NCBI RefSeq assembly: GCF_000093025.1
Contig: NC_014207.1
Coordinates: forward strand, 2,046,001 to 2,110,000
Direction of reading: 5' to 3'
DNA from: Methylotenera versatilis 301
Lineage (GTDB): Bacteria > Pseudomonadota > Gammaproteobacteria > Burkholderiales > Methylophilaceae
Length of the DNA: 64,000 nucleotides
The position numbers and the translations under genes are program-made. This document shows positions 1 to 64,000 of the stretch, one piece after another (the first letter of the stretch is position 1; each line of letters opens with the position of its first letter). The notes beneath the pieces were generated by a model that searched no databases, was not told where the DNA came from, and saw only the letters and a list, made by a program, of their open reading frames with translations.

Positions 1-1071
1 AGTCAATTCGTTTTGCTGTGTCGTCAACTCAATCTATTCTCAGAAGCCATGGTGGCTATCGACGGTAGTAAATTCAAAGCCGTTAACAACCGTGACCGCA
101 ACTATACAGCGAACAAAATCAAAAGACGCAGACAGCAAGTTGAAACCAGCATAGAACGTTATTTATCTGCGCTTGAAACTGCGGACAGAGCACAACCGGA
201 TATTGTCGAAGCCAAGACTGCCCGACTTAAAGATAAGATTGCGATGCTCAAACAACAGATGATGCAACTGAATGCTATTGAGGCCCAGTTGCAAGAAACG
301 CCCGACAAGCAAATTTCTTTGACTGATCCCGATGCAAGGTCCATGGCCACCAGTGGTCGCGGTAGCGGCATGGTGGGCTACAACGTGCAGACTGCAGTCG
401 ATACCAAGAATCACCTCATCGTTGCACACGAGGTTACCAATGTGGGTCATGACAGAAGTCAGTTAGCCAATATGGCAGCACAAGCAACGCAAGCGATGGA
501 ATGCAATCATTTAAATGTGGTCGCTGATCGCGGCTACTTCAGTGGCGAGCAGATTCTTGAATGTGAACAGGCTGGTGCGACCCCATTCGTACCCAAGCCA
601 ATGACTTCTGGTGCCAAAGCAGAAGGGAGATTTGGCAAGGAAGATTTCATCTTTATTGTTAAGGACAATGAATACCAATGTCCCGCCGGACAACGTCTCC
701 CATTTCGTATGGCAACGATGGAGCATGGTCTAAATCTGCATCGCTATTGGAGTTCACAATGTCAACACTGCGCAATGAAACCTCAGTGTACGCCGAGTAA
801 AGAAAGGCGAATCACCCGCTGGGAGCATGAAGGCGTCATTGATGCCATGCACACACGCCTAGAGCTTCAGCCTGAAATGATGCGTATCCGACGTCAAACC
901 GTTGAACATCCCTTTGGCACCTTAAAGTCATGGATGGGTTACACCCATTTCTTAACCAAGACGCTACCGCGGGTTAGTACAGAAATGAGCTTACACATCC
1001 TAGCTTACAACATGAAAAGAGTCATAAAACTAATGGGAACCTTGGCGCTAATGGAAGCAATGGTGGCCTAG
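1..1071 (+). CDS. IS1182-family transposase, 5' end outside the window
   Basis: DDE transposase that cuts and joins the ends of its insertion sequence. The frame is open from base 1, so the N-terminus lies outside the window. The pieces seen match the family: VAIDGSKFKA carries the first Asp, VVADRGYFSG the second, and RQTVEHPFGTLKSW the Glu, with a Cys-rich insert (QCQHCAMKPQC) between the last two. The stop is at 1069-1071. The right end of the element lies somewhere between 1072 and about 1216, but I could not identify the terminal inverted repeat without the left end. The visible part looks intact. Confidence 0.9.
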   Translation, partial: SQFVLLCRQLNLFSEAMVAIDGSKFKAVNNRDRNYTANKIKRRRQQVETSIERYLSALETADRAQPDIVEAKTARLKDKIAMLKQQMMQLNAIEAQLQETPDKQISLTDPDARSMATSGRGSGMVGYNVQTAVDTKNHLIVAHEVTNVGHDRSQLANMAAQATQAMECNHLNVVADRGYFSGEQILECEQAGATPFVPKPMTSGAKAEGRFGKEDFIFIVKDNEYQCPAGQRLPFRMATMEHGLNLHRYWSSQCQHCAMKPQCTPSKERRITRWEHEGVIDAMHTRLELQPEMMRIRRQTVEHPFGTLKSWMGYTHFLTKTLPRVSTEMSLHILAYNMKRVIKLMGTLALMEAMVA

Positions 1072-1216
1072 GGGTCATTTACCTTTGCTTTTGTTAAAGT
1101 GTTTGCGTTTCAATCTGGATAAAACAAAAACATATCAACGAAGTTTTAGCGTAAATCAAAATTTACGCCGAGTAAATTTCGTATATATCACTATTTTTTT
1201 GCGTTTTTACACAGCC

Positions 1217-1294
1217 TGGGTCGGGTGTGACTATTTTCAGGGTCAGCAATTTTACTTGTTATTTAAGACCTTTCTTCAATTTACTAGGCTGCCT
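1217..1294. repeat. 78-bp repeat, copy 1, covering the merR 3' end
   Basis: This stretch, covering the last codons of the merR gene and its downstream flank, recurs at 30284-30361 in the same orientation with about 9 mismatches by eye. Its first 31 bases also belong to a wider family beginning TGGGTCGG that occurs at 2642, 4824, 27873 and 30284. Copy 1 is the one attached to an intact gene, so it is probably the source. Confidence 0.75.
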
Positions 1295-1678
1295 AACCCG
1301 ATTTTGACCAGCAATACTAAGCAGCCGAAGAAACTTTGGACATTCAAAATGGTTAGGAGCTTTGCATACGGCAGCATGTAGCAGCCCATCACGCATAGCA
1401 GTCATCTCCTTAATTTTTTGGTCTAGGTCATTGGCTTTTTCTGTAAGTAGCATTCGGTTAATGACAGGCCCGTCTGGAGTAAACATCTCATAAATTTCCT
1501 CCAGTGAAAATCCAGCATTACGTCCCAATGATATTAATGCCAGCCGTTCTAAAACATTTGCGTGGAATAATCTGCGCAAGCCATTCCGACCATAGGATTT
1601 GATTAGACCTTTTTCTTCATAATATCTTAAGGTTGAAGCCGGCAACCCTGATGCTTTTGCAACTTCACCAATATCCAT
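1259..1678 (-). CDS. MerR-family transcriptional regulator
   Basis: A 139-residue DNA-binding regulator with the MerR winged helix at the N-terminus (MDIGEVAKASGLPASTLRYY), then a dimerisation helix and a short effector region with Cys105 and Cys113 in the pattern CKAPNHFEC. Two cysteines rather than the four of SoxR argue against a 2Fe-2S cluster. It is divergent from the TauE exporter at 1808, with a MerR-type promoter between them, so it very likely controls that gene. The ligand cannot be told from sequence; a thiol- or metal-sensing role is possible. A relic of the 3' end of a related gene lies at 30284. Confidence 0.85.
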   Translation of the reverse strand: MDIGEVAKASGLPASTLRYYEEKGLIKSYGRNGLRRLFHANVLERLALISLGRNAGFSLEEIYEMFTPDGPVINRMLLTEKANDLDQKIKEMTAMRDGLLHAAVCKAPNHFECPKFLRLLSIAGQNRVRQPSKLKKGLK

Positions 1679-1701
1679 ATTTCCCCAATTTCAAATAAAG
1701 C

Positions 1702-1732
1702 TTGACCTCAAGTTGACTTGAACTTTTATCCT
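1702..1732 (+). promoter_or_regulatory. MerR/SoxR-type promoter with 19-bp spacer and dyad
   Basis: TTGACC at 1702-1707 and TATCCT at 1727-1732 are separated by 19 bp, the overlong spacing typical of MerR-activated promoters. The spacer holds the dyad CTCAAGTTGACTTGAA, close to the SoxR operator core CTCAAGTTAACTTGAG. It points toward the TauE gene at 1808 and lies upstream of the divergent merR. Confidence 0.7.
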
Positions 1733-1807
1733 ACTCTTAATGCATTAATCAATCCAACATTTTTACAGTTCAGTTGGTTTGATATTTGAATAGTTTAAGG
1801 AGTTTGT

Positions 1808-2611
1808 ATGCTAAATATTGAATGGATTATTTTATATATTGCTTTAGGATCTTTTGTAGGATTTATGTCAGGTTTGCTAGGAGTTGGCGGGGGTGGGCTA
1901 CTTGTTCCTCTGTTCGCATCAATCTTTATATACCAAGGATTTAGTGCAGATAGCGTTGTTCACTTGGCGTTAGGAACGTCTTTAGCTTGCATGATTATTT
2001 CATCTGCATCAAGCCTTCGAGCACACGCTTATCGAGGTGCAGTTATGTGGGATGTTGTTAAGGGTATGACACCTGGAATTATATTAGGCGCCTTTATTGC
2101 TACTCAGATCGCTAGTCATGTTAACTCCTCATATATCGCAATATTTTTTGCGTTATTCATGGCACTCGTAGCATTGCAAACATTTATTAAATGGCAACCC
2201 AAACCCAGTCATAAACCAAGAACCTTGCTTGGATTAATTATGTCTGGTTTAGGAATCGGCGCTATATCTGCATTGGCTGCTGTGGGTGGTGGTTTCCTAA
2301 CAGTTGTGTATCTGGGCTATAAGAATGTGGATATTAAAAGGTCTATTGGCACTTCTGCCGCGATCGGATTTCCGATAGCCATCACGGGGACTATTGGTTA
2401 TATGATTAATGGCTGGGCAGCAACTATGGATGAACCCTATACTTTTGGATTTATTTATATCCCAGCATTTTTGGCAATATCTATTTCTAGTGCTATTTCA
2501 GCTCCTTATGGAGCTCGCCGTTCCCATAATATGCCTGAAGCTAACTTGAAGAAAATATTTGCAATCATCTGTATGGTTTTAAGCATTAAGATGTTAGTTT
2601 CATTCTGGTAA
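1808..2611 (+). CDS. TauE/SafE-family sulfite/organosulfonate exporter
   Basis: A 267-residue polytopic inner-membrane protein with the glycine-rich first repeat GFMSGLLGVGGGGLLVP near residues 18-34 and a matching second repeat (SALAAVGGGFLTVVYLG, about 155-171), the duplicated fold of the TauE/SafE family. Members export sulfite, sulfoacetate or related anions. The ATG at 1808 is preceded by AAGGAG at normal spacing. It probably forms a regulator-exporter unit with the divergent merR. A second sulfite locus (yeiH-sorAB) lies 21 kb away, which fits but does not prove a sulfite substrate. Confidence 0.85.
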   Translation: MLNIEWIILYIALGSFVGFMSGLLGVGGGGLLVPLFASIFIYQGFSADSVVHLALGTSLACMIISSASSLRAHAYRGAVMWDVVKGMTPGIILGAFIATQIASHVNSSYIAIFFALFMALVALQTFIKWQPKPSHKPRTLLGLIMSGLGIGAISALAAVGGGFLTVVYLGYKNVDIKRSIGTSAAIGFPIAITGTIGYMINGWAATMDEPYTFGFIYIPAFLAISISSAISAPYGARRSHNMPEANLKKIFAIICMVLSIKMLVSFW

Positions 2612-2641
2612 TCATATTTTTAAAATGCTGGGTGGCAGCAT

Positions 2642-2731
2642 TGGGTCGGCAGTGATGATTATCAATGTCGGCTTTGAAGAAGTGTGATTATGAAGCCCAG
2701 TAGTAGACGGTCGTAAAAGTCACTCAGGGCC
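2642..2731. repeat. 90-bp dispersed repeat A, copy 1
   Basis: Nearly identical (about 2 mismatches in 90) to 27873-27962, in the same orientation. The copies lie just downstream of tauE and just past the 3' end of intI, 25 kb apart. The first 31 bases belong to the TGGGTCGG repeat family. The rest of the intergenic space to 2908 has no recognisable gene. Confidence 0.85.
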
Positions 2732-2908
2732 GGACTTTGCACTTAGAGAAATTGGCGATTAGCGGCCCATAACAGACGCCCGCAATTGGTGTTAGATTGC
2801 ACGAATGATAATGTTGTGTAAAATGAATTCTCATTTAGTTAGCAAAATAAATAACCAAAAATAGCCTAACAATTCTAGAATGCGATTTAAACTAATTCAG
2901 GAGAATCC

Positions 2909-3142
2909 ATGAAGTCGAACCCAAGAGAGCATTTGGAATTTGTCAGAAACATAGAAATATCAAATGAGATTTATGACGCTTATTCTTATGAGAATATCGT
3001 TGGAAAACTGGTCTTTGTCCAGACGACCGATAGCTATCATTACCATGATTACACAGTGACACCGAACTATTCCCAAGATTTGGCCTCTGCAAATTTGGAA
3101 ATTAGTGAGGAAAAAGTGGCAGACTATTACCTATCAAAGTAA
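2909..3142 (+). CDS. Small hypothetical protein
   Basis: A 77-residue protein, not recognised. The start is supported by CAGGAG six bases upstream of the ATG. The sequence is acidic and aromatic, with no signal peptide or membrane segment. It stands alone between repeat A and the IS110 element. Coding is plausible because of the good ribosome binding site and balanced composition, but there is no domain evidence. Confidence 0.5.
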   Translation: MKSNPREHLEFVRNIEISNEIYDAYSYENIVGKLVFVQTTDSYHYHDYTVTPNYSQDLASANLEISEEKVADYYLSK

Positions 3143-3292
3143 AAAAGCCTTCTTTCAGTTGCTTGAGTGGTCACGCTCCAAAGGTATTTTGAATGCCTAG
3201 CGACTCACTCACAGATGCCCGTTGGGAGATCACGATCAAAGTTGACCATCTCTGATCAATTGTTCTTCCGCTTCGCGCCCTGAGTCACTCCG

Positions 3293-4564
3293 TCAAGTTA
3301 TTTTTGCATTTTCCGACAGGTTTGTTAGTAAGGGTGAACCTCTGCGTCGTAGCGAGTTTAAATAAATAGACTCGTCATAAGGTATTCTTGATTCCCAGCA
3401 ACGATAGAGGATTCTAATCCACTTAAATGCCAAGGCTCGAACTGCAACACGGTGAGAACAGCCTTTGTTACGCTGCTGCTGATAGTAAGCGCCAGCCCAG
3501 AACGATCTAGGAATGGTAGAACCTGCCCATTCCACAAAGGTCTGTCTTAAAAATGTTGGACAGGCGATACGCCAATGTACCCAGCACTTGTTACCGCTGC
3601 GCTCGACCACTGGCGCGACACCAGAATATCGCTGGATCTGCGCTGCATTGGTATATCGATCACGCTCCTCACCAAAGGCAACCAATAGTCTAGGCGCCAT
3701 GATATGTCCCGCACCAGGTAAAGCGGCAAACAAATCATAATCTGGCAGGCTTTTAGCAATCTGATCGATTTCAGTATCGAAATGGTCGATGGCTAGTAAT
3801 AGAGCGCGTAATTGTTCAACCATCGCTTGTACGACCATCTGATAGGGCCGAATCACGGCTTCGTCATCTGTCAACGCAGTTGCAGATCGAATCCCCTGAA
3901 TACGTCTTTCAATGAGATAAGCACGGCGTACATTGTGCTGGTGGAAGAATGATTCGAGCGTGGATTGTCTTGCCTGTTTAACCTGCTTGAGGGTTGGCCA
4001 GCGGCTCAGAAAGTCACAGAATATCAAGGTATCTTTATGCTCGAACCAGTCCAATGCTTGCGGGTAGTATTGCTTAAGTGCGTTGGTTAAACGATTGGTG
4101 ATGCTTATCACGTCATTCACTAAAGTACGTCGTTCTTCGACGAGTCTGGACAAGATGCGCATAGGCGAACTTTGCAACTGGATAGGATCCAGCTTGTCTG
4201 GGTGACGCAGCAATATCTCCAGTGCCATTTCAGCATCCGTTGGGTCGTCTTTGGCATGGCTGGGGACGAAGGCTTCTCGGTATTTGGCAAGTGTAGACGG
4301 GTGTACTGGAAATATCTCCAGAAACGGACACCGCTGCAGCGCATAAACCAAGGGGCCTTTGGATAACTCAAGGCAGATCGCAATTGGTCCATCAAAGCGA
4401 TCATGCAAGGCCTTTGCCCATAAGGCAATGGCTTCAGGCGTATGGTCAAAGGTTCCGAATTCCCGTTGTTCTGCACCAGCAGCTAGTAAACAGAAATCAT
4501 GCTTCTTGTCGGCCCAATCAATGCCAATAAAAGCAGTAAAAGAATGTGTAGATTGCGTCTTCAT
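3293..4564 (-). CDS. IS110-family transposase (DEDD)
   Basis: A 423-residue recombinase of the IS110 family, which inserts circular intermediates using an element-encoded guide RNA. The RuvC-like N-terminal part begins FIGIDWADKKHDF, which contains the first Asp, followed by AKDDPTDAEMALE. The C-terminal transposase_20 region has ALPGAGHIMAPRLL and YSGVAPVVERSG, where the catalytic Ser is expected. I chose the ATG at 4564 because GGAG lies at good spacing and homology starts there. The frame stays open to 4765, but those 67 codons overlap the probable guide RNA and look non-coding. It appears intact. Confidence 0.88.
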   Translation of the reverse strand: MKTQSTHSFTAFIGIDWADKKHDFCLLAAGAEQREFGTFDHTPEAIALWAKALHDRFDGPIAICLELSKGPLVYALQRCPFLEIFPVHPSTLAKYREAFVPSHAKDDPTDAEMALEILLRHPDKLDPIQLQSSPMRILSRLVEERRTLVNDVISITNRLTNALKQYYPQALDWFEHKDTLIFCDFLSRWPTLKQVKQARQSTLESFFHQHNVRRAYLIERRIQGIRSATALTDDEAVIRPYQMVVQAMVEQLRALLLAIDHFDTEIDQIAKSLPDYDLFAALPGAGHIMAPRLLVAFGEERDRYTNAAQIQRYSGVAPVVERSGNKCWVHWRIACPTFLRQTFVEWAGSTIPRSFWAGAYYQQQRNKGCSHRVAVRALAFKWIRILYRCWESRIPYDESIYLNSLRRRGSPLLTNLSENAKIT

Positions 4565-4679
4565 AATCATCTCCACTAGTGGTAGATTATCAATATGGAC
4601 ATGCATGCTGGGTTTTGCGAAGCCAATATAGCGAGCCGGTTGTGCGGCGAGCCCTGAGTATTCGTTAATAAACCCAAGC

Positions 4680-4750
4680 GCACCTGCGGACTCGAAGCCA
4701 AAGCGGAAAACATCGAGTGTTAGGGTCGAATATTCGTAATCCGCAGGTGC
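4680..4750 (-). ncRNA. Candidate bridge (seek) RNA segment of the IS110 element
   Basis: Upstream of the transposase, an 11-bp perfect inverted repeat (GCACCTGCGGA at 4680-4690, TCCGCAGGTGC at 4740-4750) closes a 49-nt interior. The interior has a CTCGA/TCGAG pair (4691-4695, 4713-4717) and the palindrome CGAATATTCG (4727-4736). IS110-group elements carry a structured guide RNA in this leader, with internal loops pairing to target and donor. The full RNA probably extends beyond these bounds; the loop assignments are not determined here. Confidence 0.5.
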
Positions 4751-4823
4751 ATGTCCTGTCTTCACTGACAGCTACCTGCCAGTTGTGATTAGTATCGCTG
4801 AAAACAGGATGGAGTGACTATAT

Positions 4824-4854
4824 TGGGTCGGCAGTGACGATTCTCAGTGACTGC
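4824..4854. repeat. Short copy of the TGGGTCGG intergenic repeat
   Basis: Matches the first 31 bases of repeat A (2642, 27873) but diverges after GTGACTGC. It lies immediately outside the IS110 element. No gene is seen between here and 5017. Confidence 0.6.
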
Positions 4855-5017
4855 TATGATACGCTGTAATTTTACTGTGGAAAGCTTGTGGCTTTACGTT
4901 ACACACTTTAATAACAAGGAAATTATGATATTGATCAGAGCCATCCCCTCCAAGAATTCAAGTATTTTTAATCATAATAATCCCTTAGAAACAGGCATAT
5001 AATTAACTTATAGTATC

Positions 5018-5238
5018 ATCATGTTTATGCAGACTTAGCAGCAAGACTTTCAACTGCTAAAGGTATTAAAAAAGACGCCACATGTGATGCGTCGTATGAA
5101 GCAGGATTTGCGGTTGGAGAAATCAAAAATAAAGACTCAAAACTTAAGAGCGATTCAGATAAAAAAATTCATAATGAGGCAATTGATTTCAAAAAGAAAA
5201 TTGAAGACGCTATGCTGCATTCTGCAGGGCTAATTTAA
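5018..5238 (+). pseudogene. 5'-truncated duplicate of the secreted protein gene at 18262
   Basis: This 221-bp stretch encodes HVYADLAARLST through EDAMLHSAGLI and stop, the last 73 residues of the 114-residue protein at 18262-18606, nearly identical at both DNA and protein level. The signal peptide and first 40 residues are missing, and upstream sequence is unrelated. It is in inverted orientation relative to the complete copy 13 kb away. High identity indicates a recent duplication. It is unlikely to be expressed as an exported protein. Confidence 0.85.
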
Positions 5239-5421
5239 CTCAATATCGATTTCGGGCACTTTAATAATATATGAGTGTGGGCTTGGAGCGGGGTAAGAGA
5301 GTTTTTGAATGATTGCTTTGGAGAGATGCAGTTTTTTAGTCTGGTTAAAGTCAGCCGTTACAGACCAGGATTTTGGCAATTTATAAATTGATGTTGAATC
5401 TATATCAGCTGAATGTCGTTT
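5230..5421 (-). other. Possible gene remnant without a start codon
   Basis: On the minus strand an open frame of 63 residues (including IYKLPKSWSVTADFNQT and ending VPEIDIELN) has protein-like composition but no ATG, and is bounded upstream by a stop at 5422-5424. It could be the end of a decayed gene. The family is not recognised. Between 5422 and 5570 I see nothing. Confidence 0.25.
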
Positions 5422-5570
5422 TTAGCCCTGTGACTGTAATGTGTAACATTAAGTATTGGTTAGAAATAAGGACTTATTTTTGTATTGCACAAACTATTAA
5501 ACGCAAGATTGCAGACGATTACACATCTCTGGAAGAGTGTGTAAAATCTATTTAATGCATAAGGGAAATA

Positions 5571-6323
5571 TTAATAAAGCACTTGAAGTGCCAAATAAGT
5601 AGATAGCTCATTCGTGGAAGATACATTTTTAAGCCCTTTACCCGCAGCAAATAAAACATTGTAGTCATGAGTTAAACTGTAGCTACCACCAAGATTAAAA
5701 CCCGTTGAAGCTACTCCGTCTATTGAATTGGGCGACTCGTGAAATATCTCACCTCCCAACTTAAAATCTTGCGTAACTTCATAAAGTGTAGTCATTCCGA
5801 AAAATACTGAGTTTTTGTTACCACTTCCTGGATTGATTCGATAACCCATACCTCCATACATGGTCCACTTATCGATGTTACCCTGAAGCCATAGTGGCAG
5901 GAAGCTTTGAACTTTACCTCGATTAGGCCCAAGCTTTGCATCTCCAGTCGGAAGTTGGAGCATGGGATAGGTTCCAACCATAAATGAAAAGTTGTCATGT
6001 TGAATGTTCAGAAATCTATATTTCATGCCTACTTCGGTATCATCAATCCCAAAGTGACTGTCTGTCATTGAGCGTTCATAGGAGTAACGTGGCTGAATAT
6101 GAAGTTGCAGATTAGGCGAAGCTCCGTAATTGATGTCAATACTTGGAGTTGCAGCAGAGCTCTCTCCCTGTCGCCATGATTTAGATACTGCGTAATTTAT
6201 TTCCCAGTGTTGGTACTCTAATGTTTCAGGATCATCAGTGATAAAAGGAGGACCAGCCCAAGCTGAGTTAAAAGATACAAAATTGGCTATAGTTGATAGA
6301 ACAAAGAGCTTTAAGATTCGCAT
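5571..6323 (-). CDS. Outer-membrane protein of the MetA-phenol-degradation/transporter type
   Basis: About 250 residues with a signal peptide ending SAWA followed by GPPFITDDPETLEYQHWEIN, the usual opening of the putative beta-barrel family Phenol_MetA_deg (PF13557). Alternating aromatic strands continue to a C-terminal aromatic residue (LALQVLY), as in outer-membrane barrels. Start at 6323 (MRILKLF) places the signal peptide correctly; the frame extends 20 codons further upstream without support. It is the last gene downstream of a DUF347 membrane protein and a two-component system, all on the minus strand. Substrate unknown. Confidence 0.7.
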   Translation of the reverse strand: MRILKLFVLSTIANFVSFNSAWAGPPFITDDPETLEYQHWEINYAVSKSWRQGESSAATPSIDINYGASPNLQLHIQPRYSYERSMTDSHFGIDDTEVGMKYRFLNIQHDNFSFMVGTYPMLQLPTGDAKLGPNRGKVQSFLPLWLQGNIDKWTMYGGMGYRINPGSGNKNSVFFGMTTLYEVTQDFKLGGEIFHESPNSIDGVASTGFNLGGSYSLTHDYNVLFAAGKGLKNVSSTNELSTYLALQVLY

Positions 6324-6410
6324 AGATAGTTTCAATTTTTCTGAGTGCCCAGCGCGATTTCGATGACCACACTTCTTGAACAAGCTCTGCTGAAGAAATT
6401 TGGTTTTTAA

Positions 6411-7172
6411 TTAATGCCCAGAGCCTTTTGCCGCTCGTTGATGAAACAGGAGAATGCATCCTATAATGATTACTAATATTGCCGCTGATGCAGAATAGCG
6501 ACTGAGCGCAAGTCCGCCTTTACTTAATGGCTTATCAAGAAAATCACCTACCACTGCGCCAAGCGGTCTTGTTAGTATAAATGCAGCCCAAAAAAGCGAG
6601 GTTCTTGATATGTTTGTCCATAAATAAGCGGCAAGAACAACTAACAGTAAGCCTCCAAAAACAATAGCTCCACCAGTGTATCCTAGACCAGCTGTATCAG
6701 CCGTCCAGTCCCCCAGCGCGGTCCCTAAGGTTTGTGAAAACATGATGGTGATCCAATAAAAGTATTCAGCCCTTGGTTCACTCACGGTATTGACTGAAAC
6801 TGAACCTAGGGTTTTATACCAGATGGCTAATGACAACATAAGAAGCGTAAAGAGCAAGGTAGTTCCGCCAGTATAGCCAATGCCAAGTGATCTATCTGCG
6901 AAGTCAGCAAGCGTCGTTCCAACGGTTGTTGTCGCGATAATAGTTGTCCAGTAAAGGAATGGATGAAAGTGTTTTGCTTTAATTTGTGCAGCCACTGCTA
7001 CAAGAAAAATGACAGCAAAAATGAAAGTTCCTACAAGGTAGCCTAGGTTCATTGACATGGATACTGCATCACCACCGGTTTCACCCAGCGTTGTGGCAAA
7101 AATCTTGATGATCCAGAAGATCAAAGTAACTTCTGGGACTTTACTTAATGCCTGTTTGGTAGTGTTGTTCAT
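6411..7172 (-). CDS. COG4705 membrane protein with four DUF347 repeats
   Basis: A 253-residue inner-membrane protein with about eight transmembrane segments. Four internal repeats each carry a similar motif: TTLGETGGD, TTVGTTLAD, QTLGTALGDW and RPLGAVVGDF, the hallmark of the DUF347 family (PF03988). Acidic residues in membrane positions suggest a transporter, possibly for a metal ion, but this is inference. A frameshifted relic of a second family member lies at 9404-9789, on the other side of the two-component genes, so the kinase/regulator pair is flanked by paralogues. Confidence 0.75.
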   Translation of the reverse strand: MNNTTKQALSKVPEVTLIFWIIKIFATTLGETGGDAVSMSMNLGYLVGTFIFAVIFLVAVAAQIKAKHFHPFLYWTTIIATTTVGTTLADFADRSLGIGYTGGTTLLFTLLMLSLAIWYKTLGSVSVNTVSEPRAEYFYWITIMFSQTLGTALGDWTADTAGLGYTGGAIVFGGLLLVVLAAYLWTNISRTSLFWAAFILTRPLGAVVGDFLDKPLSKGGLALSRYSASAAILVIIIGCILLFHQRAAKGSGH

Positions 7173-7402
7173 TTGTGTTTCATTCTATTTTAACTAATAA
7201 CTGTAGGTTCTAAAAAGCTTGGCTTGTATTGCTAATAACTCACCAGTGTAGGCTTACACACTAAAAGCAACTACCATTAACAAAACTCCTTAATTTATGC
7301 GACGTAGCAAACTACATAACGCCTTCTAGGGTGATGATAAGTTTTCAATACTTAACCTATCCTTAAGAAGTGAGTTATTTTCTTATTATCGGCAGTCCTA
7401 TG

Positions 7403-8698
7403 TTAAAAGGGGAACTTGACTGTAACAACTAGGCCAGATGTATTTAAATTATCTGAGAGTATCAACTTAGCATAATGAGCTTCTGCAATATTGCGAACAA
7501 TAGCTAGCCCTAATCCGCTACCAGTTACTTCTGTACCCTCGCGTCGATAGAAGCGATCTAACACGCGTTCACGTTCTTGTTCTGGAATGCCGCTGCCATT
7601 ATCAATGACACGCAATACCACATGTGGCGCTTCGCGTTTAACACTGATACATACTTGACCAAAGTTAGGTGTATAGCAAAGAGCGTTGTCGACTAGATTA
7701 TTAATTAATATACGTAAGTTGCCTTGCTGACCAGACACAATAATATTAGGGTCTATATCCAACTGTAAGTCAGTATGAGCTGCTTTCGCTAAGGGAGTGA
7801 AATCATTAGTCACTTCCCTAGCTAAGTATGATAAGTCTACAGGTCCAAACTGCTGAGATTGCATCTTAGATTCACTTCTAGCCAAGGTAAGCAGTTGTTT
7901 AACTAAGTGAATACTTCGGTCTAAGCGTTCATTGAGCTTTACAAATCCCACTTCTCTGATCACGTCAGAGGTAGCTCGTTCAGTCAATTGTAATTGCAAT
8001 TTAAGTGCGGTTAGCGGAGTACGCAACTCATGCGCAGCATCAGCAATAAATGCATGTTGTGCCTTCATAGCCTGATTTAGTCGTATCAGTAATTGATTCA
8101 ATGCAACTACAATGGGGCGTACCTCTTGGGGCAAGGCTGTTTCGTCCAAAGTTTGCATTGCATCTGCGTGTCGAGCTGCAATGGCATTAGTAACAGATTC
8201 CAGTGGGTTTAGACTCCGTCTGACTACCCACCAAATCAAAATTGCAAAAAATGGAATGAGTACGAAAAATGGGATTAAAATGCGTTCAGCTAAGTTCGCT
8301 GCTAATTCGTCTCGTACTATCATTGGTTGCGCGACTTGGATAAACTTGCCTTGCAATTGAGCGTTATATATCCGCCAAGGTCTTTGCCGGAAATTCACAG
8401 TTTGAAAACCTGACGAAAGGTAGCGAGGCAGGGCACGTGACGGATAGGATGTAAACAAAGGTTTACCTAGTGCATCCCATATTTGTATGACATTATCTTC
8501 ATCAGGATCGTCATCAGCCACTACTGGAGACGCTTGACTTTGCCCATCTAATGAGAGTGCGACTTGCTTAATTTGATAGTCAAACAGCTCATTGGCTTCG
8601 TCTAATGCTAACAAATATGCACTTATTCCAGCAAGGCATGTAGCCGCTAGCATTCCAAAGGTGAGCCAAAGAAGCAGACTTTGTCTTATAGATTTCAT
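7403..8698 (-). CDS. Two-component sensor histidine kinase, QseC/TctE type
   Basis: A 431-residue membrane kinase: first transmembrane helix near residues 8-30, a periplasmic sensor of roughly 110 residues with an acidic stretch (ADDDPDEDN), a second helix near 140-160, HAMP region, then the H-box with His223 (AAHELRTPLTALK) and the ATPase core with NLVDNALCYTP, VIDNGSGIP and GSGLGLAIV. The acidic sensor resembles cation-sensing PmrB-like kinases, but the signal is not known. Its start overlaps the regulator stop by 4 bp, so the two are co-translated. Confidence 0.88.
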   Translation of the reverse strand: MKSIRQSLLLWLTFGMLAATCLAGISAYLLALDEANELFDYQIKQVALSLDGQSQASPVVADDDPDEDNVIQIWDALGKPLFTSYPSRALPRYLSSGFQTVNFRQRPWRIYNAQLQGKFIQVAQPMIVRDELAANLAERILIPFFVLIPFFAILIWWVVRRSLNPLESVTNAIAARHADAMQTLDETALPQEVRPIVVALNQLLIRLNQAMKAQHAFIADAAHELRTPLTALKLQLQLTERATSDVIREVGFVKLNERLDRSIHLVKQLLTLARSESKMQSQQFGPVDLSYLAREVTNDFTPLAKAAHTDLQLDIDPNIIVSGQQGNLRILINNLVDNALCYTPNFGQVCISVKREAPHVVLRVIDNGSGIPEQERERVLDRFYRREGTEVTGSGLGLAIVRNIAEAHYAKLILSDNLNTSGLVVTVKFPF

Positions 8699-9369
8699 GA
8701 CACTGAGGACTCTAAAGAAACTTTATAACCCATACCTCGTATGTTTTGGATAAAGTTGGTGCCAAGCTTTTTACGTAGACGATGTATCAGGACTTCTAGT
8801 GTGTTACTTGCAACCTCATGATCCCAGCTATACAGCTTTTCCTCCAGCTCGGCCAAAGATCGCACTCGCCCAGGTGGGGTGAGTAAGGACAGCAATAACG
8901 CAAATTCACGCCCAGACAAACTCAACAACTGTCCATCAAGATGTACCTCATGAATAGCGGGATTAAGTGTCACTTTCCCATAGGTAATAACTGGTTGAGC
9001 ACGTCCTGTATGGCGTCGCAACAATGCACGCACACGGGCAAAAAGCTCGTCTAAATCAAACGGTTTGACTAGGTAGTCATCCGCTCCTGCGTCCAGCCCA
9101 CCTACTTTATCTGCCATTGAATCACGTGCAGTGATAATCAGCACGGGAAGCATGCCGCCACGCTGCCTATATTCACTTAATACTTGCAAACCTTGTTTTT
9201 TAGGTAATCCCAAATCTAGTAGTATCAAGTCATACACACCGTTTGCTAACGCTAACTCTGCACTACGGCCATCTCGCGCCCAATCAACGGCATAGTTTTC
9301 ACCATTGAGTGCCTCATTAATGCTTTCACCTATCATGACATCATCTTCAACTAATAGTAATCGCATCAT
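8695..9369 (-). CDS. OmpR-family response regulator
   Basis: A 224-residue regulator with a receiver domain (acidic VEDD, phospho-acceptor Asp52 in LILLDLGLP, Thr in LIITARDS, Lys in YLVKPFDLDEL) and a C-terminal winged helix ending NIRGMGYKV. It resembles QseB/PmrA/TctD regulators. It is first in the pair with the kinase at 7403. Likely targets are the flanking DUF347 gene and outer-membrane protein, by position only. The second Met (residue 2) may be the true start. Confidence 0.9.
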   Translation of the reverse strand: MMRLLLVEDDVMIGESINEALNGENYAVDWARDGRSAELALANGVYDLILLDLGLPKKQGLQVLSEYRQRGGMLPVLIITARDSMADKVGGLDAGADDYLVKPFDLDELFARVRALLRRHTGRAQPVITYGKVTLNPAIHEVHLDGQLLSLSGREFALLLSLLTPPGRVRSLAELEEKLYSWDHEVASNTLEVLIHRLRKKLGTNFIQNIRGMGYKVSLESSVS

Positions 9370-9403
9370 TTATCCATTTTATATATTAGACCTGAATTAA
9401 ATT

Positions 9404-9789
9404 TTAATTGCCTTCTGAGACTACGCTTGCGTACTTAGCAAACTGGTTAGACATGCAATAAAAAATTAAAGTTGTAATAAGAAAAACAGCGCTTGTACCT
9501 ACGGTTCCTAAGCCCAAGCCAGCAGCGGCAAGTGTCTGAGAAAGTAAATATCCAACTGCCGTACTCAATGCAAACGTTAATAACATCGCTGCCCAATAAA
9601 ACAATTCACGCTTAGCACTATAAATGCAGTGTAAAGATTGCGCTTTCTCCCTACCATACCATAGCGCAAAAACGGCAGTCAAAGTGATGCTAAAAAAACG
9701 GTAATGTTAATTAAACTTACATGCAGGTTATCTAATAGCTTTGTTTTCAGCGACACTAATGCGATTTTAGTGGTATCTACTAAAAGTAT
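9404..9789 (-). pseudogene. Frameshifted, truncated DUF347 (COG4705) gene
   Basis: The C-terminal 92 residues (YWAAMLLTFALSTAVGYLL, GLGLGTVGTSAVF) resemble a DUF347 repeat. The ORF starts abruptly with TTG, and the reading frame one step away upstream encodes a fitting continuation: KTKLLDNLHVSLINITVFLAS, ending in TGA at the junction near 9682. That frame stops at about 9789 with no N-terminal half. The gene has therefore suffered a frameshift and loss of its 5' part. It is paralogous to the intact gene at 6411. Confidence 0.7.
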
Positions 9790-9862
9790 TTAATAGATAT
9801 TTTTATCTAACGAGTTAGTAGCTAACAATTCATTACTTAGTTTTCATGCGCTGAGTTGTTAA

Positions 9863-10063
9863 CTATTTCAGATGAGTTTTATTTTCAAGTTGCTTAAGCG
9901 CTAAGTAATTAGCGCGTCTTCCAGCTATATAGTGGAATGGAAAAAGTAACACTAATCCACCACCAACAATCCAGTGTACCCAAAGTGCTGCATCACGCGT
10001 TACATCTGCGTAGTATAAAAACAGGCCTGAAATAAGCAGTAAGCTCATTACTGTAATGATCAA
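9863..10063 (-). CDS. Short membrane protein, probably truncated
   Basis: Sixty-six residues with two hydrophobic segments (ITVMSLLLISGLFLYY and LWVHWIVGGGLVLLFPFHYIAG), each with a histidine or aromatic edge. The only upstream start is TTG and a stop lies five codons before it, so an N-terminal part may be lost. The HW...FHYI pattern recalls small cytochrome-b-like membrane proteins, but I do not assign a family. It follows the beta-propeller gene at 10137 on the same strand. Confidence 0.4.
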   Translation of the reverse strand: MIITVMSLLLISGLFLYYADVTRDAALWVHWIVGGGLVLLFPFHYIAGRRANYLALKQLENKTHLK

Positions 10064-10136
10064 GCTACCAGATAACTATCTGATAATTTTGCTGTAATAA
10101 TAGACCTTGGGTGTTAAGTACTTTTGAATAAAGTTA

Positions 10137-11192
10137 CTATGGTTTTAATGAGACCACTAGAACTACAAAACTATTTTCAATCATTGCTGGTCTTGGCTTA
10201 GGCTGTTCTTTTGTTGCTGGTGGGGTTTCACCAAATGACGCTGTCACGAGATATGCACGATGGGTATCTGAATCATAGGCCATCGTCCTTGCTCCCTTTT
10301 GAGTAGTTACATCTTGTAACACTGAAAAGTGCTCCGGATCATCTTCTTTTACTAAAGTTAAAGTGCCTTCTCCATTCGAACTCAATGCAACACCTAGGCC
10401 TGAGTCAAATGCTGCGGAATCGGGTCCAGAACCAATAGCGACCTCTGAAACAACTCTTCCTGTATCTGAGTCGAGGACTATCATTTTCTTATTGGCGCAG
10501 ACGGAGAATAATCGATGATGTAGTTGATCTATTGACAATCCAGTAGGCTCCACTCCACTGCCGAGCGGGAAGCCTTTCAGAATTTTATTTGCACTACTGT
10601 CGATGACAACAACTTCATTTTTATTTTCGATATTTACAAAAATATGACCCGCTTTATCACTTACTGCAAGCTCTGGTTTACCTGGCAAACTGATAGTGTT
10701 AATTTCTTGACGCGTTACTGCATCAATCACTGTGATATTTGCTGAACGTCCATTAAAAGTGAATATGTGCTTTGTGACGGGTTCATAAAGGATAACATCT
10801 GGATTAAGGCCGGAAATTTTAATGTTTTCAATTACATTAAGCTTAGTTAGGTCAAACACGCTGACAGAGTTACTTTTACCATTACTAGTAAACCCAATAT
10901 TTAAATCATCCGCAATGGCGATTCCATGAACACCCTGAGTATCCGGAATATCTCCAACAACCTTTCCTGAATCAGAATCAATCACTTGGATATGGCTTGA
11001 TCGACTTACAAATAGCTGATGGTGCTTTCCATCAATGGTAAGCAAATCCCATCCACCCTCTCCACCAACTTTGTATTGATGAACTACAGAAAATTTAACA
11101 TTCTCTCTAAGTTGAGCGCTTTGAGCTAAGTGACTAGTAAATAAGCAAGTACTAATAAAAGTCCAAGCGAGTGTTTTAATAAGCATGTTCAT
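10137..11192 (-). CDS. Periplasmic YVTN-type beta-propeller protein
   Basis: A 351-residue exported protein with a signal peptide ending HLAQSAQ and repeated blades such as HQLFVSRSSHIQVIDSDSGKVVG and KIFVN-like turns, typical of YVTN/NHL propellers. A Pro-rich tail follows. These proteins bind partners or small ligands; no catalytic site is visible. It lies downstream of the cytochrome-porin at 11325 on the same strand, separated by 130 bp, so a joint role in the envelope is possible but unproven. Confidence 0.75.
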   Translation of the reverse strand: MNMLIKTLAWTFISTCLFTSHLAQSAQLRENVKFSVVHQYKVGGEGGWDLLTIDGKHHQLFVSRSSHIQVIDSDSGKVVGDIPDTQGVHGIAIADDLNIGFTSNGKSNSVSVFDLTKLNVIENIKISGLNPDVILYEPVTKHIFTFNGRSANITVIDAVTRQEINTISLPGKPELAVSDKAGHIFVNIENKNEVVVIDSSANKILKGFPLGSGVEPTGLSIDQLHHRLFSVCANKKMIVLDSDTGRVVSEVAIGSGPDSAAFDSGLGVALSSNGEGTLTLVKEDDPEHFSVLQDVTTQKGARTMAYDSDTHRAYLVTASFGETPPATKEQPKPRPAMIENSFVVLVVSLKP

Positions 11193-11324
11193 TATCCTAA
11201 GAAGTGGCTAAATACTAACTGCAACGAATCCGCTATGCATTAAATCTTCTAAAATCTACTTCTGCTTTAGACCATTTTCATGGATTAACCCCGAGAGTTA
11301 ACTAAATATTAACAAATGAATAAG

Positions 11325-12737
11325 TTAATAAGAAAAAACAGCATATAAATAGGTCAGATTGTTGTCTTTGGCAGCACGTAAGTTTCCAGAACTATTGTCA
11401 TAGAAGGATGAACCTCCCAGAAAATTATCGTAGAAAGTTTGTTGCAGAGAAAAGTGCATATATGACATAGGCTCATAATATAGCTCAAAACCATACCCAC
11501 TTGTTTTTGGACTGCCATTAGCAGAGCAGAAAGCTAGTTCTGAGTTAGTTTGATTGCAGGCGCCTGAGCTCACATTTTGGCTATACGTCCAGTAATTATT
11601 ATCGGTACTGCCGTTAGTATAGAAGCTGAAAACCTGAGCTCCTAGTTGGTGCTTATAATTATATCCAAGCTCGGCCTTTAAGGTATGCAGTTCACTGTGA
11701 GTGCTATCATGATTCATACGAATGACAGATTTTCCCGCCCAGTCGATTTTTTCATTGATATATGTCATATGTGCAGACCATGAGTGAAGGTCAGTAATGT
11801 GTTGATATTGTGCATCTAAACCGATGTCGGTATATTCTCCGCCAGATGATCCTGGAGTTTCTGGGTCATGCTTCAGATCCGTAATCATTCCAAATGTGCC
11901 TACCATCCAGGAATCTTCTCCAATAACATGGTTATAAGCTAGACGCCAGTAGGGGTTGGGGCCAGTTGAAACAGTATTCAGATTGTCAGCCAATGAAATG
12001 ACTTTGAGAGGAGTAGAAAATCTAGTATAGCCGGCTAACTCTGCATAAATACTGTCATCCAGCATCGCGTATAGACTGACCCCAGCCACCTGTGAGTTAA
12101 GACCACCATCGATCAAAGCTGTGGGCCCGAACTGACCGACTTCCCAAGCACTTAGTAAATTTGATGAACGGAAGGAATACGAATTCACGGGAGATATTTT
12201 CCATAAATCCTGTGTCCCTGGGGCATTATTTAATGTGCCACCTAGCAACAGATTGTGCCCACCTCTAGAAAAGTTATTGGCATATCGTATTTCTGAAGCA
12301 TCTAGATAAGTATCGCCTCCAACCTTTGTGCCGGTTTGTATACCTTGAGAATTTAGTAATGGAGTCGTATTGGAAAGATTGAGGGTGAGTTTTAAATAAC
12401 CTCCAAGTCTTCCGTAAAATTTACCAGCCACATAAATACTAGCTTCCTCAGGTATTAGGGAACTATTCTTAGGCATAGTAATGCTTGGGTCGATACTACT
12501 GGAAGTACTGTTGATTTTGGTATCGGAAACGACACCTGTGATTGATAAAGGGATTACATAATTCCCCTCCGAATAACCTGTTAACTTGAATTGACGTCCC
12601 TGTGGAGTTAATTCCCCATAGCTCAAATGACAACTGGCACAACTTTGTCCAGTCTGACGAGAAAAAGATGGAAGTGCGTAAAGATTTTGAATATCAAAAA
12701 ACAGCAAAACTGCAATGAGTACTTTACGTGAGTTCAT
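11325..12737 (-). CDS. Monoheme cytochrome c fused to an outer-membrane barrel (Cyc2-like)
   Basis: A 470-residue protein: signal peptide (1-21), then PSFSRQTGQSCASCH with one CxxCH heme site at residues 33-37, then ELTPQGRQFKLTGY, followed by about 400 residues of alternating beta-strand pattern ending in the aromatic YLYAVFSY, as in porins. This order and the RQTG-x2-C-x2-CH-...-FK-x2-GY signature match Cyc2, an outer-membrane cytochrome-porin used for iron oxidation, and its less characterised relatives. In a methylotroph iron oxidation is not expected, so another electron-transfer role is equally possible. Confidence 0.6.
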   Translation of the reverse strand: MNSRKVLIAVLLFFDIQNLYALPSFSRQTGQSCASCHLSYGELTPQGRQFKLTGYSEGNYVIPLSITGVVSDTKINSTSSSIDPSITMPKNSSLIPEEASIYVAGKFYGRLGGYLKLTLNLSNTTPLLNSQGIQTGTKVGGDTYLDASEIRYANNFSRGGHNLLLGGTLNNAPGTQDLWKISPVNSYSFRSSNLLSAWEVGQFGPTALIDGGLNSQVAGVSLYAMLDDSIYAELAGYTRFSTPLKVISLADNLNTVSTGPNPYWRLAYNHVIGEDSWMVGTFGMITDLKHDPETPGSSGGEYTDIGLDAQYQHITDLHSWSAHMTYINEKIDWAGKSVIRMNHDSTHSELHTLKAELGYNYKHQLGAQVFSFYTNGSTDNNYWTYSQNVSSGACNQTNSELAFCSANGSPKTSGYGFELYYEPMSYMHFSLQQTFYDNFLGGSSFYDNSSGNLRAAKDNNLTYLYAVFSY

Positions 12738-13179
12738 TTAGGCTTATGGATTAATTTCTTAAAATAGGAGAGTCTGAGGTTTAATTATAATCTACTTGTA
12801 ATTAAAGATAGATTACAGTTTTTATTTGTAATGAGTTGTTTTTTCGCCTATAAACCGCGATCGTTTAGCCAAGCGGTTATGGACTTGGCTTAAAAAAGTA
12901 GACATATCGAAGTACCTTTTGAATGTCGGTTAAGGGTCGCTATCCCCACTTTTAGATGGCTGCTTTCGTTTAGCCCAGTTTTTCGTCAAGCAACTTCAAT
13001 AGTCCAATTTGGCTTCAAGGCAAAATACGCTCTCTAAAATAAATTATTAAGAATAAGTTCTGTCAGCCTGATGTAAGGCAGCCCCTATAAGATGATTTTC
13101 ACGGTGACAGATAAGTTAAAAAAACATCTTAACCAAAGACGTTTTATTAAGAGGGCAAGTTTAATTTTTGGAGATTGAT
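12738..13179. other. Intergenic region, no gene found
   Basis: About 440 bp. It contains a 7-bp inverted repeat (AGCCAAG at 12867, CTTGGCT at 12884) and a stretch near 12930-12990 vaguely like repeat B. The promoter of the gene at 13180 should be near its right end. No open frame of interest was seen. Confidence 0.5.
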
Positions 13180-13518
13180 ATGAACCGCACTAAATATACT
13201 TTTGTAATTGCTTTGTCTGCCTTGCTACTTGGGAGCTTAACAACAAATGTAATGGCTGAAGATGGTAAATGGGAAAAGCATCATCCGCGTAGAGATCAAG
13301 TAAACGATCGTTTAGAAAATCAAAATAAACGCATCAATCATGAAGTCAAAGAAGGTGAGCTGACTAAGAAACAAGCAGGTGAGCTTCATAAAGATGATCG
13401 TCAAATTAGACAAGAGGAACATGATATGGCCTCACAAAACAAAGGTCATATCACTAAAGAAGAACAAAAAACATTAAATCAGCAAGAGAACCAAGTAAGT
13501 AAAGAAATCGGCAAATAG
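13180..13518 (+). CDS. Small secreted charged protein
   Basis: A 112-residue protein with signal peptide (MNRTKYTFVIALSALLLG... cleaved after VMAE or just before) and a highly charged, helical mature part containing two related blocks: NQNKRINHEVKEGELTKKQA and the later HITKEEQKTLNQQENQVSKEI. This pattern is seen in small envelope proteins of betaproteobacteria of unknown role. The ATG at 13180 has GGAG at 13170; the upstream Met four codons earlier lacks one. A possible stress or metal-binding function is only a guess. Confidence 0.75.
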   Translation: MNRTKYTFVIALSALLLGSLTTNVMAEDGKWEKHHPRRDQVNDRLENQNKRINHEVKEGELTKKQAGELHKDDRQIRQEEHDMASQNKGHITKEEQKTLNQQENQVSKEIGK

Positions 13519-13573
13519 TTTAACAGGTCTGAAATTATAATTATCAATATCTTAAATATATAAGGAATTTTTT

Positions 13574-14038
13574 ATGAAAATCCAATCACTTATTCTAGCT
13601 AGTTTGCTTTCTCTAGCTGGCACTGCAACATTGATGAATACAGCATTTGCAGATACTTCTGCAGCTACTAGCGTAACGGCCACCTGTAATGACGGTACAT
13701 CATTTACAGGAACAACTAAGCAAGGTGCTTGCTCTGGACATAAAGGCGTGAAAGCTTGGGCTGACGCTAAAGCCTCAGCCGCCAGACCAGTTGTTGCCGA
13801 TAAAGCGGCTCCTGAAAAAGCAACTAAAGACACTACAGCAGCCAAACCTGCTGCAGCGTCAACGATGGCAGAAGCCCCAGGCGGCGGACCAGGTAAAGTT
13901 TGGGTTAATAGCAAGTCAAAGAAATACCATTGCCTAGGCACTGAGCATTACGGTAAAACTAAAGATGGCTCATACATGACTGAGGCAGAAGCTAAAGCAA
14001 AGGGCAATCATGCAGTGAATGGCAAAGCTTGTGGTTAA
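13574..14038 (+). CDS. Secreted protein with DUF3761-like domain
   Basis: A 154-residue protein: signal peptide ending AFA, a CNDGTSFTGTTKQGACSGHK motif like DUF3761, an Ala/Lys/Pro-rich linker (about residues 65-105), and a C-terminal KKYHCLGTEHYGKTKDG segment with two cysteines that recurs in other envelope proteins. It follows the small protein at 13180 by 55 bp with RBS AAGGAA and ends with a strong terminator, so the two probably form one unit. Function not known. Confidence 0.75.
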   Translation: MKIQSLILASLLSLAGTATLMNTAFADTSAATSVTATCNDGTSFTGTTKQGACSGHKGVKAWADAKASAARPVVADKAAPEKATKDTTAAKPAAASTMAEAPGGGPGKVWVNSKSKKYHCLGTEHYGKTKDGSYMTEAEAKAKGNHAVNGKACG

Positions 14039-14065
14039 TTAAGTCAATATCAATTGATGTAGATG

Positions 14066-14095
14066 ACACCTTGGGATTTATTCTAAGGTGTTTTT
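14066..14095 (+). terminator. Rho-independent terminator
   Basis: Perfect 7-bp stem ACACCTT (14066-14072) / AAGGTGT (14085-14091) followed by a run of five T. It lies 28 bp after the stop at 14038. Confidence 0.85.
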
Positions 14096-14316
14096 GAATG
14101 ACTAACCTTATTTTCCACATCATTCATTTACTTATACATAATGTTTTTCTGTAAATATTTCAAAGCTAATTTTGCTACAAATTAAGAAGGCAGTTGCGTT
14201 TATTCATAATTCAATTCCAAATTGAACTGGAAATCAATAAAGTTCTGCGCTTGCTAGAACTTTCTTACTTGTCATGAAATATATTTTCGCAAGTAATTGA
14301 ATTAAGAGTTATCTAA

Positions 14317-15600
14317 CTAAGATAGTCCTGCTGTGAATATCATGGCAGTCACAGCCAAGGTCATCATTAAGGTCGCCAACCATCCTAAAGCCTTAAGTTT
14401 TTTAGTAATGGTGAATTGCCCCATGATTTCAGGCCTAACAGCCATCAGCATCATTAAGGCCATAATGGGAACAGAAATGACACCGTTAAGTACAGCGCTC
14501 CAGTAAAGTGCTTTAATTGGATCTATAGGAGTGAAGCACAATGCCACACCAATTAAAGTAGAAATAGCTATGATGCTATAAAACCTTTTTGCACGCTTAG
14601 GCTCTAGCTCTAAACTACCCTTCCATTTAAAGGTTTCCGCCATCGCATAAGCGGCAGATCCAGCCAAAACAGGCACTGCAAGTAAACCTGTACCAATGAT
14701 GCCTGCACTGAAAAGCCAGAATGTAAATTCACCTGCAATCGGACGCAGAGCCTCTGCAGCCTGTGCCGAGGATTGAATATCTGTAATTCCGTGTGCGTTA
14801 AGAGTCACTGCGGTGGTTAATATAATAAAGAACGCAACCATATTAGAAAAACCCATGCCGATATAAGTATCAACTTTAATTCGATTGAAGTTAGCACTTG
14901 CTTGGTCTGGAGCAACTATCAGCGGTTTTGCTTTAGGATTTATTCTTTGATCTTCAACTTCTTGAGAAGCTTGCCAGAAAAACAAATATGGACTAATCGT
15001 AGTACCAAAAATAGCAACTACCGTAGTCATATATTCTGACTTCCACGACATATGCGGTAATAACGTGACCTTAAAAACTTGCATCCATGGGGTATGTACA
15101 GCAAATACGGTTGCGACATAGGCAAGCAAAGCCAATGTGAGCCATTTCAGCACTCGAACGTAACGTGTATAGGGAATGAATATTTGGAGAATTAATGATA
15201 ACAAGCCGAAACTTAGGGCATAAAAATGCGCATGACCACCAATCAATAGCCTTAATGACTCCCCCATTGCTGCGATGTCAGCAGCAATATTGATTGTATT
15301 GGCAATTAAAAGTAACCCGACAATGAAGTATAAGAGACCGACTGGATAGTGTTTGCGGATATTCGCAGCAAGTCCATTACCACTGACTCGACCAATCCTA
15401 GCACTAACAATCTGGATGCCAACCATTAACGGATAAGTGAACAAAACTGTCCATAACATATTGAAACCAAACTGCGCACCAGCTTGTGAATAGGTGGCGA
15501 TACCACTTGGGTCATCATCAGCTGCACCAGTAATAAGCCCTGGTCCTAGCTTCTTTAGTAATGCTTCAGATTTTGATTCGTTGTTTGACATGCTTTTCAT
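14317..15600 (-). CDS. NRAMP-like metal transporter with variant metal-site motifs
   Basis: A 427-residue inner-membrane protein with eleven or so transmembrane segments. The first helix has GPGLITGAADDDPSGIATYS; canonical NRAMP proteins have DPGN here, so the Asn is replaced and the motif is DPSG (residues 30-33). The sixth-helix segment reads TTISPYLFFWQAS in place of the usual MPHN. These changes suggest a divergent subgroup that may not share the Mn/Fe preference. It stands alone with about 280-bp and 520-bp flanks. Confidence 0.8.
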   Translation of the reverse strand: MKSMSNNESKSEALLKKLGPGLITGAADDDPSGIATYSQAGAQFGFNMLWTVLFTYPLMVGIQIVSARIGRVSGNGLAANIRKHYPVGLLYFIVGLLLIANTINIAADIAAMGESLRLLIGGHAHFYALSFGLLSLILQIFIPYTRYVRVLKWLTLALLAYVATVFAVHTPWMQVFKVTLLPHMSWKSEYMTTVVAIFGTTISPYLFFWQASQEVEDQRINPKAKPLIVAPDQASANFNRIKVDTYIGMGFSNMVAFFIILTTAVTLNAHGITDIQSSAQAAEALRPIAGEFTFWLFSAGIIGTGLLAVPVLAGSAAYAMAETFKWKGSLELEPKRAKRFYSIIAISTLIGVALCFTPIDPIKALYWSAVLNGVISVPIMALMMLMAVRPEIMGQFTITKKLKALGWLATLMMTLAVTAMIFTAGLS

Positions 15601-15738
15601 TCTGAATATGAAATGCTAATTAAGCAAGCGCTTATCACCTGCATTTTTTATCAATGTTGTTGCCGATTTCTTTTGCATGCGTTCATGGTAGTTTATGGTC
15701 GGTTTGATTAATTAATTTTCAGTTAATAATTTTAAGGG

Positions 15739-15842
15739 GACGTCTCAAATGCGTCGAATGTGAAGGTTAGTGCAGTCTGCTTTCCGCCTTCCCAAAAGCG
15801 GACTTTTGACTTGAGAGTTACGGGCCCATAGCGGAAGTTCAG
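15739..15842. repeat. Dispersed intergenic repeat B, copy 1
   Basis: Roughly 100 bp related (about 75 percent by eye) to 22234-22335 in the same orientation. Shared pieces include GTCGAATGTG, GTCTGCTTTC, TTCC(A/C)A, GGGCCCA and AGCGGA/AGCAGT. The GTCTGC...GCGGAC portion can form a hairpin. It occupies the centre of a 526-bp gap (15601-16126) in which no gene is seen. Confidence 0.65.
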
Positions 15843-16126
15843 AAATTGAGTTGCCCTGATATGCCGCTTATAGTTGATGTTCTAAAGTAGTACGTTATTG
15901 CTAGATATTCATATTCATTGTTTGGAATTCCTCAAACATAAAGCATTGGTAATCACATAAACTGAACTTAAACTCATCGCCAAGGCTGTAATCATGAGTG
16001 AGGTCCAGTAAATGATTTATAATATTTTGGTTAAAACCTCAGCAAATTAGGTTAGTTTATTTGAATAGATATTAAAACTAATTTTTATAAGTAATCTCAA
16101 GTGCAGTTGATACCAGAGAAATAAAA

Positions 16127-17527
16127 ATGAATAAAAACACTATAAGCATCTGTACATTAATTGTATTCCTCGCCACTGGATGTCAATCAGTTCCGGAATC
16201 AAAAGAAGTTATTAGTCAAGCTAGTAACAAAGTGAATCAACTAGATATTAAAGGTAGCAATAACATGCTATCTCAAAAACAAGTTGATCGAGTAATCGAT
16301 AATTTAACCAATACAAAAGAAGAGGAAGAGTTACTCGAAAAGCAACTGAAAATTGCACAAGGAATCACGGATCAACCGCTCATTGCCGGAAATGACACTG
16401 AAATACTTTTTGATGGGGAGCAAACTTTCAAAGTCATGAAGGAAACTATTGAATCAGCTAAAAACCATGTCAATTTAGAATATTTCATTTTTGAAAATGT
16501 TGATCTTGGCAATCAGGTCACGCTAGAGAGTTTACTTATTAAGAAACGTGCTGACGGCGTAGATGTCAATATAATTTATGATGCTATAGGAAGCTCAAGT
16601 ACGCCTTCTAGCTTTTTTGAGACACTTAATAAAGCTGGTGTTAAATTAACTGAATTTCATCCAATTGATGTTGAAAATATAGGTAACCTCAATCATAGAG
16701 ATCATAGAAAAATATTAGTTGTAGATGGAAAAGTAGCCATCATTGGTGGAATTAACTTAAGTCAAACTTATCAAAGTAAACAAGGTTTCAGTTCATCTCG
16801 TAAAAACCATGATGTGGAAAATGCTACTGATGCTGAGACTAGTAAACACTGGCGAGACACAGATTTATTAATTAAAGGTCCTGCTGTAGCTGAGCTGCAA
16901 AAACTATTTCTAAAGCATTGGGACCAATCTATTGATATTAACCAATCTGGTTTTTATCCAAAATTAGAAACTCAAGGTAAAGAATTCGTGCGTGTTATTG
17001 GTAGTTCGCCTCAAGATAATAAGCCTTATTTTTACAGTACCTTAATTTCAGCTATAGATAACGCATCTAAAAAAGTAATTCTGAATTCAGCCTATTTTGT
17101 CCCTACCGAAGATCAAAAAGAATCTTTGACTGATGCCGCTAAAAGAGGTATAAAAATTGATTTAATGTTACCTGGCCTATCAGATTCTTCCTTATCGTTA
17201 AACGTACAGCGCTCATATTATGAAGATTTGCTTGAAAATGGTGTTGATATATTTGAAATAGAATCACAAATTCTTCACGCCAAAACCATTTCTATTGATG
17301 GAGTTTGGTCCGTAGTTGGGAGCTCTAATTTTGATTTTAGAAGCGCTAGTTTAAATGATGAGGTTGATGTGATTGTGCTAGGACATAAGACAGCTAAACA
17401 ACTCAATGAGAAGTTTAGGCAGGATGAAGCTGAGGCGAAGAAAATAGAGTTAAATGTTTGGAAGAAACGTCCGCTGTTTGATAAAGTTAAACAGTATTTA
17501 TCACGAGTTTTTAGAAAATTGCTTTAA
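16127..17527 (+). CDS. Phospholipase D / cardiolipin synthase-like lipoprotein
   Basis: A 466-residue protein with a lipoprotein signal (FLATGC, lipidated Cys19), a 90-residue coiled linker, then two PLD half-sites: HRDHRKILVVDG with His193 and Lys195 and ILHAKTISIDG with His384 and Lys386, both followed by G-rich GG/GSSNFD. Such enzymes transfer phosphatidyl groups (cardiolipin synthesis) or hydrolyse phospholipids or nucleic acids. The lipoprotein anchor is unusual for a typical cytoplasmic-membrane Cls with two N-terminal helices. No operon partner. Confidence 0.85.
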   Translation: MNKNTISICTLIVFLATGCQSVPESKEVISQASNKVNQLDIKGSNNMLSQKQVDRVIDNLTNTKEEEELLEKQLKIAQGITDQPLIAGNDTEILFDGEQTFKVMKETIESAKNHVNLEYFIFENVDLGNQVTLESLLIKKRADGVDVNIIYDAIGSSSTPSSFFETLNKAGVKLTEFHPIDVENIGNLNHRDHRKILVVDGKVAIIGGINLSQTYQSKQGFSSSRKNHDVENATDAETSKHWRDTDLLIKGPAVAELQKLFLKHWDQSIDINQSGFYPKLETQGKEFVRVIGSSPQDNKPYFYSTLISAIDNASKKVILNSAYFVPTEDQKESLTDAAKRGIKIDLMLPGLSDSSLSLNVQRSYYEDLLENGVDIFEIESQILHAKTISIDGVWSVVGSSNFDFRSASLNDEVDVIVLGHKTAKQLNEKFRQDEAEAKKIELNVWKKRPLFDKVKQYLSRVFRKLL

Positions 17528-17588
17528 TTTCACAGTTGAATTCAATGTTTTTAAGGTAGTGTAGTTTCCATTTATAGTTCATTTGCTA

Positions 17589-17625
17589 TTGTTAGCAAAA
17601 TATGTTTCCAGCAAAAGGCTAACAA
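17589..17625. repeat. Inverted repeat after the PLD gene
   Basis: TTGTTAGC (17589-17596) and GCTAACAA (17618-17625) form an 8-bp stem with a 21-nt loop. No T-run follows, so it is not a standard terminator. The remaining intergenic space to 17849 has no other recognisable feature. Confidence 0.4.
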
Positions 17626-17849
17626 ACAATATTAAAAGTTTCGTTACTGGCTGGTGGCGTCAACCCTGACCACAAATTGCGGTTACGTAACAACTTGCAT
17701 CCCTTGTTTGAGCCAGCAAATCTTAATAGGTAATGCAAGAATTTGGAAACCTTCCAAAAAAATCTGTTTACTATGTTAGTTACCACACCGTAAGTCTTAT
17801 TAACTTGGGTTATCTTTCTATCTTTAAGTTAAAAAATAGAAAGTGATGT

Positions 17850-18020
17850 ATGAGCATATCCTCTTTATCAGATAACCAACAGTTAACCTTGCTTAAAAAT
17901 GCTTACTTTGAAGCATTAGCGTCATACAATGACAGCTACACCGAAGAGGCTTTATCTAAACTTTCTTCTTCGGAGGATGCATACATGTCATACATAGAAT
18001 GCAGTGTTTCCCAAGCTTGA
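17850..18020 (+). CDS. Small hypothetical protein (56 aa)
   Basis: A short open frame, MSISSLSDNQQL through ECSVSQA, rich in Ser and Glu and with even codon use. It is followed 14 bp later by a strong terminator, which supports its being a real transcript. The RBS (AGAAAG) is weak. No homology recognised. Confidence 0.45.
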   Translation: MSISSLSDNQQLTLLKNAYFEALASYNDSYTEEALSKLSSSEDAYMSYIECSVSQA

Positions 18021-18033
18021 TTACTAATAAAGC

Positions 18034-18061
18034 AAAAAGGAGCTTATCAAAGCTCCTTTTT
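18034..18061 (+). terminator. Rho-independent terminator
   Basis: Stem AAGGAGCTT / AAGCTCCTT with a 4-nt loop, flanked by an A-run and a T-run, so it could work on both strands. It closes the small ORF at 17850. Confidence 0.88.
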
Positions 18062-18261
18062 GTTATCTATTGATGACGTGCTAATCATTGTGTAACTCCT
18101 CTTAAAAATCTTTAATTATGTTTTAAATTGCTCTTTAGTAAACTAAGAGATCTTGTGCTACGAGTCTTACAATACAGCTCAAATCTGTCAGAAACCTGAC
18201 AAAAAATTATAAATATTTTTGAGCATGCTCAGAATTGAATCTTGAAAGTAGGGACTTGTTA

Positions 18262-18606
18262 TTAAATCAACCCTGCAGAATGCAGCATGGCGTCTTCAAT
18301 TTTCTTTTTGAAATCAATTGCCTCATTATGAATTTTTTTATCTGAATCGCTCTTAAGTTTTGAGTCTTTATTTTTGATTTCTCCAACCGCAAATCCTGCT
18401 TCATATGACGCATCACATGTGGCGTCTTTTTTAATACCTTTAGCAACTGAAAGCCTTGCTGCTAAGTCTGCATAAACATGATCTTTTGCAGCGTCAAAGT
18501 AACCTGTTAAACGGCAACTCTTATAAATTTCATCTGGCTTTTCCGCATGGGCTAATCCGATAAAGCCAAAAGTAGTCATCATAAGTAATAGTATATTTTT
18601 AATCAT
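18262..18606 (-). CDS. Small secreted protein, complete copy
   Basis: A 114-residue protein with signal peptide (MIKNILLLMMTTFGFIGLAHA), then a mature part with two cysteines (SCRLTGY, ATCDASY) and a charged helical C-terminus. The fold and role are unknown. Its last 73 codons are duplicated at 5018-5238 in inverted orientation. Confidence 0.75.
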   Translation of the reverse strand: MIKNILLLMMTTFGFIGLAHAEKPDEIYKSCRLTGYFDAAKDHVYADLAARLSVAKGIKKDATCDASYEAGFAVGEIKNKDSKLKSDSDKKIHNEAIDFKKKIEDAMLHSAGLI

Positions 18607-18678
18607 AAGTACCTTAGTTGATTGAGAAAGCTTACTTACTTAAAGTGAATGAAGAGGTGTGTTACAAATACTTAAACT

Positions 18679-18993
18679 TTAATCATCGTCATCATCATGT
18701 TCGTGATGTCTATGGTGCCAGCGATGTTCATGATGACCTCGCCAACCATCATTATCAGAATACTGATCAGCGCTTTGATAATATGGACTTGGGTTGGCGC
18801 TATAGTATTCGTGATAAACAGGTCTGGCTTGATAATAAACAACTGCTGGCGGTGCGTAATATATAGGCGCAGGCTCATAATAATAGGGTTGGCCAATATT
18901 CAAACTGAAGCCTATCGAATCATGCGCTAGCACGCTGCTTGAAAAACCTATGCCTAGTAATACAGCAAGTAATCCTAATTGATTTTTTTTCAT
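18679..18993 (-). CDS. Secreted Tyr/Pro- and His/Asp-rich protein
   Basis: About 104 residues: signal peptide ending VLAH, a Tyr/Pro-rich middle (PYYYEPAPIYYAPPAVVYY), and a C-terminus of alternating His with a final Asp run (RHHEHDDDDD). The tail looks like a divalent-metal binding or buffering region. Start at 18993 has AAGGA; an upstream Met five codons earlier is less likely. It sits next to the glycine-zipper protein at 19057, which has the same kind of tail. Confidence 0.7.
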   Translation of the reverse strand: MKKNQLGLLAVLLGIGFSSSVLAHDSIGFSLNIGQPYYYEPAPIYYAPPAVVYYQARPVYHEYYSANPSPYYQSADQYSDNDGWRGHHEHRWHHRHHEHDDDDD

Positions 18994-19056
18994 GATATGT
19001 CCTTTCACTCAAAGACGTTTGATGACACTTAAACGTCTCTAGCTGAGAATAGTTGA

Positions 19057-19533
19057 CTAATGCTCATCTTCATCATCGTCATCATGGTGATGATGTTTGT
19101 GATGCCCTTTGCCATGTTTATATTCATGGTCATCGTCATAATAGTCTGACCTCTCATGCGTCCTTGGAGAGGGCTCGGCAATGACCTTGCCTACCGTTGC
19201 ACCACCAGCGCCACCAAGACCCGCACCCACGATTGCACCTGTACCACTGTGGCTCACTTTGCGGCCAACGTATGCACCTCCAGCACCGCCTGCAGCGCCT
19301 CCAATAACAGCGCCAGCTTGACCTTCACCTTTAGTTGTCACTGCACCACCCACACCGCCGCCAACCGCACCGCCAAGCACTTCTCCGTTACGGCCACCCA
19401 CTACACCTCCCAGAGCTGTGCCTAACGCAGCACCTAGACCACCACCAACCGCAGTTTTAGCGTTGCTGTCTCCTGCCATGGCCTGACCGGATACTAACAA
19501 CAGAACTAACAAAGGTACTTTAACTAAATTCAT
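19057..19533 (-). CDS. Glycine-zipper secreted protein with His/Asp-rich tail
   Basis: A 158-residue exported protein. After a signal peptide (ends AMAG) there are long glycine-zipper stretches (residues about 28-115: GGGLGAALGTALGGVVGG and similar) that would form membrane-associated helices, then a hydrophilic tail rich in His and Asp (HGKGHHKHHHHDDDDEDEH). The zipper suggests an outer-membrane or pore-like association; the tail could bind Ni, Zn or Cu. Adjacent gene 18679 has a similar tail. Confidence 0.7.
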   Translation of the reverse strand: MNLVKVPLLVLLLVSGQAMAGDSNAKTAVGGGLGAALGTALGGVVGGRNGEVLGGAVGGGVGGAVTTKGEGQAGAVIGGAAGGAGGAYVGRKVSHSGTGAIVGAGLGGAGGATVGKVIAEPSPRTHERSDYYDDDHEYKHGKGHHKHHHHDDDDEDEH

Positions 19534-19793
19534 TCACTTGCTCTCCAAAAAATATACATTTTAACTTATGCTGCACTTTACCTAAACATCAATAGCTGCG
19601 TAAAAATCTGATTGTAATGAGCTAACCTTACACAACTCTGACAGCTAAAAATACATGAACTAGTCATTTGATGCTTTACTATCCAAATTTGAATGTCTGT
19701 ATTTGGGTCAAGTAACGAATGAGATTTAAATCACGAATTGCTTTCGCAAGCAGTCGCCGATTACAAAGAAGTGGTTAAAGTGATAATGCCCAT

Positions 19794-20603
19794 TCATCTA
19801 GGTAATTTTTTTCTACTTCTACTGCTCACCCAAAAACTATAAAACTGACGAGATACTTCGTAGAATAATCCTTGCATATCCTGATATGAAAAGTAATGTT
19901 GGATTTTGTTAATTACGTTTCGAAAGCTTATTTTGAGATTTTGATCGTGATTTCTGATTTCTAAAATGATGACTTTTGCAATTTTACTGCTAATTTGAAT
20001 GTCGCTTTCTGAGACACCCGTTTGCACTAAATAATGTAGATATTGATTTAATGAGTTTGATTCAGAATCAGAAAAAAACTCCTCATCAATATGATTCCAT
20101 AAACGTATAAAGGCCTCTTTAGAGGCTTCGATATTGTTGAGACCCTGATCTGATAGCCCGTAATTATTTCGACAATAAGGATAAAAATCTCTAGCTAGAT
20201 CAATACAAAAAGCTTTATCTTTAATGTCGACACCATATATGAGCTTATCAATCACTTGCCGATATGCAACGCCATCAATATGGATGGCATAAAGATAATT
20301 GGCTAGTTTATTTAGGTAAAACTTAATATCTTTAATAAGATTGGGATTTGTTTGTTTTGCTAAACATGCGTTCATATAGGACTGAACCGCTATAATCAAG
20401 TCAATACCGATATTTAGCTGTATGCATATTGATTTGACGAGTTTGATGAGTTCGCTGTCTCCAGTCAAAACCGCCTTGATTAAAATATCGACTGCATAAT
20501 TTTGATTAGTATATATTTCTGCCAGCTTCACAAATCCAATGTGCTTTTTTGCTTTTAATGCAAATTGTGAGACCTCTATTACATTCTGATTTGTCAGTGC
20601 CAT
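19794..20603 (-). CDS. Hypothetical alpha-helical protein
   Basis: A 269-residue protein not recognised. It is mostly helical by pattern, Leu/Ile/Asn rich, with no signal peptide or membrane segment, and has a basic tail (SSRSRKKLPR). Composition is AT-rich like the rest of the island. It precedes (on the minus strand) nothing within 250 bp and lies downstream of the 20646 gene, separated by 42 bp, so the two may be co-transcribed. Confidence 0.55.
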   Translation of the reverse strand: MALTNQNVIEVSQFALKAKKHIGFVKLAEIYTNQNYAVDILIKAVLTGDSELIKLVKSICIQLNIGIDLIIAVQSYMNACLAKQTNPNLIKDIKFYLNKLANYLYAIHIDGVAYRQVIDKLIYGVDIKDKAFCIDLARDFYPYCRNNYGLSDQGLNNIEASKEAFIRLWNHIDEEFFSDSESNSLNQYLHYLVQTGVSESDIQISSKIAKVIILEIRNHDQNLKISFRNVINKIQHYFSYQDMQGLFYEVSRQFYSFWVSSRSRKKLPR

Positions 20604-20645
20604 GTTTGAATGATTAGTTGTTATTTAGTAATACAGATACTCAAA

Positions 20646-20906
20646 CTAAGCCTCAGCTGCAATCACCCATTTATTCTCTTGATGAATCATCGAAGTCAGA
20701 AAAGCAGGAGAACCCTCCCAAAGAATAATCGCAACATCACCCTCATACTCATGATGAGTTGATTGAATGTTCTCCGCTATTGCAACATGATCATTGCTTG
20801 TCCAATGTTTCTCAAACTCTTCTATTGTGATTGTGTTAAAACGATGTAAAAGATAATCTCTTCTAATTGCGATATATTCTTCTGGTGTTGCAGCTCTGAT
20901 AGTCAT
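20646..20906 (-). CDS. Small hypothetical protein
   Basis: Eighty-six residues, MTIRAATPEEYIAIRRD through NKWVIAAEA; not recognised. The predicted mix of helix at the N-terminus and strands at the C-terminus (DVAIILWEGSPAFLTS) suggests a small soluble domain. Start at 20906 is preferred over the immediately preceding Met. It is likely the first gene of a pair with 19794. Confidence 0.5.
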   Translation of the reverse strand: MTIRAATPEEYIAIRRDYLLHRFNTITIEEFEKHWTSNDHVAIAENIQSTHHEYEGDVAIILWEGSPAFLTSMIHQENKWVIAAEA

Positions 20907-21045
20907 CAATATACCTCGAGTAAGTTTTAAAATGATAGAACGTAAGTTTTAGTAGTTCATATTTGCATCGAATATATATACGTTAAGAACTTTATTTTAG
21001 ATTCAACTTAATTGAGTCGCGACTGCAATAAACTATTTTCTCAAG

Positions 21046-21306
21046 TTAGGTTATTGCTTTGTCACAACAACTTACAATTAATTCCAAACAATTTAAAATT
21101 TTAAGCCGATGATCAGGGCTTTGCGAACTACGGACTATAAAAAATGATGAGTCCAAACGGTATTGGCACTCATAATTAATACTGGAGCTAAAGTTAAAGT
21201 GATTGATATTTTTCAAGAAATACCACTCCTGATCGCTATTAGTGGCTATTAGCCTACCGCTTTGAGCATTCGCTCTGTGTCTATTGGCTTCATAGAAAAT
21301 GTTCAC
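21046..21306 (-). CDS. Small hypothetical protein (weak)
   Basis: Eighty-six residues, not recognised, with no domain and no clear ribosome binding site checked. The sequence is soluble and Ser/Asn rich. It may be a spurious frame, but no alternative coding frame covers this stretch. Confidence 0.3.
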   Translation of the reverse strand: MNIFYEANRHRANAQSGRLIATNSDQEWYFLKNINHFNFSSSINYECQYRLDSSFFIVRSSQSPDHRLKILNCLELIVSCCDKAIT

Positions 21307-21397
21307 TTGATATTACGGTTAATTCAATGCAATATATACTTACTCAAAAGTTCCATACAAGTGAAGTTACAATCGCATGATTATTGGGGAGTAGAGA

Positions 21398-21664
21398 ATG
21401 GACGTTCTATTTCGGAAAGAACAAAAGTTATGTGCCACTTGTACATACTGGGATGGTACAAAAGAGATATCTGATAATGCGATAAATACAGGCTTCAATT
21501 CTTGTGGAAGATGTGAATCTCCCAATAACTTCCCTATTAGCCAACGTTTAGCATCCGAACAAGCTTGTTTAAAATATACGCTTTATCCAGCGTTAAAAGA
21601 AAAACCTGAGCTTATTTTAGTAAGCCCCACTAAAAACAGCATTATGCCAACTCTGAAGGTTTAA
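21398..21664 (+). CDS. Small Cys-rich hypothetical protein
   Basis: Eighty-eight residues with KLCATCTYWDG and SCGRCESPN, giving four or five cysteines (CxxC twice) that could coordinate zinc. The pattern CxxCxYW recurs in short uncharacterised bacterial proteins. No partner gene is obvious. Confidence 0.55.
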   Translation: MDVLFRKEQKLCATCTYWDGTKEISDNAINTGFNSCGRCESPNNFPISQRLASEQACLKYTLYPALKEKPELILVSPTKNSIMPTLKV

Positions 21665-21706
21665 TCAATTGATTAGTGTTTTGGTTACCTTATGATAACT
21701 ATTGTG

Positions 21707-21883
21707 TTAACTCCAATCCGAACTTCTAGTTCTTTCTGGATTAGCTAGAACTCTAATTATTATGGATCTAGGCAAGCCGGCCTTTTCCATCATCTGCTTT
21801 GCTTGCAATTCACCTCGGAATTTACTCAATATCAATCCCTTGTTCACTACATGATCAAATATATTATTTAGACGTTTTTTCAT
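21707..21883 (-). CDS. Small conserved-looking protein (58 aa)
   Basis: Open frame MKKRLNNIFDHVVNKG through ANPERTRSSDWS, too short for usual gene callers. It is charged and helical; the C-terminal AGLPRSIIIRVLANPERTRSSDW is a pattern I associate with short proteobacterial proteins ending in RVL...P..R..DW. It is 49 bp downstream of another short ORF on the same strand (21933). Function unknown. Confidence 0.5.
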   Translation of the reverse strand: MKKRLNNIFDHVVNKGLILSKFRGELQAKQMMEKAGLPRSIIIRVLANPERTRSSDWS

Positions 21884-21932
21884 AATGCCTCAAGAAACTC
21901 AAGTGGTTGAATGAGCACTTCTAATGATTGGT

Positions 21933-22031
21933 TCATTTAATCCTAGTCTGACTATCGCTTTGCATATATCTAACAAAAAAAACAAGATATAGAACAATAA
22001 TGAGCACTACAGTACCTATGCCGATATACAT
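21933..22031 (-). CDS. Tiny single-span membrane protein (32 aa)
   Basis: MYIGIGTVVLIIVLYLVFFV then RYMQSDSQTRIK, that is one transmembrane helix plus a short basic tail. A strong ribosome binding site, GGAGGTG, lies at ideal distance upstream of the ATG at 22031. Such small membrane proteins often act as subunits or regulators. Between 22032 and 22233 no gene is seen. Confidence 0.55.
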   Translation of the reverse strand: MYIGIGTVVLIIVLYLVFFVRYMQSDSQTRIK

Positions 22032-22233
22032 TTTTCACCTCCATCTCATAGCTCACCCTATGGAAGGGTAATTAAGCACGAGTTCATCCACTATATTAAA
22101 GCCTTCGCTCTTATTGATGTCTGTGCGGTAACACACCTTACATTCTGCTTCAATAGAGCCATATGCCATATTGCTGCCAAATGATTCATTTATGGTCTAT
22201 GGTGGGTTAATCTTGAGTTAATAAAATAAAGCG

Positions 22234-22335
22234 AACGTCTGATTTGGGTCGAATGTGTAAGTAAGTGAAGTCTGCTTTCAGATCTTCCAACAGCAGACTC
22301 TTGCCTTGAGAACCTTGGGCCCAAAGCAGTCATTC
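22234..22335. repeat. Dispersed intergenic repeat B, copy 2
   Basis: Related to 15739-15842. Contains GTCTGC (22270) and GCAGAC (about 22293), which can pair, and GGGCCCAAAGCAGTCATTC. It lies between the small ORFs and the lysR gene. Confidence 0.65.
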
Positions 22336-22357
22336 AAAAATAATGTAAATAGTCGTT

Positions 22358-23269
22358 TCAAGTATCTTTTTGGTTTTTAAAAATATGATTCATAAAATGT
22401 TGCATTCCAGGCGTAACCTGTTTTTGATGATGTACCAGTAAACTAAACCGACGCACTAGTTTGCCAAAGGGCGTTTTCAGTTCAACCAATTTACCAGCAT
22501 CTAACATATCTCTCACAACTGTACGTGATAGACAGGCTATACCGAGTCCCTGAACTGCGCTTTGTTTAATTGCTTCATGATCATTAAATTCAAGACTACT
22601 TTTTAATTGTGCTATGTGCGGTAATAATGCCTGCTCTAACGCCTCACGTGTTCCAGAGCCTCGCTCTCTCAGCAACCAGTTAGCTTTGGTAAGCAGATCT
22701 GGAGAGATGAATTCTCCATTTTCTTGCAAAACAGGATGATTCGGCGCTACAACTAATAGAAGTTCATCTTCTAACCAAGGACTGACACTAATATCGGCTC
22801 TATTGCATGGCCCTTCGATCAAGCCTATATCCACTTCAAAATTAACAACCTTACTTACAATATCAGCTGTATTTGCAACAACGACTTGCAATGGAGGCAT
22901 CAGTTCACCCAAGACAATACCTTGAGCGCGCCAATAGTTGGCTAATATCGTCGGAAGCAAATAATTGCCTATGGTCAGGCTAGCACCGATAATCAGAATG
23001 CTGGGGGCAATTTCGTTAAAACTATTTTCTAAACTAGTTGCACCATTAACCAATGCCATGGCTTGCGGTAACATCGCTCGCCCATGGTCATTCAATAATA
23101 GTCGTTTACCCACACGATCAAATAACTGCACATTCAGCGCTTTTTCTAGTTCAGCTATAGATGCACTAATCGCAGATTGCGATAAAGCTATTATCTCGCC
23201 CGCAGCTGTTGTACTACCACTTTGCGCAATGGCGATGAAAATTTGTAGTTGCCTTAATGTAATTCGCAT
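22358..23269 (-). CDS. LysR-family regulator next to sulfite genes
   Basis: About 303 residues with the LysR helix-turn-helix at the N-terminus (TLRQLQIFIAIAQSGSTTAAG, SQSAISASIAELEKALNVQLFDR) and a substrate-binding domain. It is divergent from the yeiH-sorA-sorB-DUF202 operon with a palindrome between, so it very likely controls that operon. The arrangement corresponds to YeiE/YeiH in enterobacteria and to CysB/CbbR-like relatives. Start at 23269 (MRITLRQ) matches family N-termini; 11 upstream codons lack support. The effector could be sulfite. Confidence 0.8.
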   Translation of the reverse strand: MRITLRQLQIFIAIAQSGSTTAAGEIIALSQSAISASIAELEKALNVQLFDRVGKRLLLNDHGRAMLPQAMALVNGATSLENSFNEIAPSILIIGASLTIGNYLLPTILANYWRAQGIVLGELMPPLQVVVANTADIVSKVVNFEVDIGLIEGPCNRADISVSPWLEDELLLVVAPNHPVLQENGEFISPDLLTKANWLLRERGSGTREALEQALLPHIAQLKSSLEFNDHEAIKQSAVQGLGIACLSRTVVRDMLDAGKLVELKTPFGKLVRRFSLLVHHQKQVTPGMQHFMNHIFKNQKDT

Positions 23270-23326
23270 CATCACCATCCGTAACAAAATAATCTGAAAC
23301 AATATTTATATACCAGTTTTATTGGT

Positions 23327-23346
23327 AGATTATACATAAATAATCT
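23327..23346. promoter_or_regulatory. LysR-type operator palindrome
   Basis: AGATTAT-N6-ATAATCT, a 20-bp dyad between the divergent lysR and yeiH genes, fits the T-N11-A type sites bound by LysR regulators. A half-site AATAATCTG also occurs at about 23288. Confidence 0.5.
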
Positions 23347-23419
23347 GTTTTATTTATTTATTGTGAGTCTGTAAAGTGCAACACATACTTTAACAACACA
23401 CTATTTAAGTGACTAAATC

Positions 23420-24460
23420 ATGCAAACATTAATAAAAAATTACCTACCAGGCATAGTGCTAAGTTTAGGCATCGCTATAGTCTCGCTAATATTAGCCAAT
23501 ATCACCTGGCTACAAAGTCATGCAATTGGCACACTCACTATTGCGATTATTCTCGGAATATTTTTGGGCAATACCCTCTATCCAAGCATCGCAACGCAAT
23601 GCGCAAAAGGTGTGTTGTTTTCTAAACAACGCTTATTACAATTAGGCATTATTTTTTATGGTTTTAGATTAACGTTTGCTGATATTACCCATGTAGGTGC
23701 GCATGGCGCTTTGATTGATGTATTAGTGCTGACGAGCACCTTTGCATTGGCTTGGGTAGTTGGTCGTAAAGTATTTAAGTTGGATACTAACACCGTGATT
23801 TTAATTGGTGCTGGTAGCTCAATTTGCGGCGCAGCCGCAGTGATGGCGACTGAGCCTGTACTGAAAGGTCGTGCTGAGCAGGTGTCAGTTGCTGTTTCTA
23901 CAGTGTTGGTATTCGGCACAATGAGCATGCTGTTATACCCAGCATTATTTCAATGGAATTTAAGCTGGCATTTTTTCCCAACCAGTGCCGAAGCATTTGG
24001 TATTTTTACAGGCTCAACTGTGCATGAAGTCGCACAAGTCGTCGCAGCGGCAAAACCATTGGGGGATATTGCCACTAACACTGCCGTGATCGCAAAAATG
24101 GTGCGGGTGATGATGCTAGCACCATTCTTGATTCTGTTATCACTCTATGTGGCACGCACCCAACAATCGCAAATACACTTAGAGGCTACTACCAAAGCAC
24201 CAATTACGATTCCATGGTTTGCCGTTATTTTTGTTGCAGTGGCTGGGCTTAACTCTCTTGCGATTGTACCTAGTAATTTGGTTGTTGCAGCAGTCAATAT
24301 TGATACCTTATTCCTCGCCATGGCAATGGCTTCATTGGGCTTATGTACACATTTCTCGGCAATAAAACAGGCAGGATTTAAACCTATGGTACTAGGAGGA
24401 ATTTTGTTCAGCTGGTTAATTATTGGTGGTGCATTAATTAACAGACTAGTGATGGGTTAA
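23420..24460 (+). CDS. yeiH: YeiH-family putative sulfate/sulfite exporter
   Basis: A 346-residue inner-membrane protein of the UPF0324/PSE family, with about ten helices and the motif GAGSSICGAAAVMATEPV (around residue 131-148), plus the conserved HEVAQVVAAAK. Members are proposed to export sulfate or sulfite. It is the first gene of the operon with sorA and sorB (62 bp to sorA). The start ATG at 23420 follows the palindromic operator. Substrate is inferred from context. Confidence 0.8.
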   Translation: MQTLIKNYLPGIVLSLGIAIVSLILANITWLQSHAIGTLTIAIILGIFLGNTLYPSIATQCAKGVLFSKQRLLQLGIIFYGFRLTFADITHVGAHGALIDVLVLTSTFALAWVVGRKVFKLDTNTVILIGAGSSICGAAAVMATEPVLKGRAEQVSVAVSTVLVFGTMSMLLYPALFQWNLSWHFFPTSAEAFGIFTGSTVHEVAQVVAAAKPLGDIATNTAVIAKMVRVMMLAPFLILLSLYVARTQQSQIHLEATTKAPITIPWFAVIFVAVAGLNSLAIVPSNLVVAAVNIDTLFLAMAMASLGLCTHFSAIKQAGFKPMVLGGILFSWLIIGGALINRLVMG

Positions 24461-24521
24461 GTGCTAATAATCCTTAATACACACATAAATTTGTATAAAA
24501 TTAAATTTTAGGAGATACAGC

Positions 24522-25760
24522 ATGAATGCTGATAAAGAACAAATCATCAGAAATCGTCGTCAGTTTTTAATGAGTGCAGGCGCAGGGTTAATGGGCATGA
24601 TGGCGCTAACGAGCAAAACCTGGGCAGCTGTCTCAGAAACCATGCCGTTTGGTAATGGCGAGCGTGAGATGATTGCGTACCCACAAAAACGTAAACTGAT
24701 GCGTATTACCACCCGACCACCGCATTTAGAAACACCATTTGAGGTGTTTAACGAAGGCGTACTTACGCCAAATGATGCGTTTTTTGTGCGCTATCACTTA
24801 GCTAATATTCCTATGTCTATCGATCCTGATACTTATCAGCTAAATATCTCAGGCCATGTGGACAAGCCAATTTCACTTTCATTAAAACAATTAAAAGCAA
24901 TGAAAACAGTTGAGGTGGTTGCAGTCAATCAATGCTCTGGCAACAGCCGTGGATTTTCATCGCCCAGAGTATTTGGTGCGCAATTAGGGAATGGCTCTAT
25001 GGGCAACGCACGCTGGGTTGGCGTTTCTGTTAAAAGTGTACTGGCACTTGCGGTTATCAAACCAGGCGCTACTTTAGTATCTTTTAATGGTTTAGATGCG
25101 CCTGTTTTACCTAGTACACCTGATTTTATTAAAACCTTAGCAATCGACCATGCGATGGATGGCGAACCGATGCTCGCTTGGGAAATGAATGGCGAAGAGT
25201 TACCATTTTTAAATGGCTACCCTGTTAAATTAATTGTGCCAGGTTACTTTGGTACTTATTGGGTAAAGCACCTGAGCGAAATTAAGGTACTGAATACCTC
25301 ATTTGAAGGCCATGATAGTTTTTTTATGAATACTGCTTACCGTCTACCTGATAACGATTGCCTCTGCGTGCCAGCTGGTACAGCGCCTTCAAAAACCAAA
25401 CCTATTACCAAACTTAAAGTACGCTCATTTATTACCAATGTAAGTAGCGATCAAAAGATAAGTGTTGGTCAGTATGCATTACTTAAAGGGATCGCTTTTG
25501 ATGGTGGTAGTGGCATTAAAGAAGTAGTAGTTTCAGACGATAGCGGCCTAACTTGGCAAGTTGCCAAGTTAGGTAAAGACTTGGGCAAGTACTCTTTCCG
25601 CGAATGGCAGTTTGCTTATAAGCCAGCCAAAAATGGTGACGTCCAGTTAATGGTGCGTGCAACAGGAAACGATGGTGATACACAGCCAATGACTGCAACT
25701 TGGAATCCAGGTGGTTATCTTCGTAATGTTGTTGAAACTACAAAACTTACTGTTGTTTAA
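24522..25760 (+). CDS. sorA: Sulfite dehydrogenase molybdopterin subunit (SorA)
   Basis: A 412-residue periplasmic molybdoenzyme oxidising sulfite to sulfate. It has a Tat signal (NRRQFLMSAGAGLMG), the molybdenum-ligand Cys138 in VNQCSGNSRGF, and the C-terminal dimerisation fold. The RBS is AGGAG. It precedes its cytochrome partner by 25 bp. It depends on molybdopterin cofactor, which ties to the mod locus at 44797-49131. Sequence is complete. Confidence 0.9.
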   Translation: MNADKEQIIRNRRQFLMSAGAGLMGMMALTSKTWAAVSETMPFGNGEREMIAYPQKRKLMRITTRPPHLETPFEVFNEGVLTPNDAFFVRYHLANIPMSIDPDTYQLNISGHVDKPISLSLKQLKAMKTVEVVAVNQCSGNSRGFSSPRVFGAQLGNGSMGNARWVGVSVKSVLALAVIKPGATLVSFNGLDAPVLPSTPDFIKTLAIDHAMDGEPMLAWEMNGEELPFLNGYPVKLIVPGYFGTYWVKHLSEIKVLNTSFEGHDSFFMNTAYRLPDNDCLCVPAGTAPSKTKPITKLKVRSFITNVSSDQKISVGQYALLKGIAFDGGSGIKEVVVSDDSGLTWQVAKLGKDLGKYSFREWQFAYKPAKNGDVQLMVRATGNDGDTQPMTATWNPGGYLRNVVETTKLTVV

Positions 25761-25785
25761 ATATCAGATGTATAGAGGAAACACC

Positions 25786-26409
25786 ATGTTAAAAAATATG
25801 ACTACAAAATTTGTAATAGCAGCTTTGTTTCTTATATCTATTCAAGGAATAGCTGCACCAAGAAGCATAGAGCTGCCTGAAGAAACCGCTAAGTTTAAAG
25901 AATCTATTCATCCTGGCTACATCATTGCGCAACAAAAATGTAGTATTTGCCACTCAGCAGATTATATTAACCTGCAACCATCAGGCATGAATCTCAAACA
26001 ATGGACGGCTGAAGTCACTAAGATGCAACACGCATATGGCGCACCGATTACTGATGATGATATAAAAGTGATTGGTCAGTATCTGGCCACCACCTATGGC
26101 AACGAAAAGCTTGCAGCTATTACTACATCTGTGGCAACCACAACCCCAGTAGCCAGTGCTATCGATGTTAAAACTTTATTAGCTAATAATGCCTGCTTGG
26201 GCTGTCATGCCCTGTCACAAAAAATTGTTGGCCCCGCTTATCATGATGTAGCAGAACGCTATCGTAAAAATCCTAAAGCCTTAGAAACGGTGATGGCAAA
26301 CATCAAAGCCGGTGGCGCAAATAAATGGAGTGCAGTGCCGATGCCGCCGTTTCCAGCATTGACGGATGCAGAGTTAAAAGTATTAGCTCAATTTGTGCTA
26401 AGCCAATAA
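25786..26409 (+). CDS. sorB: Diheme-type cytochrome c subunit of sulfite dehydrogenase (SorB)
   Basis: A 207-residue exported protein with signal peptide ending IAAP, and two CxxCH heme sites: KCSICH (residues 52-56) and ACLGCH (137-141), with distal Met candidates such as AVPMPPFPAL. SorB of the well-known SorAB has a single heme, so the extra heme marks a variant; it presumably takes electrons from SorA. Start at 25786 has AGAGGAA. The longer frame from 25711 overlaps sorA and is not used. Confidence 0.8.
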   Translation: MLKNMTTKFVIAALFLISIQGIAAPRSIELPEETAKFKESIHPGYIIAQQKCSICHSADYINLQPSGMNLKQWTAEVTKMQHAYGAPITDDDIKVIGQYLATTYGNEKLAAITTSVATTTPVASAIDVKTLLANNACLGCHALSQKIVGPAYHDVAERYRKNPKALETVMANIKAGGANKWSAVPMPPFPALTDAELKVLAQFVLSQ

Positions 26410-26439
26410 TATCTAAATTTACAAAAAGGGAGTTTATAT

Positions 26440-26847
26440 ATGAGTGACGACACAGCAACCCACATCATTAAAGCTAAATCATTAGTATCTGATCCACGCA
26501 TATTTTTTGCAGCTGAGCGTACGCTCTTAGCGTGGGTGAGGTCTGGTTTAGCCGTGATGGCGCTGGGTTTGGTGATTGATAAGTTTGGCTTGTTATTATC
26601 AGTGTTAACCTCCTCTACAGTTAATCATCATCAGACTCATCAGGATATATCACATTATCTTGGCATCATATTAATATTGGTGGGAACACTTATTGTAATG
26701 GGCGCACAATATAATCATCATGTGTATTTACCAAGTTTGCCACCTGAGGATTTGCCAAAACAAGCTATCGTTCGACTAGATTGGTTTTTGACTTTTTCAA
26801 TTGCAACTATTGGGGTATTACTGACGATTTATCTGGTTGTTGCTTAA
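26440..26847 (+). CDS. DUF202 membrane protein (YidH family)
   Basis: A 135-residue inner-membrane protein with three helices and the DUF202 signature DPRIFFAAERTLLAWVRSGLA near residue 16-36. It is 30 bp after sorB and has RBS AGGGAG, so it is the last gene of the sulfite operon. Function in the family is uncertain. Confidence 0.75.
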   Translation: MSDDTATHIIKAKSLVSDPRIFFAAERTLLAWVRSGLAVMALGLVIDKFGLLLSVLTSSTVNHHQTHQDISHYLGIILILVGTLIVMGAQYNHHVYLPSLPPEDLPKQAIVRLDWFLTFSIATIGVLLTIYLVVA

Positions 26848-26857
26848 CTCTAATAAT

Positions 26858-27787
26858 TTAAGGAGTAAAGCAATCAAGGTCATTCGCAAACATAGTCTTA
26901 CCATTGAAAGAGTGGGAGATAACCTCTAGTGTTTGCGGTTCTTTGCCTAATGTACGAAGCATTCTGTGAGAAAGTACTAATTGTTTGATATTGGCTTCTA
27001 CAGCAATTTGACCAATCACAGAAGGTGGCATATGTAACTTTCGTTCAACACCGCTTGCTCCTTCAGGCACAGCGTTATGTGCAACTAATATATCAGCATC
27101 TTTTGCTAAGAGTTGTAGATTGCCGTTGCCGCCATTAGTATCACCACTAAAGACAATGCTTTTACCGCCAATATCAACTCGCCATGCTAATGCGGGAACG
27201 CTGCCATGCACGACATCTGTTGCAGTTGCTATTACGCCAGATTGGTTAAAAACTTCTTTAATTCTTTGGTTTTTAAACTCAACGTTATGTGCTTGAATGA
27301 CATAACTAGATTGGCTTGTTGTTAGAAAATCATTTAGATAACGGTAAGCGCCTTTTGTACCAAATAAATCTTGTATAAATTCAGTCGTACTTGGAAATAA
27401 TGTATTACCAGTTGGACCATACACTGGCAGTGGTTTTGAGCGATCTTCAAAATAAGAAGATTTAATGAGCGCAGGGAAATCCGCAGTGTGATCTACATGC
27501 AAATGTGTGAATAACACTACATATAAATCTGTCATGTTTGCGCCACTCTCCCCAAAACGCAAAGCACTGCCACCGCCACTATCAATCAACACGCGCGCCA
27601 TGCCATCCTGCCAAATGAGATAGCTGCTAGAAGCCCGCTTATCTTGCATTTCAGGGCCACCAGAACCAAGTACTTGTAACTCAATGCCATGTCCCGCACA
27701 ACTTGATGCAAAAGCTTCGTCGATTAAAAAGATGGTGGCAGTTAAGCATAAAAATATTTTGCTAACGAACTTAGAAGCATGTTTCAT
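26858..27787 (-). CDS. Exported metallo-beta-lactamase-fold hydrolase
   Basis: About 309 residues; signal peptide ending FAS, then the MBL motif THLHVDHTADF (Zn ligands), a later VFSGDTNGGN and a final histidine (LSHRML). The fold covers arylsulfatases, phosphodiesterases and similar hydrolases, so substrate cannot be named. It is convergent with the DUF202 gene (10 bp apart). Start at 27787 aligns the signal peptide; the upstream 32 codons lack support. Confidence 0.75.
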   Translation of the reverse strand: MKHASKFVSKIFLCLTATIFLIDEAFASSCAGHGIELQVLGSGGPEMQDKRASSSYLIWQDGMARVLIDSGGGSALRFGESGANMTDLYVVLFTHLHVDHTADFPALIKSSYFEDRSKPLPVYGPTGNTLFPSTTEFIQDLFGTKGAYRYLNDFLTTSQSSYVIQAHNVEFKNQRIKEVFNQSGVIATATDVVHGSVPALAWRVDIGGKSIVFSGDTNGGNGNLQLLAKDADILVAHNAVPEGASGVERKLHMPPSVIGQIAVEANIKQLVLSHRMLRTLGKEPQTLEVISHSFNGKTMFANDLDCFTP

Positions 27788-27872
27788 ATGTTTAATATCT
27801 AAAGTTGTATTAATAAATACATTAACCCAACAATAAAAATATAGATACTTGAAAAATTCTTGATGACTGCTT

Positions 27873-27962
27873 TGGGTCGGCATTGATGATTCTCAATGTC
27901 GGCTTTGAAGAAGTGTGATTATGAAGCCCAGTAGTAGACGGTCGTAAAAGTCACTCAGGGCC
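27873..27962. repeat. 90-bp dispersed repeat A, copy 2
   Basis: Nearly identical to 2642-2731. It lies 46 bp beyond the stop of intI and marks the outer left border of the integron. Confidence 0.85.
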
Positions 27963-28007
27963 CCAAGCGGAAGTTCGTAATGAACCTCCGCTAAGGTAAC
28001 TTATCAT

Positions 28008-28949
28008 TCAAAGCCTATCAAAAGGGCTCGTCACCATTTTTGTTGCTTGAATCACATGGGTATAAATCATGGTGGTTTGCAAACTACGATGCCCAAGTAA
28101 CAATTGAATTGTTCTAATGTCAGTACCGGCACTCAGTAAATGCGTAGCAAACGAATGCCGCAAGGTATGAACTGAAGCGTGCTTTCTAACCCCTGCTAGA
28201 TTTAATGCGGACTTAAATGCACGCTGTATCGTCGTATCTGACATATGCCAGCGCGCCAATTGGAATTCATTCTGCCATGGCCGTAGCACTTTAGAAGGAA
28301 ATACAAACTGCCATGCGATAGAGCGTGAGGCTGCAGGATATTTACGATAAAGTGCATTAGGCATTGCCGCGTAACCACCGCCTTTTGCAATATCTGCAGA
28401 ATGCAATTGTGCAACCATGACAAGGTGCTTTTGAAGTCGCTCAATTAATTGAGATGGAAGTAAGGTGGTTCTGTCCTTTCCGCCCTTGCCATCACGCACG
28501 GTCAAAGTCTTTGCACCGAAATCAATGTCTTTTACCCTCAAGCCAATGCATTCACTCACTCTTAAACCCGCGCCATAAAGTAATTGCGCCATGAGCTGAC
28601 ATGTTCCACTCATCACCTCGAAAGTTGCCTTTACTTCATCAGCAGTTAATACGACAGGCACACGATGCTGACGTTGAACGCGTTTTAAACCTGTCATAAG
28701 ACCTAAAGGCTTTTCAAGTACATCGTTATATAAAAACACAATAGCATTCAAGGCGATGGTTTGCGTAGATGCTGATACTTGTCGATCTCTGGCGAGATAA
28801 TTCAAGAACAGCTCAACTTCAGAAGAACCCATCAAATCAGGATGTCTTTTTTGATGAAAGAAGATGAACCTGCGTATCCAATGCACATAGGCTTCTTCGT
28901 TGCGTGGACTGAAATGACGCCTCCGGCAAACGGTGCGAACACGATCCAT
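28008..28949 (-). CDS. intI: Integron integrase (IntI)
   Basis: A 313-residue tyrosine recombinase that moves gene cassettes between attI and attC. The catalytic residues are visible: Arg130 (AGLRVSE), Lys near 155-158, His261 and Arg264 (HTLRHSF), His287 (LGHRS) and Tyr296 (IYTHV). Between the Arg and His boxes is the IntI-specific insertion ADIAKGGGYAAMPNALYRKYP (about 185-205), which separates IntI from XerC/D and phage integrases. It is transcribed away from attI, the usual arrangement. The sequence is complete. Confidence 0.92.
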   Translation of the reverse strand: MDRVRTVCRRRHFSPRNEEAYVHWIRRFIFFHQKRHPDLMGSSEVELFLNYLARDRQVSASTQTIALNAIVFLYNDVLEKPLGLMTGLKRVQRQHRVPVVLTADEVKATFEVMSGTCQLMAQLLYGAGLRVSECIGLRVKDIDFGAKTLTVRDGKGGKDRTTLLPSQLIERLQKHLVMVAQLHSADIAKGGGYAAMPNALYRKYPAASRSIAWQFVFPSKVLRPWQNEFQLARWHMSDTTIQRAFKSALNLAGVRKHASVHTLRHSFATHLLSAGTDIRTIQLLLGHRSLQTTMIYTHVIQATKMVTSPFDRL

Positions 28950-29043
28950 TAAACGTGGTGGATTAGCTGGTTGTTGACCCCATAAAGATAGCTCCTTTGT
29001 TGAGGTTTAAAAAGACTAAAGTGTACTAAACTTAAAACAAGTT

Positions 29044-29182
29044 GCGTCCGTACTTGCTATTTATTATTATACGGACAGAGCAAACACTAACTATAAGATT
29101 TAAAAAGAAAAATAACATGTCAAAATCAACATTCACAATATTATTATACGGACGCACGTGTCCGCTTAATAACTGTTAGGGC
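29044..29182 (+). other. attI recombination site and integrase-binding repeats
   Basis: Between intI and the first cassette, TACGGAC occurs in direct repeat (end of ATTATTATACGGAC at 29063-29076 and 29140-29153) and inverted form (GTCCGTA at 29046-29052), with GTCCGC at 29160. The core GTTAGGGC at 29175-29182 fits GTTRRRY and marks where cassette 1 joins. The repeats are candidate IntI binding sites, and the cassette promoter Pc should lie nearby but was not identified. Confidence 0.65.
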
Positions 29183-29187
29183 TACAG

Positions 29188-29517
29188 TTGAAAACGCTAA
29201 TGCTTATTTTTGTTGCTGGGCTATTGATAGCTTTAGGCTTAGCTGCTTGGCAATATTCGTTAGCACCTCAAGGCACTCTTTTATACACACCCGCTCCAGG
29301 CATCAAACCCAACTTCACTCCCTCATCGGCACTTGGCTTTTTTGTGGGAGTTCTTAGTTTGTGTGCCTTGTCTACCTTTGCCAGCTTGGTTAGTTTCGTT
29401 TGTGGGTTTGTAGCAAATCGCCGCTGGTTAGCCGTTGCAAAACAATCCATTATTTTGGCTGCTGGCTATGGGCTGTTTCTTGTGCTTACTATGTTCACAG
29501 AGAAGTTATGGCCCTAA
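29188..29517 (+). CDS. Integron cassette 1: small membrane protein
   Basis: 109 residues with two or three hydrophobic segments (LIFVAGLLIALGLAAWQYS; ALGFFVGVLSLCALSTFASL; IILAAGYGLFLVLTMF). No family recognised. It begins 13 bp after the attI core and its stop TAA lies inside the attC repeat (TGG CCC TAA), typical of a cassette. Start could be TTG 29188 or ATG 29200. Confidence 0.75.
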   Translation: MKTLMLIFVAGLLIALGLAAWQYSLAPQGTLLYTPAPGIKPNFTPSSALGFFVGVLSLCALSTFASLVSFVCGFVANRRWLAVAKQSIILAAGYGLFLVLTMFTEKLWP

Positions 29518-29572
29518 CCTATCATTCAAGCGGGACTGGCTTACAGCCAGCCCCTTAACTCAAACGTTAAAA
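29511..29572 (+). other. attC site of cassette 1
   Basis: A 62-bp site starting GCCCTAAC and ending at GTTAAAA (29566). Its centre, GGGACTGGCT/AGCCAGCCCC, pairs almost perfectly into the folded single-strand substrate recognised by IntI, with complementary outer arms. It separates cassette 1 from cassette 2. Confidence 0.85.
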
Positions 29573-29576
29573 CGAT

Positions 29577-29879
29577 ATGTCTCTAAATTGCCCGAGGTGC
29601 AAGAGTGCTGTAGGTTTTCTTCGATTTAAAGAGTCGTTTATCTGCTCACATTGTTCTGCCAAACTAATTGGTAATTATAACGGTGCATTTATTTGGACTG
29701 TGGGTCTGTCTTGGCTCGCAGACTTAGTTATTTATCCTGTGGTTTATTCAAATTTTGGTTCAAATTGGTGGCCTGGAGTGATTATTCGTATTGCACTTAG
29801 CACTTCAGCTTTTATAGGCTTCCTAGCAATACTGATCAGTAGTATGGGTACTATTGAATTGAGTAGTAAACAAGATTAA
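29577..29879 (+). CDS. Integron cassette 2: zinc-ribbon membrane protein
   Basis: 100 residues: an N-terminal zinc ribbon (CPRCKSAV, ICSHCSA; CxxC twice, spacing about 17) followed by two transmembrane segments (LSWLADLVIYPVVYS; IIRIALSTSAFIGFLAIL). Function unknown. It starts 4 bp after the attC end. Confidence 0.75.
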   Translation: MSLNCPRCKSAVGFLRFKESFICSHCSAKLIGNYNGAFIWTVGLSWLADLVIYPVVYSNFGSNWWPGVIIRIALSTSAFIGFLAILISSMGTIELSSKQD

Positions 29880-29902
29880 AACCGAGCTAATTGAAAGTTA
29901 AC

Positions 29903-30247
29903 ATGCCTTATATCTTTTTTTGTACTGTCTTACTTGTTTCAATGTTAATCATCATTGGAACATATATCATTTTGGAGAAAAAGTCTGCTGCTACATTCTT
30001 TGATGTTGCACTTTTCTTTGTTCCATTTTTTTTATGGTATGGTCTTGCACTTACAGGGCTTCGCCCTAAATCACTTGCGAATTTAGTTGAACCATTTGCT
30101 TTTGCTCCTATCATCGCAATTAGTTTACTAGTTAGGTCGTTTGTATTTAAGAAAATTTCTAATGTTGAGCGGTCACGTATTGCATTTTTTGTTGTAATAC
30201 TTATAGCAACGGCAATCTATTTCCTTGTACCAGCATTACCCGAATAG
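29903..30247 (+). CDS. Integron-associated membrane protein
   Basis: About 114 residues, four hydrophobic segments (FFCTVLLVSMLIIIGTYII; FDVALFFVPFFLWYGLAL; FAPIIAISLLVRSFVF; IAFFVVILIATAIYFLV). It follows cassette 2 by 23 bp with no attC between, so it is either a second gene in cassette 2 or a cassette whose attC has been lost. No attC was seen after its stop, where a merR-like relic begins. An upstream TTG start at 29891 is possible. Confidence 0.65.
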   Translation: MPYIFFCTVLLVSMLIIIGTYIILEKKSAATFFDVALFFVPFFLWYGLALTGLRPKSLANLVEPFAFAPIIAISLLVRSFVFKKISNVERSRIAFFVVILIATAIYFLVPALPE

Positions 30248-30283
30248 TGACTACGGTACTTCTCCATACACCAAGGTCGGCTA

Positions 30284-30361
30284 TGGGTCGGGAGTGACTG
30301 TTTTCGGGGTCAGCAATTTTACTTGTTGTTTAAGACCTTTCTTCAAGTTACTAGGTTGCCT
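30284..30361. repeat. 78-bp repeat, copy 2 (relic of merR 3' end)
   Basis: Corresponds to 1217-1294. On the minus strand it reads VRQPSNLKKGLK, matching the last residues of the MerR protein (VRQPSKLKKGLK), but the stop codon is changed and the frame upstream contains stops. It ends the integron array on its right side. Confidence 0.75.
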
Positions 30362-30663
30362 CACTCAACTTTCTCCAAGCATTAGGCGCCGTGCGCAAAG
30401 TCGTACTGGATTTGTGTAGAGCAGAGTCCCCAACCTTCAACTAGCCATTTGCTCTGTCTAGCAAGTAGTCATTAGCGTTCAGTGTGCGATTTCTGCTGAC
30501 ATGATAAAGCTCGGTGTTGGCTGCTGTTTTGAAGTTTTCGCAGCTAGGTTAAGTGCAGATAAACAATGCACATATGTTTCATATCTAGAAGCAACTCTCA
30601 AGCCCAAACTTTACAGCATATAGCATCCACCTTATACTGACTCCCCTTAATTGGGAGCAATTT
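30362..30663. other. Intergenic region with no clear gene
   Basis: About 300 bp between the merR relic and the DUF262 gene. GTTAAGT near 30549 matches the attC core pattern GTTRRRY but I could not build a paired attC arm around it. The promoter of the DUF262 pair should lie at the right end. Confidence 0.4.
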
Positions 30664-31800
30664 ATGTCAGAAAATGAGCAAACAACTTTAAAGAACAAGC
30701 TAGACTCAATTCAACAAAAAGCCCGAGAACGAACGGTTAAAACTCAAAATGTTGAGTATGACCTAGAGACTTTAATTAAAAGAATAGATTTAAAAACATT
30801 AAAATTAGATCCAGAGTATCAACGCCGTCACAGATGGTCGCCTGAAACTTCATCTCGACTTATTGAGAGTCTAATATTAAATATCCCAATACCAGTTATC
30901 TTTATATCGCAAGATATTGATGTTGATGATGAAGCTGAAATTTCCACTTCACGTTATACCGTAATTGACGGTCAACAGCGCCTTACAGCAATGTATGGCT
31001 TCCTAAAAGGTGAGTACAGCTTAGTTGGACTTCAAACTTTAGCTGAACTCAACGGATCTTTCTACAAAGACCTTCCTCCATTTTTAATTCGTAGATTAGA
31101 AGAGCGAACTATAAAATGTCTCAGAATAGATTCAACTGTAGATGCTCAAGTAAAGTTTGATATTTTTGAAAGATTAAATACTGGTTCAGTTAAGCTCGAA
31201 GCTCAAGAGTTAAGAAATGCTACTGCAAGAGGACCTTTTAATGAGCTCATAAAAGTATTGGCAGAATTTCCAGCATTTAGGGCTCTAATTCAAATCAAAG
31301 GTTCTAATCCTGAGGATAATCCTAAAGTACAAAAAATGGAGGATGCGGAATTAGTGCTAAGGTTTTTCGCTCTAAAGGAGGGGAAGTTTCGTCAACTAAA
31401 AAAAGGATTTAAAGATTTTTTAACTGATGCGCTTGTTGAGCTAAATAAACTTGATGATGCAACAAGAAATGGCCTAGCAGAAGAATTCAAGATTTATATA
31501 AACTTCCTGTTAAATTTTGCGGGAAATACGGCTTTCGCAAAGCTACGTTACGAAACTGGTGGTGTAAAACAGATGTCATCATTTAATGCTTCTGTATATG
31601 ACGCTGTATTAGTTGGCCTTTCGGAATCATACACCGCTTCTGATCTGCAGATTAACTCGGAAGCAATCGCTGCAAAGTTATCTGGCTACCAAACTCTATT
31701 CAATAATATTGACTTTTTTAATTCAGTTTCTGGCAGTGTAAATGACGCCGCGAAAGTCGCAACACGTATAGAAGCTATGATGGCCTATTTAAAAAGATGA
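30664..31800 (+). CDS. DUF262 domain protein (ParB/Srx-like, defence-associated)
   Basis: A 378-residue protein with the DUF262 hallmarks: DPEYQRRHRWSPETSSRLIESLILNIPIP (residues about 49-77) and VIDGQQRLTAMYGFL (100-114), the ParB-like fold found in GmrSD-type type IV restriction systems and other defence genes. It may bind or cleave DNA or use nucleotides. It lacks the DUF1524 HNH domain of GmrD. Its stop overlaps the start of the HEPN gene (ATGA), so both are translated together. Confidence 0.8.
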   Translation: MSENEQTTLKNKLDSIQQKARERTVKTQNVEYDLETLIKRIDLKTLKLDPEYQRRHRWSPETSSRLIESLILNIPIPVIFISQDIDVDDEAEISTSRYTVIDGQQRLTAMYGFLKGEYSLVGLQTLAELNGSFYKDLPPFLIRRLEERTIKCLRIDSTVDAQVKFDIFERLNTGSVKLEAQELRNATARGPFNELIKVLAEFPAFRALIQIKGSNPEDNPKVQKMEDAELVLRFFALKEGKFRQLKKGFKDFLTDALVELNKLDDATRNGLAEEFKIYINFLLNFAGNTAFAKLRYETGGVKQMSSFNASVYDAVLVGLSESYTASDLQINSEAIAAKLSGYQTLFNNIDFFNSVSGSVNDAAKVATRIEAMMAYLKR

Positions 31801-32606
31801 GTACGGCACTTTTTGAAATAGCTACCTCAATACCTCAAAGGATTAAAGAGCTAAATATACTAACAACTCATGCTGAATTTTGCCAAGTAGATAATGAAGA
31901 GCTTTACAACTCATTATGTAGAGCGAGTAGTGTTTTAATTGCTTCACATTTGGAAGGTTTTTTAAAAGAGCTTACAAACGGCTTAATTCAAGATCTTAAT
32001 TTTAATTTAGGTTCTTTTTCTAAGATGCCAACTGCAATACAAAGAACTTTTTGCAAAAAAATCGCTTTCTATGAAGGCATTCCTGATAAAGAGATTGAAG
32101 GCAGAGTAAGTCAACTACTGGATTTTTTTTCAAGAAACTCAGTACCAATTGACTTGAAAGCGTTTAATTATAAGCAAAATCAAAATAAGAACCCAAGTGC
32201 TTCATTTATAGATGGTTTATTCAGCCCTATGGGGATTAATTCAATAATTGATTCAATCGAGGGAAGTACTTTTGAGCAAGTGTTTGAAAATAACACTAGA
32301 ATTAATTTCATGTTATCTAGAGATATGTCTCGTTATAGGTCAAAACTTTATCACTACCCCTATGCATCGTTGCCTTCTAAATATGGATTTAATTTTAAGA
32401 ATGAAAGAAAAGTAAAAAAGGATAATTCAAGCAAATCTTTATGGCATACGTTTATTGAGGAAATATTAACAACTAGGCACAGCATAGCTCATGGGGATAC
32501 CATAAAAAACGACACAACAGCAGAAAGCCTAAAGTTTGACATAGTTAAACTTGAAATATTCATGCACAGTATGATGTATGCAACAGCTGCTTATTTTTCA
32601 AAATAG
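31797..32606 (+). CDS. HEPN-domain protein, partner of DUF262 gene
   Basis: A 269-residue protein with the HEPN RNase motif R-x4-H (TRHSIAHGD, Arg227 and His232) near the C-terminus, and an N-terminal helical part (ASSVLIASHLEGFLKELTNG) as in the MAE_28990/MAE_18760 HEPN family, which is often paired with DUF262. HEPN proteins usually cleave RNA in toxin-antitoxin or phage-defence settings. Overlap with the DUF262 gene implies a single functional unit; that it acts as a toxin is inferred. Confidence 0.7.
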   Translation: MSTALFEIATSIPQRIKELNILTTHAEFCQVDNEELYNSLCRASSVLIASHLEGFLKELTNGLIQDLNFNLGSFSKMPTAIQRTFCKKIAFYEGIPDKEIEGRVSQLLDFFSRNSVPIDLKAFNYKQNQNKNPSASFIDGLFSPMGINSIIDSIEGSTFEQVFENNTRINFMLSRDMSRYRSKLYHYPYASLPSKYGFNFKNERKVKKDNSSKSLWHTFIEEILTTRHSIAHGDTIKNDTTAESLKFDIVKLEIFMHSMMYATAAYFSK

Positions 32607-33135
32607 CATGTATTTAGGTCGAGTAAACTTCAATCGTGGTTTATGTTCTTAAACACCTCCTACGGCGCAATGAAGTCATCTTTCTATCATGAATATTGTT
32701 CTATCAAGAAAGCTAAACTTAACTAGATCTTCTAGGTGTTTTGAATGCTTTATAGTGGCCGTCTTTCACATTCATGCATGGATATTTTGGAGCGGCTTAT
32801 GGTGGCTTTATTCAAAAACAATAATTACCGGCTCATTTAGCGATAATACGCAATCGTCTCCTTAAGGTCGATTTTTGCCCCTTGATGTATTAATTTGACT
32901 AGCATAAAGCTGATCGTCAGAAACAAAATCAACACAGTCTAATAAGTTTTTTTCTGTTGGTTTTTAGTCAAATCAATCATAGGAATCGGATACCATATAA
33001 ATCAGTTAGACTAGTTGTACTCTCTACCCTCAATTTACATATAAGATAGCATTCGCTATTTGATGCCTTCTTATACTTAACTGAGAGAGTGATAAAAACT
33101 AAAAATTAGGTAGATGGATTTTTAAGGATTGCAAA
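32607..33135. other. Intergenic region, no gene found
   Basis: About 530 bp, AT-rich, several short frames only. The promoter of the antitoxin gene at 33136 is expected near its right end. Confidence 0.4.
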
Positions 33136-33345
33136 ATGACAACAAAATCAGAGATACAACTTCCTATCGACGAATTGATAGCACTTGCTATTGAAACATT
33201 TGGCTCTAAAACTATGGCTGATGCATGGCTCAAAAAAGAAAACTTTGTTTTAGGTGCAACCCCAATTTCAATGGCTGAATCCGATGCTGGACTTACAGAG
33301 GTTAAAAAAATTTTAAGTGCTATAAGTTATGGTGGAGTAGTTTAA
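33136..33345 (+). CDS. DUF2384 (MbcA/ParS/Xre) antitoxin-like protein
   Basis: 69 residues ending AIETFGSKTMADAWLKKENF then GLTEVKKILSAISYGGVV, the toxin-binding DUF2384 domain. Full-length antitoxins carry an additional N-terminal DNA-binding domain that is missing here, and no RES-type toxin gene is adjacent. The RBS AAGGA and ATG are good. It may be an orphan antitoxin or a regulator. Confidence 0.75.
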   Translation: MTTKSEIQLPIDELIALAIETFGSKTMADAWLKKENFVLGATPISMAESDAGLTEVKKILSAISYGGVV

Positions 33346-33474
33346 CTTTCAATAATTAGAAAGTGTCAGCTATCGGCCGAGGTTGTGTCACAACGTCTCA
33401 ATATTTTTGAATTATGTCGAATTTAATCGGCTATCTTAAGTTGCGATTAGAATTTGTAAAGCAGGATTAAAGCT

Positions 33475-34998
33475 ATGGCCCCTCAGTACAATATTGATAT
33501 AAGTCATCTGCCTCCAAGTGAGGTAGAGATTTTCTATCAACGTTATTTGATTGAAAAAGCAGCAGATCTAGTCAAGCAGTACAACCTTGCACCCAAGCTA
33601 TCCAATAGGCTTCATAGTTTATTTCCTGAAGAACTGGCGCATAAGCAATGTGAGTATTGTTCTAGTAACATTTACTCTCCACGATTAAAAAAGTCCGAAA
33701 TTCATATTGATAAAAAAGTTAGAACCGGAAAATGTGAGGTATGTGGGCATAATCATTTGCTGACTTTAGATTTAGAGGATTTTGCCAACACCAGATTAAA
33801 ATTTAATTGTAACTGCCCCAGTTGCAAAGAAGCCAGAGAAGCCAAGGCAAAGATAGAAAGAGATGGATTGGCTGCTAAAGCGAAAGAAAAACAAGACAAA
33901 CTTGTAAAGCGCCTCCGCGATGAGTTTGATGCTAATGTAGCATTCCACTTCTTGCCGTTCACTGAAGAAACTGAATCCTTCCATCTAACCGACGTAACTA
34001 TGTTGATGTCTCTTCTATTTGCCCGATGGTCAAATATAGTGGGTGGCAACAAAGATGATTATATAGCCTCAATTGATAGTGGAAATTTGCCAGTATATGC
34101 TTGCGACACGGACATTAGAGAACATCCTATTTCAACTTGTATAAAAAATCATTTAATTAGGTTTGATCTAAGTCGCTGTTACTTTAATTACTTTGAAGTT
34201 GAAGATGACAATCCGATTACTTATTACCCTTTCAAAATTCCTTTCCAACCTAATTTTATTAATGAAGATGGAGATGAATTAACCAGTAAGCAGGTTTACG
34301 AATGGTTGTCACGTAAATTTAGTGATGGTTACTTGTATAGTGATTGGAAAGATGAATTGCTTGATGTTTGGATAAACCTAGGAGTTGCTGAATGTATTGA
34401 ATACGCTAAAAGTAAAGCCGAAGAATACAACTTCAGATTTGAGTATGAGGCTAAAGTTAGCGAAATCATTCGTGATTTATTACATCGCCACAGCGTTTCA
34501 GAATGTTTTTATTTTATTTCGACTGCATATTGGAACGCAGCAGCATTTATACAAAGCAATAAAGCTACATGCCGTAAACATGCGGAAAACACGGTGCCAG
34601 GAAAGATTCTCTCATTAGCTAACTCTGGCAAATCGAAGTTTTGGGACAGACCAACAAGTCTACCGCGTTCTGCATACAGCCTTATGCTATTTGATGTCAT
34701 TCTTAATGCTAAAAACGACGCAGGTTTTAATTTATGTCCTGGCAAAAATTATCAAGACTTGTTAGGCAAAGCCAAAGTTGAATGGCCAGAAACTATTGAT
34801 GAACCTATTTCAATAAACATTACTGGAGAAGGTGGTGTTTATGACTTCTTTGGTTGCTTGCCTGACGCTACTTTTAAAGAGTCTAATGATTCCGTTATTG
34901 ATCAGTTGACTAATCTTGCGTGGATAGCCAGAGCCTTAGGATTGAAAAAGGCAGCGGAAGTGATTAATGACAAGCTATTAGTAGATGATGGGGATTAA
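33475..34998 (+). CDS. Large hypothetical protein with zinc-ribbon-like cysteines
   Basis: 507 residues, not recognised. Near the N-terminus are three cysteine pairs: CEYCSS, CEVCGH and CNCPSC (about residues 59-117), likely one or two zinc ribbons, then a charged coiled region (AKAKIERDGLAAKAKEKQDK) and a largely helical C-terminal part. No signal peptide. It lies between an antitoxin-like gene and the recombinase operon, so a mobile-element or defence role is possible, but there is no motif that shows it. Confidence 0.6.
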   Translation: MAPQYNIDISHLPPSEVEIFYQRYLIEKAADLVKQYNLAPKLSNRLHSLFPEELAHKQCEYCSSNIYSPRLKKSEIHIDKKVRTGKCEVCGHNHLLTLDLEDFANTRLKFNCNCPSCKEAREAKAKIERDGLAAKAKEKQDKLVKRLRDEFDANVAFHFLPFTEETESFHLTDVTMLMSLLFARWSNIVGGNKDDYIASIDSGNLPVYACDTDIREHPISTCIKNHLIRFDLSRCYFNYFEVEDDNPITYYPFKIPFQPNFINEDGDELTSKQVYEWLSRKFSDGYLYSDWKDELLDVWINLGVAECIEYAKSKAEEYNFRFEYEAKVSEIIRDLLHRHSVSECFYFISTAYWNAAAFIQSNKATCRKHAENTVPGKILSLANSGKSKFWDRPTSLPRSAYSLMLFDVILNAKNDAGFNLCPGKNYQDLLGKAKVEWPETIDEPISINITGEGGVYDFFGCLPDATFKESNDSVIDQLTNLAWIARALGLKKAAEVINDKLLVDDGD

Positions 34999-35216
34999 TA
35001 AGGTGAATACGTTGAGAAATATTAAGCAGGGATTCAGATTTTTGATCATAGAAAAAGAAATCCACCCATTTTTGATTTTTTGTTTAAATGATTAAGGGAT
35101 AAAAATGAGGTGTTGATTAACAAAAGCGCAAAGACGCTTGTGGCAGAATTCAAGAATTAAAAAATCACTTCTAAATGTTTTTTATTCAGGATAATTATCC
35201 AAGGAAAAACGGCGCG

Positions 35217-35717
35217 TTAGGACTTTGTCCTTTCTGAGGGGCGCTTCGGTTGCATCGCTGGGCTTTCTTTAGTCGAATGTCGATTAACAGGCGGCAAGGG
35301 CTTATCCAACGCTCTACGCAGAGCATCTCGATGGCTCCTCCACTCCTCCTCCATTATTTTGTGGTCGAGGCGATTTCCATTGTAAAGCCAACGACTGAAC
35401 TGCTCTAAGAGATTGTGGTTTTCTCGTTTAAGCCTCGAAATTTCAGCCTCCAGCGCAGCAATGCGCGCTTCGGTCGGTGTCTTTGGGTGATCTGCCCCAG
35501 ATAGCTTTTTCTTGCGATACTGGAAGGCATCGCTGATACGCGCATGTCTGTCCAGTGCCTGCCGGGTATACTTGGTTCTAAACTGCTTTTGAAGTTGCTC
35601 TATAAGAAGATCCCAAGTGAGCTTAGGCTGATTCCACCCATCAAGTAAAAGTGCGATTCGCTCAATGTTTTCGTCGGTCAGATTTGGGGCACGATCACGC
35701 CGGATATTAGTTGTCAT
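35217..35717 (-). CDS. ginD: GinD-like small accessory protein of the island
   Basis: 166 residues: N-terminal helix-turn-helix-like part (LTDENIERIALLLDGW, LTWDLLIEQLQKQF, YTRQALDRHARI), then a coiled coil (ARIAALEAEISRLKRENHNLLEQFSRW), then a basic Pro-rich tail. It overlaps the ginC stop and resembles TnpC of Tn554-type elements in position and coiled-coil design. It probably helps direct the recombinases. Start at 35717 (MTTNIRR) chosen over a longer frame that lies inside ginC. Confidence 0.7.
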   Translation of the reverse strand: MTTNIRRDRAPNLTDENIERIALLLDGWNQPKLTWDLLIEQLQKQFRTKYTRQALDRHARISDAFQYRKKKLSGADHPKTPTEARIAALEAEISRLKRENHNLLEQFSRWLYNGNRLDHKIMEEEWRSHRDALRRALDKPLPPVNRHSTKESPAMQPKRPSERTKS

Positions 35718-37851
35718 CGGGAAACTCCTTTTTAGCGCCTCTTGGTGTGACTGCAAGTAGACTTGTTATTTCTTCCATAGACTTTATACCCGCTGATACT
35801 GGTTTTATTGGTATCACTCGACGCGCCATTGCATCCCTAATCCTGTTTGGCGTGCTGATGTTCAATCGGATAGGTGTACCGTCTTGAATTTCCGCGCTAT
35901 CAAAAATATCCTTGAGATTTTTTAGGAAACCTTCGCGCTGGCTATGGACTCTGAACCATTCTGCCGCACCTAGCATTTCTGAATCGCAGTCCCTGCGTGC
36001 CGCTTCCGTCAATGCCAGAGAGTCAGCATATAGAATCTCCAACGCACTCCTAGTACGCTCATCTCCCTTTATACAAATCATTTCAGAACACTGGATACAA
36101 TTTTCATGAAATTGACATGGTGCCTGCATATAGTCATGGAGGCAGTAGCCCAGAAAACTGAGGTGGGCGGTAATCTTCTCCACTGCACCGAACTGATCAC
36201 GCCGGATAAAGATGCGATTGTTGATGTTACCAAATGGGTGCGTATCACTGTGAAAGCCCAGTCGAACCTCCAACTTGTGTAGTTTGTCATCGACTGAGAC
36301 ATGGTCGTAAACAGCGTTTTGCGATACGCTCTTGCGCCCTGACCAGAGGGCGATTTCCTGTTCAGTAAGTACACCCTCCCGACGTACCAGCGTATTTAGA
36401 TAGTGGCGCATCTGGTGGGTGGTAAGAGACAGAGCCCCGCCATGATCATCCTTGTAGCCATGCTGATCGAAGATCGATAAGCCGCGACTTCCTGATTGCA
36501 CCTTAAGCGCTGATGCAATCATACTGTATGTGACAGTCTGGAACATTACCTGTATAAAGCCGGTTTTATACCCAGCAAACTCCTGATTCCGTATCACACA
36601 CAGGGCTTCACTGTACTTCATGTTTGTTTTAGCATCCATGACTGGGAAGCCTTTGGGTAAGAGTCGCAGGATTGACTGCTCGATATCTGCAAATGCTACA
36701 GTCGAATTTACTCCTCTTTGCAAACACGGCACGTGGTTATCTCGCAGGAACTTTGCGACACGCTTGCCTTCTTGGTGATATTTATCCAGCATTCGCACCT
36801 CACCACCATAAAGAATGGCACGCACCTCTCGTCGATTGAGTATGGTTTGATGACGCAAGTATTCTAGATGTGAGGGCAAGTATATCCGGTTAGGGTTTGC
36901 CTCGTACCACAGAGCCAACTCGCGTCCCGGCTCTGTGAGTCGGTATAATCGGTCATGGGCGCGCACGGCAATCTCGCGCATCGAGGGCACCACATTCTTG
37001 AGTAGCGGTGGCGCGCCTTTAGCCGGACGCCAGCGCTTGCTCACCCCTTGCTCTCCAGTCTCGGGATCTGTCCATGGCGAAAGCAAGTCAGCTTGGGAAT
37101 ACAATAATTCAATCGATCTATCCGGCGAACAGAGCATCAATGCCACTATACTGGTGACAAATGTTGTGCAAAAATCGGTATCGTCACGCTGGAACAGTTC
37201 GGCACACGCCTCGATTGCTCGGGGATTTGGCAGTTTTTTTGCACGTAAGGCATCAAACGCTGGGCCTAGCCGAATACGATCACTTGATTTTGATTGTTGA
37301 ATTGGTGATGCCCAGTATTCCGGCATAGTCACCAACTCATTCGACACCATCGCCTGCCAGATAACTTCCAATTGAGATGACAACCTAGGAGCAGATTCTA
37401 ATCGCCATTCATGCTGTATGATCTCACACGCCTTATCTAGTACAGAGATCGACACCTCGCTAGGATCAGTTGCCCCGCTCGCTTCCAATGCCTCGAAAAG
37501 TGCATCAAGGGCGGCATTCCTCGTCTTTATGCCAGTCGTGGGCCGTGTCAGGTACAAATGAACCTGCATTGCCTTGGCAAAATTGCGGAACAGATCAGGG
37601 TGTAATTGGTTATCAGGAATAAACGAGGCCTTTCCATACCCCACAGAGTACCGCCGTGGATTGTAGCTTCGGCGTGCAAAATAAAGGAAACCTTTGACGC
37701 CTTTGTTAATAACTCCTTCTAAAGGCCACGCATCATCATCGAATGGAAACTCCCCCTTTCCCCATGCACCCATAGCACGTTTTTTAGTTATGAAAGCATC
37801 AAGATTGGCGTTTGCATCCTGAGTCGCTCTAGGAATCAGCATCGTGGTCAT
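35707..37851 (-). CDS. ginC: GinC-like large tyrosine recombinase
   Basis: 714 residues. The recombinase signature is near residues 475-530: LTTHQMRHYLNTLVRREG (H-x-x-R), ALWSGRKSVSQNAVYDH (Trp/Arg and nucleophile Tyr). A Cys-rich segment CLHDYMQAPCQFHENCIQCSEMIC follows. The start at 37851 overlaps the ginB stop (ATGA). It is comparable to TnpB of Tn554 and GinC. Complete. Confidence 0.78.
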   Translation of the reverse strand: MTTMLIPRATQDANANLDAFITKKRAMGAWGKGEFPFDDDAWPLEGVINKGVKGFLYFARRSYNPRRYSVGYGKASFIPDNQLHPDLFRNFAKAMQVHLYLTRPTTGIKTRNAALDALFEALEASGATDPSEVSISVLDKACEIIQHEWRLESAPRLSSQLEVIWQAMVSNELVTMPEYWASPIQQSKSSDRIRLGPAFDALRAKKLPNPRAIEACAELFQRDDTDFCTTFVTSIVALMLCSPDRSIELLYSQADLLSPWTDPETGEQGVSKRWRPAKGAPPLLKNVVPSMREIAVRAHDRLYRLTEPGRELALWYEANPNRIYLPSHLEYLRHQTILNRREVRAILYGGEVRMLDKYHQEGKRVAKFLRDNHVPCLQRGVNSTVAFADIEQSILRLLPKGFPVMDAKTNMKYSEALCVIRNQEFAGYKTGFIQVMFQTVTYSMIASALKVQSGSRGLSIFDQHGYKDDHGGALSLTTHQMRHYLNTLVRREGVLTEQEIALWSGRKSVSQNAVYDHVSVDDKLHKLEVRLGFHSDTHPFGNINNRIFIRRDQFGAVEKITAHLSFLGYCLHDYMQAPCQFHENCIQCSEMICIKGDERTRSALEILYADSLALTEAARRDCDSEMLGAAEWFRVHSQREGFLKNLKDIFDSAEIQDGTPIRLNISTPNRIRDAMARRVIPIKPVSAGIKSMEEITSLLAVTPRGAKKEFPDDN

Positions 37852-39395
37852 ACAGCCTCTTGTCCAAGTATGTCTCGGCACCGTAAAACAATCTGGGCGC
37901 AGCCGAGAATCGCATGATCCCGAATTTTTGCAATACGCTCATCGACTTCCATACGTTGTTCGCGATCTGCCAGCATTCGATCAAGCACAGCCTCGTGATC
38001 AGCATCAAGCCACGGTTCGAAACTTCTGCAACCTGCGTAGCAAGAGATGGGGCGCAACAAACCACACTGGCTGCAACTTGAACAACTTGCCAGCATCTTT
38101 AAATTACCATACTCATCCAACCGAAGATCTGGAATGCGACTAACAGATATGGGTCGTGTTGCTTCAGCCTCATTGCTAAGGATACGCAACTGCTCATCAA
38201 AAGCTCGCGCTAGGGGCGCCATCTGGAATGCAATCTTTTTACTAAAATTAGCCCGAATACGGTCAGTGATCTCGAAATACACCTTCACATTTTTAGCGTC
38301 ACGGTGCCCCATCAGATGGGCAAGTGTAAAGATATCGATGCCCTCATCAGCGCCGCGCTGGGCGAAACTACGCCTGAAACGCACAGCCGACCCAGGTATG
38401 TTCTCCCCCCCCAAGCGCACCGAATAGGCCTCAATTTTATTCATGGTTTTTATTATTCGTTTTGTCATGATGAGGTCAGTAGTGTGATACGCAAGCCCGG
38501 GAACATAGCTCCTAGTTGCAAAGTCTGATGACTCTTCTGGAAAGAGGGGAGCATCCCCAGTGTCGGACAGCAGCAAAGAAAATGCCGCTTTTATCGCTTC
38601 ACAGTGGTCCCACAGCACTTCACCAGTCGTTGGCTCCAAGGGGAAACTGCGAAGCTCGTCTCGGACTCCCTGACCTTTCCCCTTAATTAAGGGCACTCGC
38701 AGGATAACGCGACCATACTTATCCTTGCTAACATCGCAGCATTTGATGAGTGCCAATTGTCCTGGACGTATACCCAGCAGTGCAATAATCCGGAGAGCTA
38801 GCGCACGATTCAGTTCAACGTCTCCGCTTTCTAGGCCATGATTAATGCCTTCTAATAATGCTTCGAACTCTTGGTCGTCGAAGGGTCCTTTTCGCGGATC
38901 CTTAATGGACACTGCCACACCAATATCACCTTGCTTACAGATTGGGTAATTGTGTACCATTTCTGTGGACATACCTGGATAATGTCGCCGCGCCCAACCT
39001 TGATAGAACGATCGATTAGCCGCCCCTCGCTTCTCCGCACTCTGCGAACTAAGCACCCATTGTGCGAAATCTTCAAAGCTTAACTCATCGATAGCAGACT
39101 CTCGCCGAGCCTTCAAGAAACGCAGCAAGTTAACTGTATCATTGAAAGATCTTTGAACCGAGTTTCCAGTAAGATTTATTGTGCAGTCAATCAGCGCTTG
39201 CTTGAAACCATGAAGAAACTTAGGGGTAACTTCAGGTAGCAACGTGAAATTACAACTGACATCCTTGCCGATAGCCTTGTACTTCCAGTGGTCCTGCCTT
39301 GAATCGAACACGGCTCCATCTCTGGATTTAACCGCTTCTGGCAGGGGTTGGTCTACAATCTGAGCAAGCCATTCCTTATGAAAATGATCTTTCAC
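37848..39395 (-). CDS. ginB: GinB-like tyrosine recombinase
   Basis: 515 residues with LALRIIALLGIRPGQLALI (catalytic Arg), SAVRFRRSFAQRGADEG (Arg of the HxxR box; the His is replaced), LAHLMGHRDAKNVKVYFEIT (His/Tyr). A C-terminal Cys cluster (CSSCSQCGLLRPISCYAGC) may bind zinc. It lies 94 bp after ginA. Confidence 0.8.
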   Translation of the reverse strand: MKDHFHKEWLAQIVDQPLPEAVKSRDGAVFDSRQDHWKYKAIGKDVSCNFTLLPEVTPKFLHGFKQALIDCTINLTGNSVQRSFNDTVNLLRFLKARRESAIDELSFEDFAQWVLSSQSAEKRGAANRSFYQGWARRHYPGMSTEMVHNYPICKQGDIGVAVSIKDPRKGPFDDQEFEALLEGINHGLESGDVELNRALALRIIALLGIRPGQLALIKCCDVSKDKYGRVILRVPLIKGKGQGVRDELRSFPLEPTTGEVLWDHCEAIKAAFSLLLSDTGDAPLFPEESSDFATRSYVPGLAYHTTDLIMTKRIIKTMNKIEAYSVRLGGENIPGSAVRFRRSFAQRGADEGIDIFTLAHLMGHRDAKNVKVYFEITDRIRANFSKKIAFQMAPLARAFDEQLRILSNEAEATRPISVSRIPDLRLDEYGNLKMLASCSSCSQCGLLRPISCYAGCRSFEPWLDADHEAVLDRMLADREQRMEVDERIAKIRDHAILGCAQIVLRCRDILGQEAV

Positions 39396-39489
39396 CTAGA
39401 ATAATCTCCAATCAAAATCCTATATTAAGTAGATCAACAAACAATAGTTTTTCTGGTGGTCATCTATGTTCGAGAATCGCTTGTGCAAA

Positions 39490-40779
39490 TCATTCTGCAC
39501 CATCCGTGGAATTTTGTTTCCGTATGCGGATGGGTGCTGCCTTAGCTTGTAATCGAAGAGAGCTATCGTATGACTGCTCGTTGGCAAACTGGCGTGTATA
39601 GTAAGTTGGCATCTTACTTCTATTGCTCCAGCCACCTAACGTGCACAACTCCATTTCGATTTGTTCGATGCCTGCTCCTTCGGTATAACGTTGCCGTGCA
39701 TGATTGCTTGCCCAAGTGTGTCGCAACAAATGTGGATGGATATTAGCAAGCGATGGAATCTCGCGCAGGGACCTCAGTATGTAGTTTATTGAGCTGTGAT
39801 CAAGAGGTTTGCCACCTTCTGACACAATTAGGTATTGATGTCGGCCTTTCACCTTCCTGTGTCTTAGCACCTGATACTCCTTAAGCAGACGCAATATCCT
39901 ATCACCGAGAGGAATCTTGTATTCACCACGTTTGAGTCCTGGCTGCACCGTGCGCGAGTCTTCGGGGTCATCAGGACGACGTAGCATTGAAATACGTCCA
40001 GTATGGTGGTCTATATCAGGCACTTTGATACCGAGGATCCCGCCGCGTCGAGGTCCGCAGGCGAGAAACAACTCCACAATAAGCTGATTGCGGACACGAA
40101 TAAACCTGTCGTCTTTCCATGGATTGCGTGGGTCAATCTGTTGAATCACTTCAAGTAGCAAGGCTTGCTGATCTTCAGTCAATCCTTTAGGTTCACCAAG
40201 CCCTGTTCCATCGCGAATGTTCGTGGTTTTGGATTCGATGTACTTATCGATTTCGTCGCGAAGAATTGCATGGGAAATCTTGGCTTGTCCCCGTGACCGC
40301 ATGATTTGTGATTCTATACGCCACCAGAAATACTCACGAATGAATTGAAGCCGCAGTGCCTTAGTCCTTCCAGTCACTTCCAACTGTTGCTGGATAAGTA
40401 GCTTTGAACGGAAATTTTCTAGTTTTAAAACTTTAGAGCGCTTTTGGAAGGATGAATAATCGTCGCCTTTCTTATTATTGAAAGGTTTAATTAATTCAGC
40501 AGGCAAACCCATCTGCTCAATAAGATGATCAATTTCCGACAAGCTTAACCACTCACCACGAGCCAAACGCGAAGTTAGATCTTGTGCTAATGGAAGCGCG
40601 CGATACAAAACCAAGACAGCTCTAAGCTTAGTGGAAATAGTGTTGGACGCCATTCCTTTGGGACGTAGTTTCTCAAGAACCCACAGAGATGACCACCAAT
40701 CAGGAAGTCCGTGTTCATCGACGAGCAATGAGTGACGTTCTCCGGACTTCAGTATCAACTCAACAACTCGTAAAGTCAT
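39490..40779 (-). CDS. ginA: GinA-like tyrosine recombinase
   Basis: 429 residues with ACGPRRGGILGIKVPDID (catalytic Arg), HPHLLRHTWASNHARQ (H-x-x-R) and LGGWSNRSKMPTYYTRQFAN (Trp box and Tyr). First gene of the recombinase operon; its start is 157 bp from the recJ junction, where its promoter and the island-end sequence must lie. A typical strand-exchange recombinase, complete. Confidence 0.82.
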   Translation of the reverse strand: MTLRVVELILKSGERHSLLVDEHGLPDWWSSLWVLEKLRPKGMASNTISTKLRAVLVLYRALPLAQDLTSRLARGEWLSLSEIDHLIEQMGLPAELIKPFNNKKGDDYSSFQKRSKVLKLENFRSKLLIQQQLEVTGRTKALRLQFIREYFWWRIESQIMRSRGQAKISHAILRDEIDKYIESKTTNIRDGTGLGEPKGLTEDQQALLLEVIQQIDPRNPWKDDRFIRVRNQLIVELFLACGPRRGGILGIKVPDIDHHTGRISMLRRPDDPEDSRTVQPGLKRGEYKIPLGDRILRLLKEYQVLRHRKVKGRHQYLIVSEGGKPLDHSSINYILRSLREIPSLANIHPHLLRHTWASNHARQRYTEGAGIEQIEMELCTLGGWSNRSKMPTYYTRQFANEQSYDSSLRLQAKAAPIRIRKQNSTDGAE

Positions 40780-40896
40780 ATTTAGTTACAAAATATATGA
40801 TTCAATAATATCTGTATACTACCCTAAAAAAAACTGGAGCGTAAATAAAATAAAAATCTAGATGAGTCCTTTCCTATTCAACACACTAAGTAAAAA

Positions 40897-41415
40897 CTAA
40901 CAAAGTTGTTTACAATTCTCACCCATTTCCACAGATTGATCAGTAATCAGCACCTGTATGCCTAACGCATTCGCTGCCGCTACCCCTTCTACACTGGCGA
41001 TACCGTTATCAACAGTAATAATGACATCTGGGTTTTGAGTAGCTGCTAGCGCTACAATTTCTGGCGTTAATCCGTAACCGTACTCAAAGCGATTCGGCAC
41101 TAAAAAATCGACCGTTGCACCGAAGGCTTTTAATCCCTTCACGGCAACCGCCGTTGCGGTGGCACCATCAGCGTCGTAATCACCAATCACCAGTAGCTTT
41201 TTATTGGCTTGAATCGCATCAGCCAATAGCTTTGCCATGGCTACGTTATTGGTCAGCATATTGGGAGGCAACAGATTGCTTAAATGAATACTTAGTTGAT
41301 TTGCATCGCTAATGCCGCGTGCCGCTAATAATCGCGCCATCAGTGAGGATGCGCCTGATGCTTGCAAAGCCTGCGCTGCTTGAGATGGAATATTACGTTG
41401 TACAATTTTGGTCAT
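40897..41415 (-). pseudogene. recJ: recJ, 5' part, broken by island insertion at its DHH motif
   Basis: Single-strand 5'-3' exonuclease. The first 160 residues are a good RecJ N-terminus (SSLMARLLAARGI; LLVIGDYDADGATATAVAV; VPNRFEYGYGLTP; VIITVDNGIASVEG). The normal LITDHH is replaced after LITD by QSVEMGENCKQLC and a stop: only the first part of the DHH motif is left. The break falls near 40937, and the remaining sequence belongs to the island. The distal two thirds of RecJ, including most catalytic residues, is absent from the window. The product should be inactive. Confidence 0.9.
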
Positions 41416-41425
41416 TTGATTTTGG

Positions 41426-42397
41426 TCATTCCAGATATTGCATAATAGGTTTTGGTTTTCGCCAAAACTTATAGATATCTAACGGTTTAATCACAACCAC
41501 TAAACATTTTTCATAAAAACCTAAATTCAAAGTGATTTGCTCAATCTGCTTATTTTTTAATGCAGCAAATAAAGGTGCAAACCAAGTTTCATCTAAACTA
41601 TTAGTTTGAGAGTGATTGCTTTTTGGCAATGTTAGCCGCACATGCTGTGCCGTACTCTGCAAAAGTTTTTCTAAACTCGCAGCTACGGGTTGGCAAGATA
41701 TATTTGCCCATGCTGCCAAACCTTGGTTTAAAACATCATTCGCAATGATTAAATCAACATCATGCTGCAACACCTTAGATGATGGCATGACGCCGCCGCC
41801 AGACAACCAAACGCTATTCACCACAAGCTCACCACTAGATTCGCGTGCTTCATTGGCTGGATGATCATGCAGCAGCATTTGCACTTCATTCAGTATAGAT
41901 TTCCACTTTGCAGAATCTACACCTTGCGGCATAAAGTGATGCACGTTTTTATCCATAGCCACGCTGGGCAAGGTTGTTGCAATCTGCGCAACTTTGTCCG
42001 CATGCAAATACCATGCGCCTGATTTGCCAATACAGAATACCAAGCCATCTTGTTCAAAATGTTTATTTAAACTGGCAACCATCAGCGTTGCATGTTCTGG
42101 CTTTATGAACAACGGTGCAGGTTCACTTAAACTAAAACAATCTCGCTGCATCACAAAATGTACAGGGTCGGCTCGTAGCCAATAATTATCACCAACCGCT
42201 AAGCCATCTGCTGCTGCGCTAATGGCTGCAATAGGTAAATCACTCTTTTCATTTAATCCAAATTGCTGACAAATTAGGGCCTCTAGCGGTACATTTAATT
42301 GTGCAACTTTAGCTTTAGCCAGCAGACGCGACAATGCACTTGTGCTTTGCAAGTTGGCTAACTCATGGTTTAAAACGCAATCTACCGTTAATTTCAC
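41426..42397 (-). CDS. rpfE: RpfE-like regulatory protein adjacent to recJ
   Basis: 323 residues, resembling the COG4255 / cofactor-independent phosphoglycerate-mutase-related family, which in many beta- and gammaproteobacteria, as rpfE in xanthomonads, lies beside recJ. Segments such as AISAAADGLAVGDNYWLRADPVH and ELVVNSVWLSGGGVMP are characteristic. It overlaps in transcription with recJ (10 bp between). Function is not well defined. Confidence 0.7.
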   Translation of the reverse strand: MKLTVDCVLNHELANLQSTSALSRLLAKAKVAQLNVPLEALICQQFGLNEKSDLPIAAISAAADGLAVGDNYWLRADPVHFVMQRDCFSLSEPAPLFIKPEHATLMVASLNKHFEQDGLVFCIGKSGAWYLHADKVAQIATTLPSVAMDKNVHHFMPQGVDSAKWKSILNEVQMLLHDHPANEARESSGELVVNSVWLSGGGVMPSSKVLQHDVDLIIANDVLNQGLAAWANISCQPVAASLEKLLQSTAQHVRLTLPKSNHSQTNSLDETWFAPLFAALKNKQIEQITLNLGFYEKCLVVVIKPLDIYKFWRKPKPIMQYLE

Positions 42398-42471
42398 ACC
42401 AGACTCATATCAACAATATCTATAGGCTAGATTTTACTTGCAAGCATCATTACATGGGAGATTTCGCAAAA

Positions 42472-42508
42472 TAAAAAACCCAGCAACCTTTTTGGGGCTA
42501 CTGGGTTT
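42472..42508 (-). terminator. Rho-independent terminator
   Basis: On the minus strand AACCCAGTAGCC pairs with GGTTGCTGGGTT around an A-rich loop and is followed by a T-run. It ends the glycine-zipper gene at 42593. Confidence 0.85.
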
Positions 42509-42592
42509 AACGATTACCTAGCTTTATGGGCTAGGCTAATAAACTGCTATTTGATTAATTGCTATGTTTCTTACTACTTTTTAAAATGAGAC

Positions 42593-43264
42593 TTAATAGT
42601 AACGACCATCACCTCGGTCGTCATCATGCCTATCCCAACCGCGACGGCCATGGTCACGATGCTCATGACGATAATGATCATCATCCCAGCCTCTGTTGCT
42701 ATATACGGCAGGCTCCACATAACTTACCTGCGAAACTACACGGCTACGTGGCTCTATTGCTACATTCACATCAATATATCGACCAGGTTGCTCATTCGTC
42801 ACAGTACTATAAGTTCTACCGTTGTACTCATAATTCACTAAATACCCAGTAGTCACACTTTGCCAATTATCAACTTGGTAGCAAGTTTGCACTGGCACGC
42901 TACGTGTACCGCCATAACCACGTTGATTATTTGCGATACTGTTACCTGCAATAGCACCTACACCAGCACCCACCGCAGCGGCTGCAACACGACCATTACC
43001 ACGACCCACTGTATTACCTAGCAAGCCACCCGCAATACCACCGATGATGGCACCAGCCATAGAATTACCACCATTGCTATAACTTTGTTGTTGATATTCC
43101 GTACGGCATTCTTGGCGCGGCACATTCACACGCTCCATTTGAGGTGTTGATGAAAGCACGCGGGCTGTATCAGCATATTGGTCAGCCATTGCTGGCACTG
43201 CAAACACTGCAGTCAATAAAGCTGGTACTAACATTTTTACTCGCACGTTTTTTACAAAACTCAT
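42593..43264 (-). CDS. Glycine-zipper 2TM envelope protein
   Basis: 223 residues: signal peptide ending AMA, an ECRTEYQQQ region, glycine zipper helices (GAIIGGIAGGLLGNTVGRG, AVGAGVGAIAGNSIANN), a beta-like domain (VQTCYQVDNWQSVTTGYLVNYEY), and an Arg/Asp/His-rich tail. It resembles 17-kDa surface-antigen/Slp-like outer-membrane proteins. Function not established. Confidence 0.75.
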   Translation of the reverse strand: MSFVKNVRVKMLVPALLTAVFAVPAMADQYADTARVLSSTPQMERVNVPRQECRTEYQQQSYSNGGNSMAGAIIGGIAGGLLGNTVGRGNGRVAAAAVGAGVGAIAGNSIANNQRGYGGTRSVPVQTCYQVDNWQSVTTGYLVNYEYNGRTYSTVTNEQPGRYIDVNVAIEPRSRVVSQVSYVEPAVYSNRGWDDDHYRHEHRDHGRRGWDRHDDDRGDGRYY

Positions 43265-43613
43265 TTCATTTCTCCTTTTGTCTAACTTACTTGTATGTCT
43301 TCAGTTAAGTAGCTAGAACTTAGTTACGCCTAATTAGCGCGATGGATTGAATTCCAAAATTTGCACTTTTAGCATTCAATCTCTGCGATTTATTTTGCAG
43401 ATGGTGAGTTAACGCGTCTATTTTCTGTTTGGACTACAGGCAATTGTTAAGAATTTGTAACTAATGATTTTCATTAGAGAAACTAACTGGCCAACTAACA
43501 GTCCTAGTTGTAGTTATTTACCGCTATGTGACATGAGTTACAAAGTATTAGCAATGAAGTATGAATAATGCATATAACTGCTTAACCATAAAGCAGAACA
43601 TTGGAGAACTATA
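43265..43613. other. Intergenic region, promoters of divergent genes
   Basis: About 350 bp between two divergent envelope genes. I see no gene, repeat or clear operator; the RBS for 43614 (GGAGAAC) is at its right end. Confidence 0.4.
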
Positions 43614-44696
43614 ATGAATGTAATCAAAAAATTAACAATAGTCATCGGTCTTATGCTAAGCAGCTACGCCTTCGCCGCAGAGTTTAATAATCAATGTACC
43701 AATGGTTTATCACAAGGCATCTCATTTACGACTAACTGTGAAATTAAAGAAGTGTTTGGCGGTAAAACTTATTGCTTCAGTGGTGAGGCTGCAAGAGCAG
43801 CATTTTTAGCTAATCCGCAAGAAGTCATCAATAAAGCGAGTGCCTTTTATGCGAAAAATGTAGATAAAGCAGTTAAAGATGTCGAACCTGAGCGTGAAAA
43901 AATCAGCCAAGCCGATGCACTTAAACAAATTAACAGTAAAACATGTGACTTAAGCAACAAAGACGCGGGCTATTTAGAGTTCGATAAAATGGATTTACGT
44001 CATTGCAAAATGGTCAACACCAGCTTCTTCGGCGCTTATTTACGCGGTGCAAATCTAAGTGGCGCCAATATGCAAAAAAGCTATCTGAATCTTGCCAGAC
44101 TTGAAGATGCCAACTTAAGCGGCGCTGATTTAACTGACGCCACTATCTTTCAAGCAATCTTCGATAAAACCAACTTTCAAGGTGCAAACCTCACCAATGC
44201 ACGCATGATAGGCACGCTAGGCAATGTCAATATGAGTGATGCTACCGTCATTAGAGGTCGCTTTGGTTTAGATATTGGCAACCAACCGATGGGTGCAATG
44301 CGTTTTGATGCGATTGGTGGAAAATTCGCCCACACTAATTTTGAAGGTGCTGACATCAATCGCTCTAACTTCAGATTTGCCGATTTTAGAGGTGCAAACT
44401 TACGCAATACCGATTTGTTTCGTGCTGACTTTAGCAAAGCAGATTTAACCGGCGCCGATATCACAGGTGCAAAATTTGGCGAAGCGATATTAGATGGAAC
44501 GATTATGACCAATGTGAAAGGTTTAGAGGCGATCAAAGGCTACGAAGAATCAAAAGGCAAATGTATAGATTGCACTATTACCGCCGCCCAGCCAGAATCT
44601 AAGGCTGACACACCGCAGAAGGTAAGTGCTATTGATATGATGACTGCTGAAAATCCAGCGGTTAAAGTTTGTAACATTCGTGGTGCGAGGTTTTAA
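43614..44696 (+). CDS. Exported pentapeptide-repeat protein with YHS-like N-terminus
   Basis: 360 residues: signal peptide ending AFAA, a YHS-like segment with Cys (CEIKEVFGGKTYCFSGEAAR), a helix, then about 30 pentapeptide repeats (YLRGANLSGANMQ; ANLSGADLTDATI; ADFRGANLRNTDLF) forming a right-handed beta-helix. Another Cys pair (KCIDC) lies near the end. The secreted location is unusual for pentapeptide proteins. Role unknown; a metal or heme chaperone role is only suggested by YHS. Confidence 0.75.
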   Translation: MNVIKKLTIVIGLMLSSYAFAAEFNNQCTNGLSQGISFTTNCEIKEVFGGKTYCFSGEAARAAFLANPQEVINKASAFYAKNVDKAVKDVEPEREKISQADALKQINSKTCDLSNKDAGYLEFDKMDLRHCKMVNTSFFGAYLRGANLSGANMQKSYLNLARLEDANLSGADLTDATIFQAIFDKTNFQGANLTNARMIGTLGNVNMSDATVIRGRFGLDIGNQPMGAMRFDAIGGKFAHTNFEGADINRSNFRFADFRGANLRNTDLFRADFSKADLTGADITGAKFGEAILDGTIMTNVKGLEAIKGYEESKGKCIDCTITAAQPESKADTPQKVSAIDMMTAENPAVKVCNIRGARF

Positions 44697-44796
44697 GACG
44701 TAACTAGTTAAATTCAAATAACCCATGGCACCCCAAAGCTTAGCTGATTTAATGCTAAGTTCATTAGTTGCGGCTGAAATATATTACACTTATGCC

Positions 44797-45147
44797 ATGG
44801 CGAATAATCAACTTAAGATAAGAATTGCAAACGACAGCTCAGTAGTCATGGGGCCAGGTAAAGCTGAGTTGCTAGAAACTATTGACGCTTGCGGTTCTAT
44901 TTCATCCGCAGCCAAGCAAATGCAAATGTCGTATCGCAGAGCTTGGGAGCTGGTAGACGTGATGAATAAATCGTTTAATCAGCCCCTAGTAAGCAGCTCA
45001 CCTGGTGGTCATCATGGTGGCGGCGCACAGCTCACCGATTTCGGTCGTTTTATTCTGAAAAACTATCGAGATCTTGTCACTAAGGCGCAAGCCGCCGTCG
45101 AAGTTGAGCTGAACCACATTCTCAGTAATCTGAAAAAGTCTGATTAA
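44797..45147 (+). CDS. modE: ModE-like molybdate-dependent regulator (DNA-binding domain only)
   Basis: 116 residues, winged helix of the ModE type: LLETIDACGSISSAAKQMQMSYRRAWELVD, then SSPGGHHGGGAQLTDFG. It lacks the two C-terminal molybdate-binding (MopI/TOBE) domains of E. coli ModE (262 aa), so how it would sense molybdate is unclear. It is upstream of the porin and modABC, with a ModE-type palindrome between. Start at 44797 fits; the 24 upstream codons lack support. Confidence 0.78.
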   Translation: MANNQLKIRIANDSSVVMGPGKAELLETIDACGSISSAAKQMQMSYRRAWELVDVMNKSFNQPLVSSSPGGHHGGGAQLTDFGRFILKNYRDLVTKAQAAVEVELNHILSNLKKSD

Positions 45148-45192
45148 ATAAAAACCACATTCCATTTGCAAGATGAAAATTAATTCAGCTAC

Positions 45193-45216
45193 CGCTATTC
45201 CTGTTTGAATATAGCG
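45193..45216. promoter_or_regulatory. ModE-type operator
   Basis: CGCTAT-N12-ATAGCG, a perfect 6-bp dyad. E. coli ModE sites have the same 12-bp spacing (CGTTAT-N12-ATAACG). It is 114 bp upstream of the porin ATG and just after modE, so it likely controls the porin-modABC unit. Confidence 0.7.
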
Positions 45217-45329
45217 TTAGTTATGGTTAAATGTGAGTAATAAGCCGTGCGCCTAAAAAGTATTAGCTATAAATAAAAAATTGAGTATATAAAAGACAAC
45301 TTACATAGAAAGAATCTAAGGGGATAGCC

Positions 45330-46925
45330 ATGCAAATTAATCATCATTTTTCGAAATCACTGCTTGTTTTAGCGATTACGACTGCTTTTCCAACTACATT
45401 ATTTGCGCAAGATGATGATGCCGCAGCGCGTATTAAGAGTTTGGAGTTAAAAGTACAACAGTTGATCGATCAACGTGCTGAACAAGACAAACAAATCGAC
45501 GTATTAACCAAGGAGCTTGTTGGCATAAGCAACCAAGTGAGCCAGTCAAAAATCGTTAAATCTGAAGAGAAAGGCGCTAGCAAAGGCAACCCAGTCTACG
45601 CCAATTTCAAAGAAGGGATTAAGTTTGAAGATGGCACGGGCAATTGGAACTTACAGTTTAATGGGCGTGTTCAAGCTGACTACCGGTCATTCAGCGGTGA
45701 TGAAGGCAATCCTGATACTTGGAGCATTCGCCGCGCGCGATTTAATACGCAATTAGGTTTTTATCAAAACTATTTACTTCGCTTAGAAATTGACCATTCA
45801 GCGGCCAGCACACGCCTTGTAAATGGCTATGTAGAAGCCAATTGGTGGCCACAAGCTAAGTTTCGCATCGGTCAGTTTAAAACATTCAAAAGTTTAGAGA
45901 ACTCCACAACCGATACCTATTCAGACTTTCTGGAACGCTCACTAGCCTACAACACATATGGCGATGATATTTATGAACGAGGTGCCATGGTCTATGGTAC
46001 ACCGTTCAAAGGCAGCACTTATGCTTTTGCTGTGACCAACGGAACAGGTCAAGGCAATGACGAAGTGTTAGGTACAACCCAGAGTAAAGACGGCAAGGAT
46101 GTCACCCTACGCGCAACGATCAACCCAGCACAGTGGGCAGGATGGGACAAAACCGTGACCCATGTTGGTGGCTGGTATAACCATGGCATACAAGCCACAG
46201 CAAGCGCATCTGCAAGCCAAACTGAAGCACGTGGTGTGAACTTCTTTGCCCCAGCAGCGTTTACTGGAGATAGCGTGGATAGAACACGTTATGGGGTTGA
46301 AACGGCTTTAGCACAGGGGCCAGTGAAGTTCCAAGGAGAATATGATGTTTCTAATTATCAAGGGACATCAGCGGCAATCAATGCTACAACAGGAACTGGA
46401 GCAACACCAGCTGTTGCCGCAAGACCTTATGATAAAGACATCAAAGCATGGTACGCAGAAGCTATGTGGTTAGTCACAGGCGAAAACTATGCTGACAGCT
46501 ACAAAGATGGTCAATTCGGTCGAATTTTGCCTAAAACTAATTTTGAACTCAATAAAAATGGCTGGGGAGCTTTAGAGCTAGGCTTAAGATATAGCAAGTT
46601 TGATGCAAGCGATTTTGCCTTTGCAAATGGCGGGTGTTCTGCAGCAACAACTGTACGCAATCTCGGCGATGGCTCAATCACGCCAGCAGGGACGTGCGCA
46701 GCTAGTGGAGGTGTCGGTACATTTACACAATCTAAATCTGGCGGCATTGTACTCGGTAGCAACGAAGCCGATGCATGGACGCTTGGCGCCAAATGGATAC
46801 TTAACCCCTATACACGCATCATGATGAACTATGTGCATACCAAGTTTGATACAAACATCAACGTGAATGGCAAGCTGGACGACAAAGAAGATGCCCTAAC
46901 TATGCGTGCACAGTTAGATTTCTAA
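45330..46925 (+). CDS. Phosphate-selective porin O/P-like outer-membrane channel
   Basis: 531 residues: signal peptide ending LFAQ, N-terminal coiled coil (AARIKSLELKVQQLIDQRAEQDK), then a porin barrel with the OprP-type opening (FKEGIKFEDGTGNWNLQFNGRVQADY; WSIRRARF) and a C-terminal aromatic (MRAQLDF). OprO/P-family channels favour oxyanions. Lying between a ModE-type operator and modA, this one may carry molybdate across the outer membrane (inference). Confidence 0.75.
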   Translation: MQINHHFSKSLLVLAITTAFPTTLFAQDDDAAARIKSLELKVQQLIDQRAEQDKQIDVLTKELVGISNQVSQSKIVKSEEKGASKGNPVYANFKEGIKFEDGTGNWNLQFNGRVQADYRSFSGDEGNPDTWSIRRARFNTQLGFYQNYLLRLEIDHSAASTRLVNGYVEANWWPQAKFRIGQFKTFKSLENSTTDTYSDFLERSLAYNTYGDDIYERGAMVYGTPFKGSTYAFAVTNGTGQGNDEVLGTTQSKDGKDVTLRATINPAQWAGWDKTVTHVGGWYNHGIQATASASASQTEARGVNFFAPAAFTGDSVDRTRYGVETALAQGPVKFQGEYDVSNYQGTSAAINATTGTGATPAVAARPYDKDIKAWYAEAMWLVTGENYADSYKDGQFGRILPKTNFELNKNGWGALELGLRYSKFDASDFAFANGGCSAATTVRNLGDGSITPAGTCAASGGVGTFTQSKSGGIVLGSNEADAWTLGAKWILNPYTRIMMNYVHTKFDTNINVNGKLDDKEDALTMRAQLDF

Positions 46926-46971
46926 GGTCAGTTCAATTCAAAATCATCATCAATATTAATAGGTAACAATC

Positions 46972-47739
46972 ATGATTAAAAATAGTTATATCAAGCTGAT
47001 ACTTAGCGCGATGCTCATGTTGATGAGCATCGCGTCAAATGCTCAGGATAAAGTCACAATATTTGCTGCAGCGAGCTTAACCAACGCTATCACAGACATC
47101 GCTGCTCAATATGAAAAAGAACAGGCTGTGCAAATTCAAACTTCATTTGCCTCGTCTTCTACATTAGCTAAACAAATTGAAAAAGGCGCACCCGCAGACA
47201 TTTTCATTTCGGCTGATACCAAATGGATGAGTTATCTGCAAGATAAAACCTTGCTTAAAGCCGATAGTCGAGTGAACTTATTGGGCAATCAATTAGTGCT
47301 GATTGCGCCTAAAAATAAAGCTTTTAAGGTAGAGATGGACAAAAGTTTTAATATCGCAGGGGCTTTTAGTGGCAAATTATGTACTGGGGAATTAGAATCT
47401 GTGCCCGTTGGTATCTATGCGAAACAATCATTAAAAAATCTTAACTGGTGGGATACCGTTAAAATGCGTATTGTTGGCACGCAAGACGTACGGGCGGCTT
47501 TAGTGTTTGTTGAGCGCGGCGAGTGTGATGCAGGTATTGTTTATGCGACCGATGCCAAGGTATCAAACAAAGTTGAAGTTTTATCTGCGTTCCCTGATAC
47601 GAGTCACGACTTAATTGTGTATCCTTTGGCGCTGGTAAAAACTGCAAGCCCAGCAGCTACAGGCTTTTATGATTATTTAAAATCCGAAAAAGCAAAGGCA
47701 ATCTTTATCAAATATGGCTTCACTATTAATCTTCTTTAA
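46972..47739 (+). CDS. modA: Molybdate-binding periplasmic protein
   Basis: 255 residues, signal peptide ending SNAQ, then KVTIFAAASLTNAITDIA (Ser/Ala ligands) and SFASSSTLAKQIEKGAPADIFISAD, the ModA signature. It is the first of three genes making the molybdate ABC importer. Spacing to modB 44 bp. Confidence 0.9.
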   Translation: MIKNSYIKLILSAMLMLMSIASNAQDKVTIFAAASLTNAITDIAAQYEKEQAVQIQTSFASSSTLAKQIEKGAPADIFISADTKWMSYLQDKTLLKADSRVNLLGNQLVLIAPKNKAFKVEMDKSFNIAGAFSGKLCTGELESVPVGIYAKQSLKNLNWWDTVKMRIVGTQDVRAALVFVERGECDAGIVYATDAKVSNKVEVLSAFPDTSHDLIVYPLALVKTASPAATGFYDYLKSEKAKAIFIKYGFTINLL

Positions 47740-47783
47740 CCAACCTGCCTTGAGAATTTATATAAGAGTTTTAATAACCCTAT

Positions 47784-48494
47784 ATGCTAGATATATTAAG
47801 ATTCACGCCATCTGAAATAAGCATATTAGCGCTGTCTTTGAAGGTGGCGCTATTTTGTGTCGTGCTGATTTTAGTGCCCGCAGTTGTAGTGGCTTGGGTG
47901 CTCGCCAGAAAATCATTCTTTGGTAAATCGTTGCTTGATAGTCTTGTGCATTTACCTTTAGTGCTACCGCCAGTGGTGCCGGGCTTCTTGCTTCTACTAT
48001 TATTGGGTAACCAAGGTTTAATCGGCAAATACTTGCATAATATTTTTGGTATCAGCTTAGCCTTCACTTGGATGGGCGCGGTGGTCGCTTCTGCAGTCAT
48101 GGCATTTCCACTAATGGTACGTTCAGCAAGATTAGCGATTTCACAAGTAGATAAAGGCTTGGAGATTGCAGCGCAATCTTTAGGCGCACATCCGCTAAAA
48201 GTATTTTTTACCATTACCTTACCCCTATCAATGCCAGGCATTATTACTGGCTTGATTCTGGCGTTTAGTCGCAGCTTGGGTGAGTTTGGTGCAACCATTA
48301 CCTTTGTTGGTAATATTGAAAATGAAACACGTACACTGCCATTAGCTATATATAGCTATACGCAGATTCCCGATGGCGATTTGCCTGCGCTACGATTGGT
48401 TATATTGAGCATGGCACTGGCGCTGGGCGCATTGATGATCAGTGATAGGCTAGAACGCAAAGCCAATCAGAATATTGGCCGTCATCATGATTGA
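47784..48494 (+). CDS. modB: Molybdate ABC transporter permease
   Basis: 236 residues with five or so membrane helices and the cytoplasmic EAA-like loop (LEIAAQSLGAHPLKVFFTITLPLSMPGI). It overlaps the start of modC by 8 bp, so they are co-translated. Standard length and intact. Confidence 0.9.
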   Translation: MLDILRFTPSEISILALSLKVALFCVVLILVPAVVVAWVLARKSFFGKSLLDSLVHLPLVLPPVVPGFLLLLLLGNQGLIGKYLHNIFGISLAFTWMGAVVASAVMAFPLMVRSARLAISQVDKGLEIAAQSLGAHPLKVFFTITLPLSMPGIITGLILAFSRSLGEFGATITFVGNIENETRTLPLAIYSYTQIPDGDLPALRLVILSMALALGALMISDRLERKANQNIGRHHD

Positions 48495-49131
48495 AGTTCA
48501 AGCGCGCCTTAAACGCAAAAACTTTGAGTTAGATGCCTCAGTGCAATTAAGCCAACGTGTCACGGCGATATATGGTCCCTCTGGCGCGGGTAAAAGCACA
48601 TTACTCAGTATCATTGCAGGTATTACGCAACCCGATAGTGGTCGTATTGTGATTGATGGTGAATGTTTATTTGATAGCCAAGCACGCATCAATAAGCCGA
48701 TTCATCAACGCAAAATTGGTTTGGTATTTCAAGAGGGGCGCTTATTTCCGCATCTCACCGTCGAACACAACTTAAGCTATGCCTTAAATTTCACGCCAGT
48801 ACAAAACCAGCAATTCCAATTGAAGCAAATCGTTGCATTGCTAGAACTTGGACCTTTATTAAAGCAACGACCACATCAACTCTCTGGTGGCGAAAAACAA
48901 CGTGTAGCCTTGGGACGCGCCCTACTCAGCTCGCCCAGATTATTAATGCTAGATGAGCCACTAGCCTCTTTAGATGACAGACTGAAAAATCAGATATTAC
49001 CGTTCTTAAAATTAGTATCCACCGAAATTAATATCCCGATGATTTACATTAGCCACTCCAAAAAAGAAATTATGCAAATCACCGACAACTTAATTGATAT
49101 TCAACATGGCAAAGTGAATTGTCATCTTTAG
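48487..49131 (+). CDS. modC: Molybdate ABC transporter ATPase, short form
   Basis: 214 residues: Walker A GPSGAGKST, Q-loop VFQEGRLFPHL, signature LSGGEKQRVALGRALLSSPRLLMLDEPLASLDD. It ends soon after the H-loop, lacking the C-terminal TOBE/Mop domain (about 130 aa) found in E. coli ModC. The regulatory inhibition by bound molybdate may therefore be absent. ATG 48487 preferred over TTG 48475. Confidence 0.88.
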   Translation: MIEVQARLKRKNFELDASVQLSQRVTAIYGPSGAGKSTLLSIIAGITQPDSGRIVIDGECLFDSQARINKPIHQRKIGLVFQEGRLFPHLTVEHNLSYALNFTPVQNQQFQLKQIVALLELGPLLKQRPHQLSGGEKQRVALGRALLSSPRLLMLDEPLASLDDRLKNQILPFLKLVSTEINIPMIYISHSKKEIMQITDNLIDIQHGKVNCHL

Positions 49132-49141
49132 TAAAAGCTGT

Positions 49142-50374
49142 TTAGTCATCTCCGTCGCCCTCCACTACTAAATCTGGAATATGGTTGAAAGCAATACGCA
49201 TAGGCGCATCTTTTAAGGCATCGTGCGCACCGCCAAAATAGATGGTGTTTTTACCAAACTTGAGATTCAGCGTATCTATCGCTCTATTGAGCTTTTTCTC
49301 ATTCTCTAGCGGCTCGATTTGAAACAAATCACGCGCCACCTCATCTGCTGTCACTAGGCCAGAAAAAGATATACCAACCGCATAAGGTTCATTCTTAGTT
49401 TGTGGGTAATGCTGCAAAAAGGCTTCTAGTGCCTCAATCAAGCGCAAAGTATTATCGGTAGGTGAAATCGCGCTTTCTGGGCTCCAGCTTGGTTGATTCC
49501 GGAATTTCACTTTCACGCTGATTCTTGAAGCCAATAAATCATAACTCCGCATGCGCATACAGGCTTTTTGCAACAAACGATGCAACACAGCTTTGACACC
49601 TGCCGCATTGCGCTGTTCTGGCGGTATCACATGAGAATGCCCCAAACTACTGCGCGCATTTTTTACGTAATGGGGCTCTAAGCCGCGCAGTTTGTCATAC
49701 ATGCGCTCGCCTTCTATGCTGCCCCACGCAGACTGCAACTGTTGGCGATTTGCCGCATACAATTGCTCAACCGTAGTGATTTTAAAACGATTCAATCGCG
49801 CTTCCATCTGCTTGCCTATGCCGTTTAAAGCGCGCAATTTCAGGCCATACAAACGCTGTGGCAACTCATGTTGCTCAATCAACACACATCCATCAGGCTT
49901 TTGCATATTTGATGCCGTTTTTGCCAGAAACGTATTTGGCGCAATACCAATCGAACAACGGATAAAATCAAACTGCTTATTGATTTCACGCTTAATTTTA
50001 GCTGCGAGTTTAAGTGCGTTTTCAGGATGTTGCTGACTACCAGTGAGCTTGCAGACCATTTCATCAATCGAAAGCACTTTTTCTACATGGGTACAGCTTT
50101 CCACAATTTCGATAAGCTTGTGATGAAACGTCACATACACGGATGGTCGCGCTTCTACGAAAATCATCTCTGGGCATAGCTTTCGCGCCTCTTTTACCAA
50201 GGTTCCCGTTTTAATACCAAATGCTTTAGCTTCATAACTCGCGGCGATACAGCACGTGGTTTCTGCCATTACCGCTAGCACTCCAATTGGCTTGCCACGT
50301 AACTCAGGGCGCAGCTGTTGTTCTACCGAAGAAAAGTAAGAATTGAAATCTACGTATAACGCGTTTAAGGACAT
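49142..50374 (-). CDS. Y-family DNA polymerase (DinB/UmuC-like)
   Basis: 410 residues, translesion polymerase: LYVDFNSYFSSVEQQ (Asp), VLSIDEMVCKL (SIDE catalytic motif), helix-hairpin-helix LNGIGKQMEARLNRF, little-finger region. Not clearly DinB or UmuC, more like the ImpB/MucB group. It faces modC convergently with 10 bp between. Error-prone bypass synthesis is expected. Confidence 0.85.
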   Translation of the reverse strand: MSLNALYVDFNSYFSSVEQQLRPELRGKPIGVLAVMAETTCCIAASYEAKAFGIKTGTLVKEARKLCPEMIFVEARPSVYVTFHHKLIEIVESCTHVEKVLSIDEMVCKLTGSQQHPENALKLAAKIKREINKQFDFIRCSIGIAPNTFLAKTASNMQKPDGCVLIEQHELPQRLYGLKLRALNGIGKQMEARLNRFKITTVEQLYAANRQQLQSAWGSIEGERMYDKLRGLEPHYVKNARSSLGHSHVIPPEQRNAAGVKAVLHRLLQKACMRMRSYDLLASRISVKVKFRNQPSWSPESAISPTDNTLRLIEALEAFLQHYPQTKNEPYAVGISFSGLVTADEVARDLFQIEPLENEKKLNRAIDTLNLKFGKNTIYFGGAHDALKDAPMRIAFNHIPDLVVEGDGDD

Positions 50375-50441
50375 GGTTTATTAAACATTACAATCATCGC
50401 AAAATGATACGCTGATTTATAGGCCCTTAAAGAATAGTATT

Positions 50442-50472
50442 AAAAAAAACGGGAGCCTAAGCTCCCATTTTT
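50442..50472 (-). terminator. Bidirectional terminator
   Basis: GGGAGC-CTAA-GCTCCC with T-runs in both directions. It ends the PEP-CTERM gene at 50498 and separates it from the polymerase. Confidence 0.88.
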
Positions 50473-50497
50473 AATACTCTCTCTAATACAAACGACT

Positions 50498-51529
50498 TTA
50501 AGCTTGTTTATTTTTACGACGAGCTACTGCGCCCATAATCCCCAATCCAAGCAAAAGCATGCCGTATGTTTCTGGCTCTGGCACTGGTGCGGTAGAGGTT
50601 AATACAATCAACTGTGACTTCTCACCAGCCAGTGCTGTTGCATCTTGCACTTGCTCAGCCACTAGATAGATCGTACCATTTTCATCAATAGTCACACCTT
50701 CAATGGCATTGTGCGGCAAGACAGTTGAAAGATCAAAGCTACTTAATATATTGCCCAAACGGTCAGTTTCAACAAGTTTTTTTGAGCCTAAACTCAGAAA
50801 AAGTAAATTATCAGCGCCTGATGTGCCCGAAAGCGCACTCACTGCTGATAGGGTTTGCACATCAGATAAACTTGATAAACCCAATAAAGCTGGATTAAAC
50901 AAATTGGTCACCGTTGAAGTACCTCCGCCAGCTGGCGATGATCCATCACCAGAAGTGCTTGGTGGAATACCTGTTGCAGCAGCAAAAGTCAGGTTTCCAG
51001 AAAGAACATCCTCTGGAGATTGCTGTTTAATCGTCACAAAACTGCCATTACGTGAGTCATAACTAATACCTTCCATGCCATTGTTACCAACGGCAGTATT
51101 GCTCATCGACACGAAGTTGTTTTTTAGCGTAACCGTTCCGCCATTCACATAACTAAAGCTATAAGCGTCTTGCAAGCGCTCCTCGCCTACCACTAACTGA
51201 CCATTACCCAAGTAGGTTAGGCCCTCAGTATCATGCTTGGTACTACCAGTGCCAGTCCAATCGAAGAAGTTATTGCCAAGCGTTGCGCCAGTTTTAGAAA
51301 TCTCAATAACACCTGTTCCTTCATCTCCAACAAAGAAAAGCGAGTTGCGGTCTTGAGCATAAGTGATTGCAGAGCCTTCAAGACCAGAAATTGACCCACT
51401 AGCGCCACCTAAAATATCCAGTGCATATGTACCACTTACACTGTAATTAGCTAAATTGATGAAGCTTGCAGCCTGCGCAGAGACAGAAAAAGTAGCTGCA
51501 AGCGCAAAAATGACTTGTGATATTTTCAT
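50498..51529 (-). CDS. PEP-CTERM protein with SdiA-regulated/esterase-phytase-like beta domain
   Basis: 343 residues: signal peptide ending AQAA, a beta-propeller-like domain (GLEGSAITYAQDRNSLFFVGDEG; HDTEGLTYLGNGQLVVGEERL) as in SdiA-regulated/phytase-like proteins, and C-terminal PEP-CTERM VPEPETYGMLLLGLGIMGA then ARRKNKQA. Exosortase-processed to the envelope or exopolysaccharide matrix. It follows a LTD-domain protein at 51536 by 6 bp, so they are one operon. Confidence 0.75.
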   Translation of the reverse strand: MKISQVIFALAATFSVSAQAASFINLANYSVSGTYALDILGGASGSISGLEGSAITYAQDRNSLFFVGDEGTGVIEISKTGATLGNNFFDWTGTGSTKHDTEGLTYLGNGQLVVGEERLQDAYSFSYVNGGTVTLKNNFVSMSNTAVGNNGMEGISYDSRNGSFVTIKQQSPEDVLSGNLTFAAATGIPPSTSGDGSSPAGGGTSTVTNLFNPALLGLSSLSDVQTLSAVSALSGTSGADNLLFLSLGSKKLVETDRLGNILSSFDLSTVLPHNAIEGVTIDENGTIYLVAEQVQDATALAGEKSQLIVLTSTAPVPEPETYGMLLLGLGIMGAVARRKNKQA

Positions 51530-51535
51530 GATAAA

Positions 51536-52207
51536 TTAGCCTTTACGTCTACGTGAAATAAAGCCCATTAAGCCAAGACCAACCAACAACATGGCGTAAG
51601 AGTCGGCCTCAGGCACGGCTGCAGCAATTTTGCCTGGTGAGCCGATTTCACTCACATCGTTTGACGCTACAAATGCACCGTTTACACCCACCACGCTTAA
51701 GGTAGAAATTGCAGCGTTGTTCAAGCCCGCAGCATTGTCAAAAGTTTGATACGGTGCAATCGCATCAGATGCAGCAAAGGTGACATTGGCTTGTAACACA
51801 CCGCTAGCGTTATAAATATTCACAGCATCAGCTGAAGCGCTTAAACCAACACCAGAGCCTGTATAGCTACCAATTTGCAAACTTGCAGGTATATTTGTAC
51901 CAAACCAAGTACTCAGAAAGCTAGCATTAGCAGCGTTCTCAGTAAAAATGACTGATTCACCAGCACCGATGCTGGTAATGCCTGTAAGACTAGTAGCTGA
52001 AGCGAACGAGTTAGAGTTATCATCCATTTTCCAGCCAGAGATGTTTACTGCAGAAGAGCCTGTGTTGGTAAGCTCAAACCAGTCAGTCGCATAAGGGGCA
52101 TTACCACTACCCCAAGGTGCGACTTCAGTAATTAACACCGCGGCATTTGCCTGAACTGTGATTAAGGATAATATTGCTAACCCGATGAGTGATATTGGCT
52201 TTTGCAT
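51536..52207 (-). CDS. PEP-CTERM protein with lamin-tail (LTD) domain
   Basis: 223 residues: signal peptide ending ANAA, LTD domain (LITEVAPWGSGNAPYATDWFELTN; GWKMDDNSNSF), and C-terminal VPEADSYAMLLVGLGLMGF then SRRRKG, with PEA instead of PEP but otherwise a typical tripartite signal. LTD domains bind extracellular nucleic acids or polysaccharides. It is first in the pair with 50498; no exosortase gene is in this window. Confidence 0.75.
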   Translation of the reverse strand: MQKPISLIGLAILSLITVQANAAVLITEVAPWGSGNAPYATDWFELTNTGSSAVNISGWKMDDNSNSFASATSLTGITSIGAGESVIFTENAANASFLSTWFGTNIPASLQIGSYTGSGVGLSASADAVNIYNASGVLQANVTFAASDAIAPYQTFDNAAGLNNAAISTLSVVGVNGAFVASNDVSEIGSPGKIAAAVPEADSYAMLLVGLGLMGFISRRRKG

Positions 52208-52470
52208 TTGCGATTCCTATAGTTTGAATGTTGAACGATTTGATAAACTTAATTTCAAAGTACATACAAACTACAGGTGAATTGTTACCGCTTAGAATTT
52301 AAAAAGTAGTCCAGTTAGACTACATCTGACTTATAGCTGGAATAATACAAGTAAGAGATATTTAGCAACCTTATGATTAGTGAGTGTTTGTTGAGCCAGT
52401 CAGTTTTGTAATAAGTTTTAACAACCAGTCAATCTTAACGAGATAAAAATAACTTTAAAGGTAACGCATC

Positions 52471-53010
52471 ATGAGTAATGAACAAATTGCAATTTTCGCA
52501 GGCGGTTGTTTTTGGTGTACCGAGCCAGTTTTTAGCCAGCTAAAAGGCGTAAGTAAGGTTGAATCTGGCTACATTGGTGGGCACACAACCAACCCAACTT
52601 ACAAAGCCATCTGCAATGGCGATACAGGCCATGCTGAAGGCATTAGAATTAGCTTTGATGCAGACGCGGTGAGCTTTGAAACTTTGCTGGAAGTGTTTTT
52701 AGTCAGCCACGATCCAACTACACCCAACCGTCAAGGCAATGATATAGGTACGCAGTATCGCTCAGCGGTGTTTTGCCAAAATCAGGCACAGCATGACGTT
52801 GTTACAAAAATGATTGCAGAGTTTAATGAAGCACAGATTTACGGCGCACCTATCGTCACGCAAATTAACGGCGCTGAGACTTTTTATCCAGCAGAAGATT
52901 ATCATCAATATTACTTTGATAAAAATCCTGAAAACCCTTATTGCATGGCGGTTGCAGCACCTAAAGCGGCGAAAATTCGTGCCAAGTATGCAGCGCTGAT
53001 TAAAGGTTAA
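52471..53010 (+). CDS. msrA: Peptide methionine-S-oxide reductase
   Basis: 179 residues with GCFWCTEPVF (catalytic Cys13) and YIGGHTTNPTYK, GDTGHAEGIRI, HDPTTPNRQGNDIGTQYRS. It repairs oxidised methionine. Single-gene unit ended by a bidirectional terminator. Confidence 0.93.
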   Translation: MSNEQIAIFAGGCFWCTEPVFSQLKGVSKVESGYIGGHTTNPTYKAICNGDTGHAEGIRISFDADAVSFETLLEVFLVSHDPTTPNRQGNDIGTQYRSAVFCQNQAQHDVVTKMIAEFNEAQIYGAPIVTQINGAETFYPAEDYHQYYFDKNPENPYCMAVAAPKAAKIRAKYAALIKG

Positions 53011-53013
53011 TCA

Positions 53014-53043
53014 TTTCTCATCTCAAAAAATAGAGATGAGAAA
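53014..53043. terminator. Bidirectional terminator between msrA and corA
   Basis: TTTCTCATCTC (53014-53024) pairs perfectly with GAGATGAGAAA (53033-53043) around an A-rich loop. Serves both convergent genes. Confidence 0.85.
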
Positions 53044-54144
53044 TTAGGACTTACTACTCAACCACTGCCTGCGCCAGAATATTAAAATCATCACTAGCGC
53101 AATGCCAGTCATAATGGCAAGGGCGTACCAAAAACCGTTGTCATGGTCAGTCCAAGGCATATGCCTAAAGTTCATGCCAAAAATACCTGCAATCAAGGTA
53201 GCGGGCATAAACAGCATGGCCACTACGGTTAAGGCGCGAAGTTCTAAGTTAACACGCTGACTCACACTTGCCATGTAGATATCCATCATGCCGCTCAAAG
53301 TGTCACGTATCGACTCTAGCGACTCAATAAAGTTAACAGTATGGTCATACACATCGCGCAAATACGGCATGGTGGCAGGCTTAAAAAAGCCTTTTTCATT
53401 GCGCGTTAAGCAGTTAATTACCTCACGCAATGGCCATACTGCGCGGCGCAATTCAATGCTGGAATGTTTGAGTTGGTGAATGCTGTGTAGCTCTGCATTC
53501 GTTGGGCTTTTAAAAAGCTGTTCCTCTAAAATTTCGCTCGCGTCGCTCACTTCTTCTAACACACTGAAATAGCGATCGACTATGCTATCCAACAAAGCAT
53601 AGGCCAGATAATCCACGCCTAAATCTCGAATCGGCGCACGGGTTGCGCGCAAGCGCTCACGTATAGGCTCAAATGCACCAGTTGAGCGCTCTTGAAATGT
53701 CAGTAAAAAATTATGCCCTAACACCAAGCTAATTTGCTCTGAGCTAGTCGACATACTCTCTGCATGATAATAAAACAGCCGCGTTTCTAAAAATATATAC
53801 TCGTCAAACTCATCAATTTTCGGACGTTGCTCAGTATTAAGAATGTCTTCAATCACTAAGGGATGCAAATGAAACAAGTCGCCCACTTGCTTAATCAACG
53901 CCGCATCATGTACGCCATGTATATTGAGCCAGACCTTCTTGGTGTCATCGCGTTTAAAGTTGGCGAGGTCATCAATCGATAACTCACATTCAACCAAACC
54001 ACTAGCATCATAGATAATCTTACTGACTTTAGGTTTGGCTAAGTTTTTAGTATCGGCATTACCTACATAAACCAGCGCACCTGGCGGTAAGCCGATTTTA
54101 CTTACTCGATGTTTTTTACGGCGGAGTAAACGAGGTTTTTTCAT
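53044..54144 (-). CDS. corA: CorA-type magnesium/cobalt transporter
   Basis: 366 residues. C-terminal two helices flank the pore signature YGMNFRHMP-like (GIFGMNFRHMPW), after a large cytoplasmic domain (VWLNIHGVHDAALIKQVGDLF). It takes up Mg. Complete and on its own. Confidence 0.9.
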   Translation of the reverse strand: MKKPRLLRRKKHRVSKIGLPPGALVYVGNADTKNLAKPKVSKIIYDASGLVECELSIDDLANFKRDDTKKVWLNIHGVHDAALIKQVGDLFHLHPLVIEDILNTEQRPKIDEFDEYIFLETRLFYYHAESMSTSSEQISLVLGHNFLLTFQERSTGAFEPIRERLRATRAPIRDLGVDYLAYALLDSIVDRYFSVLEEVSDASEILEEQLFKSPTNAELHSIHQLKHSSIELRRAVWPLREVINCLTRNEKGFFKPATMPYLRDVYDHTVNFIESLESIRDTLSGMMDIYMASVSQRVNLELRALTVVAMLFMPATLIAGIFGMNFRHMPWTDHDNGFWYALAIMTGIALVMILIFWRRQWLSSKS

Positions 54145-54356
54145 AATCTAGTGATGCTTTACAAATGAATATATCAAACCATTGTAATGCCAGCCTGCAA
54201 TAAAATGTTAGCTTTACTCATCAAAAAATGGCAAAAAAAGCGCACCTAAAATAGCTAGGCGCGCGAAGGAGCAGCTTATTAAGGCTAGCTCAAGGGGATA
54301 GGTGTAAGATAAAGTACATCAGCTTAATATCAACAACTTTAAACCAACATTTGGTT

Positions 54357-54848
54357 TTACTTTCTTAATTCACTCACTTGTTCTGGTGTTAACAAAGCCA
54401 AAACTTGATATTCACGCTCGGCCTGCAATACGGCTAGCTTAGCGGTGCCATTGGCAATGCTATCCGCGGCAATGTTGGCAATCGTTTCATCGTAAGTTTT
54501 TGCTAGCGCCATATCACGCAGCAAGCCACGTGCATATTCAATAGTTTCAATATTTGAACTAATCACTGGCATTTGTTTATTTAGAATTTGCGAAAACACG
54601 CCACGTTGCTCTGCTGTAAGCGCTACGCCTTGCAAGAATGGAAAGCTAAACGCATCCACATCAACATTTTTAACGCTCAGTTTTTGCGGTAATGAAGTCG
54701 GCGCGGCTTTTACAGCGCTAGTTGTAGAACTTGGCGTTGCACTAAACGGAAATGAATCCGCCAATGCACTGTTAGATAAGCTCATACTCGCAACAGACAT
54801 TAGTGCAGCGGTGAATAGAGACTTAACGTTCATTTGTTTGCTTTTCAT
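54357..54848 (-). CDS. Periplasmic Spy/CpxP-like protein (LTxxQ)
   Basis: 163 residues; signal peptide ending ALAD, then ALTAEQRGVFSQIL and LLTPEQVSELRK, two LTxxQ motifs characteristic of the Spy/CpxP family of periplasmic chaperones and stress sensors. RBS GAGGAG supports the ATG at 54848. Likely helical and dimeric. The specific role is not clear. Confidence 0.65.
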   Translation of the reverse strand: MKSKQMNVKSLFTAALMSVASMSLSNSALADSFPFSATPSSTTSAVKAAPTSLPQKLSVKNVDVDAFSFPFLQGVALTAEQRGVFSQILNKQMPVISSNIETIEYARGLLRDMALAKTYDETIANIAADSIANGTAKLAVLQAEREYQVLALLTPEQVSELRK

Positions 54849-54937
54849 GATGACTCCTCATTGATTAGGTCAACTTAAGCAGCGCTACTGACCTCTCGAT
54901 ATGCAAACCATTATAGAGAGCGACTCGTTAAATTACG

Positions 54938-55468
54938 TTAAGCTAAAGTAAAGCTGAGTAAATTTTCCAGCCCACGCCAAAAGCGTATCCTTTCTAAAAG
55001 CGGATTCAACATGTTTGTCATTACGCAATAATGCGTATTTTTCTCACCACTATGGTGTTTACCGTGCTGGCGCGGCCCTTGCAAGATATGCATCGTTTGC
55101 AACCATTTCACAATGGCATGTTTTTCTGAGTGATTTTGATGCGACCATTTATGGATTTGGTTGGCATTGGTAATCAACACTGAAAACAGCACAATTTCCC
55201 AGCTAAGAACGTTAAACCACCAAGCAGTTGCAATCAGCACCGCACAAGCTAAAACAATATCCCATGAACTTTGCCACCAATTCTTTTTAAGAAACTCGCG
55301 CGGGCGCGTGTGATGCAGTTGGTTATCTACTGCAATTTGGTGAATAAAACGCATGCCGGGCTTTGCGTACACATCTTCTAGCCAATGAATAAAACCAGAA
55401 ACAAAGTCAGCCAGCAACGTAAGTAATATGGCCTTAATGGCAATAAGCATTTCAACACTCCAATTCAA
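54938..55468 (-). CDS. carF: CarF/TMEM189-type lipid desaturase
   Basis: 176 residues, three or four helices and the histidine motifs of plasmanylethanolamine desaturase: DFVSGFIHWLED, VDNQLHHTRP, HKWSHQNHSEKH and HGKHHSGEKNTHYCVMTN. Eukaryotic TMEM189 and myxobacterial CarF introduce the vinyl-ether bond of plasmalogens. The aerobic bacteria that keep CarF homologs are few; ether lipids would be required as substrate and no such genes are in this window. Confidence 0.7.
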   Translation of the reverse strand: MNWSVEMLIAIKAILLTLLADFVSGFIHWLEDVYAKPGMRFIHQIAVDNQLHHTRPREFLKKNWWQSSWDIVLACAVLIATAWWFNVLSWEIVLFSVLITNANQIHKWSHQNHSEKHAIVKWLQTMHILQGPRQHGKHHSGEKNTHYCVMTNMLNPLLERIRFWRGLENLLSFTLA

Positions 55469-55612
55469 AACTCAGTTAAATGAGGGAGATTGAAGCTTAT
55501 TTAAAAGATACTTTAACCACAACGATGGCGAGTTAAAGTATTGAAATTTGATACCAAAAGGAGAGCTACACGATGCGCGCTCTGATGAAATAGGTAGTGA
55601 AGTGAGTTAAAG

Positions 55613-56359
55613 CTATTGGCTATCGCGTTTCTTAATCATCGACTCTAATAAACCATCACGCCACGGTCGCAGTGTGGTTGCCATACTAAAGCCTGTGCGT
55701 TGGCTCAACGGCAAACGTTGATCTTGATGTTTAAGTTCGTTAAATAACAAGCTTAAGCGATCTAAGTGTTTGGAAATCTCGTCGCGAGAAGCGTCAGATA
55801 GCATGCCAGACACGAAGTGCTGCTGACCGCCTGCGCTTTCAATATCGCCTTCCATAAAGTCTTTTTGTACGGTTTGGCTTAAAGCACGTTGAATCGGCCC
55901 ATTTTTGCGCCATGAAAAATTAGGGGAAATCAGCAATCGAATACGGTTATTAGGCTCTAAATCAATCACCCTTAACTTATCTAACACCAGCAGATAATGC
56001 ACCAAGTCCGCAGGATTAATGGTGTAGCGCGCCAGAATATTGTCAAACGCCCAACCATTCACCACCAAAAAAGCCACGCCTAGCAAACGCATGTCCGCCG
56101 CCGCGACTTTTTCTTGCTCTTCAGTTAGCTCACTAATCCGAGGTTTATCGCGGTTCATCATCTGCACCAGGTCAGATAAATCAATATTAATCAACGCGCA
56201 AATTTGCTCTAAACGCTGTAAAGACAAACTCTCTTCAGCAAAAATACGTTTAATGCTCGACTCACTCATTCCCAACTTATCCGCCAAGATTTTGTAAGTT
56301 ACGTTATTAGCTTTAAGTGCTTTTTTAAGAGTAGCAATGAGGAGCGGTGTTTGCTGCAT
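55613..56359 (-). CDS. XRE-family regulator
   Basis: 248 residues: N-terminal helix-turn-helix (ILADKLGMSESSIKRIFAEE) followed by a 170-residue helical domain found in transcription factors with an uncharacterised C-terminal sensor (VVNGWAFDNILARYTINPADLV). It is 10 bp downstream of the flavin reductase gene on the same strand, so may be co-transcribed with it. Confidence 0.75.
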   Translation of the reverse strand: MQQTPLLIATLKKALKANNVTYKILADKLGMSESSIKRIFAEESLSLQRLEQICALINIDLSDLVQMMNRDKPRISELTEEQEKVAAADMRLLGVAFLVVNGWAFDNILARYTINPADLVHYLLVLDKLRVIDLEPNNRIRLLISPNFSWRKNGPIQRALSQTVQKDFMEGDIESAGGQQHFVSGMLSDASRDEISKHLDRLSLLFNELKHQDQRLPLSQRTGFSMATTLRPWRDGLLESMIKKRDSQ

Positions 56360-56368
56360 ACTGGATGC

Positions 56369-56932
56369 CTAAGCCTGAATTGCCACGCCCGTAGCAAAAA
56401 ATGCCCCACCAGCAATGTGATGTATGGTGCGCAGCTCATCATGCCCTTCAAAATGCCAATGACCATCTGAAAACACACGTTCATCAGCATGCGCCGCAAC
56501 CACTTCAGCAATAAATAAATCATAAGTATTCTGATTATGCGGCTCGGGGATAAGCTTACATTCCAACCACGCCACGCAGCCTTTTAGCAAAGGCGCATCA
56601 ATCTCAGTCGCAGAAAAAGTCTCTAAACCATACTCGGAAAATTTATCTGTTTCAACTAGATCACGCCCAGAAGTCGTACCCACTTTGCGCACAATATCCA
56701 CCTGCGCCACACACGGCACATTAATAGCAAACGTAGTTGATGCCTCAATCAATTCGCGTGTATAAGCACTCTTATCAATCACCACTGTGATTTTAGGCGG
56801 GTCAAAATCCAATGCACAAGCCCACGCCGCTGCCATGATGTTTTGTTTACCGTTGTAGCGAGCAGAAACGAGGATGGTTGGACCATGGTTTAGGAGGCGG
56901 TAGGCTTTAGAAAGTTCTACATTTAAACGCAT
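56369..56932 (-). CDS. Flavin reductase-like FMN-binding split-barrel protein
   Basis: 187 residues of the DIM6/NTAB flavin reductase family: ILVSARYNGKQNIMAAAWACAL, SAYTRELIEASTTFAINVP, GTTSGRDLVETDKF. Likely uses NAD(P)H to reduce FMN or serves as an FMN-dependent oxidoreductase. Followed on the minus strand by the XRE regulator. Confidence 0.85.
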   Translation of the reverse strand: MRLNVELSKAYRLLNHGPTILVSARYNGKQNIMAAAWACALDFDPPKITVVIDKSAYTRELIEASTTFAINVPCVAQVDIVRKVGTTSGRDLVETDKFSEYGLETFSATEIDAPLLKGCVAWLECKLIPEPHNQNTYDLFIAEVVAAHADERVFSDGHWHFEGHDELRTIHHIAGGAFFATGVAIQA

Positions 56933-56966
56933 ATAGGTAATGGTTGATTTAACTTGAGTAACTTAT

Positions 56967-57701
56967 CTACAGACCCATTTCTTTCAATCCGCTTTCTAGA
57001 TTGCTCTCTATCACCGTATTGATATCCGATTTAAACTCTGATAATAATTGGTCAGATAAATTATTTTTAATTTTTTCATCCCAAGATAATTGAGTTTTGC
57101 CAAATGCAGTAGATACACCCCGCACGTATTTTGCCGTTATGGGCTTAAGAGTTTTACCATCAAGCAAAACAATAGTAAACATTGCATAAGGTTTCATAAG
57201 TGGATCAACAAGCGGCAGCGTTCGATAATAAACACCATAGCCTTGCAAATATACGCTGGTCATCGCTATAGGATCTTCACCTCTCTGTTTATGCACCAAA
57301 AGCACCGCATCAACAGGAGTCTGCGCAAGCTTCATCTTAAGCTCAGGTGTGATGCGATCTATACTGGCATATTCACCCCAACTATCAGCGGGTTTATATA
57401 TTTTAAATAACTCGGCTCGATCAAATGGAACCAAAACCATTTTAATTTCAGAGGAAGATTTTTTAAGTTCTTCTGTTGCAATACGTTCAATCTCAGCATC
57501 TAACTTCCAATCAGAAGTTTCACGTGTAAATTTATCGTTATTAAAGACAGTAAATCCAACTTTAGTAAACTCCAACTCATTACCCATGAGAGAGACTACT
57601 GCAATGTTATGCAAACTCGCTTTTTGCTCTGGTTTAATTGGCGCGGTAGTGCAACTTGCCAAAGCTAAAACTAACAAAAAAACAGGCGCTATCTTTTTCA
57701 T
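56967..57701 (-). CDS. Hypothetical lipoprotein
   Basis: 244 residues with lipobox LALASC (lipidated Cys), then a mixed alpha/beta domain (HNIAVVSLMGNELEFTKVGF) seen in periplasmic proteins of uncertain role. The start at 57701 (MKKIAPV) places the signal; the frame extends 13 codons upstream into the end of glnS. Function unknown. Confidence 0.7.
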   Translation of the reverse strand: MKKIAPVFLLVLALASCTTAPIKPEQKASLHNIAVVSLMGNELEFTKVGFTVFNNDKFTRETSDWKLDAEIERIATEELKKSSSEIKMVLVPFDRAELFKIYKPADSWGEYASIDRITPELKMKLAQTPVDAVLLVHKQRGEDPIAMTSVYLQGYGVYYRTLPLVDPLMKPYAMFTIVLLDGKTLKPITAKYVRGVSTAFGKTQLSWDEKIKNNLSDQLLSEFKSDINTVIESNLESGLKEMGL

Positions 57702-57727
57702 TTTTAACTTTCTTATAAGATTTAAAC

Positions 57728-59509
57728 TTACTTCTGCCAAGCATCCTTCAAAGTCACCGTTCTATTAAACACCGGCTTACCTGCCACGCTGTCTTTCTTA
57801 TCTGCCACAAAGTATCCATGGCGCTCAAATTGGAAGCTGTCCTCGGCTTTAGCGTCTTTTAAGCTTGGTTCTAGTTGCGCGGTGATGACGGTGACTGAGT
57901 TTGGGTTAATGTCAGTTAAGAAATCTCTATCGCCTTCACCCGGATGCGCTTCTTTGAACAATCTATCGTACAAGCGCACTTCGCATTCGTAGGCGTGTTG
58001 AGCAGAAACCCAGTGAATATTGCCTTTTACTTTTACGCTGTCTGAGCCAGGTGTGCCTGATTTGGTATCTGGCAGGTATTCGCAATGCACTACAGTGACG
58101 TTGCCATCGGCATCTTTTTCACAACTTGTGCATTTCACTACGTAGCCGTAACGTAAGCGCACTAAACCATCAGGTACCAATCTAAAAAACCCTTTGCTTG
58201 GCACTTCCATAAAGTCTTCGCGTTCTATCCATAGTTCGCGGGTGAGCGGCACTACACGTTTGCCTAGCTCTGGTTTTAATGGATGGTTTGGTGCGAAGCA
58301 ATCTTCTACTTGGTTCTCTGGGTAGTTATCGATCACCAATTTGATTGGGTCTAACACGGCAATGCGGCGCTCTGCGTTGATGTTGAGCACTTCGCGCATG
58401 CAGTCTTCAAAAGTTGAATAGTCAATCCATGAATCTGCTTTACTTACGCCAATGCGGTCGGTAAATAATTTAAAGCCTTCTGCCACGTAGCCGCGGCGAC
58501 GCGCGCCTGCAAGCGTTGGCAGGCGTGGGTCGTCCCAACCGCTCACGTGTTTTTCTTCTACTAATTGAATGAGTTTGCGTTTTGACAGCACCACATACGT
58601 GAGATTTAAACGTGCAAATTCATATTGTTTTGGTAGCGGATGCGCTAGTAAGCCAGCCTCGGCAAGGCGCTCTAATAGCCAATCGTAGAATGGGCGTTGG
58701 TCTTCAAATTCGAGCGTACAGATAGAGTGCGTGACTTGCTCTAATGCATCTTCAATCGGGTGCGCAAAAGTGTACATCGGGTAGATGCACCATTTATCGC
58801 CAGTGTTGTGGTGATGCGCACGGCGCACACGGTAAATGGCTGGGTCGCGCAGGTTGATGTTTGGCGATGCCATGTCGATTTTAGAACGTAAAATCAAACT
58901 GCCATCAGCATGTTTGCCATCGCGCATCTCGCGGAATAGGGCAAGATTTTCCGCCACCGTGCGGTCGCGCCACGGTGAGTTTTTACCTGCTTCAGTCAGT
59001 GTACCGCGGTTAATGCGCATTTCTTCTGCGCTTTGGCTATCCACGTAAGCATGGCCGTTTTCAATCAGCGCTTCAGCGGCTCGGTACATAAAGTCAAAGT
59101 AGTTGCTGGCAAAATACAAACTAGACTCTTTGTTACCTTCTGGCCATGTTTTTTCCCAACCAAAACCTAGCCATTTAACAGAATCGGTGATGCTATCAAC
59201 GTATTCTTGGCTTTCTTTTTCTGGGTTGGTGTCATCAAAACGCATGTGGCACACGCCGTTGTAATCACGCGCCAAACCAAAATTCAAAAAGATACTTTTG
59301 GCATGACCAATATGCAAATAACCATTTGGTTCTGGCGGGAAGCGTGTGCGAATCTTGGCTGGGTCTGGCTGACCTGTTGCTTGATGCGCCGCATCACCAG
59401 GGCTGCCCGCCCATTTGCGTGATGCGTAAACGCCTTGTTCAAGGTCTTTATCTACAATCGCTCGAATAAAATTAGAGCCTAAAGGAATGGGTGCTTTTTC
59501 TGATGACAT
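57728..59509 (-). CDS. glnS: Glutaminyl-tRNA synthetase
   Basis: 593 residues; class I synthetase with RFPPEPNGYLHIGHAKSI (HIGH at 66-69) and VVLSKRKL (KMSKS variant), followed by the two anticodon-binding beta-barrels. Slightly longer at the N-terminus than E. coli GlnRS. Charges tRNA-Gln. The 120 bp to birA hold its promoter. Confidence 0.96.
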   Translation of the reverse strand: MSSEKAPIPLGSNFIRAIVDKDLEQGVYASRKWAGSPGDAAHQATGQPDPAKIRTRFPPEPNGYLHIGHAKSIFLNFGLARDYNGVCHMRFDDTNPEKESQEYVDSITDSVKWLGFGWEKTWPEGNKESSLYFASNYFDFMYRAAEALIENGHAYVDSQSAEEMRINRGTLTEAGKNSPWRDRTVAENLALFREMRDGKHADGSLILRSKIDMASPNINLRDPAIYRVRRAHHHNTGDKWCIYPMYTFAHPIEDALEQVTHSICTLEFEDQRPFYDWLLERLAEAGLLAHPLPKQYEFARLNLTYVVLSKRKLIQLVEEKHVSGWDDPRLPTLAGARRRGYVAEGFKLFTDRIGVSKADSWIDYSTFEDCMREVLNINAERRIAVLDPIKLVIDNYPENQVEDCFAPNHPLKPELGKRVVPLTRELWIEREDFMEVPSKGFFRLVPDGLVRLRYGYVVKCTSCEKDADGNVTVVHCEYLPDTKSGTPGSDSVKVKGNIHWVSAQHAYECEVRLYDRLFKEAHPGEGDRDFLTDINPNSVTVITAQLEPSLKDAKAEDSFQFERHGYFVADKKDSVAGKPVFNRTVTLKDAWQK

Positions 59510-59628
59510 GTTTTTAACTTAAAGTTTGAAGTCGAAATAATTATGCTTATTTTACACTGTTGAAGCGCGCCTTGCCTCAACTTGCTATAACTTACTTTAA
59601 TTGAGCTTGTGCTAAACTTCTCACCGTT

Positions 59629-60603
59629 ATGAACGAACTTACTTTCCCTATTTTAAGACTGCTCACCGATGGCAAATTTCACTCGGGTGAAACCATTGCG
59701 CAGCAATTAAAAGTCTCACGCGCCACGGTGTGGAATGCACTTCAGGACGCAGAAAAACTCGGCATTGAGATTTTTTCAGTGCGCGGACGCGGTTACAAAC
59801 TACCACAGTCAGTCACGCTACTGGATGAACAAGCTATATTGAGCGCAATGGGACCACAAAGTTCTTTGCTTAAATTGGAGATTCACGACCATTTAGATTC
59901 GACCAATACCTATTTGATGAAGAAACTAAGCGCGGGGCAAGCGCACGCCAACTGCGTGGCTACCAACTTACAAACCAACGGCCGCGGCAGGCGTGGCCGC
60001 ACTTGGCAAGCGGGCTTGGGCGCTAGTTTAACTTTTTCACTGTTATGGCGTTTTCAATGTGGTGCGGCAGGTTTGTCTGGCTTGAGTTTGGCGGTAGGTA
60101 TTGCCTTAATTCGCGCTCTGCATCACTTTGGTGTAACGCAAGCGCAACTCAAATGGCCAAATGACGTGCTAATTGGCCGCGAAAAATTAGCAGGGATTTT
60201 GATTGAGTTGCAAGGTGATATGGAAGGCCCAAGCGTTGCGGTGATTGGTGTGGGCATTAACTTAAATCTGCCAGCAAGCATCAAACAACAGATAGACCAA
60301 CCCGTCACCGATTTAGCTAACGTGACGCAAACACCCATCAACCCCAATTTGCTGCTTGGCGAATTATTGAAACATCTAACTGACGTTCTCAGCACTTTTG
60401 AACAACGCGGCTTTGCGAGCGTGCGCGATGAGTGGACGAGCTACCATGCCTATCATCAACAAGCAGTCAGAATGTTGCATCCCGATGGTCGCGAAACGAC
60501 AGGTATTGTCGTTAACGTGGCTGAAGACGGTAATTTATTAGTGAATACAGCCGCTGGTGAGCAACGCTTTTCATCGGGCGAGATTAGTTTGCGAGCGTCA
60601 TAA
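59629..60603 (+). CDS. birA: Biotin-protein ligase / biotin repressor
   Basis: 324 residues: N-terminal helix-turn-helix (SGETIAQQLKVSRATVWNAL), catalytic domain with ATNLQTNGRGRRGRTW (biotinyl-AMP loop) and LKWPNDVLIGREKLAGILIE, and a C-terminal SH3-like domain. The presence of the HTH suggests it also regulates biotin genes. First gene of an operon with coaX. Confidence 0.95.
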   Translation: MNELTFPILRLLTDGKFHSGETIAQQLKVSRATVWNALQDAEKLGIEIFSVRGRGYKLPQSVTLLDEQAILSAMGPQSSLLKLEIHDHLDSTNTYLMKKLSAGQAHANCVATNLQTNGRGRRGRTWQAGLGASLTFSLLWRFQCGAAGLSGLSLAVGIALIRALHHFGVTQAQLKWPNDVLIGREKLAGILIELQGDMEGPSVAVIGVGINLNLPASIKQQIDQPVTDLANVTQTPINPNLLLGELLKHLTDVLSTFEQRGFASVRDEWTSYHAYHQQAVRMLHPDGRETTGIVVNVAEDGNLLVNTAAGEQRFSSGEISLRAS

Positions 60604-60604
60604 A

Positions 60605-61411
60605 ATGGATTATTTATTAGCCATAGATGCAGGGAACACTCGCGTTAAGTGGGGCTTATTTGACGCGAATAGCACATTGCTCGTCAACGGCGCCTGCCTG
60701 AACGCTGAAATCGTGCACACAAAATTACCAGCTGCTGCACGCATCATCATTTCAAACGTGGCTGGTGAGTACATCAAAAAACAGCTTGAAGAAATACTGC
60801 CGAAACACATTCCTACCCACTGGATAACGGCAAAAGCCAGTGAATGCGCCGTAAACAGCCGTTATGATCAGCCAGAAAAACTTGGTACCGACCGCTGGGC
60901 AGCGCTAGTCGCGGCTTGGCATATAAAACAAGCACCTTGCGTGGTGGTGAATGCGGGTACCGCAGTGACTATAGATGCACTGGCAAACAATCACAATCAA
61001 GGTGAGTTTATCGGTGGAATGATTTTGCCGGGCATCCATTTAATGCAGAAAAGTTTAGGGGTGGCAGCTGCACAATTACCCAACATCCATAAAGAAAAAT
61101 CAATACCATCCGTAATACACCAGTATCAAGATATTTTTGCCAAAAATACTGCCGATGCCATGCGCGCTGGTGCCATTAATGCTGCTTGTGGTGCAATCAA
61201 GCAAATGCATACTGCGCTTGCTGCACTCAACTCTGACGATAAACAAGCGCCCTATATTTTCATTAGCGGTGGCAACGCACAGCTCATCAAAGATAATCTT
61301 TTGAGTGACGTGACAAACCTTGCATTAATCGTAGATAATTTGGTCTTACGTGGCTTGTATCTGATAGACAATTGTGCGCCTGAAAACCTTACGAAAAGTG
61401 AAAAGCAATGA
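60605..61411 (+). CDS. coaX: Type III pantothenate kinase
   Basis: 268 residues with DAGNTRVKWGLFD (phosphate loop), GTDRWAALVAAWH and VVNAGTAVTIDAL (catalytic Asp), first step of coenzyme A synthesis. It starts 2 bp after the birA stop; the longer frame from 60557 overlaps birA and is not used. Confidence 0.95.
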   Translation: MDYLLAIDAGNTRVKWGLFDANSTLLVNGACLNAEIVHTKLPAAARIIISNVAGEYIKKQLEEILPKHIPTHWITAKASECAVNSRYDQPEKLGTDRWAALVAAWHIKQAPCVVVNAGTAVTIDALANNHNQGEFIGGMILPGIHLMQKSLGVAAAQLPNIHKEKSIPSVIHQYQDIFAKNTADAMRAGAINAACGAIKQMHTALAALNSDDKQAPYIFISGGNAQLIKDNLLSDVTNLALIVDNLVLRGLYLIDNCAPENLTKSEKQ

Positions 61412-62118
61412 AAAAATTGGTTTGGTTATTAGTATTGATTAATGTAGGTTTACTGGCTTATTTTAATAAAGACGTTATCTTGCCAAGCGCGCCAAAGGCT
61501 GCATTGCTCGCCATACATCCTGAAAAAATCAGCATTGTGACCCAACAACAGATTGATGCTCTACCTAAAAAAGGCGTTGCAGCCACTGCACCAACCGTAG
61601 CGGCCATTACACCACCTAGTGTAGAAGTCACAGCAAGTACCAACCCAGCGTCTGCGCCGGCAACATGTTATGAATGGGGGGTATTTTCAGCTGCCAATTT
61701 GACTAACGCGCAAGCCGCTGTATCAAACCTATCGATACAAACCACAGTTAAAGAGCAATCTTCGTTAGAAGCTAAGCGTTTTTGGGTATATAAACAGCCA
61801 CTAAAATCCGTTGAAGCTGCGCAGGCCAAAACACAAGAATTAAAAGCGCTAGGTATTCAAGATATGTATATTGTGCAAGATGCCAGATGGAAAAATGCCA
61901 TCTCATTTGGCGTTTTTGAAGATGAGCAGCTCGCTACCAAATTACTAAATGAGCTTAGAGCCAAAGGCGTTAAAGATGTGGTGAAAGCCTTGCGCAACCA
62001 AGGTAAAGGGCACGCAAGCTTGCAACTTAACAAACTGACAGATACTGAAGTCATTGAGCTTAAAAAGCTAAAGCCTGAGTTTCCTGAAGCGGACCTTAAA
62101 GAAGTAACTTGCAGTTAA
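61408..62118 (+). CDS. SPOR-domain protein
   Basis: 236 residues: one transmembrane helix at the N-terminus (KKLVWLLVLINVGLLAYF), a Pro/Thr/Ala-rich linker, and a C-terminal SPOR-like domain (CYEWGVFSAANLTNAQAAVSN) that would bind denuded peptidoglycan. It overlaps coaX by 4 bp (ATGA). A common companion of coaX in betaproteobacteria. Confidence 0.8.
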   Translation: MKKLVWLLVLINVGLLAYFNKDVILPSAPKAALLAIHPEKISIVTQQQIDALPKKGVAATAPTVAAITPPSVEVTASTNPASAPATCYEWGVFSAANLTNAQAAVSNLSIQTTVKEQSSLEAKRFWVYKQPLKSVEAAQAKTQELKALGIQDMYIVQDARWKNAISFGVFEDEQLATKLLNELRAKGVKDVVKALRNQGKGHASLQLNKLTDTEVIELKKLKPEFPEADLKEVTCS

Positions 62119-62296
62119 CTGACTAAATACTAAAGATTTAGCAAAAAACTACACTTTAAAGTAAGGCTAATCCTCAATTACTCGCTACTTTTCCGGCATT
62201 TTCCGTTTTCAAGCATTTTTTAGTGTTGCCGCGTACTAAACAGCCCGTCTTACACTATAATTTGCATATGAAAACTCTTTTAGCGACAAGCTGCGC

Positions 62297-63079
62297 ATGA
62301 AAATACTACTTTCCAACGACGACGGTTATTTTGCACCAGGTCTTAACATTCTAGCTGAGCACATCGCTAAGATTGCCGACATCACGGTAGTTGCCCCGGA
62401 GCGAAATCGAAGCGGCGCGAGTAACTCACTCACATTAGATAGGCCGCTAAGCGTTAAAAAAGCCGCAAATGGCTTTTTTTATGTCAATGGCACACCAACG
62501 GATTGTGTGCATATCGCCTTGACTGGCTTGATGGATACCATGCCTGACATGGTAATTAGCGGCATTAACGATGGCGCGAACATGGGCGATGATACGATAT
62601 ATTCAGGCACGGTTGCTGCTGCCATGGAAGGCTACTTACTTGGCATTCCATCGATTGCAATTTCAATGTCACAACACAATTCCACCTATTTTGAAACTGC
62701 AGCAAGAGTAGCCGTTGAGCTAGTAAAGCATTACCAAAAAGTCGGCTTTAAATCAGCCACATTGTTAAACGTGAACGTACCAGATATTCCGTATAACGAA
62801 TTGCAAGGTCGCGTTGTTACACGCTTGGGCAAACGTCACAAGGCTGAATCAGTGATCAAACTCCAAACGCCTCGGAACGAAACAGTATATTGGGTGGGCG
62901 CAGCAGGCCAACCTAATGACGGCGGCGAAGGCACTGATTTTTACGCCGTGGCGAATAATCAAGTGTCACTCTCCCCTATTCATGTCGACTTGACCAAACA
63001 CTCGCAACTGGCTGAAATCAAAGACTGGCTTGACCTCGATATTGGTGATGCAGAAAAGAATAACGCAGGAAAGAACTAA
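62297..63079 (+). CDS. surE: 5'/3'-nucleotidase SurE
   Basis: 260 residues with [12 protein letters not shown] (metal-binding DD), [25 protein letters not shown] and [11 protein letters not shown]. Dephosphorylates nucleotides and has stationary-phase roles. First of the surE-pcm-nlpD unit. Confidence 0.95.
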
Positions 63080-63081
63080 TA

Positions 63082-63753
63082 GTGGCTCTCGCAAGACCTC
63101 CAACCCAGTCAGGCATAGGCATGACATCTCTGCGCACGCGTGACCGCATGTTGGTGCGTTTGCGCGAGCAAGGCATCAAAGATGAAGTTGTGCTTTCAGC
63201 CATTGGCAGCATTCCAAGACATATTTTTGTAGATGAAGCGTTATCAATTCGTGCATATGAAGACGTTTCGCTACCCATAGGCTTTGGCCAAACGATTTCT
63301 CAGCCTTATATCGTGGCGCGTATGTCAGAGATTCTACGTAACGGCAAACCACTGGATAAAGTATTGGAAATTGGCACTGGTTGCGGTTATCAAACCGCTG
63401 TGTTGTCCAAACTTGCTAAAGAAGTCTATTCCGTTGAACGAATTCGCCCCTTGGTAATGAAAGCGCGTGGACATCTGCGCGAACTCAAATGTGTGAATGT
63501 AAAGTTAGGCCATGCGGATGGCAATATAGGCATTGCAGAATATGCGCCATTTGATGGCATTATCGTCACCGCTGCTGCCAGCCACATGCCACAAGATTTA
63601 TTGGATCAACTTGCTGTTGGCGGGCGTTTAGTGATTCCGGTGGGCACAGATGAACAAATTTTATATCTTGTAGAGCGGCACACTCAAAAAGATTACCGTC
63701 ACACAAAACTCGAACCAGTAAAATTTGTGCCGCTACTAGGGGGCACATCATAA
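63082..63753 (+). CDS. pcm: Protein-L-isoaspartate O-methyltransferase
   Basis: 223 residues: [34 protein letters not shown] (SAM site) and [21 protein letters not shown]. Repairs damaged aspartyl residues using SAM. It starts 2 bp after surE with GTG or similar (63082). Confidence 0.93.
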
Positions 63754-63755
63754 CG

Positions 63756-64000
63756 ATGCGCAACCCTTTATATTTAATCATCTTAGCGTTCCTTGCAGGC
63801 TGTAGCAGCACCCCTCCAGCACCAGTCATTGACCGCTTACCAACAAGCAAACCAAACGCAACTAGCGCTAGTAGTATCAGCAAAAAACCAAACAGACCCA
63901 CTTACAAAACTGGTGATTGGCGACCTGATACTTACGTCGTGAAAAAAGGTGATACGCTATTTAGCATTGGTCTTGAGTATGGTTATTACTATAAAGATAT
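63756..64000 (+). CDS. nlpD: NlpD-like lipoprotein, cut by the window end
   Basis: The first 81 residues: lipoprotein signal (LAFLAGC, Cys at 15), Ser/Thr/Pro-rich linker, and the beginning of a LysM domain (YVVKKGDTLFSIGLEYGYYY). The C-terminal M23 peptidase-like domain lies outside. NlpD activates septal amidases. Normal surE-pcm-nlpD order; rpoS is expected next. Confidence 0.9.
   Translation, partial: MRNPLYLIILAFLAGCSSTPPAPVIDRLPTSKPNATSASSISKKPNRPTYKTGDWRPDTYVVKKGDTLFSIGLEYGYYYKD

Follow-up and report, generated by a model that had tools for sequence, protein, structure and literature searches.

The recJ gene of Methylotenera versatilis 301 raises two linked questions: how a genomic island comes to lie in the catalytic motif of a conserved housekeeping gene, and whether the cell is left without the corresponding activity. 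The window, i.e., the whole stretch of 64,000 nucleotides that was analysed, represents C1:2046001-2110000 of a genome (G000) that consists of a single closed contig of 3,059,871 bp. On the minus strand, recJ is normal from window position 41415 down to the residues LITD; the following codon is CAA, where native recJ carries CAC or CAT, and matches to the NCBIfam and Pfam profiles covered only the part before the break (RecJ 17-163 of 577, DHH 1-70 of 125). These results agree with the earlier note, which had placed the break at the first His codon of the DHH motif, had proposed a comparison with recJ of close relatives, and had predicted that the rest of the gene lies beyond the window, where its 3' half was indeed located, at C1:2036180-2037391.

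Native recJ, 5' part: 40937..41415, minus strand; includes the core ATCA at the first His codon of DHH
Shared core ATCA: 40937-40940; first His codon of the recJ DHH motif
Terminal inverted repeat TCTGTGGAA: 40927..40935, minus strand; gin end of the island, exact 9-bp inverted match
Partner inverted repeat TTCCACAGA: C1:2037403-2037411; outside the window
Native recJ, 3' part: C1:2036180 to about 2037396, minus strand; outside the window
In-window part of the 49.5-kb island: 1..40936; gin operon and cargo

The two halves of recJ lie 49.5 kb apart on the same strand, and joining their flanks at the 4-bp core ATCA restored one open frame of 564 codons that runs through LITDHHLPG. Because the genome is a single contig, the split in G000 is not a contig-end artefact; an assembly artefact was ruled out equally in genome G121, where a whole recJ island lies on one contig. 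A GInt-type island thus occupies recJ, exactly at its DHH motif. Its cargo includes genes for the sulfite dehydrogenase SorA, YeiH, an MBL hydrolase, an integron integrase and a DGQHR-like protein, as well as transposase-like genes; a search for attC sites near the integron integrase gave one doubtful candidate.

One end of the island holds a four-gene operon, which the earlier note had described as three recombinases plus a coiled-coil protein and which is present as such (window 40779 to 35217, minus strand).

ginA-like tyrosine recombinase, 429 aa: 39490..40779, minus strand; Pfam Phage_integrase, 2.4e-16
ginB-like tyrosine recombinase, 515 aa: 37848..39395, minus strand; NCBIfam NF041502 integrase_1, 291 bits, below the cut-off of 350
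ginC-like protein, 724 aa: 35707..37881, minus strand; relatives in family genomes (alignment A2)
ginD-like small coiled-coil-like protein, about 178 aa: 35217..35756, minus strand

Neither the 724-aa nor the 178-aa protein matched a Pfam or NCBIfam family at 0.001. By definition, GInts carry at one end three recombinase-type proteins and a small HLH or coiled-coil protein, as found here, and all four gin genes are needed for excision and integration, which proceed through a circular intermediate. In GInts, GinA and GinB have the catalytic Arg, His and Tyr residues, and GinC is without the first Arg. In our alignments, R244, R353-H354 and Y394 of GinA were invariant in all ten rows (A4), Y373 of GinB was invariant and R210, R339, R341 and H364 nearly so (A3), and R255, H489, R492, R516 and Y525 of GinC were invariant in eight rows, R255 being a candidate for the first catalytic Arg. 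The proposed membership in the GinA, GinB and GinC families was supported by the layout, by these signature residues and by about 30-36% identity to operons at ssb, a reported GInt insertion site (PMC5385486). The gin genes studied by experiment are those of P. stutzeri DSM 4166 and P. syringae; the support for homology to them is indirect, through the sister operons at ssb. An element of the RIT type, defined by three recombinases of about 315-410 aa that all have the catalytic tyrosine (PMC10214605), does not match an operon of 429-, 515- and 724-aa proteins with a fourth, small one.

Other properties of the island were also compared with those of GInts. GInt cargo ranges from 2.5 to at least 70 kb, with a short AT-rich 3' end; this island measures 49.5 kb, and the 374 bp between the core and the gene at its other end (recJ2, below) have a GC content of 25.7%, versus 41% for the island. 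GInt flanks are imperfect direct repeats of 10-17 nt; the identical core here is 4 bp, the best 11-nt match being 7/11 both at recJ of G000 and at a second target gene, ttcA, in G110. Insertion was site specific: the 5' junctions in ttcA fell at the same codon in all seven genomes examined (7/7), and one recJ insertion site was common to G140 and G182.

At its other end, outside the window, the island carries a second recJ-like gene.

RecJ2, 591 aa: C1:2037774-2039549 (= L003:11774-13549), plus strand; other island end

Judged by its sequence, RecJ2 is a divergent RecJ-like protein, about 32% identical to native RecJ. All three Pfam domains scored above cut-off (DHH 57, DHHA1 28 and RecJ_OB 77 bits), and the protein aligned with the solved RecJ 8y30 through the DxD, DHH, AD and GGH motifs; its scores lay below the curated equivalog cut-offs (TIGR00644, 346 vs 396.9 bits; NF008290, 249 vs 900). 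It is the only complete RecJ in the genome. The earlier note had held that the insertion kills a repair exonuclease: the insertion does break the native gene, yet the genome still encodes a RecJ, since the island brings an intact, divergent RecJ2, and the idea of a merely dead recJ was dropped once RecJ2 was found. The note had also named, as what would count against it, an intact second recJ with the fragment as an old duplicate. A second intact RecJ does exist; however, the fragment is the native gene, and a copy of it was ruled out as the source of RecJ2 by the low identity between the two (about 30-34%) and by a tree in which they form separate clades with 100/100 support, long branches being flagged.

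RecJ2 proteins 83-84% identical to that of G000 occur at the end of an island in the split recJ of G121, G140 and G182, where the break falls at IVGD/YDADG or GP/RLNAAGR, and their place and orientation at the island boundary are alike in all four recJ islands. There are only these four recJ cases; the island of G182 is missing the end with the gin operon, and the draft assembly of G140, 6% contaminated, has the recJ halves on two contigs. In the 121 genomes of the family whose completeness is at least 90%, an island-split recJ and RecJ2 occur in exactly the same three; 113 of the others have a near-full-length native recJ, two a broken or partial one (G150, G153) and three none (G023, G076, G102), and no genome with an intact recJ has RecJ2. 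The only further family member with such a gene is G160 (87% complete), where a RecJ2-like gene (64%) stands alone and native recJ was not detected. A scan of genome contigs for RecJ2 gave ten loci, four of them those of G121, G182, G160 and G140; the remaining six had no fragment of native recJ beside the gene, as judged from ORFs of at least 90 aa and, in the five other than L068, also by tblastn. A pattern search for RecJ2 in viral contigs gave 66 matches, none of them a relative.

A parallel case involves ttcA, which another GInt lineage splits inside the PP-loop (SGGKDS). The choice of a highly conserved motif, from which the earlier note had suggested that the recombinases recognise such a sequence, recurs here and at the two further recJ sites. 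The island-borne homologue, TtcA2, is 62-65% identical to native TtcA, and native ttcA was split in all six genomes with TtcA2. Two more genomes (G138, G139) have a split ttcA and no TtcA2 in the assembly; both islands are cut by contig ends. RecJ2 and TtcA2 are under strong purifying selection, with dN of 0.033-0.115 and dS of 0.26-1.97 among the island copies of RecJ2, and dN of 0.018-0.036 and dS of 0.69-1.57 among non-identical TtcA2 pairs. In TtcA2, the target core AAAGA is changed to GCTGA, with nucleotide identity there at the 1st-6th percentile; the target windows in RecJ2 DNA are 42-58% identical, at the 32nd-90th percentile for the gene and not unusual. Overall, the idea that RecJ2 has been specially recoded where native recJ is targeted is unsupported. 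Separately, and as a single observation, the G000 copy of RecJ2 reads GACCAC where the other three read GATCAT.

The recombination modules differ between the recJ islands. The earlier note had proposed a search for gin operons beside a split recJ; a ginC match was present in 16 family genomes and lay at recJ in two, at ttcA in six, and at ssb or no more than about 3 kb from it in seven, one (G139, C341) being unplaced. The GinB of G000 groups with those of the ssb GInts (97/97) and that of G121 does not, and in both further recJ islands where it is assembled the recombination module differs from that of G000. The module of G140 has no detectable gin similarity. Its 786-aa protein showed no profile similarity to GinC and no relatives in 299 genomes of the order; three proteins were without a convincing family, and the fourth gave a sub-cut-off match to VPA1267 (41.5 bits vs 90). 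A 612-aa protein of this module is, from our reading by eye of the stretch LLSHRNLATTDAYL, a putative tyrosine recombinase.

We propose, with a probability of about 0.78, that a GInt-type island breaks recJ and that RecJ2 most likely takes over, with ttcA and TtcA2 following the same plan. The gin recombinases would insert the island, as a circle, at a short core that forms part of a conserved catalytic motif; the insertion is visible in the DNA, and the chemistry would be that of GInts. Native recJ is split and not eroded, as its joined frame indicates, so that exact excision would restore the gene. RecJ2 would meanwhile supply RecJ activity and, being much diverged in its DNA, may itself be a poor target. 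The cell would then depend on the island unless excision were exact, and this dependence would stabilise the island. recJ and ttcA are non-essential in E. coli, which may limit what is gained by replacing them. A broader reading, to which we give even odds, is that these are natural insert-and-rescue selfish islands, which target the most conserved codons of housekeeping genes, carry a foreign substitute too diverged to be a good target and make the host dependent, the rescue gene being a portable module that tracks the target gene and not the recombinase lineage. In this reading, a single RecJ2 family would go with no fewer than three integration modules and three recJ sites, and TtcA2 would have the matching place for ttcA in another GInt lineage.

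RecJ2 might instead have its task in the island's own life cycle, where it would process single-stranded ends as the island integrates or transfers, and its link to recJ would be a by-product. RecJ2-like genes (38-39%) do occur on plasmids with no recJ insertion, beside RusA, HU or RdgC in the two regions read, and SEs, which are relatives of GInts, are hypothesised to use single-stranded circles (PMC10214605). We regard this role as unlikely: within the family RecJ2 is confined to the five genomes named above, it is missing from the genomes whose gin operon lies at ssb or ttcA except for G140, which also has a recJ island, and TtcA2, a PP-loop tRNA-modification enzyme, plays the matching part with no obvious role in DNA movement.

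It is less probable still that an ordinary GInt insertion happened to bring host-like genes that are RecJ and TtcA homologues by chance. The cargo of GInts is diverse (PMC5385486), and islands exchange genes, as seen from the metal-efflux genes common to the ttcA island of G115 and the recJ island of G121 (88-100% amino-acid identity); chance does not readily explain why a homologue of the broken gene is present on each of ten islands in nine genomes (four recJ, six ttcA), nor the uniform placement of RecJ2 and its absence from the intact-recJ genomes among the 121. An old replacement, with RecJ2 a resident paralogue and the recJ fragments decaying relics, was already disfavoured and seems very improbable, even given G160, which has only the RecJ2-like gene. 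The joined native frames were uninterrupted in all three genomes tested, the native RecJ branch of G000 is similar in its short length to that of G142, a neighbour with an intact gene, and in the genus no genome other than G000, G121 and G140 was found to have RecJ2.

Insertion followed by replacement by an island-borne homologue, the reading we favour, has partial counterparts in known systems. GInts (PMC5385486) share the four-gene operon at one end, two recognisable tyrosine recombinases, large GinC-like and small GinD-like proteins, large cargo, an AT-rich other end, site-specific insertion and sister operons at ssb; however, their insertion is stated to be probably not fully inactivating, whereas the present one falls well inside a coding motif and interrupts the gene, and the accessible text describes no replacement gene of the kind that this island carries. 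SEs (PMC10214605) likewise have a short spacer with their terminal inverted repeats, recombinase-type proteins of both ordinary and large size, and a coiled-coil partner; their gene order is intA-tfp-intB-srap, however, and the available portions mention neither a recJ or ttcA site nor a replacement gene. Islands and prophages are also known to integrate at the end of housekeeping genes such as dusA and trmE; they too use a conserved target and do not leave the cell deficient, but they retain or rebuild the end of the gene that they enter, whereas here the break falls in mid-gene and a complete foreign gene, located elsewhere on the island, would substitute. Such integrators rebuild their target gene, further examples being prfC and icd. 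Synthetic cleave-and-rescue and home-and-rescue gene drives similarly disrupt a gene that is essential and supply a recoded copy as the rescue; these are engineered, eukaryotic and based on Cas nucleases, unlike a natural bacterial recombinase element. We found no recJ- or ttcA-replacing island in the openly licensed PMC literature that could be consulted.

If our proposal is true, it would explain how an island can afford a housekeeping catalytic motif as its landing site: the codons of such motifs differ little from one species to the next, which makes the site a widely available one, and the substitute pays the cost. It would also provide a natural counterpart of the engineered cleave-and-rescue designs and a route by which foreign homologues replace core genes, G160 being a possible case. 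In genome annotation, the splitting of a core gene may then not imply that its function is lost, and duplicated target genes beside other islands merit a second look; a duplicated ribonucleotide reductase gene with GInts at its end has been mentioned (PMC5385486). As a general rule for GInts, insertion with replacement was unsupported by 12 GInts from outside the family: no target homologue was found within about 10 kb on each side of any of them (12/12), a span in which a replacement as distant as RecJ2 would escape notice. Insertion sites were identified for seven of these 12, six of them by ssb and one beside a guaA-like gene (named by eye).

As the earlier note had claimed, native recJ reads normally through LITD and departs from recJ sequence thereafter, and the operon said to adjoin it lies directly past the break on the same strand, encoding proteins of 429, 515, 724 and about 178 amino acids, in that order. 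The rest of recJ, which the note had placed beyond the window, is present in the single 3,059,871-bp contig of this genome (G000), of which the window is C1:2046001-2110000:

window 41415, minus strand: start of native recJ, 5' part
C1:2036180-2037391, same strand as the 5' part: remainder of recJ, outside the window

An inverted repeat, exact over 9 bp (TCTGTGGAA and TTCCACAGA), marks the two ends of the island, and the junctions adjoining it read CTGATTACT-gATCAa on the gin side and aATCAc-CATTTGCC on the far side, with ATCA as the common core. When the flanks were joined at ATCA, the recJ frame was open for 564 codons, through LITDHHLPG; the insert is about 49.5 kb long.

At the far end, the recJ 3' part is separated from the remaining island by the gene of a 591-aa protein (RecJ2), with its start codon toward the boundary. 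RecJ2 has DHH, DHHA1 and RecJ OB domains and is approximately 32% identical to native RecJ; its scores of 346 and 249 bits fall short of the cut-offs of the curated RecJ equivalogs, 396.9 and 900 bits respectively, and its profile aligns over 44-576 with a solved RecJ, motifs included. Since a DHH search of G000 returned RecJ2 and the broken native recJ alone, RecJ2 is the sole complete RecJ there.

Among the matches listed from 187 family genomes, sorted by score, relatives of RecJ2 were found at 83-84% identity in G121, G140 and G182 and at 64% in G160, the next match being native RecJ at about 33%. G121 has the complete arrangement on one contig: recJ 3' part, gin-type operon (440, 508, 821 and 122 aa), metal-efflux cargo, RecJ2 and recJ 5' part. 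The insertion site in recJ is IVGD|YDADG in G121 and GP|RLNAAGR in both G140 and G182. In G140, whose estimated contamination of 6% calls for caution with a two-contig reading, contig 49 holds the recJ 5' part and, after it, another operon, with the 3' part and RecJ2 on contig 22; in G182 the RecJ2 end alone is visible. In all three cases with both ends known, RecJ2 and the operon occupy opposite boundaries of the island; RecJ2 reads inward in 4/4, and the joined native recJ frames were open in each of the three genomes tested. A native RecJ query matched 118 of the 121 genomes at least 90% complete (none in G023, G076 and G102): recJ was island-split in G000, G121 and G140, matches were broken or partial in G150 and G153, and the remaining 113 had near-full-length recJ. 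G160 (Methylotenera oryzisoli; assembly 87% complete) carries its RecJ2-like gene solo among chromosomal genes at locus L061, and native recJ was not detected there; this may be the outcome of a completed replacement, or it may have another explanation. Contigs C6 and C7 of G177 hold three RecJ-type genes, whose identities to the native query are 57, 44 and 40%.

The RecJ2 proteins of the five genomes form one clade (95/90), and their separation from native RecJ has 100/100 support; further relatives occur on plasmids and in a small number of other bacteria. Between G000 and G121, identity is 19% for GinC, 19% for GinB and 18% for GinA; against gin operons sited at ssb, the G000 proteins are 30-34% identical to most of those aligned and 20-27% to two others. 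The GinB tree, in which long branches were flagged, groups G000 with the ssb operons (97/97) and leaves G121 outside; gin operons therefore chose recJ at least twice. No similarity to gin proteins was found for the G140 operon, one protein of which is a weak VPA1267-family match. Different recombination modules thus go with the same putative rescue gene at recJ. The G140 operon (L147:2116-9517, contig C49; 612, 786, 206 and 132 aa) is an unclassified recombination operon adjoined by a RecD2-like helicase.

A parallel was found at ttcA. In six genomes (G110, G115, G145, G079, G140 and G126), a gin operon adjoins a ttcA 5' part of approximately 46 codons, the remainder of the gene lies elsewhere, and an intact 281-aa TtcA2 sits beside ginD. 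Insertion splits the PP-loop at SGGK|DS; at the ends of the G110 island, the inverted repeats TATTAGCACAAC and GTTATGCTAATA lie around a core, AAAGA. Compared with native TtcA of the six island genomes and five island-free comparison genomes, TtcA2 shows 62-65% identity; among five native ttcA genes, identity is 86-99%. TtcA2 is identical at 843/843 bases in G110, G145, G079 and G140, which span two genera, arguing that the ttcA island moved recently. TtcA2 was not found in the assemblies of G139 and G138, both with split ttcA; the G139 contig ends inside ginA (240/240 residues identical to that of G110), and the first genes on the G138 contig are island genes that agree with those of G115 over the starts compared. 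These two genomes count neither for nor against the pattern. In the G126 ttcA island, ginC (L086:6096-8519) is in two pieces (ORFs of 364 and 435 aa), and this island may therefore be immobile.

Both island-borne proteins look maintained as working proteins, judging from Nei-Gojobori estimates whose higher dS values approach saturation: dN is 0.033-0.115 and dS 0.26-1.97 among the four island RecJ2 copies, and dN is 0.018-0.036 and dS 0.69-1.57 for non-identical TtcA2 pairs. Compared with native ttcA of G109, TtcA2 has 33-42% of bases in common over the target window of 24 bases, in the 1st-6th percentile of its windows, and the AAAGA core of native ttcA is GCTGA in TtcA2. The corresponding RecJ2 window shares 42-58% of bases with native recJ, which is not unusual for RecJ2. 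Thus, the ttcA case supports avoidance of the target by divergence, and the recJ case only general divergence.

RecJ2 and TtcA2 are putative replacements for the split genes, with comparative support throughout. No replacement was found within about 10 kb of 12 GInts in 399 genomes of the order and 377 of the class, so an insert-and-replace plan common to GInts at large is not supported. According to PMC5385486, most GInt insertions fall at the ends of genes or in intergenic DNA, and their targets are probably not fully inactivated. In the openly licensed papers searched, we found no island described as both interrupting a core gene and bringing a whole substitute. The element is a variant of GInts, themselves known; the proposed strategy is the novel point.

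The ttcA island of G115 (L133) and the recJ island of G121 (L052-L053) have a common metal-efflux cargo at 88-100% amino-acid identity; islands that target different genes thus exchange cargo. A second integrase-like gene, named by eye (L003:5877-7118, minus strand, 413 aa), lies immediately to the left of the recJ locus and has phage- or plasmid-like neighbours. The island cargo in the window includes an integron integrase (28008-28949, minus strand; TIGR02249, 397 bits against a cut-off of 265); a search for attC nearby gave one doubtful attC-like pair only, and small ORFs lie past the integrase on the opposite strand.
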